Source of the DNA: Buxus sempervirens
Taxonomy: Eukaryota; Streptophyta; Magnoliopsida; Buxales; Buxaceae
Assembly: GCA_947561395.2 (NCBI GenBank)
Contig: OX387182.1
Location: 44,757,949-44,821,948 of the forward strand
DNA length: 64,000 nucleotides
Direction: 5' to 3'
Below are positions 1 to 64,000 of the stretch, one piece after another (position 1 is the first letter of the stretch; each line of letters opens with the position of its first letter). A program made the translations under genes and the position numbers. The notes under the pieces are model-generated. The model searched no databases, was not told where the DNA came from, and worked only from the letters and a program-made list of their open reading frames with translations.

Positions 1-1311
1 GATTATTGCTACCTTCTTAAAACAACTATGATTATAGAATGCCCTTAGACAATTTGATCTTTTGATAAGTGTATTATGACTAATTCCAGAAATGGTGGGT
101 GGATCTCCAATTCCTTTCAAAGGAACTGAGTGATTCTAAGAACACCACTCTTTAGACTGCACAATGTTCATTGTCCTAAGGTGAAAGGTGAATTTCCTCA
201 ATCTTTGAAATTCTTTAATGATAACTATGTCAATCAAATGGTTGTCCAGAGAGAACCCCACTGAATTCTAAGAATGAGGCGGATATAGTAAAAATCTCTC
301 TAGCTAAGAAGTTGAATAGCATAAAGTAATGACCAGTATTTTAGAAGATGTAGGCATGTAGGATATGTAAACAATGCTTTTTTGTTTTGGTATTCTCTTA
401 TCAGTATTTGCATTTGGTTGGAGTGTCATATATAAAGGAAGGTTGATATTAGTCAAGGCAGTTTGGATTGTTTCCATATTCTGTGTTGATAGTTTTTTGG
501 GAAATTTGCATAAACACCCCTCGAGGTTTATGGTAAATACAGAAACACCCCCTTGGGTTTTAAAACGGTCACTTACATCCCCTCAAGTTCGTGCATTAGT
601 TACGTAGACCCCCCTGATGTCAATTTCCCTGTTAACGCCGTGACATTAGCAACTTTGCAAGACGCAAATGCCCTTTGTCGCCCTAAGCCCCTTCTTCCTC
701 TTCTAACTTCTTCTTCCTCTTCTAACTTCAGACAGAGCAAAGTGCGAGAACCCTGTAAATCCTTGCCGCACTTGCTATTTGGTTTGGGGACGAACAGTGG
801 CTGGTTTCGCAAGCCCTATTCTTGCGTCCCCTCACTTGTTCTTCTTACTATGGTTAGCTGTGGAGTGCACTAGAACCAATCGTAAGGTAAGGTTTGAATC
901 TTTTCTTCTCCTCCCCTTTTCTAATGCCGATGATTCGACCATGCTTTTTTATTTTTTCATTATGACACTGAAAGATACGAGTAGCGTCACCGTTTTTTCT
1001 GTCGTTTTATTCTTTTGCCTAATTAATTGGTTCTGTAACTATGCGCATGGATGGTGCTCTCAGATAGGGATCCTTTAATGCCTTCTCTTGATTAGTATAT
1101 CAAGTTGAATGCAACTTGATATGGAATTGAAGAACCTGTACAGTTTTCTCTCTTATTAGCTTTTGGTGGATTGATTGGTCTCACTGCTTTTTGTGTTCAC
1201 TTGCCTATCGGGAAATCCCCCTGAATTTATTTTTTTCTCATGGGGTTGCGTTGATTAATTCCTTGCATGGTTATTTGATTTGATTTGATTTTTTTTTTAC
1301 TTTAGGTATAT
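1..1311. other. No gene recognised; possible 5' leader of the zf-GRF gene
   Basis: No convincing coding region was found. The stretch around 500-640 is rich in runs of C separated by T/A-rich text. Just before the ATG at 1312 a T-rich tract ending in AG at 1305 looks like a 3' splice site, so the downstream small gene may have a 5'UTR intron starting in this region. Nothing else is identifiable. Confidence 0.4.
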
Positions 1312-1720
1312 ATGTCTTCATCAAGTGCCAATCGGGACAGTGAGGTTTTATATACCAATGTCAAATGCCGATGTGGATGGAATTGTATTATAAGAGTTTC
1401 GGAGACATCTAATCATCCGAATACACTATTTTATACATGTGCAAGGAAGGCATTGGTCGGTATCGCACTTATTATGTTGATTGAAATTTTAATACTTTAT
1501 TTATACATGCTAATAAATTGTTTAATTGCAACCGTCAGCTTCATTACCAGTGTGCGATTTTTTTCAATGGTGTCGTCCTATTGCGTCCACAGCTGATAGT
1601 GGCTCAATTGACAATTGGTCAACGTCAAGGAGGGCATTCAACAGCGGTGGGGGTCATGAAGATACTGCAGCATCAATCCTTGCAAGCCCAGCAGATCAAC
1701 GAGTTAAAAGTCTTTGTTAG
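1312..1720 (+). CDS. Small zf-GRF zinc-finger protein, two exons
   Basis: Exon 1 is 1312-1459 and exon 2 is 1551-1720, with a GT-AG intron 1460-1550 that joins in phase to give about 105 residues. The N-terminal half carries CRCG followed by FYTC. Exon 2 supplies CDFFQWC, which matches the spacing of a GRF-type zinc finger (C-x-C, C, C with aromatic residues). The rest is low-complexity and Ser/Ala-rich, ending in TAG at 1718-1720. GRF fingers bind single-stranded nucleic acid in larger proteins. Short plant proteins with only this finger are common, uncharacterised and often dispersed near transposons. The start was chosen as the first ATG after a likely 3' splice site. It could be a decayed or transposon-captured copy; no frameshift is needed to read it. 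Confidence 0.6.
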
Positions 1721-2594
1721 AGTATTTGTTGTTGTAATTTTATTGTTTGTTATTTTTAAAGTTACGAAGTTTTAAATTGTATATTAACTATTATTTCAGG
1801 TTGTATATTAACTACTATTTCAGGTTGTAATTGATGAGCTCATGAATGATCTTTAATTTTCATTTTTAAACCTTCAGGGTAGGGTATAAGCTGCAAGACC
1901 AGCAAGTGAAATCAGTGCTATTTTTCATTGATTTGCATATAAATGCTGCTCTCACTAGATGCATCACTAATACCCTAGTGCGCCAGCTGACGAGCTTGCT
2001 AAACATTGAATAGATAATAAGAAAGAATCACAATTTGCCAATTTCTATACAGTTGGGTAACCTAACATTGTATGTGATACAGCTCAGTTGGGTAGCCCAA
2101 CCAGTCTCCTACTGAACTGCATTATTGATTTCAATTGATTCTACTACACTGATCAGAAAGCTTCCACATAAAAATAGCCTTGTTTGTTTCGGTTATCCAC
2201 GTAAGAAAATCTGCATAATAATACAGAATCAAAAACAATAGAAGAAATAACTCTATGACCATGGGTTTCCAACAAAATGGCCAGCATGATCTTACCGCAG
2301 CACCACGTAGCACATAAGTCAGGCCTTCAATATAGCAGAACCAATCCATTTCTCACGAACAAAATAATGATATATAAGTCCATCAAAGAAATGACAATGA
2401 TTATTCTTGCTCTTTCAACTAGAAAAGGGATCAAAACGTACACCAAGGATAGCACTGAATCTGCTTAAGGTGCTAATCCTGAAAATCTACAACCACGGTT
2501 GCTGTCTCTGAAACTGATAAAGGGTGTTACTGGAGTTTCAAATGGTAAATGCACACACAGTAGAGAAGAAAACATCCCATCTTTGAACATGATA
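1721..2594. other. Intergenic, no gene recognised
   Basis: A/T-rich spacer between the zf-GRF gene (+) and the 3' end of the gene on the minus strand. It probably holds the 3'UTRs of both. No repeat or RNA gene was recognised. Confidence 0.4.
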
Positions 2595-3279
2595 TCAAGA
2601 AGTAGCAGCACCCCGTTTTGATTTTGCCTTAAGCACAACCTCCTCTGTGGTGTCACCAACGATCTCATTTGCATGCTTCAAGCCTGTGCAGCAGTATCTT
2701 CCCATGCTATCTTGAATACATTTATTAATCCTCTGTTATCATGAAAGAGACCAAATGCAAACTCCCTCCCCAAAAAGTATAAACGGTAGGGAGGACCATA
2801 AAGATGACATCAATAAATAACAACCAATTAAGGTGAAGTTGAAGGTGGAATTAAAGGGCTCAATCATTGAGAACACCAACATCAAGGCACACGTATGAAG
2901 CTCATTGAGAACACCAACATCAAGGCACACGTATGCTAACCAAAACACAAAGGCACAAGTATGCTAACTTCATAGGCTTTACCTTCGAGACACTGTGAAC
3001 TAGGCCTAGCAGAAGATGGGGGATAGTGGTCGGACATCCCTGCTTCTTGAAGCATCTGCACCATGCTAGGTGAACCTCTGTGCTGATATGATCCCATGCC
3101 TGCATTGGTACCATATAAAAAGGAATGCAAATGTTGTAGTGGGATTTGTGTATGAAAAAAAAACCGGAGGTCAGTATTAACCAATAACACATTGGAGAAG
3201 GGTGAATGAATTACCCAAAACAAGATATGAATCACTAGACATACCATTGGACTGTTATGATAAGGAAACATGTGGTAGG
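2595..3279 (-). pseudogene. 3' exons of an unidentified host gene, interrupted by solo LTR S1
   Basis: On the minus strand, exon 2983-3099 (acceptor CAG just upstream; an alternative acceptor lies about 17 nt further in) and the terminal exon 2595-2683 join in phase through a GT-AG intron. They encode a Ser/Pro-rich stretch (SPSMVQMLQEAGMSDHYP) followed by KHANEIVGDTTEEVVLKAK and a TGA at 2595-2597. A further short exon appears at 3245-3279, continued at 6914-6934 beyond S1, flanked by AG and GT. If right, the LTR landed inside that exon and breaks the gene. The protein family was not recognised. Upstream exons may lie beyond the FAR1-like pseudogene, but I could not trace them. Phase agreement across the 2683/2983 junction is the best evidence that this is a real gene. 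Confidence 0.4.
2864..2939. repeat. 38-bp tandem duplication
   Basis: Two near-identical copies of a 38-bp unit (starting TCATTGAGAACACC at 2864 and 2902) lie in the intron between the last two exons of the minus-strand gene. Confidence 0.8.
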
Positions 3280-6063
3280 TGTGCACGCGTCGGAAACGCG
3301 GCATGGGAAAGTTCGGAGTCGTCACCGCCTGATGGGGTGCAGGCGGACACCTGGGTGCCTAATCTTATCTATTGAGACTTTGGTCTGCGGCTTGAGATTC
3401 TAAGTAGGGTCTCGATTGTGGTCTGGGGAAGTCCGTAGACACCCCAGACCACCCCGCTGGATGACGGGTCCCGTGGGTTCCCTGGTTTGAGTCAGCTCAC
3501 TTTGGTCTCACCCGATTTCTAATCCGATATGCAACTTGGTTAAGTTTGGCGGGACCACCTGAGTGGTGTGGGTCCCTTTAACTGGTTTTATCTTGCTTAG
3601 TTTAGGTGATCTGAGTCTGATCGGGTGGGCCCCGTTAGAAGGCCCACGGAGTCCTTGGTGGACTTAGGTAAGCCCACATATCCCATGTGGGCCTCTGCCT
3701 AAGCCTAAGAGGCCCTTTGGGTTCAGGTTTAGTGGATTGATTTTATCTTAAGTTTTAATTTAAGACTTTGAGTGGCTTTCATGCGAAGGTGGTCGGCCTC
3801 GGTTTGCGGGCCCTTAGGTGGGCCCCCATGATAGTTGCCAAAATGTTTTTTGAATTATCTTGTTTAAATTTGCCAAGGTGAGTTAGGCACTGGGCTTGGG
3901 GCCCGTAGTCCGACTTTGGGCTTGGAAGCCCAATTCTTTGAAGTCTAGGGTTTGCACCCCAACTTGGTTGATTAGTGGGCTTTGGCGGGCCCGATAGGCC
4001 CTAGCCCTTAGTCTCGGCCAAACCACACAATTCACATCATTCCACACATCAAGGTCGGGTGGGCCGCATTGGGTTTGGCCCGCCCGGTTCGACTAATTAA
4101 TTTTGCTTAAGTTGTTTAATTGCATGCACAAGGGTTTGTTGGGCTTGGTGGACCCCGTTGGAAGGCCCACAAATGTACCGAGTTAGACCGGTGGTCCATG
4201 TTCCAAGCTGGGTTTCCGGGTCACCCGAAAACCCTATTGGATCACTTGGTTTGGTTAGAATTATCACAAAAATTCGGCAAAGATGAGAATTATACAAAAA
4301 TGGCATTTATGCCATGTATCCGGCCTTAGTTGCCGGATACACACAGGCCATAGGGGTTTTCTACAAGTTGTGGTGACTTCCAGGGGTTCCTAGGGGTCTT
4401 CTACAAGTTGTGTGGGCCCCTGGGTGGGCCCTCATTGGTTTAGGTTTGGGGGAGGAGCCTCATTTGGCCTCCTTTTGGGGTTTCTCAACAAGGGCAAAAG
4501 GGGGGGAGACATGGGAAGTCCTCTCAGCTGTGGATCATGTATGTTAGTGAAACAGGGACCAAAGTGTCGTTGCTTTGGGTTTCCATGGCTCCAGGGATAG
4601 CAAGCATACTTAATCAAGAAAATCCAAGCAAGCAACAAACCTGAATCCATACTCTCGAGACATGCAAATCACATGCTTCTTTATGCATGTTCCAGACATT
4701 GTGGGTGCATGTGCACACGGGAATATGGTAAAAAAGTAAGCATGAATGACCTGGCATGCCTCTAACTTTGAAGGGAATTAGTGCATGCAATATGTGAATA
4801 AAAGAAGCTAACCATGTAATCATGCTTGGGTGGCATGCATGCTGGAGGAGGGTGAGGACAGCAGCTGTTGGGAGGGGGTTAGCATGCTTCTAGGGGCCGG
4901 AAACAGTGAGAAAGTGGGGAGGGGGATCATGGCAATAGGAAGGCTTACCCATGATACAAGCACCACAAGCACAACATACCAATCACACCTAATGAACAAG
5001 GGAAAGGGGTGCTGCTGCTGCTGCCAGCAGCAGCTCTAAAGGTACTGTGCATGCTCACTAATTTGTCATAAAAAGCCCTCCTGGGGTGTCAAGAGCAGCA
5101 ACTACAAGTGGGGGGAGGGGGTCATGCTCGTTGGCACAAAACAATGAACAAAACAAAGGCAAGCATGGAGGCATTAATACACAAAACGGTGGCATGTTGT
5201 ACAAGTGAAAACAACAGCTATGGAGGAACGAGAATCATGGTGAGTCACACAAAACAGCAAGCAAAGTTATACATTTGCACGATCCTAAAGGTGAAGAAAG
5301 ACATGCTTCAAGTGATGGGGTATTCTAGCATGTATAGGTCAACCACTAAGCTATATGCATACAAAACAAAGACCTAACCTAGCATGTATATCACTCATAA
5401 CTCACAGCAAGATCATGCTAATTTCACCTTTGCATTTCAATTTAAAGAGACAAAGAAAGGGAAGTGGGGGGTTACATAAAGGGGTACATTAGAAAAGATA
5501 TTTGGGGAACATGCTCCCCTATGGAAACCAAAGAGGAGGACAATGACATTATGCCTAAAACAGCAACATCATGACACTCCGAGCTTCGATCTCACTCTCT
5601 CATGAAACCCTACGAATGCCATCTCTTAACTTGGAGATCTCCGTATGGCGGAAACAAGAGGATAATGCATGCACCATTATTATGAAAGCAGATTTTATGC
5701 CATGGAGAAAACCAAGCACTGTGAACCCTTTATAAAACCTTCATTTTGACATATATGCAATAAAATACTGTAAGAAACCTTACCTTTGAACCTTAAGCTC
5801 TCCCTATGGTATGTAGAGTCACTTTTTGTAGCAAGACAAGGCCGGAAGCTCCCTCTTCCTGCACCAACAGCAGCAATACCCCTTCTTGTTGGAGTGTGAG
5901 ACCAAGGACAGAAGGAGGGAGGAGGGTGGAGGTGACTTGGGTGGTGTGGGGGTGGCGGAGGGCAAGGGGGTTGAGAAGGAAGGATTCAGATGGAAACAGG
6001 TGGGGGAAGAAAGCTGAAAACAGCAAAAAAAAACCCAACCCCCGGCCAGAGGTGGCTGCTGTG

Positions 6064-6072
6064 CTTTTATAG
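6064..6072 (-). promoter_or_regulatory. S1 TATA box
   Basis: CTATAAAAG on the minus strand, 11 bp downstream of the palindrome array. A 5' splice-site-like AAAG|GTAAGG follows about 270 nt later, near 5791. Confidence 0.65.
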
Positions 6073-6082
6073 ACAAGCTTAA

Positions 6083-6329
6083 TGTATCCGACATTAAATG
6101 TCGGATACACTACATGTCCTTTGTATCCGGCATTTAATGCCGGATACACTGAACCTCCTTTGTATCCGGCATAAAATGTCGGATACAAACAAAATTATTT
6201 CAAAAATTTAATGCCGCCGCGAATTTGTCGGGGAATCGGCGCGAATCTCGCCGAGCAAATCTTTGTATCTGACATTTGAGTCCGGATATGAAGAGGAGCA
6301 AATGTATCCGGCATATTTGGTCGGATACA
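6083..6329 (-). repeat. S1 interrupted-palindrome array (TATCCGGCAT type)
   Basis: Five units with arms TGTATCCGRCAT … ATGYCGGATACA start at 6083, 6122, 6161, 6264 (degenerate) and 6303. Spacing is 39 bp within groups and 103 bp between the third and fourth. A lone sixth unit lies at 4315-4341. The array is immediately upstream of the TATA box in LTR sense, so it is in U3. Confidence 0.9.
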
Positions 6330-6913
6330 AATCAAAAAATTATGGATTTGCCCCTCAACTTGACCGATTCGACCGATTTGACACTTTTGGATATCTACGG
6401 ATTGCCCCTACGAAATTTTGCTTTAAACCCTGGGATATTTTGCATGTTTGGATATTTACGGATTGCGCCTCGAGATATTTTCTTGCGCCATTCGCCACGT
6501 GTGTGGCTTTTTGCCACGTGTGCAGTTTCTGGTTTTTCTGCTCGGAAACTTCGACGGCTCATATCTCCTTCATCCGGACTCCAATTTGAGCAAACTCAGT
6601 TGCGTTGGACTCGTATCGAAGCCCTCTATCCAATGACATGGAGCTAAGCACCTGGCTCGGGGTTCGAAAAAAGTCAACTTTCGGCTCCCCTTTTAGTTTG
6701 ACCGGCCCACAGAACCTTCATCCGGACTCCGATTCCAGCGAACTTAGTTGCGTTGGACTCGTATCGGGATTCTATATCCATTGAGATAAAGCTATGTGGC
6801 CAATTTTCACTTGATCAAAAAGTCAATTTTCCACCCCTTAGGGTTTAACTTTCTGTTTAGGGTTTGCATTTCCGGCTCTTCCAGGAGTGCAACAATGAGG
6901 TGCTTACAGTAGG

Positions 6914-7196
6914 CTTCAGTTGATGGATGAATGCCTGGCATTAAAAATTGAGTATGTGGCACCATGTGCTGATCCCCACAAACTTCAATGTTTTGTGGGA
7001 CCTATGAATTACTGAAAGTGAAACATCAACTACAAGAGAAACCATTTGTCTGGATGGATCAGGAAATGTAGCACATGGTTCATTTGATGAAGACAGCATA
7101 GATCTTGAGGAATCACAGGTGTTTGAATACAACTTTGTGGCACCGTGTGCTTATCACTACTTTCATTTTCTTTTTTTCGCCTTTTTTTCGGATTGC
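6914..7196. other. Spacer between S1 and the FAR1-like pseudogene
   Basis: Contains the possible short minus-strand exon piece at 6914-6934 and a short open stretch 7023-7122 on the plus strand ending at a GT. Neither is strong. Otherwise nothing recognised. Confidence 0.3.
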
Positions 7197-9493
7197 TTAA
7201 GTCAAGGCATCCACGTTTCTACGAACACTCATACCTGCACGCTTGGATCTTGCCTTAACCTTGACTCCTTTTGCATTTTCTATTCGTTTTTTAGACATGG
7301 CCACATCTTCACTGATATTAACTGCATCAAACTGCCGCCCCCCCCCCCCCCCCCCCAATCTCCTGAGAGGTGTATGCTTGCTCATTTGCACAACTACCAA
7401 CCTCCTCTACCACATCAATATTTGCCACATCATTAGTATGCTCATCAATGAGGGGTCCTCCTCCATCATCAAACATCTACTCCTTTTCACACGGTTTAGT
7501 GTGCTCACTGTCATTACTAGTTCCAACAGACTTTGGAAGCTCTTGAAAAACAATTTCTTTCACAATCATATCCACTTCCTTAATTGTCTTTTCTGCTACT
7601 TGCATAACATAATCAGTTGCTTTTTGGCATACAACTGATTTAGATGCAAGTTGAATCAAAGTTGAACATACTAGGGAGTATCGCTTAGATATTTTACCAG
7701 TCTCAATACATGCACCTGAAGCATGTAGGGATGTAATGCCTTGCAATCCTTCTTTCGCATCTCTTCTTCACCTTTTAAGGAAGTAATTTTCTGGGATTTT
7801 TTCGATATCCTTGTGATGGACAACGAAGAAGATATGCCTACACAAAATGACTGCAAACTCGAACTTCTTACAACTGCATTGCACATCCCCATTTTCACCA
7901 TTATATATAACAGTGTGCACTTGCTTGATTCTTTGATTCCTATTGACAACCTTAAATATCTCAGAATCCCCAGTTTTTGAAGAGGCATGTAGCTTGTACG
8001 ACCAAATATCCGTTGCTTCTGTCTCAAGCCTGTTATAAACTGTAAGAGTGTACAACTTGCTTGCCTGTGTAAACATTGGCTGGATTAGATGTGGTTCCTT
8101 ATTCTTCAACATCATATTGCTGTCACTTGCTAACTCGCTGTAACTATGCCTCACCACAACAACATCAATTTGAGTCAAAAGCCACACCATACTCTTCTGC
8201 CTGTTCAAAGCATTTTTAAAAGATGCATTCATGCTCTCTAATACCTGAGTGCTAAGTATGTCCGCACAAAAGTGATTTCTCCCATACGCTAAGGATTACT
8301 TCTCCCTTTCCTTATACTTTCTATCCAACCACTCATTATCAGAAAGACCATAACTGTCAATCATGTTTTGCCATGCCTCCTCAAACTCGGAATCAATTTC
8401 ATACGTATATATGCAATCCTTGAATGCTTCTTTAAAACCCTTAAGAGTGTGAAACTGATTACTCAGATGCTTTACGGCATTTTGATACAAATGCCATATG
8501 CAATTTCGGTGCACTGTTCGATGCAATACTGCACCAATGGCTTTAGCCATTGCCTGATCCTGACCTGTTATAATAGTTTGCGGTTCTTTCCCATGCATGC
8601 AATTCACAAAAGTCTTGAACAACCAAGAAAATGCATCACAACTTTCTTCGTACAGAATAGCAACACCAAAAATGACAATCTGCCTATGATGATTTAATCC
8701 TACAAATAATGCAACTGGCCGATTTTCTGTGTTAGTCTTGAATGTTGTATCGAAACTAACAACATCACCAAAGTAACGATAATCTATGACCATCTGTCCA
8801 AAAAATGTTTGTGATCATATGATCCTCATCCATGTCAATGGCATGAAAAAATGCCTGATCTTCGCAAAGTTTCTCCTGAAAATAAGATGCTATAGCACCA
8901 CTGTCTCCTTTCTGCATTTATATCTTATTTTTTGTACGCAAGTAATTACCATAATCTTCACGTACAAATCCTACATTTTCAATCCCCCCAGCTTGTGTGC
9001 TCAAAAGTTCCATACCAGCTCTTGGAGTTAATCCAGCACGCTCAGCAATATCAACATGAGCTGCTATAGCAGGTGTAATTCTTCTTTGTGACCTTAACCA
9101 ATGACTCATGCTTGCAAGAAGTATCTCATGATTATGACTCAACTCCAAATCATTTATAAAATACTCCCCATGATCATTCAATCAAACTTTAATAAAAGCC
9201 TTGCATCCATACCTTGTTTGTGATGCCGACCTACTCCGAATTTCAGAAACCTTAGTCCTAATCCCTTCTTTTGAACAAAAAAATGTTTTCCAAATTATGC
9301 CGTTGCCAACATTATGCTTCTCCTTACCTTTGCGTACACTAAAACCAACAATCTTACCATATGCATTGTAAAAATCATACACCGAATTCAATGAATCAAA
9401 TTCCATCCCCACTTTAGGAATAAATACCGAGTCAACATTAGGAACAACCCTCACCTCACCAACCACCTCATTTGTATTGTTTTCAGTTGCCAT
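7197..9493 (-). pseudogene. FAR1-related/MULE transposase pseudogene
   Basis: Reading from ATG at 9493 on the minus strand, domains appear in the order of the FAR1/FRS family. A FAR1 DNA-binding domain comes first (GMEFDSLNSVYDFYNAYG, about 9415-9180). The MULE transposase core follows (VSFDTTFKTN near 8770, then ITGQDQAMAKAI near 8560, giving two of the D residues of DDE), then a SWIM zinc finger (CSCKKFEFAVILCRH near 7860). A basic C-terminal tail ends at TAA 7197-7199. The frame is broken by stops at about 9182, 8918 and 8296 and by a C-rich run at 7338-7356, so no intact protein is made. FAR1/FRS proteins are domesticated MULE transposases that act as transcription factors. This copy could be a dead FRS gene or an old MULE; no terminal inverted repeats were recognised. 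Confidence 0.85.
7338..7356. repeat. Poly-C run (19 C)
   Basis: A homopolymer inside the C-terminal part of the FAR1-like pseudogene. Its length may be unreliable in assembly. Confidence 0.85.
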
Positions 9494-10210
9494 ATTCTAA
9501 CCTTATAAATATAAACAACAAAAATAAAAAAAATGCATTATTAGTCAAAACAACAATTGAGACTGACTCCAACATACCAAAAGAGGAAACAACATTTGAA
9601 GAAACATCATTATTACCAGGTCATTCAAAAGGCACTGTAGACACCTCAAAATTGCACGATTTTTGATAAATCTTGAAGGAAAGAAATATCTTATTGGAAT
9701 TTTCAATTCTTAGCATTGGGTTTGAGATCCTTAACCCATTTGAATCCAAAACCACAAAGAAAAAGGCCCGAATTCAATCTTTTGTGCAAAGTCAAACTTT
9801 TTTCGGTTGAATTTTGTTGACTTTTGACCCCAGAAAATGAAATATTTTTTAAAGCAAGATTTCAAGATAATTTTTCCCGGTAATCAGGTTTTTAGCAATG
9901 TTATTGCATAAATGAATTTTTTGAGATTTTAAATCTTGACAAATACCTTGATATTAACATATTAAACCTTTTTACCAGACCTGAAAAACCGGAATTTAGC
10001 CTGAAACTGGAAAGTTGACTTTTTATTTACTTGGAATTTGGGTTTAGAACTATTTTTAATGGATTCAAATGGGGGGGGGGGGGTGTTTGCTTATTTACAT
10101 GTAATATCTTAAGTAAATGGAGATTAAAAACTACGAGGACATATACTTAAATGATATTACATGTAAATAAGTATTGCCTGTGTTAAAATTCAGATAAAAG
10201 CTTCTTTCCT

Positions 10211-10356
10211 TGTATCCGATAGTAATATTCGGATACAAAACATCTTTATTGTATCCGACAGATAATGTCGAATACAAAAGGTCTTTATTGTATCCGACAG
10301 ATAATGTTGGATACAAAGAGTTTTGTTTGTATCCGACTTAAGTTGTCGGATACAAG
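10211..10356 (+). repeat. S2 interrupted-palindrome array (TATCCGACA type)
   Basis: Four units with arms TTGTATCCGACA … TGTCGGATACAA start at 10211, 10250, 10289 and 10328. The period is exactly 39 bp. The motif is nearly the same as in S1, although the two LTRs are otherwise well diverged. Confidence 0.9.
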
Positions 10357-10518
10357 GATTTTGCTCAAAATTAGAGTTTTCCGAAAGTTTTCACTTTTTA
10401 CTGTCGTATCCTTTGTTTAAAAAGTGGAAATCTCGAAAATAGCCTTAGGGTTAAGTGTGGGGATTCTAGACACATCCTTGTGTCTACCATTAGGGTTCCC
10501 CCTAACCTTAGCCTTTGC

Positions 10519-10528
10519 CTATAAATAG
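10519..10528 (+). promoter_or_regulatory. S2 TATA box
   Basis: CTATAAATAG about 165 bp downstream of the palindrome array. A consensus 5' splice site CAG|GTAAGC follows at 10633/10634. Confidence 0.65.
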
Positions 10529-12311
10529 GAGGCCTCTCCTCAAGCAAATGCCAAGAATTTTTTAGAAGAGTTGGAGATTGGAGAGCTCCGAGTGAAGAAG
10601 GGAACCGCTGCCGAATTGCTCTCAGAAACCCAGGTAAGCCTGGAACTTCTTTATTTTTCTGTCTTTACATTCTAGGGTTAGATCCTTCTTCTACCTTTTT
10701 GTAGAATAATGGCCTATTGATTGTGTATGCAACCCCTTTCCCTACTCAAAGTACCTCAAGACTCCCTCTAGCCGTAAAACGTGAAGAGGGATCTAGGGGA
10801 AATGAGACTGGGAATTGATCCTTAGTTATAGAACCCTCTTGATTGGCCTTTTGATTCTATGAAAACCGTTTCATACTCAAAGTACCCCAAGACTATCTCG
10901 AAACCGTAAAACAGGGAGAGAGAACTAAGGGAAACGAGAATGGAACGGAACCCTAGGTTTTTAGAACCCCATTTGATTAATGTGCTTTAAATGCTATATG
11001 TTGTGATGATTGAAGAGATAATTTGTACACATGCACACATTGCACTTGTTTTGTCGGAATTGGCTTGTATTTTGGATCTATTGCCTTCATTGTGATAGAT
11101 CTAAAATAAATAGCCCCAAGCATTTATGGGATATTTCTTATTGATTTCAAACAAGTTTATCTTGAGTATTGAAGACCTCTAGGTCTAAGCTCTTGGATTT
11201 GGGCATTTTTGCTCCATTTTAGGGTTTTGGCATATTCTCTTCAATCGAAGAGAATGGTGAGCCAAATTCGTGCCCTATTTCCTCCTGGAGGTTCCTCAAG
11301 GAGGAAAATTGGTTGGGATTGCACGGATTTCACACACTTAATCACTATTTTGGGTTGATTTTACTTAAAAATGGCAAAACTGGACAGCGTCTGTACCCTA
11401 ACTTCGGACACTCATAACTTCATCATCCGGATGAATTTTGGAGTGATTCCAAATACATGTGAAAGGTGAGACTGTCTAGTTCATGTCTATAAAATTTCAG
11501 CCATTTTTATGAAGTATATTTTTGACACCATTCAGTCGAAGTTGACAGGTCAGTTCAGGTCAGATTGCTAAACCTGTCACTTCAAATGAGCACCATCTGC
11601 TCGATTTAAGTCCGATTTGAGTGATTTTGGTTTTTGTGTTTTCCTTTGGAAGTCTACTTTCAAATCCGATTGGTTTCATAATTTTTTTATTTCATTTGTG
11701 TCTTGGGTAACAGATTTACTCAGAACTGCTCAACAGCACATTTCTGGGCTAATCCGTGATCTTCATGGCCTATTTGGGAGGTCACCCAAGGCACATCCAG
11801 ATGAACTTTTGTATGAGGCTAGCTTCATTTGAAATATGGCCCTACATACTTCATTCATGCAAAATTTCACGGATTTATATGGAGCCAATTTTTCCAAATG
11901 AATTTCCAAAGTTGCCCACTTGTTACTTTTACCGATTTCCAACAGCAGATTTTAAATGAACATAATTCTTAGGATTTTAACTGGATTTAATTAAAAATCT
12001 TCATGAGTCTTCTATTTATCATAATCTTTCAAATGGATTTGGTTTGATTCAATTTTGAATTTGACTTGAATGATTTATGGTCAAATGGCTCCATCTTTTA
12101 CCGAATTTTCCGGATTTGTCTTGACTTGGTTGTGTTTAAGTTTTGCTTTAATTTCCATTTAAATGCTGATGTCCCCAGAAGTGATACTTTCATAAAAGAA
12201 AGTCTAAGATTCATTGAACTTCTCATGTGGAGGAATCATACATGTGTTTAATTGTTTTTAAGCCTTCTTGATTTTGAGCATGAACAACACTTGGCAACCA
12301 CCTTGTGTGGA

Positions 12312-12344
12312 TGAATGGGGGTGCCTAACACCTTCCCCCATTCA
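12312..12344 (+). other. S2 U5 RNA hairpin candidate
   Basis: Arms GAATGGGGG and CCCCCATTC enclose a loop with an inner GTG/CAC pair. The counterpart in element B (21975-22007) has a compensatory G-C to A-T change and a T-A to T·G change, so base pairing is kept. Confidence 0.6.
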
Positions 12345-12543
12345 TAATCTAATCCCCTTACCCATCTCTGGATTTTATTTTCAAGTGGAGTTATTTTTAC
12401 TCCAGATTTGCCTTTTTGCTTGTTTTGATGATTTTTTGTGCCCATTCACACCTAAAATTGAATGGTGGCGACTCTCCTATTTTGTTGAGCCCGTGTGATG
12501 ATGAAGGGAATCGTCTAGGTGATTTTCCATGTCTCACAGGCAC

Positions 12544-14263
12544 CAAATTTAGCAATCACAAGTCATTATTGCCAGGTCATTCAAGGTACAGTAGAGGGTT
12601 TAGTAATCAAGATATCTAAGAAGATGATAGCTGGAGCAATGACTCTCTCTAGATAACCTTTCGAGCAATCCAGTCTAATGGGACCAATAATCATATTTCA
12701 AAATGATACTAGTGAAAACTAACATCTAATTGCTCTTAAAGAATTAATTATAGTGTAGGGGCTTCCTGATCTAATGTGGTAATGGCATCTAATCATTCTC
12801 TCCAGATTATTTTTTCTACATAAATACATTTAGCAACTTGGGAAGACTATTATGGTTGCATGTAGTTTCTGAGTCTGCTGCTAACATGTTATTGGGAAAT
12901 TGTAAGTATCTCTTACTTAAACAATTTCTCAATCAAATGTAAGACATGTGCAATTAATGTAAGCTTTTGTTTTGATCTATGCGATATATGTTCAATTTGC
13001 ATCATGAATGTCACCAAATGAAAAAGAAGATTTAAATCTATAGGGATTCGTATCCCAAGTTCATCTTTTTTTCTTTCTTAAGGAGCAAGCAATGTCTTGG
13101 CTGATGAACCATGGTAACAAGGGCCTTAACCAGATTGGTCTAGGTCATTAATAATAAATATTGGTATTTACATGCTTTAAACCATTTATGTGAGAATACC
13201 CCTAAAATATAGACCCTCCTAGCTACACTCTTGGCTATAAATCTCGTGCTGATTAAAACAGTGCTAAGAATAAGGCTGATGTTTCATAAAACAGTGCTAA
13301 CTAAGATCTTTCCTAATCCTGGCATCCTAAAGAATCAGATATCCAATGGAGTTAGCAATCTTAGCTAATCCTAATCAAACATCCAGATTGCCAAGAAGAA
13401 GGCTACTATTTCATAAAACAAGATACAATGGTATTAGAATCTCCCTGTACCAATGTTATATCAAAATGGAAGAAAGGCCAGTGCCTTGATATTGTTCTTC
13501 ACAATTTGTGCAGCTCTGCTTTTACATTGCTCTCTCCATTCGATCTATAAAAAGCATGAGCAGTGATTTTGTTAAACTTAAAAACTCTCTTCTGAAGAGC
13601 CCAAATGCAATAGCATGGTGTTCAACCTCAGTTACCGTCGGTGAGCTCTACAACTCTAAAGTTCAAACTTGGGTTCTGTGAAAAGCATTCACTTCCATGA
13701 AGCAATAGGGCATACAATACATGAAACAAAGCATTCACTTCCATGAAGCAATAGGGCATACAATACACAAAACAACAGAGCATACAAAAATCATTGGCAT
13801 AACAAATGCAAATAGGCAAAGGATATCAAGATTGAAGAATTTGTGCTTTACAAATGATGAAGTGGAAATCAAGCCCCAGGATTTAACAGCAGACAGTATC
13901 CAACATCTGGGAATGTTCAAAAAATATGTTCATCGACTCTTCAACACAATTTGGAGAGATAATGTACATGAAATCTCACCAAATTTTTTAAGTGAGAAAA
14001 AAAGCTGTGGTTGAAGTCCTTTCTTGATTTTGCATTACCTGATAAACAAGTAAGAGTCTTCGGAGGAGACAGAGGATTTGCGACCACGAGATAGTGGCAG
14101 AAGATGGAGAGAATGGCAACAAGGGCTTTGCGACCAGGAGATAATGGCAGGAGATGGGGAAAATCTTCGTCACACTCTTCTCTCTCAACTTTGATCTTTG
14201 GGGAAGACGATTTGGAGAAGACAAAGATGATTTGGCATCATATTCAAAATGTTTGGCGGAAGG
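12544..14263. other. Spacer between S2 and S3; possible 5'UTR at its right end
   Basis: No coding gene recognised. A stretch near 14260-14037 on the minus strand is T/C-rich and ends CAG|GTAATG, which could be a 5'UTR exon with a splice donor. S3 would then sit in its promoter. Just inside the left edge (12562-12590), a 28-bp sequence repeats imperfectly the sequence flanking the other side of S2 (9605-9634). Confidence 0.3.
13685..13768. repeat. 46-bp tandem duplication
   Basis: Two copies of a unit starting GCATTCACTTCCATGAAGC at 13685 and 13731. Confidence 0.85.
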
Positions 14264-15324
14264 TGTGCGCATGGTTCGCACGTGGTGGGCGCGAGCCTCC
14301 TGAAGGGTAAAATGGGAGGGTTGGAGTCGCCACTACTTGATGGGGTGCAGGCAGATACCTGGGTGCCTAGGTTTATCTAGTAGGTGGTCTGCGGCTTGAG
14401 ATTCTATGGTAAGGTATCGGTTACGGTCCGGGGAAGTCCGTAGACACCTTGGTCTGCCCCGTCAAAAGACTGGTCCCATGGGTTTCCTGGTTTTGAGTCA
14501 ACTCGGTCTTGGTCTATCTCACCCGATTCCTAATCCAATATGCAATATTTGGTTAAGTCTAGTCATGACCGCCTAATTGGTATGGGTCCCTTTTACTTTG
14601 ATTTTATCTTATTTATCCTGAGTGATCTGGGTCTAGTGTGTGGGCCCCATTGGAAGGCCCACAAGATGCTAATTTGGGCTTTAGTGAAAGCCCAAGTCTT
14701 GTTTGGGGTTACGTTGGATAACCCCTTTAGGTTTTGGTTGATTTGATTGATTTCATTTTAAAGTTCAAGTTGGGGGATTAAGTAGTTTTCATGCAAATGT
14801 GGGCCTGGAAATGGTTTGTGGGCCCATTGGGTGGGCCCCACAGTGGTTGCCAAGTGATTTTGGTTTATCTTGATTTATTTAAGCCAAAGTGGGCTAGGCA
14901 TGGGCTTGGGGGCCCATTACCTAGGTCTGGACTTGAAAGCCCAAGGCAATTAGGGTTGGGACTAATGGATCCCGTCCTTTGGTTATGTGGGCTTCCCTTT
15001 AAGGGAGCTGGGCCCGATAGGCCCAAGCCCAAGTCACGCCTAAACCAGACTAGCAAGCATGCTTTGATTGGGCTTTTTGGTGGGCCTCAAATGGTGTGGC
15101 CCATTGGATTTATTTGATTATCTTTCTTTTTAATTTAAATGAACTAGTTGGACTGGGTGGGCCCCGTTGGAAGGCCCACGGTTCTCAAACTGGACCCCGT
15201 TGGGTCCAAGGCACATGCTGGGTCTCGGGTTGACCCGAAACCCTATTGGGTTAATTGGTTAATTCACAAAAGAGATTGTAAATGGGCTAAGGGGATGAAA
15301 ACACCAAAAACAGGTTCTCCAGGT

Positions 15325-15467
15325 ATAACCGAAATTCAATTTCGGTTATTCCAAAAACACAGTATGACCGAAATCAAATTTCGGTCATACTGTATTCACT
15401 GCATAACCGAAATTGAATTTCGGTTATGCACGAAACACTGTTTGCCCGACCTGAGTTCTCGGACAAA
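15325..15467 (-). repeat. S3 second palindrome array, with one odd unit
   Basis: Three TAACCGAAAT-type units begin at about 15325, 15364 and 15403, with a period of exactly 39 bp. A fourth unit in register at 15441-15467 has different arms (TTTGCCCGA … TCGGACAAA). The array lies in the transcribed part of the LTR. Confidence 0.88.
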
Positions 15468-16373
15468 CACAGAAAATAACTTTTTTGGTTTTTTGAAAGG
15501 GAAACTAATTCTCGGGGCCTCCAGGGATGCTGGGGAGCTGCGTGGGCCCCTGTGTGGGCCCATAGTGGTTTGGGATGGAGGGAATGACCCGTTTAGGTCA
15601 CTTCCTTGGGATTTTTAGGAGTCAAGGGGAAGGGGATCATGCCACACAAAATATACATGTGAGATTTCTAATCCTAGGCATGCATGATTCATGGTATAGC
15701 AGGCATGTAAAAAAAACTATCATAACCTAAGTTAGCATGCAAATAAAGAAAGGATAATGGGGGTTTTATGGGGATACATTGGATTCAAGGGGAAAAGGGG
15801 AACATGCTCCCCTTTCAAATAATCATGTGAGACCACCCATTCGTAGAACACTTGGGTGTGAACTCGAAAAAACGCTTCCATGGACTCTCCTCCCTTCTTT
15901 TAGAACTTCGGCCCTTCTCCTTACCATGGGATCATATTCTCGTGAAGAAAAAATAGAGGGAAGAAGAGGGGGATGAAGAAAACATTCTCCCAAAAGGAAG
16001 ATCAGCAAGTCAACAGAAGGAAACCAAAACCATATGCTCAAATCACTCCCATTTTTATATATGTATAATAAAACACTGTGGGGAGACTTACCTTGGGGCT
16101 GGAAAGCCTCCTTGGGTGGTGTTGATCTCCCTTGATGGCAACAAAGTGGCTAGGGTACCTTCTCTTGGCGCCAAAGAGCTCCTCCAAGTTTCTTTCTTAA
16201 GCAAAAGTGAGGGAGGAAGAGAGTGAGAATGGCTTAGATGTGTTTTTGAAAAGGATTTGAAGGTTTTGGAGTGAGGGAGAGGGTAAAGGAGGAGGGACGA
16301 GCAGGGTAGAGGAGAGAGGGGAGAGCTCCAGGGGCCAAAATAGCCAACCCCTTGCAAATGAGCTGCTGAGCAG

Positions 16374-16382
16374 CTTTTATAA
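16374..16382 (-). promoter_or_regulatory. S3 TATA box
   Basis: TTATAAAAG on the minus strand, about 12 bp downstream of the palindrome array, as in S1. Confidence 0.6.
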
Positions 16383-16393
16383 ACAAAAAATAT

Positions 16394-16600
16394 GTAACCG
16401 AAATTATATTTCGGTTATGAAGCAAAACTAGTATAACCGAAATATAATTTCGGTTACACTATATTTATGTGTAACTGAAATTTAATTCCGGTTATGCCTT
16501 TTTCCGACATTCAATCATGAAAAATCCAAGATTTCGTTGGGAAATCTGTCACATGATTCGGATTTTCACTTTATGAACCGAAATTGGATTCCGGTTATTC
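16394..16600 (-). repeat. S3 U3 palindrome array (TAACCGAAAT type)
   Basis: Units with arms TAACCGAAAT … ATTTCGGTTA. AACCG (or AACTG) begins at 16396, 16435, 16473 and 16576, giving spacings of 39, 38 and 103 bp. The same 103-bp gap occurs in S1 (6161 to 6264). Confidence 0.9.
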
Positions 16601-17171
16601 TTCCAATATTTTTTATATTTACAGATTGCCCCTGGATTTGACCGATTTGACACTTGAGATAACTGCAGATTGCTCCCTGCGCAATTTTAGTTTAATCCCT
16701 AAGATATTTTGCAGTTTTTGGGTTTTTACAGATTGCCCCTCGAGATATTTTCCTGCTCTTTTGCCACATGTGCAGTTTCTTGCATTGCAGCCCGGAAACT
16801 TCAACTGTTCATATCTTCTTCATCTGGACTCCGATTCTGGCAAACTCAGTTGCGTTAGAACCGTATCGGAGTCCTTTATCCATTGGGATAGGGTTAAGCT
16901 GTTGACTCGAGTTTTAGCAGAAAGTCAATTTTTGCTCCCCCTCAAGTTTGACCGACTTATATCTTCTTCATCCAGACCCCGATCTAAGCAAACTCAGTTG
17001 CGTTAGAATCGTGTCGGAATTTCCTAATCATTGGGAAGAACTATGGTGGCCAATTTGCACCTGAACAAAAGGCCAATTTTTGTTCCTTAGGGTTTTGAAC
17101 TGTTTTGCTATCTTTTAGCACATTTTTTCTTTTCTTTTTGGTTTGATCAAAATTTGGGTGCTTACAGAAGG

Positions 17172-17467
17172 CTTTTTGATGGTCGTTTGGTCTATTCCAG
17201 TGTGTTTGGCTGTGGGCGTAACTTCGACCCAACCTGTCCACATGTTGCAATCTGCGGTGGGGTCTACGTAAAGGATCCACCGGAAGTCTTTTGTAGGGTT
17301 TATGTTTAGTTGCTGGAGAGAGAGAGAGAGAGAGAGAGAGTTTTGATGTTCACGTTAGAAGAAGGAGAAAAACAAGAGAAGAGAAGAAGAAGGTGGTGCC
17401 ATATACATTCTCTTCCCCATCCAGATTGCTTTGCAATCCAACCCAAGAGAGAAAGAAGGGTTGATCA
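17172..17467. other. Spacer with a (GA)n microsatellite
   Basis: Contains a 25-bp GA repeat at 17316-17340. The purine-rich stretch at about 17350-17425 resembles 42268-42345, on the other side of D. No gene recognised. Confidence 0.45.
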
Positions 17468-20400
17468 TCTAACGCTTCGGATCCGAGTTACGGGAACTAA
17501 CCCGTAACTCATCACCGAATGGTTACATTTCCACCAAGAATCACAAAGTCAGAGTAAAGGAAACATGGATAAACAAATAAATATATATACAAAGTCCACT
17601 AAAACCCAACTCAACTAAAATATCAAAGCTCTAATCTGAACTTACCCGATCACAGCTTTTACCCTCCGATATCGACTTTTCCAAGGTCTGAAAACAAAAC
17701 AAAACAAACGGTCTGAGATACGAATATCCCAGTAAGTAGCCCATGCATGTTCATAGACATGTTAACATTTCTAAAACATGATTCGGATTCAAATATGCAT
17801 CAATCGACAATAAAGCGAATAAACAAAATAATTCCATGATAATATATCAATAAACACAAAGTAACCAAAATAAATCAAAAAATTATAGCAGGACTCATGA
17901 AGTAAGACTGTCTTTAACTAGGGTAATCACAATGTCCACTATGCTACCTCCCGACTTAGGTGCGAAGCCGAGTACACGATCATCGTCTTATTGCGGGAGA
18001 ACCCACCCAGTACAGTGATGGGTTGGCAAGAATTATCCAAACATGGTTCGAGTACACGATAAAATGAGTGAATAGCCGCAGCCAGCCGAGTACACAATCA
18101 GGCCTCACTGAGTACATAGTGGAACACGCGTGCGTGGACAGGGAATTACAACTAGAAAAGAACAATCCCTTCCACTACCTAGCTCCTACATGGATTTCAT
18201 ACTCCAACCAACTTTCTTTACTCAAGTTCTCAATGCCTATCTTTAACCCTTCCATTTATGTCTACATTCCTTGTTTACTTATTATTTTTCAGCATCCTAA
18301 GGTTCATCCAAAATCCCATTGATTTATCTAAACTAGCTCATTACTTACTCTCTCAAATTTAGTGAGCCATGCACAAAGTGCATGAGCTGGAGAATTATTC
18401 AGCACCTAAAATTTACTCAAACTTCCACTAAATTGGTTGCTGGTTTTTCACATTCTAATACCTAAAAAGTTTTCCCAGATTCAGCCTTTGTTGTTTCCCA
18501 ATAGTTCCTTGATACAAATGATTAATTCCCTAATTAGTTTCCCACAATTAGAAGTTAAAACAGTTCATAAAGTATAGAACAAGTGCTGTTCCCAATCACA
18601 ACAGTACTTGGTATAACAGTATACAGCACCTAAAGTATGTGCACAAGCAACCCATAATAGTATACAGCACCTAAAGTATTCCCACTTCTAGAGTATCCCA
18701 ATCCATCAAAAATCCAGCATTAACCATTTAATACAATTCCTAAGAAATCCCCAAAGTAACATTTAACAACAATACATATATGGGCTGGAAATAAGTTGAA
18801 TAACAATACGAACCACTTTAGCTTTGCCTTAGACTCTATTGGAACAAAGCAAAGAAGGAGGCAGAATGGAGAAAGGAAAGGGACAAGGGCGGTCTTGCTT
18901 GGCGCGAAGGCTGCTGGTTCAGGGGTAGGGTACGGTACTAAAGGTCCTTGGACTTCCAGGCGGTTTTTATTTTGGGCAGCTGTTCACAGTTGGATCTCGC
19001 CAATACAGCCCCCTATAGTTTTTGTTACCAAGATATCTTTTTTTTTTCATTGTTCCCAGGGATTTTTTGGGTAATCAGCTCCCATGCTGCAAACAGTAAA
19101 ATAAGAACTGAACCTTGTCGCTCTTCTTTCTTTCCTCGTGGGCAGGAAGCACACCAGCAGCGTGTGTTGCGTGATTCCACTGTGTTTTTTTGCACTTGAC
19201 TGGGTGGATAGTTGACCGGAAGATAACTTCGATTTGCCCGGCCAGCAGGCGGGCAGCGTGCTTATCTTGTGTGACAACACTACAGAGTGAGTGGTGGCTC
19301 TTCTAGGCGGGCAGCTGTGTGACAACACTCCAGAGAAAGCGGTGCTTTCGTGTAACATGCTATGGTCTCAACCCTCCTCCCACCAATGGAGTGCCACTAG
19401 AAATAGTGGGTTTTTGCCAAAAAAAAAACTCATTGGAAATGGGCTGAGCACCATTCGGCCATACTCAGCAAACTTGGGCACCAGCAACACCTTTCAATCC
19501 TATCCAATGCAACAATCAAAGTTCTTTAACTAATCTAAAGTTTCACTCACAACTACTTGCAGAATTTTTCCTAAGTCTTCACTAACTGTATTTGACTCAC
19601 TTTGGGTTTAATTAAGTCACTCAAACCATAACACAAACAGCAGCCCCTTGTAGCTTTTCGTTTAAAAATTCTGCAATATCAATAAGGATTTAATCCCCAA
19701 TGGATCAAATCCATTCATTCTCCTGTTCTACCTTCCAAATACCATTCAAATTACCTAATGAAACAGCAACCTTACCTTAAGATTCTGGTTTGCACCAAAT
19801 TCAGAAACTAATCATGCTAGGCATCCATGACTAACCAGAAACAGGGAAAACCAATTTGTTATGCTAATACAGTACCACATCTCAATTGGGAACACCTAAA
19901 CCATTTCAATTTTTATACAACTTACCACTTGATGTCCAGGCCATTACCAACAGAATTCTGTTTCAATGCATTTATCATGGTTGGATTTAATTACACAACC
20001 AAACAATTTGCAACCGATTGGTCACTCACGCATTCACCTAAATCAGAAATCAGAAACAATTATAAGACCCTGTATACGTATATAATCTGATCACTCCTCA
20101 TCAAAATAAACACCAGCAGATCCAACTCATTTAATTAACAGTAGCATCCTTGTAAATTTAACTAAAACAATTCTTACTATAGCTCAAGGCTAGGTGCCAG
20201 AAAAATTCTGCAGAAACAAGGTTCGACTAACCTCTAATTAAAGACTAAACTAAAGTCAATTCAATTCATGTAAAACAAAATAAGTTTATGCTACTTACCT
20301 CTAAAACTTCAATCTGATCTTAATCGACCGCTAATTCCACGAATTTGAGCTCCTACAGGTTCGCCTCCATCTCACGGTTAACGACAGTTGTAGACACCCC

Positions 20401-20490
20401 AAATTGCACTGCCAAATGAGAAAATAATAAAAACATGTAATTAGAGCTTAAAACAGGTCAAAAAAGCCTAAAAATAGAAAGAACAGGCTT

Positions 20491-20600
20491 TGCCCGTATT
20501 GGCTTCACGGGCCTATCTCGCCCGTAAAATATCTACGGGCAGGCGCGTCCGTAGTACCAATACGGTCACCATTGGACCGTAAATCATTTACGGGCATTAA
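20491..20600 (+). repeat. Element B LTR palindrome array (TACGGGC type)
   Basis: Arms ACGGGC … GCCCGT. ACGG begins at 20507, 20535, 20562 and 20590, with spacings of 27-28 bp. The same array is in the 3' LTR at 40052-40161. Confidence 0.9.
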
Positions 20601-20784
20601 AGACACGTGCAAGTTTGGTCCTTCTCTCGATTTCCGAGCTTTATTTGAAGTCCAATATATCTTTAAACGAGCGAATTAAGTATTTTATTCGCTGAAGCCA
20701 CTATGGATGGGCATTATCTCTATATTTCACTCTATCCTGAGAATCAGGATATATCCTTCTGGACCAACCATGCCCCTGGGTGTG

Positions 20785-20795
20785 TCTATAAATAG
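20785..20795 (+). promoter_or_regulatory. Element B LTR TATA box
   Basis: TCTATAAATAG, duplicated in the 3' LTR at 40346-40356. The splice donor CAG|GTAAGT follows about 106 nt downstream. Confidence 0.7.
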
Positions 20796-21974
20796 AGGCT
20801 CATTCCTCTAGCTTAGGGCCACGAAATTTTGAGTCCAAAGAAGAATCAAAAGCTCCAAGAGAAGAGAAAGGAATTCCTGCTGCTCTGCCTGCTCAATCCA
20901 GGTAAGTCCCCTATCCCTTTTTATTTTCTGTCTTCAATTCTAGAAATAATAGAATCATCTCTATTGCTGTAGAATAAGGCCATATCTGTTTTTGTATTCC
21001 TAAACCTGCCTCCAAGTACCTCAAGGGTCTCTCTAGCCGTAAAACGTGAAGAGAGAACTAGGGGAAAGGGGAACAGGTGGATCCCTAGAATAGAACCCCA
21101 TATCTGTTTTTTTCTTTTTTTTCATAGAATAAGGCCTATGATTGTGCTTGTGTAACCAAACCTATCTCTAAGTACCTCAAGAGTCTCTCTAACCGTAAAA
21201 CGTGAAGAGAGAACTAGGGGAAAAGAGAACAGGTGGATCCGTAGGGTAGACCCCCATGTGCTCTAATTTGTGAGATGTGGCTGTTTTAAATATCCTGATC
21301 ATGTTTTAATGCTTTTTATGGTATATCTGAATGAATTACATGAATCCATGATGTTTATAGCATGAGATCCCCTATTTTTTCTAAAATTTGGATTTTTGCC
21401 ACTTTTGCACCTACAGCACTGTTTTCGTGATTTTTGTGGTTTTAGGCTAGGATCTTGGATTTATCATGATCAATATGGTAGATCTGAATCCAGAAGCCTG
21501 AAAATAAATTCTAGGGTTTCATGAGATGATTTTTAAATTGTTTTTCATTATTGAGAGAAGACCCTACGATCTAAATTCTCCCCTTTTGGTGTTTTTCATT
21601 AATGTGGATATTTTTGGTTTTGATTTTCAGATTTAATGTGAAATTTGGGCTTTATCTATGTCCTGGACTATTCAAGTTCAATTTTGAAATATTTTATAAA
21701 AATCATATTTTTCCAGATTTCTAGAATTTTGACTTGAAGCCAGATTTTTGGATTTTTCACTTTAAATTGATTTTATTTGATTTTATCTCAATTTTGTGTT
21801 GATCATGAAACCCTAGGAATGGTATGATCATATTTGATAGTTCTGGATCAATCAGAATATTCATATGAAAAAACCATACAATTTTTGCCTTTTTTGTGAT
21901 TTTTCCTAATTTTTATAGCAAGCTTTTTCCTTTATTTTAAACATGAACAATGCCTGGCAACCACCTTGTGTGGA

Positions 21975-22007
21975 TGAATAGGGGTGCCTAACACCTTCCC
22001 CTGTTCA
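21975..22007 (+). other. Element B U5 RNA hairpin candidate
   Basis: Arms GAATAGGGG and CCCCTGTTC around GTGCCTAACACC. Pairing is maintained relative to S2 by one compensatory change and one wobble. The copy in the 3' LTR is 41536-41568. Confidence 0.6.
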
Positions 22008-22203
22008 TAACCTAATCCCCTTACCCATCTCTGGTTGGTTTTTTTAGGAGGGATATTTTGCCCTAAAATTTGCCTTTTGTGCTTATTTAATATTTTGGTG
22101 TCCATTCACACCTAAATTGAATGGTGGCGACTCTTTGTTTTATTTAATCCCGTGTGATGATTGAGGAAATCATAAAGATTGATTTTTTTCCATGTCTCAC
22201 AAC

Positions 22204-22221
22204 TGGCGACTCTGCTGGGGA
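22204..22221 (+). other. Primer-binding site of element B
   Basis: TGGCGACTCTGCTGGGGA starts two bases after the LTR end. It begins TGG, as expected for pairing with a tRNA CCA end. From memory this PBS type is found in Ogre-like elements; the tRNA was not verified. Confidence 0.7.
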
Positions 22222-23470
22222 CTTGTGGATTTCAGCCTTTAGGTGTTTTTGTTCATGTTTTTGATTTTTTTGATTTGCTTGCTATTTTGTGTTTTTAGCA
22301 TGTCTTTGTTTTGCTTGCTGTTTGGTGTTCTTAAGCATGTTGAGTATGTTTTAAATCTGAATTATTGCTTAGGAATTCATGGGGGTAGAAACATGCTTAA
22401 TTCTGATTCATAGGATTGTTTCTAGAAACATGCATAGGAGAGGTTTATTTTGATAAACCATGCTTATTTCTTGCTGTATTTTAATATGCATGTTCTAATT
22501 TTCAGCATGCTTTCTATGGTGTATTTTGGATATATAATATGAGCATATGTTGACATGATTTGGATGATTTTTTATGAGCATGTTTTGGGTGCTATAGGAT
22601 TGCTTTATTTACTTGTTTATTTAAAATATGCTTTCCTATTATGCCTTGGTTTGTTTATGCATGGCTGCGAAAAGAGTGGCAAGGGTCTGGGACGTTGTGA
22701 ATGTGACCTATGTTTACAATGCACTGTGCACCTTTTATTTTTTTACACGGCCTACCTATCACCTATAGGAAGTTGAACAAGAATGTGTGTAGCTTGGCGC
22801 ACCGAGGTCGATACTTCGGAAAGCGAAAGTGAAAACATTCACCTTAGAACTTTGAGCTAATGATGTGATGATAATGTGGATCTGGGATTCTGGTCATCAC
22901 TAGGCTTGAGTGCTAAGTTGCCATTAAGCCAAAACCCAAAACCCCTACGCTTGAAGGTGGAGTTACACGTTTTTGGCTAAATTACACAATTACGTGGGAA
23001 TATGGGGTTTGTATGATTGTGGGAAGGCCGTATGCATGGCTTACAAACCAGGGCATAATGCGGATGCTATATTCAAGGTAAACAAGGTAACAAGGTAATC
23101 CTATTGTTTTGCATTATTTTCATGTCATAGGGGTGTCATGGTACCCATGGGTTTGGGATAAAATTGGTCCCAAAATATGCATATTTGTTAAAAAGTGGTG
23201 CAGCCCATAGGAAGAGTTTCTAACTCTGTTTAAAATCAATCCTACCCAATGTTTGTACAAGAGGCAACAAAAGGGTACCAAAGTATGGTGTCAATTTGGA
23301 GGGTACATGTACCCTCCCAAACTTGTGTTTTACAAATAGGCCAAAGTCCACTTTGGGACAGTTTAGAAGCTCTGTACTGGGTGAACCGTACGTTTGGATG
23401 AACAATGAAAGTGATCAAACCATATAAAAACTGGAAAAATATAACAGGGTTCCGTAAAACCGCATTTAAT

Positions 23471-23592
23471 ACACGGGCTGGGCTTGCCCGTATTGTTTAT
23501 ACGGGCTAGGCTCGCCCGTGGACTGCCTACGGTCACGGCAGGCTCGTAATTTAAATACGGGCAAGGCTGGACCGTACTGTATATACGGTTTT
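23471..23592 (+). repeat. Element B leader palindrome array
   Basis: ACGG begins at 23473, 23501, 23529, 23557 and 23585. The period is exactly 28 bp, with the same TACGGGC … GCCCGTA arms as in the LTR. Confidence 0.9.
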
Positions 23593-23765
23593 CTCGGAAT
23601 ATTCAACTTTAATCAGTTTTTCCCACTAAAATATTCTTTTAACCTTTAAATAATGATAAAGGGAAACAAGTTTGAATAAAATGCTTTAAAAAAAAAAACA
23701 AAAAACAAAAAAAAAAACAAAAAAAAAACAAAAAAAAAATATTTAAAAGAAAAAAATGTGAGAGA

Positions 23766-24655
23766 AAGGCTTCTGAAAGCCTTTGAATTTCAGACTTTTT
23801 CAAAACTCTTGGGCCTCTGAAAGCCTTTGAATTTCAGATTTTTCTCAAAAATCCCTGGGCCTCTGAAAGCCTTTGAATTTCAGACTTTTTCTCAAAAAAT
23901 CCCTGGGCCTCTGAAAGCCTTTGAATTTCAGAACTTTTGGGCCTCTGAAAGCCTTTGAATTTCAGACCTTTTCCTTTTGGGCCTCTGAAAGCCTTTGAAT
24001 TTCAGACCTTTTCCTTTTGGGCCTCTGAAAGCCTTTGAATTTCAGAACTTTTGGGCCTCTGAAAGCCTTTGAATTTCAGACCTTTTCCTTTTGGGCCTCT
24101 GAAAGCCTTTGAATTTCAGAATTTTTGGGCCTCTGAAAGCCTTTGAATTTCAGAACTTTTGGGCCTCTGAAAGCCTTTGAATTTCAGACCTTTTCCTTTT
24201 GGGCCTCTGAAAGCCTTTGAATTTCAGACCTTTTCCTTTTGGGCCTCTGAAAGCCTTTGAATTTCAGAACTTTTGGGCCTCTGAAAGCCTTTGAATTTCA
24301 GACCTTTTCCTTTTGGGCCTCTGAAAGCCTTTGAATTTCAGAATTTTTGGGCCTTTGAAAGCCTTTGAATTTCAGAATTTTTGGGCCTCTGAAAGCCTTT
24401 GAATTTCAGTCCTTTTTCTTTTGGGCCTCTGAAAGCCTTTGAATTTCAGAACTTTTGGGCCTCTGAAAGCCTTTGAATTTCAGACCTTTTTCTTGTGGGC
24501 CTCTGAAAGCCTTTGAATTTCAGACTTTAAAAAAAAAAAAAAAAAAAAAAAACCTGGGGCTCTGAAAGCCTTTGAATTTCAGACCTTTTTCAAAAAAAAA
24601 AAAAAAAAAAAAAAAAAACCCCCCGGACTTCTGAAAGCCTTTGAATTTCAGACCT
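23766..24655 (+). repeat. 22-unit tandem repeat in the element B leader
   Basis: Twenty-two copies of a unit whose core is CTGAAAGCC…GAATTTCAG. They are joined by variable spacers (AACTTTTGGGCCT or ACCTTTTCCTTTTGGGCCT, with longer A-tracts near the ends), giving periods of about 34, 41 and 48 bp. The core itself has CTGAAA/TTTCAG inverted arms. Tat elements are known to amplify such repeats in untranslated regions and to seed satellites. Confidence 0.95.
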
Positions 24656-24924
24656 TTCTCTCTTTTGTGGGACCTGTTGGAAGCCCTAGAATATTCCAAC
24701 AATTCAATTCAAAATAAAAAAAAATAAATAAATAAATAAATAAAAAAAAAAAAAAGGAAGCAAATAAAAAAAAATATCCAAACTCGTGTTCACCCAGCTT
24801 GCACATAGGCATTCGTAGGCATGTGAAGGAGATTAAATTGGCACTGATATTTTATCTTTATTTCTCGCCAGGTACTAATACACTCGCAATCATAGCTCCT
24901 GTAACCAGATCAAGAGCTCGAGCC

Positions 24925-27900
24925 ATGAATCCCATTGAAGATGAAGTTGATGCTCCTCATCCTGATGTCGTTCTACTCCAAGAACAAGTGGCAGGACTAG
25001 CCCGAATGCTAGAGAACATACTGTCAGTACAGGCCCAACAAGTGCAGGCCCAACAAATGCAGGCCCAGAACCAGGCATCCACATCCAACCCTGCACCTCC
25101 ACCCCAAGTCAATGTTCCACCTCCAGTGCAACCAACTCCTGAACCTGTCTATGAACCCACCCCTGAACCTATACTGACCAGGGATGAGACAGCTGAATCA
25201 AACAAGGCTAAGGAAAAGGAAAGGATAAGGGAAGAGGTTGAAAGAAAGTTCATGCATAAGCTAGAATTGATCCAAGATGAACTTAGGGCAGTCAAAGGGG
25301 TAAACAACTTTGGAGGCACCAATTTTGAAGACCTGTGCCTATACCCCAATGTTAACCTGCCGGCTAAGTTTAAGTGTCCAGACTTGGACAAGTATGATGG
25401 CACTGGTTGCCCCATGAGCCACCTAAAGTTGTATTGCGGTGCCCTATGCCAGTTCGGGCAGGATGAGGGCATCTTGATCCAACTTTTCCAAAGGAGCCTG
25501 ACAGGAACCGCATTAAGATGGTTCGCCACTCTGGACCATGGGAAGATCAAAAGATGGAAGGACCTAGCCGATGCCTTCCTAGCTCAATACCGGTTCAATT
25601 CAGAGATCATGCCAGATAGGTACGACGTCATGAGAATGAGCAAAGGAAGGGAAGAAACTGTAAGGCAATATGCCAAGAGGTGGAGGGAGACAGCCTCCCA
25701 GGTCAGACCACCCATGCTAGAACAGGAAATGATTTCTACCTTCATAAGCACTTTGGGTCAACCATTCTACAGCCACTTGGTGGGTCAGACCACCACTAAT
25801 TTTGCAGCTTTGGTTCAGGTGGCTGACCGAATTGAGGATGGAATAAGGTCAGGTAAGATAATTGACCACTCTGCCATGATTAGCCAGCAGGACCCCAACC
25901 TAAAGAAAGGAAGCGGGACAAAAAAGAATGGGAACAAGAAGGAGGGTGAGGTAAACATGGTACAACCACCATCCGGCCCTAACAAGCCCATACAAATCAA
26001 CGTACCTGCTCATTTTCCTACTCCATCTCCACCTACCCAGGCCCCTATGAGGGTTAATGTTCCAGCAGCATCTTCAGACCAAAAAAGGGTTTTTACCAAA
26101 GAGGAAAAGGATGCCTATTTTGCAGCAAGGAGAAATAGGGTTTTCACCCCTATTCCAATGACTCCCTCTCAATTGCTGCCCACTTTATTGCAAGGAGGGT
26201 ATATCACCTTAAGAGAACCTAATCCGAATGCATCTAAGGGGAGAAATTTTGACCCCTCCACCACTTGTGATTACCATATGGGTGCACCTGGGCACCCTAC
26301 AGACAAGTGCTGGCCTTTGAAACATGCCATTCAGGATTTACTAGACCAGAATACCCTGTCTTTCAATACAGGAGCTTCCAATCCCCCAAGAACAGATATT
26401 GGACAAAACCCACTGCCCCAACATCACGGGGCAGGCCCATCTAATGTCATAGGAGTCGTCTCTTCTGACAAAATAACCTTTGACCCATCTCAATTAATTG
26501 CTCCCATAGGGACAACAGTCAAAGTATATTTTGACAGGAGAAGTGAAGGCAAAGAAATAAACATGATTTCAAAGGGGAATGATGGTGCTGCAAAGAACAT
26601 TAGCTCATCTTTGGACCGGGTCTCATCCCTCATGGCCCAGATGAACATTGCCAACCCACCTTTGGTCGTTAATTATAATCCATCCACTTTTACTCCGCCC
26701 ATTCAGTCTAAGCCACCATTGGTCATAAATTGTGACCCCCTTAGTGCATCAGTCACTTCTGCAAACCCACAACCAAAACAACTTCCTCCATTGGTTGTTA
26801 ATGTTCCCATTACTCAGACTTCCATTGCCAATTCCAAACTTCCCCCATTGGTGGTAAACGTCCCTAAGCCTTCCTACATTGAATCGGCTGTACCATGGAA
26901 CTACAGTGAAGCATTCACCACTACATGCCCTGCAGTTGAAAGCAAGGAAGAAGTAAACCTTATGATGAGGTCAGGAAAGTGTGTAGGGGTGGAAGAAAAA
27001 CAGAAAGAAACAGAGAAGGATAAAGAAGAAGGAAAAAATAAAGGAAAGGCCAAGGTAGGGGAAGATACCCCCCAGGTAGTTGACAGTGAGGCTGCTGACC
27101 TCATTAAGGTAATAAAAAAGAGTGAGTTCAATGTCATCGAACAGTTGAACAAAGTCCCTGCCCAGATCTCAATACTGGGCCTATTATTAAACTCAGAAAA
27201 ACATAGGGACTCCTTGTTAAGAATACTCCAGGGGGCCCATGTACCTAAAAACATTGAACCAGACCAACTAGGCCGGATGGTTGGGCAAATATTATCTCAT
27301 AATGTTATAACCTTTTCTGAAACGGAAATTAGTCCAGCAGGATACCATCATGTGGATCCATTGCACATTGTTGTGCTCAGTAAGGGCTGCATGATAGCCC
27401 GGGTCTTGATTGATAATGGGTCAGCCCTCAATGTCTGCCCATTAGTAACCTTTGTTAAGCTCAATCTGGAGCGAAACAAAATAAAACAAAATGGAAGAAT
27501 TATAAGAGCATTTGACAGCTCTAAGACACACTCCCTAGGGGAGGTTGAACTGCCGGTCACAATTGGACCGTATATTTTCAACATCACATTTGAAGTGATG
27601 GATATACCTGCGGCTTTCAACCTACTCCTAGGAAGGCCGTGGATTCATACAGCTAGGGCCATACCATCTACCCTCCACCAAAGAGTCAAGTATATTAGAG
27701 GGCAAAAGGTGATTACCGTCCTGGCCGAAAATTTGGTTCCCCCCATGTGGTCCCCTGATGTACCCTGTATTAACACGGAAATGACAGTAGATAAGATGGC
27801 ATTTCACTCTTTTCAGTTTGAAGCTGTGAATTATATACCTGGGGGGTATCAACAAAAAGAAGGAAAATTGACCTGTGCTGAAAAAATGGTCAAAAATGTA

Positions 27901-28551
27901 TTAGAAAAGTACCATTTTCACCCTGGAAAAGGTCTGGGGATTAACCTACAAGGAAGGATAGAACCAGTTCAGGTTAAGAAGATGGTTCATAGAGCAGGAT
28001 TGGGGTCCAAGCCAAGGAAATGGAGAAGACAGGGGCAGACAGAAGCTATGAAATTCCCGCTCATCAGGGAAACTTTTCCTAAGCTGTCTCACATGATTCA
28101 GCTGTCTCCTCCTGAGGATCAGGCCAAACCCCCATACTACAATGTCAACCCATTCCAGAAACCTAAACCCTCCACAATACAGCCATGTGTTCCACCTCCA
28201 CAAGCATCTGGTGGGCCTGGGCCACAAGCCAAACAGGAGCAGGACTCTTATGAGGAAGTAGGGGCATTCTTTGCCATGACAGAAGGCAACCAAGAAAAAG
28301 TAGCAGAGAAGCTACCTTTTATTGACTGGGCTGCAGTAGAAGTTCCATCTGGAACTAGCCCTACCGAAGAAACAGGCGATGCAACGCACCCAGTACTGGT
28401 GATCTCTGATGCAGACCCTGAGCTTGAGGAGCAGGCTTGTATCCCTGCCCCAGATTCTTTTATTCTGAATAATTGGGAGGAAACTCCCCTTACTTTTGAA
28501 GCCGCGTTTGTTTGGCAAACAGACATGGCTTCCAAAAAAAAACTCCATTAG
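24925..28551 (+). CDS. Element B gag-protease polyprotein
   Basis: From ATG 24925 to TAG 28549-28551, 1,208 residues. The frame is open further upstream from a non-ATG codon, but 24925 is the first ATG after the likely 3' splice site. The retrotransposon gag (capsid) domain spans about residues 138-300 (FAALVQVADRIEDGI at its end). A knuckle-like CX2HX5HX4C motif (CDYHMGAPGHPTDKC) is at about 449-463. The aspartic protease has active site IDNGSALNV with D830-N831-G832, the DNG form seen in Ogre-like elements, and ends in LLGRPWIH. A G-patch-like segment (HFHPGKGLGINLQG) lies near residue 995. Gag builds the virus-like particle and protease cleaves the polyprotein. The frame ends at an A9 run that may allow shifting into pol. 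No stop or frameshift interrupts it. Confidence 0.93.
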   Translation: MNPIEDEVDAPHPDVVLLQEQVAGLARMLENILSVQAQQVQAQQMQAQNQASTSNPAPPPQVNVPPPVQPTPEPVYEPTPEPILTRDETAESNKAKEKERIREEVERKFMHKLELIQDELRAVKGVNNFGGTNFEDLCLYPNVNLPAKFKCPDLDKYDGTGCPMSHLKLYCGALCQFGQDEGILIQLFQRSLTGTALRWFATLDHGKIKRWKDLADAFLAQYRFNSEIMPDRYDVMRMSKGREETVRQYAKRWRETASQVRPPMLEQEMISTFISTLGQPFYSHLVGQTTTNFAALVQVADRIEDGIRSGKIIDHSAMISQQDPNLKKGSGTKKNGNKKEGEVNMVQPPSGPNKPIQINVPAHFPTPSPPTQAPMRVNVPAASSDQKRVFTKEEKDAYFAARRNRVFTPIPMTPSQLLPTLLQGGYITLREPNPNASKGRNFDPSTTCDYHMGAPGHPTDKCWPLKHAIQDLLDQNTLSFNTGASNPPRTDIGQNPLPQHHGAGPSNVIGVVSSDKITFDPSQLIAPIGTTVKVYFDRRSEGKEINMISKGNDGAAKNISSSLDRVSSLMAQMNIANPPLVVNYNPSTFTPPIQSKPPLVINCDPLSASVTSANPQPKQLPPLVVNVPITQTSIANSKLPPLVVNVPKPSYIESAVPWNYSEAFTTTCPAVESKEEVNLMMRSGKCVGVEEKQKETEKDKEEGKNKGKAKVGEDTPQVVDSEAADLIKVIKKSEFNVIEQLNKVPAQISILGLLLNSEKHRDSLLRILQGAHVPKNIEPDQLGRMVGQILSHNVITFSETEISPAGYHHVDPLHIVVLSKGCMIARVLIDNGSALNVCPLVTFVKLNLERNKIKQNGRIIRAFDSSKTHSLGEVELPVTIGPYIFNITFEVMDIPAAFNLLLGRPWIHTARAIPSTLHQRVKYIRGQKVITVLAENLVPPMWSPDVPCINTEMTVDKMAFHSFQFEAVNYIPGGYQQKEGKLTCAEKMVKNVLEKYHFHPGKGLGINLQGRIEPVQVKKMVHRAGLGSKPRKWRRQGQTEAMKFPLIRETFPKLSHMIQLSPPEDQAKPPYYNVNPFQKPKPSTIQPCVPPPQASGGPGPQAKQEQDSYEEVGAFFAMTEGNQEKVAEKLPFIDWAAVEVPSGTSPTEETGDATHPVLVISDADPELEEQACIPAPDSFILNNWEETPLTFEAAFVWQTDMASKKKLH
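28534..28542 (+). other. Possible -1 ribosomal frameshift site (A9) between gag-pro and pol
   Basis: In the gag-pro frame the run reads AAA AAA AAA, followed three codons later by TAG. The pol frame is -1 and is entered exactly by slipping one base on this run, which contains the heptamer A AAA AAA. Alternatives are transcriptional slippage or a one-base length error in the A run. Confidence 0.5.
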
Positions 28552-31500
28552 TGGAATGCCCTTTTCCTGAAGGTTTTAAGGAGCCTTCGTCTTCAGGGAA
28601 AGATTTTGTAGAAGGCTCTCAAAAAACACAAAAAGAGTTTTCAGTTTTTTCTAGAAAAGATAAATTTTTCAAAAAGGTCCAAACCATTTATGAACCATAT
28701 AAGCAAACGGAATTGGATCAGGATGAGTATGACTTCGACCTTGAGCTCGACTTTGACCTAATGGGGGTTGAAGAAGAGACCAAGGACGAAGAAGACGACG
28801 TTCCAAAAGAAATCACATATCAATTAGAGCGTCATGAAAAGGGGGTCCAACCCAATATTGAAGAGACCATATCAATCAACCTAGGGACCGAAGAGGACCC
28901 AAAAATAGTAAAGATTGGGGTATTTCTATCTGAGGTACAGCGGGATGAAATGATACGATTTTTGGCTGATTATGAAGATGTGTTTGCATGGTCGTATCGG
29001 GATATGCCGGGGTTAGACACAGATATGGTGGTGCACAGGCTACCCATTCTACCAGACTCTAAGCCAGTTAAGCAGAAACTGAGAAGGTTAAAACCTGAGT
29101 GGACATTGAAGGTTAAAGATGAAGTGGTTAAACAATTCCAAGCCGGATTCTTAGCAGTTTCCACATACCCCGAATGGCTTGCAAATATAGTGCCAGTGCC
29201 AAAGAAGGATGGGAAAGTCAGAATGTGCGTAGATTATAGAGATTTGAATAAGGCAAGTCCAAAGGATGATTTTCCACTTCCACATATAGACATCCTGGTG
29301 GATAACACCGCTGTACATAGTCTATTCTCGTTCATGGATGGGTTTTCTGGGTATAATCAGATTAAGATGGCTAAGGAAGACCAAGAGAAGACAGCCTTTA
29401 TCACCCCTTGGGGTACCTTCCACTACACTGTCATGCCATTTGGACTTAAGAATGCTGGGGCAACCTACCAGAGGGCCATGACAGCCTTATTCCATGATAT
29501 GATCCATAAGGAGATGGAGGTTTATGTGGATGATATGATAGCCAAATCATGCGAAGAAGAGGACCACTTGATCAACTTGCAGAAGGTATTTGATCGGCTT
29601 AGGAAATACAGTCTAAGGCTGAACCCTGCTAAGTGTGTCTTTGGGGCTACATCAGGAAAATTATTGGGTTTTATAGTAAGCAGAAGAGGAATTGAGATTG
29701 ACCCAGCTAAAGCTAAAGCCATCATTGAAATGCCATCACCTAGAACCGAGAGGGAGGTTCGGGGCTTTCTTGGAAGGATTCAGTACATAAGCCGGTTCAT
29801 AGCACAGCTCACCGCTATCTGTGAACCAATTTTCAAACTTTTAAGAAAAAATAACCCGACAGTCTGGAATGATGAGTGCCAAGAAGCCTTTGACACAATA
29901 AAGGAATACTTATTAAACCCACCTGTGCTAGTACCACCAACTCCAGGAAGGCCACTAATCCTATACTTGTCTGTTTTGGAGACATCAATGGGGTGTGTCT
30001 TAGGACAGCATGACGATACAGGCAGAAAGGAGAGGGCGATTTACTACCTGAGTAAGAAATTTACAGAATATGAAGCAAAGTATTCACCTTTGGAAAAGAC
30101 TTGTTGTGCTTTAGTATGGGCAACTCAGAGACTAAGACACTATTTCCTTAGTCATTCCACCTTATTGATATCCCGCATGGACCCTTTGAAGTATCTATTT
30201 GAGAAACCAGCTTTAACTGGCAGAACAGCAAAGTGGCAGTTGTTACTCTCTGAATTTGACCTCACCTATATCACACAGAAGGCCATTAAGGGTCAAGCTA
30301 TTGCAGATCACTTAGCCGCACACCCTTTACCAGAATACCAACCCTTAAAGACCAACTTCCCTGATGAGGCAATCCTGTTTGCTGAAGAGGAAGAAGGTGA
30401 GAGCTCATGGCAGATGTTTTTTGATGGGGCCGCCAATATGAATGGAAATGGAATAGGGGCTGTTCTGATCAAGCCAGATGGGGCACATATCCCAATCGCA
30501 ATGAAGTTAAGGTTCCAATGCACGAACAATATAGCAGAGTATGAAGCATGTATAATTGGGTTACAAGCAGCCTTAGATCATGAAGTAGAGGAACTTGACG
30601 TATATGGAGATTCGAGTCTTATCATCTTCCAAACAACTGGTGAATGGAAAACCAAGGATCACAAATTGATCCCCTATCACCAGTATTTGGAAGAAATAAG
30701 CAATAAATTTACTCGAATTTCCTTCAATTATATGCCAAGGGCCAAAAACCAGTTTGCAGATGCTCTAGCAACATTGGCTTCAATGGTCAATATGCCAGAA
30801 GGGGTTGATATTAGACCATTGGAAATTGAAGTCAGAGACGAACCAGCTTACTGCCTTGTTTTAGAAGAAACCCCAGAAGAAGAAGTACCATGGTTTCAAA
30901 ACATTAAGAACTTCCTAAATGATCGGAGCTTACCAGAAAATGTCACCTCTACAGAGAAAAGAACAATACAGAGGCTGGCAGGACAGTTCTTACTAAGTGG
31001 TGGGCAGTTGTACAAAAGATCACACAATGATATACTACTTAGATGTGTTGCAAAAACTGAGTCAGAAAGGATAGTTGAAACCGTACATGGAGGAGTGTGT
31101 GGACCCCATATGAATGGGCATATGCTTGCCAAGAAGATTCTGCGATTGGGATATTACTGGTCGACTATGGAGCATGATTGCTATATGCACGTTAAAAGGT
31201 GTCATTTATGCCAAGTATACGCGGATAACAAGCATGCACCCCCAAGTGAATTACACAGTATGACATCTCCGTGGCCTTTTTCTATGTGGGGTATAGATGT
31301 CATTGGAATGATCTCTCCAAAGGCATCAAATGGACATAGATTTATACTCGTAGCAATTGATTACTTTACCAAGTGGGTAGAAGCGGCTTCTTATGCAAAC
31401 ATTACAAGTAGCCATGTTCTTAAGTTTTTGAAGCATAACATCATTTGCCGCTATGGTTTGCCAAGTGCCATAGTAACAGACAATGCTTCAAACCTTAAGA

Positions 31501-32138
31501 ACAAAGACATGAGGAAGATGTGTGAACAATTTCAGATTACCCACCACAAGTCAGCGCCTTACAGACCAAAGATGAATGGGGCAGTAGAAGCAGCCAATAA
31601 GAATATAAAGAAGATTATTCAAAAGATGGTAGTGAGTTTTAAAGATTGGCATGAAATGCTGCCACTTGCTCTACATGCTTACAGAACCTCAATTCGGACT
31701 TCTACAGGAGCGACCCCATACTCCTTAGTCTATGGAATGGAAGCAGTTTTACCAGTGGAAGTGGAAATACCTTCACTAAGAGTGCTAATGGAAGCAGAAT
31801 TAGAAGAAGCTGAATGGATACAGTCTAGACATGATCAACTCAATTTAATTGAAGAAAAGCGTTTGAAGGCACTTAGTCATGGCCAAATATATCGGAAGAG
31901 GATGGCTAGGGCTTACAATAAAAAGGTGAAGCCCAGAACTTTCCAAGAAGGAAATTTGGTATTAAAGAAGATTTTACCCTTTTTGGAAGATCCTCGTGGA
32001 AAGTTTAAACCAAATTGGGAAGGACCTTATGTGGTCAAGAAAGTTCTATCAGGGGGTGCTCTCATCTTAACAGAAATGGATGGGAAGGATTTTCCTGAGC
32101 CAATTAACTCTGATGCAGTAAAGAGATATTTTCCATGA
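28542..32138 (+). CDS. Element B pol: reverse transcriptase, two RNase H domains, integrase
   Basis: Open in the -1 frame relative to gag-pro, about 1,198 residues. Domains in order: an acidic linker, then RT (VDYRDLNKASPKDDFPLP, FMDGFSGYNQI, and catalytic YVDD at 29523-29534). The first RNase H is about 29940-30310. A second archaeal-type RNase H is about 30400-30790 (FFDGAANMNGNGIGAVL, AEYEA, YGDSSL, NQFADALA), a hallmark of the Tat lineage. Integrase has a zinc finger (H, H and CHLC, about 31085-31210) and a D,D,E core (GIDVIG near 31290, VTDNAS near 31478, GAVEAANK near 31577). It ends at 32138. All catalytic residues expected are present. No ATG start is needed if it is made as a fusion. 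It copies element RNA into DNA and integrates it. Confidence 0.95.
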   Translation, partial: TPLVECPFPEGFKEPSSSGKDFVEGSQKTQKEFSVFSRKDKFFKKVQTIYEPYKQTELDQDEYDFDLELDFDLMGVEEETKDEEDDVPKEITYQLERHEKGVQPNIEETISINLGTEEDPKIVKIGVFLSEVQRDEMIRFLADYEDVFAWSYRDMPGLDTDMVVHRLPILPDSKPVKQKLRRLKPEWTLKVKDEVVKQFQAGFLAVSTYPEWLANIVPVPKKDGKVRMCVDYRDLNKASPKDDFPLPHIDILVDNTAVHSLFSFMDGFSGYNQIKMAKEDQEKTAFITPWGTFHYTVMPFGLKNAGATYQRAMTALFHDMIHKEMEVYVDDMIAKSCEEEDHLINLQKVFDRLRKYSLRLNPAKCVFGATSGKLLGFIVSRRGIEIDPAKAKAIIEMPSPRTEREVRGFLGRIQYISRFIAQLTAICEPIFKLLRKNNPTVWNDECQEAFDTIKEYLLNPPVLVPPTPGRPLILYLSVLETSMGCVLGQHDDTGRKERAIYYLSKKFTEYEAKYSPLEKTCCALVWATQRLRHYFLSHSTLLISRMDPLKYLFEKPALTGRTAKWQLLLSEFDLTYITQKAIKGQAIADHLAAHPLPEYQPLKTNFPDEAILFAEEEEGESSWQMFFDGAANMNGNGIGAVLIKPDGAHIPIAMKLRFQCTNNIAEYEACIIGLQAALDHEVEELDVYGDSSLIIFQTTGEWKTKDHKLIPYHQYLEEISNKFTRISFNYMPRAKNQFADALATLASMVNMPEGVDIRPLEIEVRDEPAYCLVLEETPEEEVPWFQNIKNFLNDRSLPENVTSTEKRTIQRLAGQFLLSGGQLYKRSHNDILLRCVAKTESERIVETVHGGVCGPHMNGHMLAKKILRLGYYWSTMEHDCYMHVKRCHLCQVYADNKHAPPSELHSMTSPWPFSMWGIDVIGMISPKASNGHRFILVAIDYFTKWVEAASYANITSSHVLKFLKHNIICRYGLPSAIVTDNASNLKNKDMRKMCEQFQITHHKSAPYRPKMNGAVEAANKNIKKIIQKMVVSFKDWHEMLPLALHAYRTSIRTSTGATPYSLVYGMEAVLPVEVEIPSLRVLMEAELEEAEWIQSRHDQLNLIEEKRLKALSHGQIYRKRMARAYNKKVKPRTFQEGNLVLKKILPFLEDPRGKFKPNWEGPYVVKKVLSGGALILTEMDGKDFPEPINSDAVKRYFP

Positions 32139-33113
32139 ATGAATATTACTATGAAAGGATCTGAGGCCATTGTTCTTTATATCCCAAAATTTGAATCCCT
32201 AGTCAAACCAATTTGAGCCTGTTCGTATTTTTTTGTTAAACCCAAACTGGACTTACAGCCTTATACTGGGGCAAAGCCAATAAGGGCAAGGCCAAGAGGG
32301 GCAAAAAGAAAAAAAAAGAGAAGAAAAAATTTGAAAAAAAAAAAAAAAGAAAAAATAGGGGCAAATAAATGCCAAATACAAAAGAAGAGGAATGGGATTG
32401 AATTCACCATGACTGTAAGTCCAGTTGACCCATTTTCACACTTAGAAAATTTTGAGCCTTTAATACCTTTTCTTTCATAAACCGAACCTAGCCTTTGTTT
32501 CGTCCTATTATTAAGACCTCGGTGATTTTAGTATATTCATTCAACTTTCAGAGTAAGATTGGTGATGATGGAATGCAGAGGCCAACCCTAGTGAAAACCG
32601 TAATTGGCACTAGGGGCAAGAATGGCAAAAAGAAAAAAAAAAAAGAAAAAAAAGAAAAAAAAAGAAAAAAAAGAATCAAGGGTTGAGTTGATCATGGGGT
32701 CTAAGTTTCAAATCAGCATGAGCACTGGAAACTGAGCAGATTAGCAAGACCAATCAGGAAGGAAAAATCATTAGGGGATGATTCTAAAGGTCACAGGGTA
32801 GACAAATTTGGTCTCTCCCTATTGCTTGGACTACCCTTTTCATTATTCAACCTGATTTTAATTCCTTTAATTATATGTGATTAAGTGTTTTGGATCAGCT
32901 TTCAAAAAAAAAAAAAAAAACTATACTTTGGCCAATGATGAGAAATCAAATACTTTTTCATAAAACTTCTGTTTTTATAAGCATCTGAGAATTCTGAGGC
33001 CAATAATATAAAACCTATTTTTGAATTAAATCTAATATCTTTTCACTAATGGAGTTTGCTTTTGTAAAAAAGTATGGAAAAAAAATGAAAGAAAAAAAAA
33101 ATGATGAAAGAAT
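32139..33113 (+). other. Spacer between pol and the antisense genes
   Basis: No gene. It has repeated A-rich segments after GGGGCAA-type text (about 32290-32350 and 32610-32680) that look like diverged tandem copies. Convergent transcription of pol (+) and the antisense gene (-) would meet here. Confidence 0.5.
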
Positions 33114-34906
33114 CTAATCCCTACTCCCTAACTGCTCCTCAAGCTCCCTAATCCTAGCTGCCTGAGTTGCAATGATTCCAGAAGCACCCTCTGCATCAGG
33201 ATCACTCAAAAAGGAGATGACCTCATCTGAAAAAGAAAGCTGGCGCTTCAACGCCCTAAGGTCAGCCAAGGAATCCTGATACTTCTTCCGCATCACACGG
33301 ACTTCAAAGCGACGAGCCTGCCTTTGTTCTTCAAGTTTCTTCTCTATGGCAATGCGGCCAGACTTCTGCTCTTCAAGCTTCCTCTCCAGAACAAGGACTT
33401 TTATCCTAAGCTCTTGAGCCTCCCGTACCCATATTTGTTGAAGCCGCTTATGAGTTACCCTTTCTGACTCCAGAATGTCCTCATAAGTAGGAGAAAGAAC
33501 TGCAGGAGGATCCTCTGGTACTGGGGCATGACTCTGCACCTGTTCCTTGATCCAGAAGTGATAGTCCTTCACATGGGACTCAGAAAAGACTGGACCCCGC
33601 AGAAAGCAAACATAGGACCACTCTTTCATTAATTGAGCATTTAGCCCCATGGTGGCTGAAGTAAGTGGCCCTATAAAGCTCTCATAACCTGTGGGAATCA
33701 TGATTCCCTGGGTCGCTCCAAATTGCCGAAGAACCCTCAAAGGAAGATAGAGAACAGCAGATTTCAAACCTGCTAGGGCCAGAAAGTTTCTATCTCTAAA
33801 GCTGATCACTGTCTCTGGAGTGGGCTGATAAGTGCCAGGCCATCTCACTTGATCATCCTGGAGAGTACCCAAGAAAGTGAACCAGCCTTGCTTGCCACCT
33901 TGGATGTTAGGACATCCCCTATTGCTCATCAAAACAGGAACTTTCAATCTTGGAAAGAAGCGGCGAGTTATTTCTTCTACCTGGCTAAGATGGTCAAGCA
34001 ACCAAAGCTGCAGAAAAAGGGAGTATTTTAATTTATTTCCAAAAAGAAAAAAAAAAGAAAAAGAAAGAAAAAAAAAAAAGGAGAAGAAAAAAAAAAAAGA
34101 GAAGAAGAAGAAAAGAAAAAAAAAAGAAAGGAAAGGAAGAATAGAAAAAAAAAATAGAAGAAAAAAAAAAAAAAGAAAAAAAAAAAAAAAATACATGCAT
34201 ATTTTACCTGTAGGATAGGGGCGCAGGCAAGGAAGCGTTTCTTCTTCCTGGAATAACAATCAGTAAGAGCCTGATATATCTCTACTAGGATCATAGGGGC
34301 CAACCTCTCGCGTTCCCTAACCTGACAGATAACTGAGATGAGAGCCAAGTCAACCTGGTCATCACCCCGTGGAAAAAGCAGCTGATTGACCACTATCAGG
34401 GTCAATGCATTAAACCTAGAGTCCTTGTCATTACTCCTCAGAAGTTTTTCAGTCAAAAAGGTCTTGGACAAGGTCAATAGTGCATCAGAATTTCCTAAGT
34501 CCTTCTTCCCTATACCCAAGAAAGTGGAGGCCTCTTTTTTATAGCTAAGCTTTAGGGGTGGGTTCACAACTTTTTCAGAAAATCTAAGGCCAAGGATGGT
34601 TTCAATCTCTTCTATGGTAGGAGTCATCTCTTTATCATCAAAACGGAAGAGATTCAGCTCAGGTACCCAATGGCCTATCAAAGCTTCAATGATTTCCCAC
34701 TTAAAGGGAATTTTAGGGAGGTGTAGGATGTGCCCTAAGTGGATGGAATCCCAACGAATCTCCTCATCAAGGGTCATGGAGTTAACCCATCTATCATAAA
34801 AGGAATCCACAATATTGTACCTGGTAAGATTAGGAGGTTTTGATCTAACAGGTTGTCTTGCAGGAGGAGATTCAAAGGCAGGAGAAAGCGGCGTAGGGGA
34901 AGCCAT
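33114..34906 (-). CDS. Element B antisense gene 1: PMD-like protein with coiled coil, two exons
   Basis: Exon 1 is 34208-34906 (ATG at 34906) and exon 2 is 33114-34007, joined in phase 0 across a 200-nt GT-AG intron that is almost pure T on the coding strand. The product is 530 residues. Exon 1 has IPFKWEIIEALIGHWVPELN and MTPTIEEIETILGL, the pattern of plant mobile domain/DUF7745-type proteins that often accompany Tat elements. The C-terminal third is a Lys/Glu/Arg coiled coil (VLERKLEEQKSGRIAIEKKL). A TATA box (34997-35006) and a TACGGGC palindrome array (35043-35160) lie directly upstream, so it seems to have its own promoter. Function is unknown; cellular PMD proteins act in transposon silencing and genome stability. 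The frame is intact. Confidence 0.85.
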
Positions 34907-34996
34907 GGAAGCGCCAAAGAAGCCAAGGAAAGCGAGAAAAGACGTGCTCAGGGAGTTTTTCAATTAATAAAAGTGTCACAATGATGTTCCCTAGGA

Positions 34997-35006
34997 GTTT
35001 ATATAG
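34997..35006 (-). promoter_or_regulatory. TATA box of antisense gene 1
   Basis: CTATATAAAC on the minus strand, about 90 bp upstream of the ATG and about 37 bp downstream of the palindrome array. Confidence 0.65.
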
Positions 35007-35042
35007 AAAAAATCGTAAGACAGTAAATTCCGTAATTATATT

Positions 35043-35160
35043 ACGGGCTAGGCTCGCCCGTATAGAAATTACGGATACAGCTGACCGTGAAAAGTTCACG
35101 GGCAGCGCACGCCCGTGATAACTTTACGGGCACAGCCTGCTCGTAGTATAATTACGGTTC
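35043..35160 (-). repeat. Palindrome array upstream of antisense gene 1
   Basis: ACGG begins at 35043, 35071, 35098, 35126 and 35154 (spacings 28, 27, 28, 28 bp), with the same TACGGGC … GCCCGTA arms as the LTR array of this element. Confidence 0.9.
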
Positions 35161-35371
35161 CTTCGAAAAAATGCAAAAAAATGGGAATTTTTAATTTCTT
35201 TGGTTTTCCTAAGATTCACCTGTCCCTGTTTTAACATTCATCAGATAATAAATACTGTAAATAAAGAAGAAAGAATACAAATGGAAATAAAACAAACTTC
35301 TTTTATATATATGAATGTTTACATCACTTTTGCAAAAAAAAAAATAATATACAAAGGTACATGGAAGAATC

Positions 35372-38323
35372 CTAATCTAATGGCCATGCAGGTCCGCTCC
35401 TACGGCCACGGCCTCGTCCTCTGCCTCGACCACGGCCTGTAGATCGCCGGCGCTCAAAGACATGCCGCACAATATTACGGGCCGTGCTACGCGTCATCCT
35501 GCTCAAAACAGACTGAATATCATGCCACATATATAAAGGCACAAAGCCAGCAGTGGGATGATCAGGAGGGACGTACCCTGAAGTATCTACATATCCCGTA
35601 GAATCGGGATCAGACTCTGTACGGGAAGAATCCGCAGAAGGATCAACAGCAGCATGTGTCACCTCCGCATCCTCCATATCAGGACTAACAGGACCAGCAG
35701 GAGCAGATGTCCCAGGTACATCAACCTCCGGCTCCACAAGCTCAGTAGCAGTCATCCCCACCTCGGGCTCTACAGGATCAGCTGTAGCCTCCTCCATCAC
35801 GGCAGTCTCCACGGTAGGCTCTACCACAGCGGCGTCCATAGCCGAATCCATATCAACACCAGCGGATGCAGCAGGAGCAGTCTCAGCTACTGGGGCTGAC
35901 TCTGGCACGTCCTCAGCAGCAGGTACAATATCAGCCTCGACCTCGGGCTCTGCTGCAGGAACCTCCTCTGGACTAGGAGACGTCACGAACTCCACCCGTG
36001 CCACAGAAAACACCTCATCCCGGAAATGCATAGGCACGGGTGAAGCAGGTGAAGAGGGACCAGCTGTGTACTCCTGAAACTAAGAGAAAAATTCAGTCAG
36101 AACAAGACAAACAAATACAAAAGCAGGAATGGAAATAAAAGAAGAAATTAACCTGAGTATCGGATGGACCCGCCTGGTCCTGTGCATCAGATGGACCCGC
36201 CTGATCATGTACATCAGATGGACCCTCCTGGCCCTGGGCTCTGGCTAGCTGCCCCCGGAGATCTGAGATAGTGATATAGAGGGCGTCCCGCTCCGCGATC
36301 GCTGCATCACGCTGGCGCTCTAGATCAGCATAGCGAGACCTGATCTCTGCCAACTGAGCCTCCTGAAATAGAGAAGAAAGAAGTCAGAAAAATGCTAAAA
36401 GCAGATGAAATAGAAATAGAAGATCACAAAAGAAGAAAGCATACCGTGGTGTCGTAGGCCCTAATCACTACCCCTCCTATCTCCGTGACTCCGCCACGGA
36501 CAGGCATGGGTGACATGAGGCACCCAACAGAAGATCGCCTGAACCATGCATCATAGTCACCCTCCTCCAATAATGTCTCTGCCTCAGTCCAATCTAAGAA
36601 CTGGGCAGGATCAACAGGCATAGGAGGATAGAGAGGAGTAGTATCTGGCGGGATGGCAGGAATCCGTGGCTCTCCCACATGCTGAAAGAAGAAACGCTCG
36701 CCACAATACCAGATGCTGCCCAACTGACCAATAAAGAACTGGTATCTCTGTCGTCTCTGGTCAGGGACAAATGCATCATCTCTGGCTGCCTGCAGGGCTA
36801 GCACCTCATGAATGTCCTCCATCCTGGGGACAAATAGCTGAAAACAGAACAAGACATCAGATGTGCGATCCAGGAAGAAAAGAAAAGAAGAAGAAGAGGA
36901 ATTAAAGAAGATTACCTCAGACCGGTATAACCTGTCTAAGTGGGCCCGGGCGGACCTGGGACGACTCTTTTCAGAGTCATGCTCTACATGACACCATCTA
37001 AGTGCCATGGGATACGTCTCCTCAGGCATCGTAGAGGTAGGGCGGAAATAGGGTATATAAACCCTAGCAAAAAACTGCAAGAAAGAAGAAAACAGTTAGA
37101 GGAATATAAAATGAGAGATAAACAGAAAGAGATAAAGAAAAAGAAGGGAAATAAGGTTCACCTGCAAGAAGGGCCAGAAGAACCTGCACCCAACTCCAGC
37201 CCCTCTGGATGTAGAGAGGCCGCTCACTAATCGGCGCAGGCCAGCCAGAATAGTACCAAATATGAGCGGGCCCCAGGCATACCTCCTCGCCCGCTGCAGA
37301 TCTCCCAGAAGACTCAAGAAGTAAGGACTAACTGAAGTCGTGTCCTCTGGGAAGAAGCAGGATCCCATCATATACAGAAAAAGAAATCGGAAGGCGAAGG
37401 GGAACACATGGTCACCGGCAGCAAGCTGGCCAAACTGCCTCCTCCGGAAAGTCTCTCTCAACCATGTCAGAGACAATCTAGCTCTCCCCCGATCCCATGC
37501 CTCAGGAGGCAGCACAATGTATCCGAGATAACCAGCAATCTCATCGGCCTCTGGCATCGCCATCTCAGTAATAACATCACCGATCATCCTAATCTCGGTG
37601 ATGAGCGTGAAATCAGAAGGCCGGATCCCAATCTCAATATCTGGGAAATGGAAGCTCAAGGTCTCTGGGAAAAACCTCTCCAATAATGCTGCAATGAGGG
37701 CTCGATCCAAGCGAACGTCCGGAATAGTGATAAACATGCCGAAACCGTACAATCCTAGCTCCCGACGATAAGCCGAACTGCAAGCTCTCAAGAATCTAGT
37801 AAAGCTGGCCCAACTCCCTCTATAATGGGACATAGCAAAATCCAAAGGGATATCCGCCCTAACGCATGCTGAAGGATGAGTCCTCAAACCATGCAGAAGA
37901 TCAGTGTCCCTAATCTGGGCAGCCACCTCCTCAGGGATCTCAACCCTGGTCCTGGCCTCATCTCTGCCACGGCCCCCTCTGCGGCCTCCTCTATGACCCT
38001 CATCAAGGTCTCTATCTACGCCTCCAGCTCGACGCCTGCTACGGCTCCTATCTCTGCCCGAAGCCTCAACTGCCGGCTAAAGGAACAATTGGAAAGAAGA
38101 AAGGATCAAGGAGATGTTTTTGTAAAAGAATGTTAAATTCAGAAGGGTTAGAGAATACCTCGGGGGTCGCCTCACGCGAATCCCCAGAAGGGAAATCTGG
38201 GATATCAGAATCGGAATCCCTCTCAGCCCTCGAAGACGAGGCCACATCAGCAGGATCTCGCCTAACCCTCGAGGAGGAAGGCTCATCTGCAGGATCTCGA
38301 GAAGCCGATCTAAGGCGGGCCAT
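35372..38323 (-). CDS. Element B antisense gene 2: six-exon PMD-like protein with RG-rich tail
   Basis: Exons on the minus strand: 38323-38159, 38076-37162, 37074-36916, 36837-36445, 36362-36153 and 36079-35372. All five introns are 71-91 nt, GT-AG and phase 0, giving 849 residues without a stop. Exon 1 is Ser/Asp/Arg-rich. Exon 2 has a PMD-like core (YGFGMFITIPDV, LDRALIAALLERFFPETLSF). Exon 5 is a coiled coil (AEIRSRYADLERQRDAAIAE) followed by three GPSD-type repeats. Exon 6 is Ala/Glu/Pro/Val-rich and acidic, ending in an RGRGRGRGR basic tail suggestive of nucleic-acid binding. A palindrome array of the element's own type lies 1.2 kb upstream (39496-39600), with a possible 5'UTR intron (donor near 39203). 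Its function is unknown. The intact frame across six exons argues for selection or very recent insertion. Confidence 0.85.
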
Positions 38324-39495
38324 CTACGGTTCAAATCAGGGAGATGATTAATTATTTAAATTTTTTAGTTGCTTGATTAATCATTCTAACCGGGTTTAAT
38401 TGATTGACAGGGAAAAAGAAAAATGGAGAATGGAAAAAGTGCTTCAAAAACTCCCAATCAAAATCAGAAGTCAATTGAAGGAGTTTAATTTTCTGTTTGG
38501 AAATTTTAGTGATAGTCGAAGCATGTTGGAATGAAGATTACCTATGCTATACTAAGTTGCTTAAATGCCAGGTGAATCAAGGAGCAACTCATGTCAAGTT
38601 ATGTATTCAGCTCCAGGGAATAAAATTCAAGTCTACACAAGCATAGCAACACCACAGGCCAAAAGCCAAGATGGAGATAGCAATTGCACTTGAGATTTAA
38701 AAATAAGGATGCTCTAGCAGTTAATAGAGTGGCATTCAAGGAGAAGGCAGATCAAATCAGGCAAAATACAGCAATGTAAAGCTAACATTTCAAGACAGAA
38801 AATTGCATGAAACAACTTCTTAAGGAATAAACAAGTTGGCCAAATAATCAAAGGGAATCTAGAGTATACAAGATTGAAGCAGCAATCCAGACTCAACCAG
38901 AAAATTTACACATATCAGTTCTGTCAGCATGGAGCAAATTCAAAAATTCGGAAATTGGACATTCAAAAGACAAATCTGTTAACCCAAGAGCAGAAAGTCA
39001 TTTGGTCGTATATAGAAGTTGAAGATTTACTCATGAGGATCATGCAAGCATTTCAAGCATCTCTTCAACAATTTTCGGATGTAGCATTGGCATAAAAATC
39101 AGTGGTTGAACCATAAAACAAGTCTGAATTTCTACAACCAAGGAACAGAAGATTGAATAGCATGGACGAACTGTTTGCAAGAAGAATTTGAGAAAAGGCA
39201 TACCTGATTATCTGAATGGAGGTTTTGCAAGCTAAAATCTTACTCCACTGAAGCTTCAAGGAAGAAGGCAAGTGGTCGCTGGAAAGCAGTGATCGCCGAA
39301 GGAGAATGGTCGCCGGAAAAAAATGAGAAGCTCGCCGAAGGAGAATAGTAATCGCCGGAGATCACCGGAGAAGGAATCGGACTGTTGAAGAAGAAGGAAA
39401 GACCGGAGAAAATAGCACGGGCAGCAGAGAATTAGGGCACAGTGCAAGCAGAGGAGAAATGGTCGCGGTCGCGAACTTAAGAAGAAGAGTAAAAT

Positions 39496-39600
39496 CCGTA
39501 ACATCAGTACGGGCATCAGACGCCCGTGAGCCTACTACGGTCCCAGTCGCCCGTGAACCCTCTACGGTCAGGGTCTGTCCGTAAGCCAAATACGGGCGAA
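39496..39600 (-). repeat. Palindrome array upstream of antisense gene 2
   Basis: ACGG begins at 39509, 39537, 39564 and 39592 (28, 27, 28 bp), plus a half site at 39496-39500. It is the fourth location of this motif inside element B. Confidence 0.88.
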
Positions 39601-39935
39601 GCCATAAAATTGCACATTTTTATCATTTTTTCACAATTTTTAGGAGATCAATGTACATATTAGTTGTAAGTTGCAAGGATTGCCACCTTACCCACTTTTG
39701 TTTAAAAATTTTGTCTCAAATCTCACTTCATAGCCCACAAGTGCTCAGTGAGAGGAGAGAGGAAGATTTGGCCCTTAAGCTGAGGGACTTCTTAGCAAAT
39801 CTTCCACAATCAATTCTTTTTTTCAAAAATCATCCCTTTAATCCTTGCAAAGTGCAATTGATTATACAAAAATCTCAGAAAGTGCAATTGGCGGGTCTTT
39901 TTGCTCTCTGCTTGTAATTGGTTCCAATTACCAGC

Positions 39936-39949
39936 AAAGAGGGGGCAGC
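39936..39949 (+). other. Polypurine tract of element B
   Basis: AAAGAGGGGGCAGC directly before the 3' LTR, the expected primer for plus-strand DNA synthesis. Confidence 0.85.
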
Positions 39950-41762
39950 TGTAGACACCCCAAATTGCACTGCCAAATGAGAAAATAATAAAAACATGTA
40001 ATTAGAGCTTAAAACAGGTCAAAAAAGCCTAAAAATAGAAAGAACAGGCTTTGCCCGTATTGGCTTCACGGGCCTATCTCGCCCGTAAAATATCTACGGG
40101 CAGGCGCGTCCGTAGTACCAATACGGTCACCATTGGACCGTAAATCATTTACGGGCATTAAAGACACGTGCAAGTTTGGTCCTTCTCTCGATTTCCGAGC
40201 TTTATTTGAAGTCCAATATATCTTTAAACGAGCGAATTAAGTATTTTATTCGCTGAAGCCACTATGGATGGGCATTATCTCTATATTTCACTCTATCCTG
40301 AGAATCAGGATATATCCTTCTGGACCAACCATGCCCCTGGGTGTGTCTATAAATAGAGGCTCATTCCTCTAGCTTAGGGCCACGAAATTTTGAGTCCAAA
40401 GAAGAATCAAAAGCTCCAAGAGAAGAGAAAGGAATTCCTGCTGCTCTGCCTGCTCAATCCAGGTAAGTCCCCTATCCCTTTTTATTTTCTGTCTTCAATT
40501 CTAGAAATAATAGAATCATCTCTATTGCTGTAGAATAAGGCCATATCTGTTTTTGTATTCCTAAACCTGCCTCCAAGTACCTCAAGGGTCTCTCTAGCCG
40601 TAAAACGTGAAGAGAGAACTAGGGGAAAGGGGAACAGGTGGATCCCTAGAATAGAACCCCATATCTGTTTTTTTCTTTTTTTTCATAGAATAAGGCCTAT
40701 GATTGTGCTTGTGTAACCAAACCTATCTCTAAGTACCTCAAGAGTCTCTCTAACCGTAAAACGTGAAGAGAGAACTAGGGGAAAAGAGAACAGGTGGATC
40801 CGTAGGGTAGACCCCCATGTGCTCTAATTTGTGAGATGTGGCTGTTTTAAATATCCTGATCATGTTTTAATGCTTTTTATGGTATATCTGAATGAATTAC
40901 ATGAATCCATGATGTTTATAGCATGAGATCCCCTATTTTTTCTAAAATTTGGATTTTTGCCACTTTTGCACCTACAGCACTGTTTTCGTGATTTTTGTGG
41001 TTTTAGGCTAGGATCTTGGATTTATCATGATCAATATGGTAGATCTGAATCCAGAAGCCTGAAAATAAATTCTAGGGTTTCATGAGATGATTTTTAAATT
41101 GTTTTTCATTATTGAGAGAAGACCCTACGATCTAAATTCTCCCCTTTTGGTGTTTTTCATTAATGTGGATATTTTTGGTTTTGATTTTCAGATTTAATGT
41201 GAAATTTGGGCTTTATCTATGTCCTGGACTATTCAAGTTCAATTTTGAAATATTTTATAAAAATCATATTTTTCCAGATTTCTAGAATTTTGACTTGAAG
41301 CCAGATTTTTGGATTTTTCACTTTAAATTGATTTTATTTGATTTTATCTCAATTTTGTGTTGATCATGAAACCCTAGGAATGGTATGATCATATTTGATA
41401 GTTCTGGATCAATCAGAATATTCATATGAAAAAACCATACAATTTTTGCCTTTTTTGTGATTTTTCCTAATTTTTATAGCAAGCTTTTTCCTTTATTTTA
41501 AACATGAACAATGCCTGGCAACCACCTTGTGTGGATGAATAGGGGTGCCTAACACCTTCCCCTGTTCATAACCTAATCCCCTTACCCATCTCTGGTTGGT
41601 TTTTTTAGGAGGGATATTTTGCCCTAAAATTTGCCTTTTGTGCTTATTTAATATTTTGGTGTCCATTCACACCTAAATTGAATGGTGGCGACTCTTTGTT
41701 TTATTTAATCCCGTGTGATGATTGAGGAAATCATAAAGATTGATTTTTTTCCATGTCTCACA
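39950..41762 (+). repeat. Element B 3' LTR
   Basis: Same length as the 5' LTR with a constant offset of 19,561. I found no substitution in line-by-line reading. Contains copies of the palindrome array (40052-40161), TATA box (40346-40356), splice donor (40462/40463) and hairpin (41536-41568). Confidence 0.95.
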
Positions 41763-42263
41763 ACAGTAGAGAAGAAACCATTTAAAACCCAAAAACCTCC
41801 CTTTTCCCTTTCTCCTCTAACCCTCGGTGAGCAACCAAAAATGAGAACCCTCGGGTTCTCACTTTAAGTTATATAAAATTTTAAATCAACCCACTTAAAC
41901 CGGTTTAATTGAACCGAACCCTCACTAAACCACCAAACCACCCAATAAACTTATCTATTAGACTATTCCACCACCAATCAATTAATTAAACCGAACCTAA
42001 TAAAATAATTCCTTCCCTCAAGTAAAGTAACTCGATTTAAACCCGTTACGGCCAAACCAACTAAATCAAACTCTAACACTTAAGTTGGTTCACTTGAATG
42101 AACCAAACCACAAAAACCTAACCTTATCAATTTAACCAGTTTACTCAAAGAAAACTCATTCAATTAAGCCTTTTCTTTAAAATTGGATTAAGTAACCTCA
42201 TTAAATCCTTTAATCCCCTAATTAACCTTGATTAAAAATTTCTTGAAAATTCAGGGTTTTACA

Positions 42264-42534
42264 AATCGTAGGAAGGAGAAAAAGAAAAGAGAGGAACAAG
42301 AGGTGGCTGAACAACCTTTCCTTCTCCATTCAGATTTATCAAGTGATTGTTTTCTCCTTTCTGTTTGGAGCTGATCACACCTGGGAAGAGGAGAGTATTA
42401 ATCATGTGAATCAGGTATTTAAAAAAAAATCAGATCTGAGTTTTATTTTGGGCTAGGCGTCAACTTGTCTTGATAAAATTTTTTTCTGATTATGATTTTA
42501 TGTGTGCAATTTTGAATTAGATTTGAAGGAAAAG
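42264..42534. other. Short spacer between D and element C
   Basis: Purine-rich at the left (42268-42345), similar to 17350-17425 on the other side of D. No gene recognised. It continues at 56146 beyond element C. Confidence 0.4.
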
Positions 42535-43621
42535 TGTTGCTCCGAAATTGGGCCAGTGTGGACAGGTGTCGAATGTGATGATGTGTCTCTACGCGGGTGT
42601 GCCAGTATCGTTTGATACAAATGATTTTCGGGTCGAACCCTGACCCCGGGCACCTGTTCTGAATCTGAACCGGAATCGGTCCAGTCGTACTGCAAGTCAC
42701 CTGTAATAAAACGGGTCAGGCGATGATATGAAGACTAGGGGTCCGGTCTTCGTTTGGGTTCTTGTAAGTGTTTGAAAGCAACTAATGGCACACAAATCCT
42801 TTTATTATAAAATCGGCCGACGAGCCGAAAGCGACAACAGATAATCCCCAAAATGGAAACAAAAAGTACAAAAAGAAAACCGACATGGCTTGCAGGACCG
42901 GCCTGTCCTGGTCTTATAGCCGTAATCGGGTATAAGTGCAGGAGGAAGGGGGCGGCTGCTAGCAAAGTCAGTTCAGGGGGTTCACCTTGGATTGCTGCTT
43001 ACCCGAAAATACACACGTCACCTGGCGTGATCAGAGCGAGTCTCGGGACCGGCTGCTCGGGATTCTGTAAACACAGAACTGCGAGTCAGGGGCGGCCTCA
43101 ACTTACTCTCCGGTGGCAGGATTCTGGTGTTAATCGAAGTAAAGAGGGGTCGAAGATGTCACTGCGACTGGAAGCAGTGAGAGAGGTCCTAGTTTATCCT
43201 TCTGTATTAGAGGGGATAAAGGATCACGGATGATCAAAATAATATAATAACCGGTTGCGGTTGGGTGGATTGTGTCCCTGAGCTCTTCAAATTGGTGCCT
43301 TTTATAGCTGATCTTTGACGGTTTGTTCAACGTCCTACTCTTGCACAATCTTCATGGTGGTTGGTCGTCTTCAGTCTTCAGTTCCAAAACGATAACCGCT
43401 CGGCCACGATCTTCAACTGGTTTATCCTTGAACGACCGATGACACGATCTTCTGATATTCGTGGTTTTGTCGTGACTCGAATTGTATTCTTGGTTCTGTG
43501 TTCATGCTGACGTGGCTTAACCAACTATGCGAGGTCTACATGCTTTGATGCCGTGGCCTAAATATGCCACATAGGCACCACGTGTCCATTTCTTATTCGT
43601 CGGTCATATAGGGTGTAAACA
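42535..43621 (-). repeat. Element C 3' LTR
   Basis: 1,087 bp. A TATA box (CTATAAAAGG, minus strand) lies at 43299-43308. The polypurine tract AGGGGGGCAA (minus strand) abuts it at 43622-43631. Confidence 0.92.
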
Positions 43622-46090
43622 TTGCCCCCCTACTTACTTATTACGCCGTCATCGGCCGGTGTGATGAGTAAGTACTTTGGGTTTTTAAAAAATTGTCTGT
43701 TGCTTGATGTGAAAAGATTGCGCCACATTCCCACGATTGCAATGACGAGACGTTTTCGGACTTCATCTTGCTTATAACATACTGCAGCCAAGATTTTACT
43801 TTACTTTTCTTTCTCGGCTATTTGTCTTTTCTTCTTCTTTGTCTTCAATGGCGGGCAATCTCATACGCTATACTTCTACAGTTGAAGTTTTCGATGGCTC
43901 GATATCTGTAGGTCCTTTTCTTTCTGCCAGCAATACTCCTTTGGAGGCCCCGACTGAGAAAGTGAGGGGTCCTTTACTCTTCACTGACGACCGGAGTCTC
44001 AATCTACCTTCTCGAAAAAAATTTCGAAGTTGGCCGACCGCCTATCCTGAATGGGTGACCTGGGTTAACAACATGAAGGAGCGTTTTGCCGTTATTTGGC
44101 GTAAGACTGGTATTTATGACATGATTAACTTTTCCTGTCATTCTATTCCTTTGAATCGCGACCTTCTCAGCGCCATGGGTTTATTCTGGAATGTTCGGAC
44201 TAATACCTTCAATTTCCCTTGTGGGCCGATGACTCCCACTGTCATGGATGTCTGCTTTATTACTGGTTTCTTCGCAACCGGTCATGAGATTCGGGTTGGC
44301 ATGGCAGATCTTAAGGATTACCAGCATTTACCTCCGCTGGCCGTAGGTGACAAGGGAAAAGAGGTAGAAAAGAAAAGAAAGCAACCCCCAACGAAGAAGA
44401 AAAAAGCTTCTAAGAAGGCAGGATCTCTTCGGCAGAAAGGGATTGTTTTGTCAGAGAACGAACCTCCACCGTCAGAGAGCGAATCGCCACCGACATTGAT
44501 TCATACCTCTTATCGGTCCTACATCAAGGACTGTGCCCAATTCCGACCTCCAACTTATGAAGATGAAGTAGAACACTTCTACTTTCTCCTTTATTTCTTC
44601 TGTAACTTCGTATTCTGTCCCAAGGCTCAAGCAGTTACCAAAGAATATTATTCACTGGTGAAGCTGATTCTGGGCGAGTATGAAGTTGCCCTTGCTCCTT
44701 ATTTTTTGTCGGTTTTGTACCGTTCACTTCAAGAGTTTGTTCATGGCACCCTTCAAAATCCTGGGGGGCCATTGTGGTTTCTTCAATTTTGGGCTTATCA
44801 CTACTTTCCATCCCAGTTTTATGCTCGGGTGCCGATTCCTTCTAATATGCCCTCTGAGTTTGGTGGCTATGCCTGTTTGGCTACTACTCCTGTTGTTCTC
44901 TCTTTTCCTGAGTGTTTCCGTTTCTTTTTGGGTCTTCATCATTTCCCCACTCCTCCTTTTGGAGTTTCCGCAAATGCTCCCGGTTTCCTTTCAATGGTTG
45001 ATGTCATAACTAATGAGCAGCATCTTATCTGGGTCAGTTTTCTGACGGCTCGAAATTTGAATTATGCTGTGAAGTCAATTAACAAGAAACCGGGGTTTGA
45101 GGTATACTTGCCAAATTGTGTAAGCCGGCAATTTCAATGTGAACAGAGGATCCCCTTACTTGATGTGGATGGCTTGTTTACTATTGATACCAGTTCTGTT
45201 GATCGGCCGTCTGTCACTGTAGCCGAAGCTGCCCAAATGGAAGATACTTATAGGGTTGCTGCTGTTGAATTTCGTCTTCCCTTTCTTCCTCGTCATCACA
45301 AAGGTCATTCTGATTTCCATGTTTGGTGGAATTCTTTCTGGACTAAAATCTGCCGTTATTCGGCCGATTATTATCTCGAAAGATTGGGTCTGATGGAATC
45401 TTTGGCTGCGTCGATCCAAGAAGGTATCTTCTTATCTTCCTTGTTTCTGATCCACTTGATACTAATTCAGTTATTCTGTCACTAGGTGAAGTACCGCTGT
45501 AACGCCCCGGATCCGTGTTGTTCATTAAAGATATAACACGTCTCACGGAGGTTAGGCAAGGATCGTTAATCAATTTATGATCGCTGGATAATCATACATC
45601 TATTACCTGACAGAGTGCACATTTCCATTTATGCAAAATTGTAACATTTAACTGAACTGGAATCATATGGTTCATCCCCAATTAACTTTAATACATCTCA
45701 ATTAATTCAAAGTTCTCAAATTCAGAACAGATAACCTACAAGTCTAAGGAAGGTAATAGTAGTCTTCCTCCCTATATGCCTCAGCAGGATCTACCCCAGT
45801 AATCGCCTCACCACGAGTATCTGAAAAACAGAACAACAACAGAGTGAGATACGAATATCTCAGCGAGTAGCACATGCATGCAGAAATAGTTGATCACATT
45901 TTAAAACTATGCATCGACAACACTACAATACGTTTAAACAACCAATATCAATTTCCCAAGTTCAAATCAAACAAATCACATCTGAGTTAAGTACAATAAT
46001 ACATCGATTGGTCAATGTCATGACTATCGTTTAGTTGATAAATTAAACATGCCAAGTAGACACTCCACACCTCCATGTACACAGTTCCGG

Positions 46091-46205
46091 CCTACTCAGG
46101 GGTTCGGATACTCTGAAATGACGACCTACTCAGGGTTTCGTCATCCAATGCAGGCCTACTCCCCGGGTTTCTGCATTGACAACCAGGCCTACTCAGGGTT
46201 TCTGG
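46091..46205 (+). repeat. Minisatellite in LTR E
   Basis: Four copies of a 30-34 bp unit, with CCTACTC at 46091, 46125, 46155 and 46188. Confidence 0.8.
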
Positions 46206-46829
46206 CTGCTCTACACCGGTCGTGGCAACACACAAGGCCATGCAATTCCAACAACCAACAATAACATCACATTACTAAGCTTAAACATCTGGATCCAGGA
46301 CAAGCTAGACCAAAACAGTAAAACATCGTATAATCTCAATACCAATATCAAAGAAAAACCATTCATTTCATATCATGTAAAACTCATCGCAATTCGTCAC
46401 CTGTCCCTCTAGACCAAGCAGTACCTCAAGTACATTCAGTATTTTCTCATTTCCGTAACACAAGTCATATGAAAGTAAAACTCAATTCATTCATACCAAG
46501 GAAATCTTTACAATAGATTTAAAGTTTCCAAACCAGTGAAACCAGAATAGAATAACTCCTCAATCAAAACAGTGTATAAAACAGAGGAAGTATAATTAGT
46601 GACTCTTAGTGGTTTGGTATCCGGCATAATATTCATGAATAACCTAAACTCAACTTGAAAGCTTTTAAGAAATTCACTCAATTTTCCTCTAATAGTTTCC
46701 TAGGCAAAATAGATTTCCAGGGTTCCTAAACAAGTGAATAGTGAAGTGGTTTAATCCTCAGGTAACCCAAATACCCTTAGTTAATTCAAATCTCCAATTT
46801 AATAAGCAAAATAGGTCTGCCGCTCACTT

Positions 46830-47090
46830 ACTGAGGTGGGCGCGAGGTGAGCGCCGGTCGGCGGTGAAGAAAAAGGGTAAAATCGACCTGCCGCTCACCT
46901 GACGCTAGGTGAGCGTGAGCTGAGCGCGAGATGGGCGTGAGGTGGGCGCGAGATTCGCGCGAGATGGGTGCATAGTTTTCCGCTGAGCGCGAGCTGAGCG
47001 GCAGCCGGGCGCGAGCTTGGCGGTGGGTCGTTTTTAACGGGGCGCCTACCTCTGAGGTGAGCGCCGGTGAGCGCGAGGTGAGCGGATACC
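46830..47090 (+). repeat. GC-rich GGTGAGCG motif array in LTR E
   Basis: More than ten short related motifs (GAGGTGAGCGC, GAGCTGAGCG, GGTGGGCGCGAG and the reverse CCGCTCACCT) within about 260 bp, in otherwise A/T-rich sequence. GAGGTGAGCGCCGGT occurs twice exactly (46844 and 47054). Confidence 0.8.
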
Positions 47091-49473
47091 CCTGTGATTT
47101 TCATTTCTCTGTTATTTCGAGATCTACATGACTGGCCGGTTTGTGAACCTCTGTAATTGTTCTACTATACTCCTAATACTCCCAGAAGACTTCCCAACCA
47201 TATTTGGAATTAATCTAAACACTTTCATTTTCAAATATAAAATTAAATCCGGAGACTCTGTTCATGTAATTTCCCAAAAACCAGAAAAACCAGAAAACTC
47301 ACACTATCACTTTATATATAACCCATGCATCAGAATAATCTCGAGAGAAACATAAAACACAAAACCCCAGTTGTAAATCAGTGCTACTCACCTGAGTGCG
47401 CTTATTCCCGAATGGTAAAACCTCGGCCGATCTCTACTCCGGCCACGCACGCGAAGGAAAATCTCTCCAAACCAAACTTCTCGAGCAGCGAGAGTTAACC
47501 CACTGAACTTCAACTCCGAACTCCTTCTTTCAGCACTTGCGATTTCTGGTTCTTCACGAACAGAAACCCTAGTCGCCCCTCCAGCCGAAATCGCTAGTTC
47601 TCCTGATGTCCAGACTTAACGAAAATGTTTCCGAAATTATTATAAGCGTATTCTCATAAACCCGAACCCTACTTTCCATTTTTAGTACACTTACTTGATA
47701 CATACGCCGCTCGAATACTCTCCCACTTCCTTGATCCTATGCATGCTCGCCCACCGGAGATACTACATGTTCCGCATCCATTTACGTTAATAATCACATA
47801 ACTATACTTTAATAGTAACAATGATAATACTACGATTTTTCGGAAAAATGGATATATAACGCTTGTACATACGAGTATGGGCTAAGCCCTCAAACCACAA
47901 AATAACCTGATAAACACAGTTTATACATCAGAATAAATAACTAAATAAATAAATAAATAACTCACAAAATTCAGGGTCTTACAACCGCCTCTAGCTTTGG
48001 AGGCTAGTCCGTTTGATTCTTTGCCTGCACCGATCGAAGAAGGTATATTCTCTACTCCTTTGTTTTCGATTCATGCGACATTAATCCAGCTATTCTGTCA
48101 CCAGGTGAAGTACCGTCTCTAGCTTTGGAGACTTATACTTCCCCTTCAAGGGATTTGGCCGAGGATGAGGCTTTGTCAGTAGAATGCCCCGTTTCGATTG
48201 TTCCATATGAAGATCCCGATGATGTCCCATTACGACGGCGTTCTCGGAAGGTACTGAATCTTCATTGACCATTCTTCTTTTTATTTTTCCTTCTGACACT
48301 TCATTCTTCTAGGTTTCGAGTTCCTCGGGTCCAACTGCTTTTTCTTCCAATGTCATGGAATCTTCTTCGGATCCAGTTGTTGATCCTACGTCTGTTTTTG
48401 ACCCGGCTAACTTCGTTGGTCCTGTCGAAACACTGGATTCTCCTGGTAGTGTCATCGTAGTTCCTTTAGCACTTCCTGAAGGTCAGGAGCATTTATCCAT
48501 TCGAGAGGATTCTTCAGAAATAAGTTCTTCTCCCGAATTACCTCCTGGGTATGAACAGAGCGCTGCCCCTCCGGTAGTTGAGACTGCAACGTCTACTGCT
48601 TCCATTGGGACTAACATTCCTCCAGGCCCTTCTGCCTTGACCGATATTCCCCCAGGTTCTTCTGCTATAGTAGCGGAAGGTGATATTGATCGGCCGAAGC
48701 AAACGCTTGTTGAATTGGGGAGTGCCAGTTCATCTCTTGTTCCTGGACTTTCTCCTGTTGTGGGATTACTCTCTAATGATGGTCATGGCCGATTGGACGT
48801 TATGTTGAATGATGTCTGTTCCAATCTTTCGTCGGATGGTTCATCTAAGCCCTCATCTTTATCTCCAACAAGTATTCGATCGGAGATTATCCGCCTCCTC
48901 ACTCCAGGCATAGTTAGTATTTCTGAAGAGACTCTTACCCGTGTGATGGCATTGGCTGCGAAGCTTCGGGATCTCTCTTCTGTATCTCCTGACGTAAAAT
49001 CGGTGTTTTCTCAACTTACTCTCCTTTACTCCTATAAAGTTGTTTTTGACCATCTTTCGGCCAAACTATATGAAATGAGTAATACGGCCGATTCTGTTGA
49101 TGGCCGATATCAACTTTTGCAATAGTTGAGGAATGAGCGCGAGATTTGTCATCATCAGTATATTGAAACGGTCCACCGTACTAATATCATCGATAATAAT
49201 TTTACGGAGGTTGACCGTCAAATTGCGGAGTTACAGTCTAAGAGATGTGATCTTGCAAATCAACGGGAGGAGCTTCTTCGTACGAATAAAGCTGTTGATG
49301 ATACCTTGAAGGAGAAGACCCGTCAGTGCGTCGAAATCTCCCACGAGCTGAAATCGGAGATAGAATTGGCTCGCGGTTCCTTTCTGCTTTGGTCCACTTT
49401 GGTTGAAGAAAAACGGTCTGCTCAAGAGTCTTTTGACCGTATTAATTCTGCAATTTTAAACACTTCTTTGTAA

Positions 49474-49765
49474 AGCATTTAATGAATTCAAATCCTTTTT
49501 TGAGATCCATTTGCCAACTGTCTTAGCCGTCAGAATCGGCCTTCTTTTTGACAAAGTTTATCTTTTCAAATTGATTTGCCCGTATGATCTTTACTTTTAA
49601 TACGCTTTATTCGAGAAGATCTCCAACCGCCGTTTCGATTTCTTTGGGAAGGCAATCGTACCATCAACACCTTTTTCTGGAAGACCGCGGTCTTATCAAA
49701 AGTTCTTCCCCAATAGTTTAATCATTACGAATCTTTTTTCTATCGGCAGACGTTTTCCGTAATGC
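49474..49765. other. Junction between the PMD gene and truncated pol in element C
   Basis: No coding sequence. Integrase and the second RNase H domain would be expected here on the minus strand but are absent, so a deletion joined mid-RNase H to the 3' region. Confidence 0.6.
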
Positions 49766-51433
49766 TTATTTGAAGTCAAACTCCATCAGAGTCAGAGTCC
49801 ATTTCCCGAGTCTACCACTCACCGTGGGTCGAGTGAGCATATATTTAACCACGTCGGTGGCTGCTTTGACAAAAATTTCTCTGGCCGAAAGGAGATAATG
49901 TCGCAATTTGGTAGCTGCATAGTAAAGCGTGAGACATAACTTCTCCAGATTAGCGTACCTTTTTTCTACCGGAGTGAGAAATCTGCTAAGATAATAAATG
50001 GCATGCTCAAACCCTTGTTCATTCTCTTGGGCCAATAAGACTCCAATCGAATCATTTGCAGCCGCTATGTATAGCTTTAGCGGCCGTTCTTTTGAAGGTG
50101 GTACTAAAACCGGTGGCGTTGCCAAATATTGCTTGATGCTTTCGAACGCGGTTTGGTGCTCCTCATTCCAAATAAATTCTTCAGTCTCTTTGATCTTTAG
50201 TAATGGAGATAGGACCCTGATCTTTCCGGCCAAGTTTGAAATGAATCTCCTTAAGAAATTCACTTGGCCGAGCAATATTTGTAGCTGTTTCTTATTGGCC
50301 GGTGGCTTGGCCTCTATGACCGATTTTGCCTTATTTTTGTCAACCTCTATTCCTCTTTGGTGCACGAGAAAGCCTAGGAAATTTCCGGCCGATACTCCAA
50401 AGGCACATTTTAATGGGTTCATTTTCAAGCTGTACTTTCGAAGTCACTCAAAAACCCGCTTTAAATGTTGTAAGTGGTCTTTCTCGGTCTGAGATTTTAT
50501 CACCACATCATCAATATATACCTCGAGTATCTGACCGATCATATCATGGAAGATAAGATTCATTGCCCTCTGATAGGTTGCACCAGCATTTTTCAACCCG
50601 AAGGGCATAACTACCCAACAGTAAGTTCCTAATGCTCCAGGGCAACGAAATGCCGTTTTAGCTACATCATCTTCGGCAATAAAAATTTGATTATAGCTGG
50701 AGTGGCCATCCATGAATGACAAATACTTATGCCGTGATGGATTATCAACTAAGAGATCAGCGATCGGCATTGGATATTCATCCTTGGGTGTTGCAGAATT
50801 AAGATTGCGGAAGTCAATACATACCCTAATTTGACCATTCTTTTTTATTACAGGCACCACGTTAGAAAGCCAATCAGCGTATCGTATTGGCCTAATGAAT
50901 CCGACTGATAAAAGCCGTTCTATTTCAACCTTTACTTTACATATCACGTCATCACCCATCCTCCTTGAAGGCTGTCTGAATGGTTTGAATTCCGGCTTGA
51001 TAGGGAGCCTGTGTTCTACCATTTTTCGATCCAACCCTGGCATCTCTTGGTAAGTCCAGGCAAAACAGTCCGAATATTCGGCCAATAGTTTTTCCATTTC
51101 TTGTCTGACCGAGGGTGGTAATAACTTGCTTATGAAAACAGGCTTTCGTTCTGCTTCTTTTCCCAGGTTGATTTCTTCTAATGGATCCTGGGTGTCTACC
51201 TTTAGGTCCTCTAGCTTGGCTGGTGCTGCTTGCAGATTGGCGAGAATAATCTCATCCCGATCTTGTATCCTTTCATCATCTTGTTCGTTGATGAATTCGG
51301 CCGAGTTCACCATTACCTCACCGTTTTTCGGCCATTCCTGCTCCTGTTGCAATTTCCCTACTTTTTCTTCCTGCATGTAAGCCGTCATCTTTCTTAAGAT
51401 GGCCTCTGCAACTTCTGATGGTTTAACCATCAT
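49766..51433 (-). pseudogene. Element C pol fragment: reverse transcriptase and partial RNase H
   Basis: Starts at 51433 with ATGATG overlapping the last 11 bases of the gag-pro frame (+1 relative to it). RT motifs VCIDFRNLNSATPKDEYPMP, FMDGHSSYNQI and YIDD (50507-50518) are intact. A TGA at 50444-50446 interrupts just after RT, and the frame ends at 49766 within the first RNase H domain (LTLMEFDFK then stop). The second RNase H and integrase are absent. The internal stop is one C-to-T change from CGA. It is dead as an enzyme source. Confidence 0.9.
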
Positions 51434-54400
51434 TTGGTAGTTCTTTGAGTTCGGCGACTGCGGCTACCTCTGTAAGCCGATGTTGCGCCGATTGTAGCAT
51501 AGCCGAACTTGAAGCAATCGGCTGCCCATTCTTGTCATATCCATTAAATGAAATAGGTTTTACCCCTTCGTGATAAAGGGATGCATGTGCTGCATTGGAA
51601 TCTACGGCAAATGGCCGCTTGTCGGCTTTCACTTCTTCGATCTTGCCATCTTTCCAAAACAGAAACGATTGGTGTAAAGAAGATGGTACACATCTATTCG
51701 AATGAATCCAATCTCTTCCCAGCAATGCGTTGTATCCGGCTGATGATTCAATCACGAAGAATGCCGTGAGAGATTGCCGTGCCCCAACCGTTAGTTCGAT
51801 TGGGAGGATTCCTCTAGTTCCTGTAATACCCCCTGCAAAGTTAGTAACAGTAATTTCGGAAGGAATTAAATCCGAATAAGACTTACCTAGCTTCTTCAAT
51901 GTGGAGATTGGGATGAAATTTATTGCTGCCTCATTATCAATTAGAATTCTATTGATAGGGATCCCGTTCATGTGCGCCTTTATAAATAGAGGCCTCAGAT
52001 GTTGAGTCATGGCTAAAGATGGTTCAATAAAACATACCTCTCCAACCGGACCGATTTTATCATCATCGACCGGTCTTTGGTCTTTTCCCTCTTCCTCGAG
52101 GTGTTCCGGATCGATTACATACAAAGCTATTGGATCTTCCTCTTCATTGGTCTCTTGTAGCCGTGGCAATTCCTGGCTTGCCCCGAAAGTCATAGGCAAA
52201 GTGAGGACCATATGGCAGTCAAGTGGTATCGGGGGCATTCGACCGAAACAAATTTCAGCTATTGACGCATCAGCACTCAAAGGAGGTTGACTCAGTGACT
52301 CGCTGATCTCGTCTTTCGGAGTTTCGAGCGTCAATTCCTCCGTTATTTCTACCGTAGAAGGAGTTGAGATCTTGCTATATTCAGTTAACAATTGTTCTCC
52401 TTCCCCTCCAGCGAAATTGTCCGTCAATTCTTCGTCAGAAACCAGCCTTTCGGTTACTGCATTGGAATTGTGTTCGGGTGTAGTATCTGGAGCAACTGAT
52501 GAATCGAGTAATGGGCTCTTTACGAGCCTTTGTGGTTTTGGAATGCGCCATTTGGCGACAAACCTAGAAGACCAATATGGCTCAGATGATCCAGTACTCT
52601 GTTCCTGGTATCGTCTCTTAGCTTGCTGTCGCTACCAGCGTCGCTTCTGCGTTCTGGTTAGTTCTGCGATACTTGCCTGCGCATGGAAAGGAAATTTAGG
52701 ATGAGTCAATCTTTTCCAGTGACCATTTTGAATAATAGGGGGTTTTACCATCCTAGGTTTGACCCTGTCTACCATCCTATATTGTTCGTGAGTCATATAG
52801 CCGCTGTCCCTAGCGGAGCTATATGTGGCTGCCGTCCTGGTCGGCGAGCCTACTTGTCTTCCAGAAGTTAAGTATAATGGTCTCTTGCCCCCCTGAGTGT
52901 GGCGGGCATCTTCATGCTTGATGGATTTCCCTTTATACTGGGAATGCTGGTATTCTGTTATCACTTTTAGCCTGCAGTTTTGGCAAAGACGATCTGGTGA
53001 TATTTCTATTTTCTGCGGAATCTTGTATGGTGCATCCTTATTAATGGAAAAATCCTCTGAGGATTTGGCAACCGTCTCCGGTCGCTTTCTGGTTGCCACT
53101 TGATTGGAAGATAATTCAGAGGAAGCCGAAGCCAATCTCTTTGTTGTTATCTCGTTAGGATCTTGCTTTCTGCTTTCTTCCATTCTGGATTCGCACCTGG
53201 ATTTATGCTACCATTCGCCCCATATTTCACCTCTTCTCTCTTGACGCCATGACCGTCCTTGTGTAGGTGGATACCTCCAACAGTTTCTCGGTCGTAGGTT
53301 CACCTGGTTTTGCTCTGGTTGCACTTTTTTCCCCCACTTTTCTGACGAGGATCCCTCCAGGTCGACTTTAACTGCTGGGGTGCATTTTGGTAAACCAATG
53401 GTGACCATATTCGCCGACACCTCCTTAGGGAAAGGTTGTGTATCAACCTGCATTTTCCTTTTGTCCGTTTCTACAAACTTTAGGAGTCCTTTATCAATAT
53501 TCTCCTGTATCACATTACGAAGCACAGTACACTCATTAGTTTTGTGAGTTTTCACTCCGTGCCATTTACAAGATTTGCCCTTGGCCGCCACATTGGCCGG
53601 GATAAAAGGATGGTCTTTAGTCAGTCTGAAGAATCCCTATTTTAGAAGGTATTCAAATATTTCGGCCGTCTTATTTATGTCAAAGGAATAATTTCGGCTA
53701 AAAGTATTTGTTTCTTTTGTTGCTTCTGTATCCTTGGTTTTTCGGATAAGAATCGGACAGGTGATTGCTTGTTTTCCAACGACTTCTACAACTCCGTATT
53801 CAAAGTTCGGGTCCCTGTAATAGGACCCGTAAGACGAGACTTTCTTTTCGTTATCTTCCTGTAACAACCATTCATATTTGGCTGCTCTAGCCGACAATTC
53901 AAATAAATCTTCGAACTGTTCACCTTCGAATTTCTTTCGAAGTTCAAAGTGTAGTTCGTTTAAGGCCAAATTTGCAAATTCCGATTCCGGTAAAAGAATT
54001 CGGCATTTGTTTTTCATATATTTAAAGCGAGTGATATACTTATCGGCCGACTCCCCTGGTTGTTGTCTTAACCGAGCAAGATCAACCATGGTTACTTCGG
54101 GTTCCGTACGATAAAATTGGAAGTGGAATTTTTCTTCCATCATTGCCCAATTTGTAACGGAATTGGCCGGTAATGTAATGTACCACGTAAAGGCCTGTCC
54201 GGTTAATGAGTTTCCAAATAGTCTGAGCCTGAGGAAATCATTACCGGACGCCTCTCCACATTGTACCGTAAATCGGCCAATGTGTTCAATGGTAGACTGT
54301 TGACCTTCTCCTGAAAACAAAGTGAATTCGGGAATCTTGTATCCCCTAGGAAATTCAAATTGCTGGTCAATCCAGTCCGGGTAAGGTTTCCTATAAACTG

Positions 54401-54998
54401 GCCTAGTCATTCATCGGTGATATTGATCTCCGATCATCTCTTGAATTACATTTTGGATGTAATTACGGTTTACGGCCATATTTCTTACCCCAATATCTTC
54501 TCTATGGTTCTCCTGTGCTTCCCTTTGTCCCATTGGACGCACCTCAATTGGAGGTACATTATGAGGAATTGGGATACCAGGTGGTATTTCTCCCCTTAAA
54601 GCAACGGTGTTGGCCTGTTCATTTCGGCCATTTCCACCTAAGTTCATGGGCGGTGGTTGCTCAGGGATATTAATCCTTTCATGAGCATTCGAACCAGCGG
54701 CCGATGTTTCGGCTCGCTCGGCCATCATAGCCGGTCTTGTCATTGTGGAGAAACCTTCCTGTAAAACTGCTAGGATTCTACCATTATCAGAAGAAATCTT
54801 GTTAATACCCTGACCAAAGCCTGCCATTTGTTGGCAAAGACCTTGTATGGCCTGGATGAGTCGTTCATTAAGATCCGGCTGAGAACTCGAAGGTCCTTCT
54901 TCCGGGACTTCTGAACCATAAAGAGGATTTACCTGAGATTCGGCAGGTTCCTCTGGCGTTGCATTTTCGGCATGCCGAGTACTTCTTCTTGCCGCCAT
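51423..54998 (-). pseudogene. Element C gag-protease, broken by stops
   Basis: One reading frame from ATG 54998 to TAA near 51423, interrupted by in-frame stops at 54411-54413 (TGA), 53634-53636 (TAG), 53208-53210 (TAG) and 52632-52634 (TAG). Gag domain lies at about 54350-53850 (GYKIPEFTLFSGEG, QQPGESADKYITRF). A knuckle CKWHGVKTHKTNEC is near 53550. The protease site near 51930-51938 reads DNE instead of DNG (LIDNEAAINFIP), so its glycine is lost. Most of the stops fit C-to-T (CGA/CAG) changes expected from deamination of methylated cytosine. Frame continuity through all four stops shows recent decay. Confidence 0.9.
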
Positions 54999-55047
54999 TA
55001 GTGCTCTTTCAAAGACTAATGGTCCCACCGGGCGTGCCAAAAAAGGA

Positions 55048-56140
55048 TGTTGCTCCGAAATTGGGCCGGTGTGGACACGTGTCGAATGTGATGATGTGTC
55101 TCTACGCGGGCGTGCCAGTATCGTTTGATACAAATGATTTTCGGGTCAAACCCTGACCCCGGGCACCTGTTCCGAATCTGAACTGGAATCGGTCCAGTCG
55201 TACTGCAAGTCACCTGTAATAAAACGGGTCAGGCAATGATATGAAGACTAGGGGTCCGGTCTTCGTTTAGGTTCTTGTAAGTGTTTAAAAGCGAAAGCAA
55301 CTAATGGCACACAAATCCTTTTATTATAAAATCGACCGACGAGCCGAAAGCGACAACAGATAATCCCCAAAATGGAAACAAAAAGTACAAAAAGAAAATC
55401 GACAGGGCTTGCAGGACCGGCCTGTCCTGGTCTTATAGCCGTAATCGGGTATAAGTGCAGGAGGAAGGGGGCGGCTGCTAGCAAAGTCAGTTCAGGGGGT
55501 TCACCTTGGATTGCTGCTTACCCGAAAATACACACGTCACCTGGCGTGATCAGAGCGAGTCTCGGGACCGGCTGCTCGGGATTCTGTAAACACAGAACTG
55601 TGAGTCAGGGGCGGCCTCAACTTACTCTCCGGTGGCAGGATTCTGGTGTTAATCGAAGTAAAGAGGGGTCGAAGATGTCACTGCGACTGGAAGCAGTGAG
55701 AGAGGTCCTAGTTTATCCTTCTGTATTAGAGGGGATAAAGGATCACGGATGATCAAAATAATATAATAACCGGTTGCGGTTGGGTGGATTGTGTCCCTGA
55801 GCTCTTCGAATTGGTGCCTTTTATAGCTGATCTTTGACGGTTTTCTCAACGTCCTACTCTTGCACGATCTTCATGGTGGTTGGTCGTCTTCAGTTTTCAG
55901 TTCCAAAACGATAACCGCTCGGCCACGATCTTCAACTGGTTTATCCTTGAACGACCGATGACACGATCTTCTTATATTCGTGGTTTTGTCGTGACTCGAA
56001 TTGTATTCTTGGTTCTGTGTTCATGCTGATGTGGCTTAACCAACTATGCGAGGTCTACATGCTTTGATGCCGTGGCCTAAATATGCCACATAGGCACCAC
56101 GTGTCCTTTTCTTATTCGTCGGTCATATAGGGTGTAAACA
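55048..56140 (-). repeat. Element C 5' LTR
   Basis: 1,093 bp. TATA box CTATAAAAGG (minus strand) at 55818-55827. A GTAAGT donor-like site lies near 55627. A TGG-starting primer-binding site (TGGCACGCCCGGTGGGACC, minus strand) sits 8 nt inside the LTR end, at about 55021-55039. Confidence 0.92.
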
Positions 56141-56145
56141 AAAAG

Positions 56146-58078
56146 AGAGAGTGCTTAATTAGGTTGAATCTAAAGTGAGATTTCAGACCTAAGAACCATG
56201 TTTTTACCCCGTTCGAACAGTCCTTAAAATTGCTTGAAATCTTAGTTTAGATTTTGTTATTGTATGTTATGTGATTAGTGTAGTTCTGTGGATTTCGGTT
56301 TGGGCGTTTGGGCATTTCATTTGCAGCAAGTTAGGGGTTTCACTTTCTGAATTTTCGTGGCATCATTGTCAAACTTCAGGTAAGAAATTAATTAGTATTT
56401 AGGTCCTCTTGGTTGATGAAAAATCTGATAGCATTTTCTAAGAATTACATGGTTATTTCGTGTTCGAAACTGAACCCAGACGGTATCGATCTTGGCTTAT
56501 TTACATTGGGTTGCAAGAGGAAATTAACATCTAGAAATTTTAGGGAAAATGTAGCCTACAACATCAAGTAAGTAGTCCTTTCAAATCTGCATAGGATTTA
56601 AATTTCGGGTTATATGAATGAAACTGATGAATTTCATGCATTACTGTAATTTGCCGATTCGTTAATTTTCGCAGTTTTGCATATTTAATAAATTCAGACT
56701 TTTCTTATTGATGATCATACCTGAATATTGAGTGATGTATGGAGATCTTAGGATAAGTTAGCCCCTATAATTTTGCATAGAAAGTTGTGTTTTCTGATTA
56801 TTCATTCAAATCCCAAACTCTGGTATTTTGTTGTTAGCTTCGATATGATAATTACAGAGTGTTGAATTCTGGTTTCACTATGATTTAATTCTTAAATAGT
56901 TTTGGAAAAGTCTGATAGTAAATTGATAAATTGTGGAATGATCCGAATGTGAATTATATAATTTTGGTTGATTTTAAAAAAATGCAACATAAAAAGGGTA
57001 GTTGATGCCCAATACTTAAGGTTAATAGAGATGAGCGTCTGAGTTATATATTTGATATAAATGAAGCCTTTTAAAGGTTATGGAATTCTTGAGAAACCTG
57101 AATGTTTGGAGAAAATATAGGAAATTTTAGATGAGTTTATAGGTCTCGTTAAATTACAAACAAAAAAAAAATTAGATGCATGAGTTTATGTTTGCTCTTG
57201 AGTTTTGCAAAACCTTGATTAGTTTATGTTTATGATTTCATGGATCGAATTGTGATGATATTATTTCTATAATGTGGTTGAATGCAATAAAAATCTGAAT
57301 GTGTATTAATTTTAGAGATGATAATTATTTGTAGGTGAGATATAGTAAAGATTTGAATAGGATTATTATGTTTAAGGTTGCTGTGAACTTTAGAGGACAT
57401 TAGATGATCATGTGTGTACTATGGAATTGTATACATCTTTAGAAAATATTCAGATTTCACGCTTTTGGAAAAGGATCAAATAGCTTAATGAGAATGTAGC
57501 GTAAATATCAGAGAATTATTATTATTAAAGATTTTCTTAAGGTTTAGGTTTGGACGTGATTTTGGAATTATTTAAAACTAGAATATGGGAATTTTATTTA
57601 AAATGTGATTTTCCCGAAAATGTATTATTAAAGGAGTTCTAAATTTATGCTCTTCAAAAATATGGAGACATGATTTTTTTAAATACCTAGAACTTTGTTT
57701 AAAGGCTAATTTTTGTTATTTAATATCTTTTAGAAATCAAATTTGGTTTTAATAGTTATCATGGTTTATATGGATATTTGAATCGACACGTATGTGGGTT
57801 CACTTTTGACATGTATGTGTCTCCGCGTATGCGGGTGTGCTTTTGACATGTAGGTGTCTCCGTGTATGCGGGTGTGATTCTGACATGTATATGTCTCCAT
57901 GTATGTGGGTTTGGTTATAACACATACATGTTCTCGCGTACGCAGCTATTTCATGGCGTATGCCTCATATCCTCAGTCCATGTACTTAGCAGGATACTTT
58001 CTCAATTCCTATAATTGGTGGGAAGAGTATGTTATTTCATGCCGTATGTCTTATATCCTCAGTCCGTGTACTCGGCGG
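56146..58078. other. A/T-rich old sequence, no gene recognised
   Basis: About 1.9 kb flanking element C, probably continuing 42264-42534. It ends with a minisatellite (57807-57917) and two copies of a TATCCTCAGTCC(A/G)TGTACT segment (about 57969 and 58053). Related segments recur at about 62718 and 62900 beyond S5, so this is likely an old repeat or LTR body. Confidence 0.4.
57807..57917. repeat. 37-bp minisatellite
   Basis: TGACATGTA begins at 57807, 57844 and 57881, exactly 37 bp apart; units contain TGTCTCC and GTATGCGGGTGTG. Confidence 0.85.
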
Positions 58079-58448
58079 TGTAAGGACCTCATTTTTGCAC
58101 CCCCGAAAGTGCTAAAAATGAAAACCATAGCTAAAAAGTCAAAACCTGAGGGGACAAAAGTTGACTTTTTGATCAAGTGATAATTGATCACTTTGCTTTA
58201 TCTCAGTGGATAGAGAATCCTGACACGGCTCCAACGCAACTGAGCTTGCAGGAATCGGAGCTCGGATGGAGAAGATATGAGCAAAACAGTCCCAGGAGCA
58301 AATCAGTCAAAGTTTAATATCTTAAGATAAATAGGAAGTAATAAAAATTGGGGAAGTCTAATTCTTCCGAATGGGCGGCTGAGTCACCTCAGCCATCAAC
58401 TCAACCAAAAAGGGGGAAGAAAAAGGGCAAATATGAAAGATTTGCCGC

Positions 58449-58682
58449 AACCGCACACCATATGTAGTTGATTTTTCGGCCACCGCTCACGCGAGCCAAT
58501 CACCGCAAGCGGCGCGTGAAAAGTAACCGCACTTACAGTACGGTTGCATGGCGTGTCAGACTGTGCCTGTGTGAGTTTGTCCCCTAATCATTGCTAAAAA
58601 GACAGGACCAAAACCGCACATACCCTAAGGTTTCGACCAAACCGCACAGTATGTGCGGTTACTACTCATTTTCGACCAAACC
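58449..58682 (+). repeat. S5 U3 palindromes (AACCGCAC type)
   Basis: AACCG begins at 58449, 58525, 58612 and 58640; a fifth unit starting at 58679 is cut by insertion F and resumes at 60852. Spacings are 76, 87, 28 and 39 bp. The unit at 58640 has perfect arms AACCGCACA … TGTGCGGTT; others are degenerate. Confidence 0.75.
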
Positions 58683-59278
58683 TGTCACGCCCTGAGTACT
58701 AAGCCTTAATAAATACATAGGCTCGTATCCCAAGGCATGTTCTCGCTCGTAAGCCAACAACAATCTTATGACAAATGTACGAATCAGATTAAAACCAATA
58801 ATAAAGTTCAAAGATTCTAAATAGCATCCCATAATGAAAATTGTCAAAATACCATAATAAAATTCCCACTAAACTTTTCTACATAATTGATATCTCAATA
58901 ATATCCCATCACTACAAGAGTGTTCAGACCCACCTATCAAAATAAAACTAGTAACGTAAGAGGAAGGTCGTTCACTGTCCTTTTGGTTCTGCGTTCCTCT
59001 CAGGACCTGAAAGTAATTAGTAGGAGTGAGTACGACGACTCAGTAGATGGAGCTATTTCTCTCCTTATAACAAAATTCACAACAAAAATATAACAATTAA
59101 TCTTTGTATTTAGTATCTAGCAAGTATATAGAGGTATGCAGAAATCAATATTATCACTAACAATCTCATTACATATCATGTGCTACAGTCATTGTTTTCA
59201 GAATTCACATATCTCATATGCAAGTATTATATATACAATCAATCACACAATTGGAGGTTCTTCTGCATCAACGGGTCT

Positions 59279-59402
59279 TCCCCCCCCCCCCCCCCCCCCT
59301 GCTACCCTGCTACATTTCACAAGTCTCATGGGTCCTTCTCCCCCGCTACCCTGCCAGACTTCATAAATCACAAGGGTCCTTCTCCCCCTGCTACCCTGCT
59401 AG
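59279..59402 (+). repeat. C-rich minisatellite in LTR F
   Basis: A poly-C run of about 19-20 bases, then three units with CTACCCTGC roughly 43-44 bp apart separated by CACAAG and GGGTCCTTCTCCCCC. Confidence 0.75.
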
Positions 59403-59784
59403 ACTTTCCATTAATCAACATTTAAATAACAAACAAGCCAGTTCAGAAAGGAATTCACTTTCTTTTTCAACCCAAATATTTAAAGAAAAGTTCACATTAC
59501 CTAATCTTTAAATATGAAAAGAAAATTGATTCACATCACCATTGACGTCCCTTTTTCTCATAATATTTAAAGAAAGGTTCCACCTAAACTTTAAATATTT
59601 GAAACAATCGATCAAGAATAGTTTAGATGTCTTCCCAAGGACCACTGCCCTTTCTCAAATTATCAGGTTAATGGTAACCAAATTTTAAATATATATAAGT
59701 TAGTCGATTCTATTTCAAAAATTGAGCACATATTTTCTCAAAAAGGGGGGTTGACGTCCCTACCTCTTATTTCTTTATTTTTTT

Positions 59785-60035
59785 ATTTCTCCCTCTCCCT
59801 CACGTTCTCTCCTCTGATAAACAAAAGGTCACTGAAACTCTTTGCTCTCTCTCTCTTCCGAATTCAGAACTCGACAGACCCCTTTGTTTTATTCTCTGAA
59901 AACTTTATTTTATTTGCTTATTTCTCCCTCCCTCACGTTCTCTCCTCTGATAAACAAAGGTCAATAAAACTCTCTTAGTCTCTCTCTCTCTTCCGAATTC
60001 ATAAGTCGACAGACCCCATTTTTTATTCTCTGCAA
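59785..60035 (+). repeat. Tandem duplication of about 136 bp in LTR F
   Basis: Two copies sharing TATTTCTCCC, CACGTTCTCTCCTCTGATAA and CTCTTCCGAATTC in the same order, first at about 59785 and again at about 59921. Confidence 0.8.
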
Positions 60036-60880
60036 TTTTATTTTATTCGTTTTCCTCTCCAAATTCTGTAGCTGTTATATTGGTTTTGGCAAGATCGCAA
60101 GGCCGCCACCTGCTCTCTCTCTTTCTACAATAACCAAGAACCTCACATGTTCTTTCTCTAATTTATACGGCAGTCATCCATCTCTTCTCTACTCTGTTTT
60201 CATTCTTTTTTTCTTCCTAACCACTCACAAATCTTATCAATCTTTCTAATTACAGGATGGTCTCATGGCAGTCATAGTTTCCACACGGTTTCCAGACCTA
60301 ATAGATGTTAAGAATCAAACCAAAAAGCCACAGGGAATTTCAGGTTGTAGTTTACATAGTCACGGATTGTCAAGCAGTTAACCACATCATTTCAAATCAG
60401 TATACAAGCATGCTCTCTACCATTAACCAGAAATCATGCATACATTGTAATAACCTATTCTAAGAGCTCACATTTCCAAATCCATATACGAATAGAACAG
60501 CAGCAAATCAAGTTATACGAATAGAACAGCAACACCTACCTAGCTTTTGTTTTTAGAAGACCCAACAAAAAAAGAAGCTCAACGTCAAGGCCTCCTCTCT
60601 CTCCTGGTCGTCAAGTACAAACCCCAATCAGTGTTGCTAAAAGAAGCTAATCAGATAACCCTAATCCTTATTTATACATATGAAGTAAAATGTCTTTAAT
60701 ACCCTTTAATCATATTCAAAATACCCATCTAGTCCTGAGGGTGTGAGATTTAATCTCAACCCTCCAATTTACCATCCCCTCAAGATTTTTCACTAACCAA
60801 TGGGGTGAAGCCCGGTCAACGTTGAAAAGTTGACCGGGTCCTTACAAAACCGCACTGAGTGTGTGGTTTTGTCATTGTGT

Positions 60881-60890
60881 TCTATAAATA
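60881..60890 (+). promoter_or_regulatory. S5 TATA box
   Basis: TCTATAAATA, about 10 bp downstream of the last U3 palindrome. A 5' splice-site-like CAAG|GTGAGC lies about 300 nt further on. Confidence 0.65.
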
Positions 60891-61826
60891 GAAAATCCGA
60901 ACAGTAGACAGGGGCGGGCTTCTTTTGGTTCATTTCCATCCCTTCTCCCCCACTACCTCTGATCCGAAACCCCTTCCTCTTGCCCCTCCTTGCTTTGCCA
61001 AACCCTAAAACCTTCCTCCTTGACCATCCTACCAATCAATCCTCCACTCCTCCATCTCCATCACTTGAGAACCTTCAAGAGAGGAGGAGTTTTGCTGTTG
61101 GTGGCCAAAGAAGGTGCTCCAGCCCCCTGTCTTGCTTCAAGGGAGTCCAAACTACCACATCAAGGTCATTTCAACCCCAAGGTGAGCTTTGTCATAACAT
61201 TTTATTTCACATATATGAACACCGACATGAAGTAAGCATGTCGAGATGTCCTGCATTTTCAGTATGTTATTATTGTTGCTCATATCATGTTAGTGTTTGT
61301 TTTCTCTCTTCTTGTTCTTTATTTTGAGTAATGGACTGACTCTCATGGTAAGGGAAATGCATGTGTAGCTTCATGGGAGGGAGAGGTTCCTTATATATAT
61401 GGTTTAATGTTTTCTTCTAAGGTGCTACCTTACTATTAATTTGTCACATTCGAATAGGGGGAGCTTGTTCCCCCTTTGCTTGCTCATCCAATGTATCCCT
61501 AATGTAACCCCCATATTCCCTTCACTTATTTTACTTTTCTTGCATGTTTTTATGGATCCATTCTTGCCTCTCCAAGGCGAGTGAAGGGCCACTTTAAGAC
61601 CAAACAAGGATCTCTAGAATCCCTATTTTGCGATGTTAATAGGTGATCAAAGTCAGTGATTTTCCCCACTGTTGAAGTCCCATGAATGGGATCATGTGAT
61701 CCAAAAGCAGATCGTATAAGCCATTGCAAGTTAATTCTGAATCCCACAACAAGTCGCCGAGATTGCTAGAAGCTAGATGAGCATGCCCCATTAGCAGATT
61801 TGGCCGTTTTTGGACTTTTGGGCAGG

Positions 61827-61902
61827 AACCGCATACACAGAGCGGTTCAGGCGCAACCGCACTTGTTCTGCGGTTGTGCCTCGACCGCACAGAATGTGCG
61901 GT
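61827..61902 (+). repeat. S5 second palindrome array
   Basis: AACCGCA begins at 61827 and 61855, and GACCGCAC at 61883; the period is exactly 28 bp. Arms are AACCGCAC … GTGCGGTT. Confidence 0.88.
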
Positions 61903-62707
61903 TAGACCCAGAGAAGCCTCAAAATCCGATTTTATTGACCCGGATCCATCCGACCCGATCCAAGTTTAATCAAACTGAACCCTTTGGGTCTTTGGGTTAA
62001 CCCAAGCCCACTTTTGGAGACTTGGGCCCATTTGGGCTCAATAGTGCTTTGCGGGCCTTCCAACGGGGCCCACGCCCATTCTGGTCCAAACCAAGGTTCG
62101 TTTCAATAACGGGCCATAAGACCATTCAGATAATTACCCATGGGCCACATCCAAGCCCAATGGGCCTTAAAAGTCTTAACCCGCTAAATCTTGTAAATGT
62201 AAATAATTTCCAAACCCAATAACCAAAAAACCAATAAAAGGGTTATCCAAGGTAACCCTGACTGAGCCTTGGGCTAGGTTTAAGCCCAACTTAGAATCCT
62301 ATGGGCCTTCCAACAGGGCTCATTTCCGACCCACTTCACTAAAAGATAAAAAGATGAAATCAATCAAATAAAGGGACCAACACCACTCAGGTGGTCCCAC
62401 TAGACTTAACCAAGTGTGCATACTGACTTAGGAGCCAGGCGAGTGAGAATTCAGTTGACTCTAACCAGGGAAACCAATGGGACCTGTCACTCGACGAGGC
62501 GGACCAGGGTGTCTACGGACTTCCCCGGACCGTAACCGAGCCCTTCTTTAGAATCTCAAGCCGCAGACCAAAATAGACATCCTTAGGGCATCCAGGTGCC
62601 TGCCTACACCCCATCAGGCGGTGGCAACTCCCTTTTCCCATTTTACCCTTTAGGAGGCATGCACCTTTTTCGTACACCTCGCAGTGCGCCAACGTGACGT
62701 GCGCACA

Positions 62708-62939
62708 AGTGGAATACTTCCTCAATCCGTGTACTTGGTGGGAAGAGTGTGTTGGTAATAAGATTTCAATGGTATTTTGCTGCACATGCTAATTCACTCT
62801 GGTATCGGTTGAATACTTCCGTCTAGCGTTGAATAGCCTGATAGGTATCGGTTGGCCCGCTTGTAATTCGGTTAGGTAGCATACTAGCAATTTATTTGTA
62901 CTTCTTCAATCCGTGTACTTAGTGAGAAGGGTGTATTGG
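62708..62939. other. Short old-repeat spacer
   Basis: Two copies of TCAATCCGTGTACTT (about 62718 and 62903) match the sequence left of S5, so S5 inserted into that older repeat. No gene. Confidence 0.45.
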
Positions 62940-64000
62940 TGTCACAACCCGGAACCAGGTCTGCTCCTCCAAGGCACCACTCGTCCCAAGCCGTGGCAAG
63001 TGGGCCATTACACTTAACGAAACGAGACGAATTTTTAAAACTTTTCTATACAAGTGCAAGTGCAAACAATTCATACATGTGCATATCCAAAGTGTTCATA
63101 TCTATATATATTTGAAATGAAAAGAGATACAACAGTTTAGTTACCAAAATATTGGGTGACTAGTCACTCCTCTCAAAGGTAAAGGTTCTACAATCCAAAA
63201 CTATACATGAACAATACAAGAAAGCCTAAGGACTATAAAAATCCTCCTCTCTATAACCAATGGCCTTTTCTTTGCCTCTATCCCCAGCCCGGTCCTTCAC
63301 ACCGGACAATGATGGATCTGAAAAATAAGATGAGAAGCAATTGTGAGACTAATGTTTCAGTAAGCAACACATGCATGATTCGGTGAAAACACAGTTTATG
63401 CAAATATCTTCCGATAAACCATGACATGCAGGTAGTTTTAATGCTACGAAATCCATGGCATCTCATGTGTCATATAATAGTGCATGCATGTGCTTCAGTG
63501 TACAGATAATCTATTTAATTGCAAACGTGCATTCAATATTATCACTTGTTATCTATGATGTTTACATATATATACATTGCCCCATCTAGCGTCATTGATT
63601 CCACGTGGTGGCTAGGCATCTATGCCGATTCCCCTTGACGTAGGCATCCATACGCCGATTCCCCGTGACGTACAGGCATCCACTGCCGATTCCCCATAGC
63701 AAGTGGGCATCGGCCACCGATGATGCTGGTGCCGGGATGATATCACAAATAAAAGCAAAAACAGTACAAGAACCACTGGCCATGATATATACCCAAACAA
63801 TCCTAGTTAAGTCTATGGATCCATACCTTAAGGGTTCATTATGCGGGTGTGTTCATTCATCAATTACACAACAAGTATAGCAACAATTAACGGAATAATA
63901 ACACATCAACTATACCTAAGCTTGAGTGGAGGATGCTAGTTCTCTATCTCCAAGTTGGGAGGAACAAGGGTCCACTACCCCAACTGAGATGAACCGCTCA
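62940..64000 (+). mobile_element. Start of LTR-like element G, runs off the window
   Basis: Begins TGTCACAACCCGGAACC, similar to the starts of E and F. It shares CAGTAAGCAACACATGCATG (near 63359) with D and E, and has a minisatellite at 63613-63712. The right end is outside the window. No coding region in the visible part. Confidence 0.55.
63613..63712 (+). repeat. Minisatellite in element G
   Basis: GGCATC at about 63615, 63643, 63675 and 63707, with intervening GCCGATTCCCC; units are 28-32 bp. Confidence 0.8.

Follow-up and report, generated by a model that had tools for sequence, protein, structure and literature searches.

The 64,000-nucleotide stretch of Buxus sempervirens DNA analysed here (the window) holds a full-length LTR retrotransposon, E1, and four LTRs, S1, S2, S3 and S5, all of which carry arrays of short dyad units (Table 1). 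E1 has 1.8-kb TG...CA LTRs and the Pfam domains Retrotrans_gag, RVT_1, RT_RNaseH, RVT_3 (a second RNase H-like domain) and rve, which are the domains and LTRs of a Ty3/gypsy Tat/Ogre element; the lineage name is one that we assume from the order of the domains. Two genes lie antisense in E1. Exon 1 of gene A matches PF24924 (DUF7745; E=1.2e-20, 74.3 bits, cut-off 26) and PMD (3.5e-11, 43.3 bits, cut-off 34.9), and gene B matches PF10536 (PMD; E=6.1e-16, 59.0 bits, cut-off 34.9). Searching the PDB by sequence gave no solved structure for gene A exon 1 or the PMD stretch of gene B, and no known DNA-binding fold. A protein collection search with gene A exon 1 returned no match at E<=0.001, and an IMG/VR search with the E1 polyprotein confirmed no relative.

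Table 1 Features of the window. Cores are given by position; spacings between cores, where listed, are in bp.
Feature	Coordinates	Strand	Details
S1 solo LTR	3280..6908	-	TSD GTAGG; lineage starting TGTAAGCACC; similar to S3 and S5
S1 second site, class I	4315..4341		One unit; downstream of TATA
S1 promoter array, class I	6083..6329	-	Cores 6088, 6127, 6166, 6269 (decayed), 6308; TATA 6064-6072
S2 array, class I	10211..10354	+	Cores 10216/10255/10294/10333, 39 bp apart; two exact, two decayed; TATA near 10520
S3 solo LTR	14264..17166	-	TSD GAAGG; related to S1
S3 second array	15324..15469		Class II units 15329/15368/15407 and non-class-II unit 15446, 39 bp apart; downstream of TATA
S3 promoter array, class II	16393..16600	-	Cores 16398/16437/16475 (decayed)/16578; TATA 16374-16382
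E1, full-length Ogre-like (Tat) element	20389..41762	+	LTRs 99.95% identical over 1819 bp; TSD ACAGT
E1 5' LTR array, class IV (GCCCGTAA)	20489..20598	+	Cores 20494/20522/20549/20577 (28/27/28); repeated in 3' LTR 40055-40138
E1 leader array before gag, class IV	23455..23593	+	Cores 23460/23488/23516/23544 (decayed)/23572
Gene A, DUF7745/PMD-like	33114..34903	-	Exon 1 from ATG 34903; further exon within 34259-33114; splice sites not fixed
Gene A promoter array, class IV	35025..35162	-	Cores 35030/35058/35085/35113, decayed 35141; then TATA 35006, ATG 34903
Gene B, PMD, multi-exon	35372..38322	-	ATG 38322; leader intron; exons assigned by eye
Array upstream of gene B, class IV	39491..39600	-	Cores 39496/39524/39551/39579 (28/27/28)
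S5 LTR, S1/S3 lineage	58079..62660	+	3' end not fixed
S5 promoter array, class III (AACCGCAC)	58522..58663	+	Cores 58527, 58614 (decayed), 58642; further unit split by insertion
Insertion within S5 class III unit, 2.16 kb	58683..60846		TG...CA; TSD AAACC
S5 second array, class III	61824..61906		Cores 61829/61857/61885 (28/28); downstream of TATA

The units share the skeleton CCG-N11-CGG, and the arrays are real, far beyond chance. The skeleton occurs 46 times in the window, as against 1–10 times at any other gap from 0 to 30, and 200 block-wise Markov simulations give a mean of 3.2 and a maximum of 9. By our own count, 39 of the 46 matches fall in the listed sites and 7 are isolated. Neighbouring exact pairs no more than 60 bp apart in the window (n=23) are spaced by 28 (12 pairs), 39 (6), 27 (4) or 56 bp (1). 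Upstream of 40 antisense genes fetched from the genome, 73 unit pairs divide into 59 at 27/28, 9 at 38/39/41 and 5 at 55/56 bp. The spacing peaks at 28 and 39 bp anticipated in the initial annotation are thus present in both sets.

S1 and S3 are related solo LTRs, as first described, each with a 5-bp target duplication, and the coordinates originally assigned to them span their promoter arrays. These arrays lie upstream of TATA, because both LTRs read on the minus strand. Core spacings of 39, 39, 103 and 39 bp in S1 and 39, 38 and 103 bp in S3 bear out the reported common layout of units 38–39 bp apart, a 103-bp gap and a further unit. The first unit adjoins the TATA box, for which 11–13 bp had been given; the nearest core is 15 bp from TATA, alike in S1, S3 and S5 (own count). 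The S5 units are AACCGCAC, as had been read, and the one split by the insertion resumes on its far side, where its core (60850) is followed 15 bp later by the TATA at 60882. S1, S3 and S5 each carry a second site or array of the same class approximately 0.9–1.75 kb downstream of TATA; neither these nor the arrays of E1 figure in the initial annotation. The 39-bp array noted earlier in S2, whose LTR is related to that of E1 and to an LTR in locus L103, consists of four class I units (10216-10333), two of them with an exact core.

The initial annotation held that the arms of S1 and S3 are entirely different and that their dyads do not align. Neither statement stands: the units align one to one, column for column, the CCG-N11-CGG skeleton is kept, and consistent half-site differences are found at two positions only. 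Position −1 changes from T to A in 8/8 aligned half-sites and position +4 from C to A in 7/8; together these positions are identical in 1/16 comparisons, versus 65/80 at the other half-site positions, and the spacers in 60/150 (40%). Motif divergence is concentrated at −1 and +4 and, in the sequences sampled, does not track that of the LTR. Both positions were chosen on S1 and S3 after inspection, and the gene A promoters provide an independent check. Among close relatives, identity between classes is 0.14 and 0.09 at the −1/+4 positions, versus 0.54–0.91 across the remaining half-site positions and 0.60 beyond the units. An unrelated setting, the promoter region of an antisense DUF7745/PMD gene, thus shows the same two-position switch.

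The half-sites fall into four classes: TATCCGrCAT (I), TAACCGrAAT (II), AACCGCAC (III) and GCCCGTAA (IV). Classes III and IV are looser, with C at +3 in 66% of class III and C at −1 in 62% of class IV half-sites. First-pass genome searches gave 1046-5750 candidate places per query, most of them without scoring, and the family samples are the best-scoring places of capped searches, a subset of the LTRs in the genome. In these samples the class of the S1 family holds over the exact units of 7 other copies (46 half-sites), and that of the S3 family over those of 7 others (32 half-sites). Random or mixed motifs within a family are absent from the sample apart from L119, the sole mixed-class copy. 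A non-class-II unit persists in S3-family LTRs (15446 in S3, and also in L105 and L106). We rejected an apparent class discordance in L109–L111, where the signal stems from a nested or adjacent LTR in L109 and L110 and from outside the S3-like match in L111. Class III arrays at L060 were likewise set aside, as they are part of an oppositely oriented S5-type LTR.

E1 carries a single class, IV, at its LTR, its leader and the promoters of genes A and B; no promoter was identified at the leader array, and no TATA is visible past the array of gene B. Class agrees in 5/5 elements for which the LTR and both antisense promoters were reached, representing three families (I, III and IV), with decayed units in the class I element. 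In all four of these elements that were fetched, a gene B homologue lies between the LTR and gene A. For the class II gene A (L041), the upstream sequence reached consists of nested elements only and does not include the LTR of the class II autonomous element. The initial idea of one private dyad per family, swapped in concert with its position kept, thus holds within families and across the sites of one element, and it also shows as a change of two bases in two contexts that are unrelated.

The upstream regions of the 40 antisense genes contain 114 CCG-N11-CGG matches, versus 0–14 at other spacings. A unit is present in 39/40, mostly at a near-constant distance from the ATG. By class, 26 copies are IV, 11 are III, one is I, one is II and one is without units, which leaves a single gene A copy for each of classes I and II among these first 40. 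Exon 1 identity is 0.91 within classes and 0.69–0.74 between them. Over the 26 class IV copies, the mean majority fraction is 0.95 in the core, 0.91 in the arms, 0.72 between units and 0.85–0.88 in the flanks, and CpG is conserved at 0.96 in the core versus 0.79 elsewhere. The contrast is weak in class III (10 copies), where the spacers are not the least conserved part. Within 1.5 kb of the 30 top-scoring DUF7745 loci (L009–L038), 15 have no unit, 11 a single unit and 4 two or more; a general dyad scan of 9 of these loci found no array. E2, a window element with a PMD gene, has no array either, only four scattered core matches, and 7/20 relatives of the class II gene A lack a unit in the 251-bp segment inspected. 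PMD/DUF7745 genes are therefore not always paired with arrays, because 26/30 top DUF7745 loci and E2 are without them, and these cases count against the simplest form of an element-encoded regulator.

We nevertheless favour, as the probable reading of these sequences, that the arrays serve as operators for a regulator which is specific to the family, is encoded by the element and evolves jointly with its sites, in the manner of VANC and its motifs. We infer a dimeric DNA-binding protein that would read two inverted half-sites, with the near-invariant CCG held 11 bp apart, and whose dimers would stack along units spaced at 28 or 39 bp in front of element promoters. The promoters under its control would be the LTR promoter (gag-pol) and those of the antisense DUF7745/PMD genes, and the bases flanking CCG would set the specificity of each family. 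If specificity is private to a family, then its protein should act on that family's own promoters and not on those of others. Its most likely source is the element itself, with gene A and/or gene B as candidates; the loop would be auto-regulatory, probably activating or anti-silencing, and a shift in the specificity of the protein would carry the operators of the family along. Classes I and III occur both in autonomous elements and in the S1/S3/S5 LTR families, which use the same kind of code and may ride on the proteins of those elements.

A related but rather unlikely reading is that an element-encoded repressor binds the operators, for copy-number or superinfection control. The 15-bp distance between TATA and the nearest core in S1, S3 and S5 would suit it, as bound protein could block assembly, whereas the S2 and E1 LTR arrays, at ~170–190 bp from TATA, better fit activation, and the precedent of VANC and MAIN/MAIL1 is one of anti-silencing or activation. 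It is unlikely that the binding partner is instead a host transcription factor, or host paralogues with differing flank preferences, whose sites the elements acquired. One host protein family would fit the shared skeleton and the presence of arrays in two LTR lineages with almost no likeness beyond them, but class goes with the element family and is concordant across its promoters in the examined elements, and each switch among close relatives would need another host factor.

Homogenisation, with one unit copied along the array by tandem duplication or gene conversion and no protein partner imposing selection, is very unlikely. The regular spacing does resemble tandem duplication, and VANDAL targets evolve by tandem repeat formation (PMC5735166). 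Against this, conservation is lowest in the between-unit stretches, both within class IV and in the comparison of S1 with S3 (though not among the 10 class III copies), S1 and S3 units align one to one with the same change on either arm, and separate promoters, 4–19 kb apart in E1, share one class. A role for the dyads as DNA cruciforms or RNA hairpins is highly improbable: many units are near-perfect inverted repeats, but symmetry is often partial (5–13 of 13 pairs) with the unit centre free, and base identity, beyond mere pairing, is kept within a family.

The preferred reading, that of element-encoded operators, has counterparts in several known systems. HTLV Tax and HBZ offer a likeness by description only, that of a virus-like element encoding its own LTR regulator, and of an antisense gene; we know of no code switching of this kind for such retroviral transactivators. 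HBZ is named in the Retand paper (PMC11963269), in which the antisense ORFs are TRP28 (PF04195), whereas the antisense genes here are PMD/DUF7745; PF04195 had no match in the 18 window stretches scanned against Pfam (spliced products lay outside the scan). In its available part, that paper names no target sites, and 'palindrom' occurs in the reference list only. The VANDAL (MULE) elements of Arabidopsis likewise have non-coding arrays of short motifs that are family-private and change together, and motif and VANC protein are proposed to co-evolve (PMC5735166, PMC10398659). The E1 arrays share these features, and the E1 system may work like VANC by analogy without being a member: the VANC21 motif is a nine-base word in one orientation, unlike the dyad found here at LTR and antisense promoters, and VANDAL is a DNA transposon, whereas E1 is an LTR retrotransposon with gag-pol and PMD/DUF7745 genes. 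PMD genes occur in plant Gypsy elements, as here (PMC9289625). MAIN/MAIL1, which are host PMD proteins, have links to TE silencing and to a promoter motif (the DOWN motif), for which genes downregulated in their mutants are enriched (PMC7156037); we count this tie to a promoter motif in favour of the operator reading. The available parts of these two papers describe no dyad array or family-private code, and our literature search found no description of such an operator code.

More tentatively, the classes may be orthogonal codes, in which each autonomous family would encode a PMD/DUF7745 factor reading CCG-N11-CGG through two or three specificity bases, with the LTR and antisense genes forming one regulon. 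The code would have changed repeatedly to escape host silencing or rival elements, and the S1/S3/S5 families, which differ from the autonomous ones in the rest of the LTR, would use the same codes and ride on the foreign factor.

If the operator reading is true, it would give a function to the antisense PMD/DUF7745 genes that plant Gypsy elements carry, and the PMD domain, described as being of unknown function in PMC9289625, would become a candidate sequence-specific DNA-binding domain with defined half-sites. The VANC principle of protein–motif co-evolution would then extend to LTR retrotransposons, with a cleaner read-out in the form of a fixed skeleton and two switching bases.

The dyad arrays of the window are built from units of two inverted half-sites around a CCG-N11-CGG core. 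A scan for CCG-Nk-CGG gives 46 matches at k = 11 and 1–10 at any other k between 0 and 30, with a maximum of 9 matches to CCG-N11-CGG in 200 Markov simulations. In the solo LTRs S1 and S3, the arrays lie immediately upstream of the TATA box on the minus strand, with unit spacings of 39/39/103/39 bp and 39/38/103 bp, respectively, and the distance from TATA to the nearest core, counted by hand, is 15 bp in both and in S5, an LTR of the same lineage. Exact neighbours up to 60 bp apart in the window, 40 antisense-gene upstream regions and 14 S1/S3-family loci are spaced by 27/28, 38/39/41 or 55/56 bp; longer fetched stretches contain one 23-bp spacing. The 28-bp arrays form a lattice in which CCG and CGG alternate about every 14 bp, from which the second scan peak in the window, CGG-N11-CCG with 19 matches, would follow.

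Elements and other features of the 64-kb window, drawn from a 676.5-Mb genome of probable plant origin, judging by these elements
Feature	Position (strand)	Description
S1		solo LTR, common lineage with S3
MULE fragments	7771–8814 (minus)	fragments of transposase with MULE and SWIM domains, lying between S1 and S2
S2		LTR with kinship to E1
S3		solo LTR, common lineage with S1
E1	20389–41762	full-length Ogre-like element
E1 leader repeat	23768–24660	short tandemly repeated unit with GGGCCTCTGAAAGCCTTTGAATTTCAGA, a little downstream of the leader dyad array
E1 genes A and B	33114–38322 (minus)	pair of antisense PMD-type genes within a single element
E2	42535–56140	second full-length element
E2 PMD ORF	43746–45482 (+)	579 aa, antisense to E2
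S5		LTR of the S1/S3 lineage, interrupted by insertion
S5 insertion	58683–60846	2.16 kb, TG...CA, TSD AAACC; splits a class III array unit just upstream of TATA

The half-sites fall into four family-private classes. In exact CCG-N11-CGG units, where the core is 100% by construction, the diagnostic bases are kept in 46 half-sites of seven other S1-family copies (−1, 100%; +4 C, 89%) and in 32 half-sites of seven other S3-family copies (−1, 100%; +4 A, 100%). Classes III and IV are looser at antisense promoters, with C at +3 in 66% of class III half-sites and C at −1 in 62% of class IV half-sites. A further dyad, AGTTTCCG...CGGAAACT, belongs to neither class I nor class II and is common to the S1 and S3 families (about 6510–6540; loci L004, L006–L008, L110, L111).

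Half-site classes and their carriers; L-numbers are genomic loci
Class	Half-site	Carriers
I	TATCCGrCAT	S1, S2, L046
II	TAACCGrAAT	S3, L041
III	AACCGCAC	S5, L061, L114 and 11 antisense-gene copies
IV	GCCCGTAA	four sites in E1; 26 of the fetched antisense-gene copies

When the S1 and S3 promoters are aligned, four units stand in register, and from S1 to S3 position −1 changes from T to A in all eight half-sites and +4 from C to A in seven of eight; identity is 65/80 over the other ten half-site positions, 60/150 in the spacers and 377/528 in the 5′ part of the LTR. The same two bases switch together at promoters of gene A, the DUF7745/PMD-like antisense gene. With the class II gene A exon as query, 40 of 2538 candidates were scored, at 100–77% identity; the upstream windows of ranks 2–21 of those 40 hold exact units in 12 of 20 cases, a one-mismatch unit alone in one and none in seven. 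Class II recurs in L116 (94%), L117 (93%) and L120 (88%), and class I in L118 (90%), L119 (89%, with a hybrid half-site) and L122 (83%), while relatives at 79–81% carry further half-site variants such as TCCGTATA, TCCGCATA and AACCGTATA. Between four class II promoters (including L041) and three class I promoters, compared with the reference's first unit lacking a counterpart in some rows, identity falls to 0.14 at −1 and to 0.09 at +4, with 0.54–0.91 at other half-site positions and 0.60 outside the units; the within-class values are 0.90 and 0.67 for −1, and 0.75 and 0.58 for +4. Positions −1 and +4 thus switch jointly in two contexts with no other common sequence seen.

In E1, class IV arrays occur in the LTR, in the leader ahead of gag, and upstream of both gene A and gene B. 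The gene A array is followed by TATA and ATG; no TATA was seen after the array upstream of gene B (PMD). A DUF7745 profile search of the genome scored 118 of 5750 candidates, and 40 upstream regions were taken, largely in rank order, from scored matches that end around position 200 of the profile (first exon). One or more exact units are present in 39 of these, and the 40 together hold 114 CCG-N11-CGG units versus 0–14 at 15 other gap lengths, most of them about 140–260 bp ahead of the ATG. The sole record without units, L055, has an identity of 0.39–0.43 to the rest. Gene A exon 1 identity among the 40 copies is 0.91 within classes and 0.69–0.74 between them, so class and family coincide; classes I and II are each represented by a single copy in this set.

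Across 26 class IV copies (25 fetched plus E1), the core is best kept (0.946), followed by the arms (0.912) and flanks (0.85–0.88), and sequence between units is kept worst (0.715). Although CpG is quickly lost from methylated plant repeats, its conservation is 0.963 in the class IV core and 0.786 elsewhere; CCG itself includes a CG and a CHG site. Ten class III copies show a slight contrast (core 0.971, arms 0.940, between units 0.921, flanks 0.914–0.959). These conservation figures exclude L096 and L039.

Each element reached in full carries one class. Stretches were fetched upstream of seven gene A copies, and four extended to gene B and the LTR: L061 and L114 (class III), L115 (class IV) and L103 with L059 (class I). 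In these and in E1, the LTR, gene B array and gene A share their class (5/5). Decay has affected the LTR and gene B units of the class I element, with an exact core left in two of six. In all four fetched elements, tblastn places a sequence homologous to the PMD exon of E1 between array and gene A (93% identity in L115, 51% in L059, 71% and 64–79% in the remaining two). L113 has class IV at its LTR and at the adjoining array (L047), L112 has gene B and no LTR within the fetched stretch, and L060 with L102 reached nested elements alone, one of them self-consistent with class IV at LTR and gene B. Promoter array and second array also agree in S1, S3, S5, the S5-type LTR of L060, and the S3-family copies L105 and L106, except that the second array of the S3 lineage retains one non-class-II unit (15446; L105, L106) and that the S1 and S3 families have the AGTTTCCG...CGGAAACT dyad in common. 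A class I site also lies at similar distance in L003 and L008, where it may belong to the same LTR; neither locus is counted as concordant.

Private specificity at an element's own promoters points, from sequence, to a protein belonging to that element. The predicted protein, reading two inverted half-sites at fixed spacing and stacked every 28 or 39 bp, would account for the skeleton, the spacing and the mirrored changes. Since arrays are found at the promoters of genes A and B themselves, these two genes are candidate regulators. The two seem to be distant paralogues, as both match PMD and gene A exon 1 aligns to the L115 gene B with 23% identity. In our reading, the C terminus of gene A contains a coiled-coil-like stretch; gene B has a GR-rich tail if 35372–36079 is its last exon.

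A simple rule pairing every PMD/DUF7745 gene with an array is countered by DUF7745 loci without arrays and by E2, which has no CCG-N11-CGG arrays. Among the 30 best-scoring DUF7745 loci (L009–L038), only four, three of class III and one of class IV, have at least two units; a lone unit is present at 11, and 15 have none within 1.5 kb. One group of DUF7745 genes with open frames of 477–498 aa (L015–L019, L021, L029, L034–L036, L038) shows one conserved CCG-N11-CGG site, roughly 560 bp upstream of the match, and no array.

Classes I and III are present in both the S1/S3/S5 and the E1/S2/L061 lineages; apart from the arrays and a single short stretch, no similarity was found between the LTRs of the two. 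The code could have passed between them in either direction.

In literature searches with most subscription papers and bioRxiv outside their scope, no mention of DUF7745 was found, nor, at the level of titles and abstract openings, any description of dyad arrays in Tat/Ogre LTRs. For comparison we used PMC5735166, PMC11963269, PMC9289625, PMC7156037 and PMC10398659. These provide precedents for activation or anti-silencing in VANC, the regulator of VANDAL DNA transposons (PMC5735166), and in the host PMD proteins MAIN/MAIL1 (PMC7156037), and by this analogy we favour activation or anti-silencing as the effect that the predicted regulator would have.
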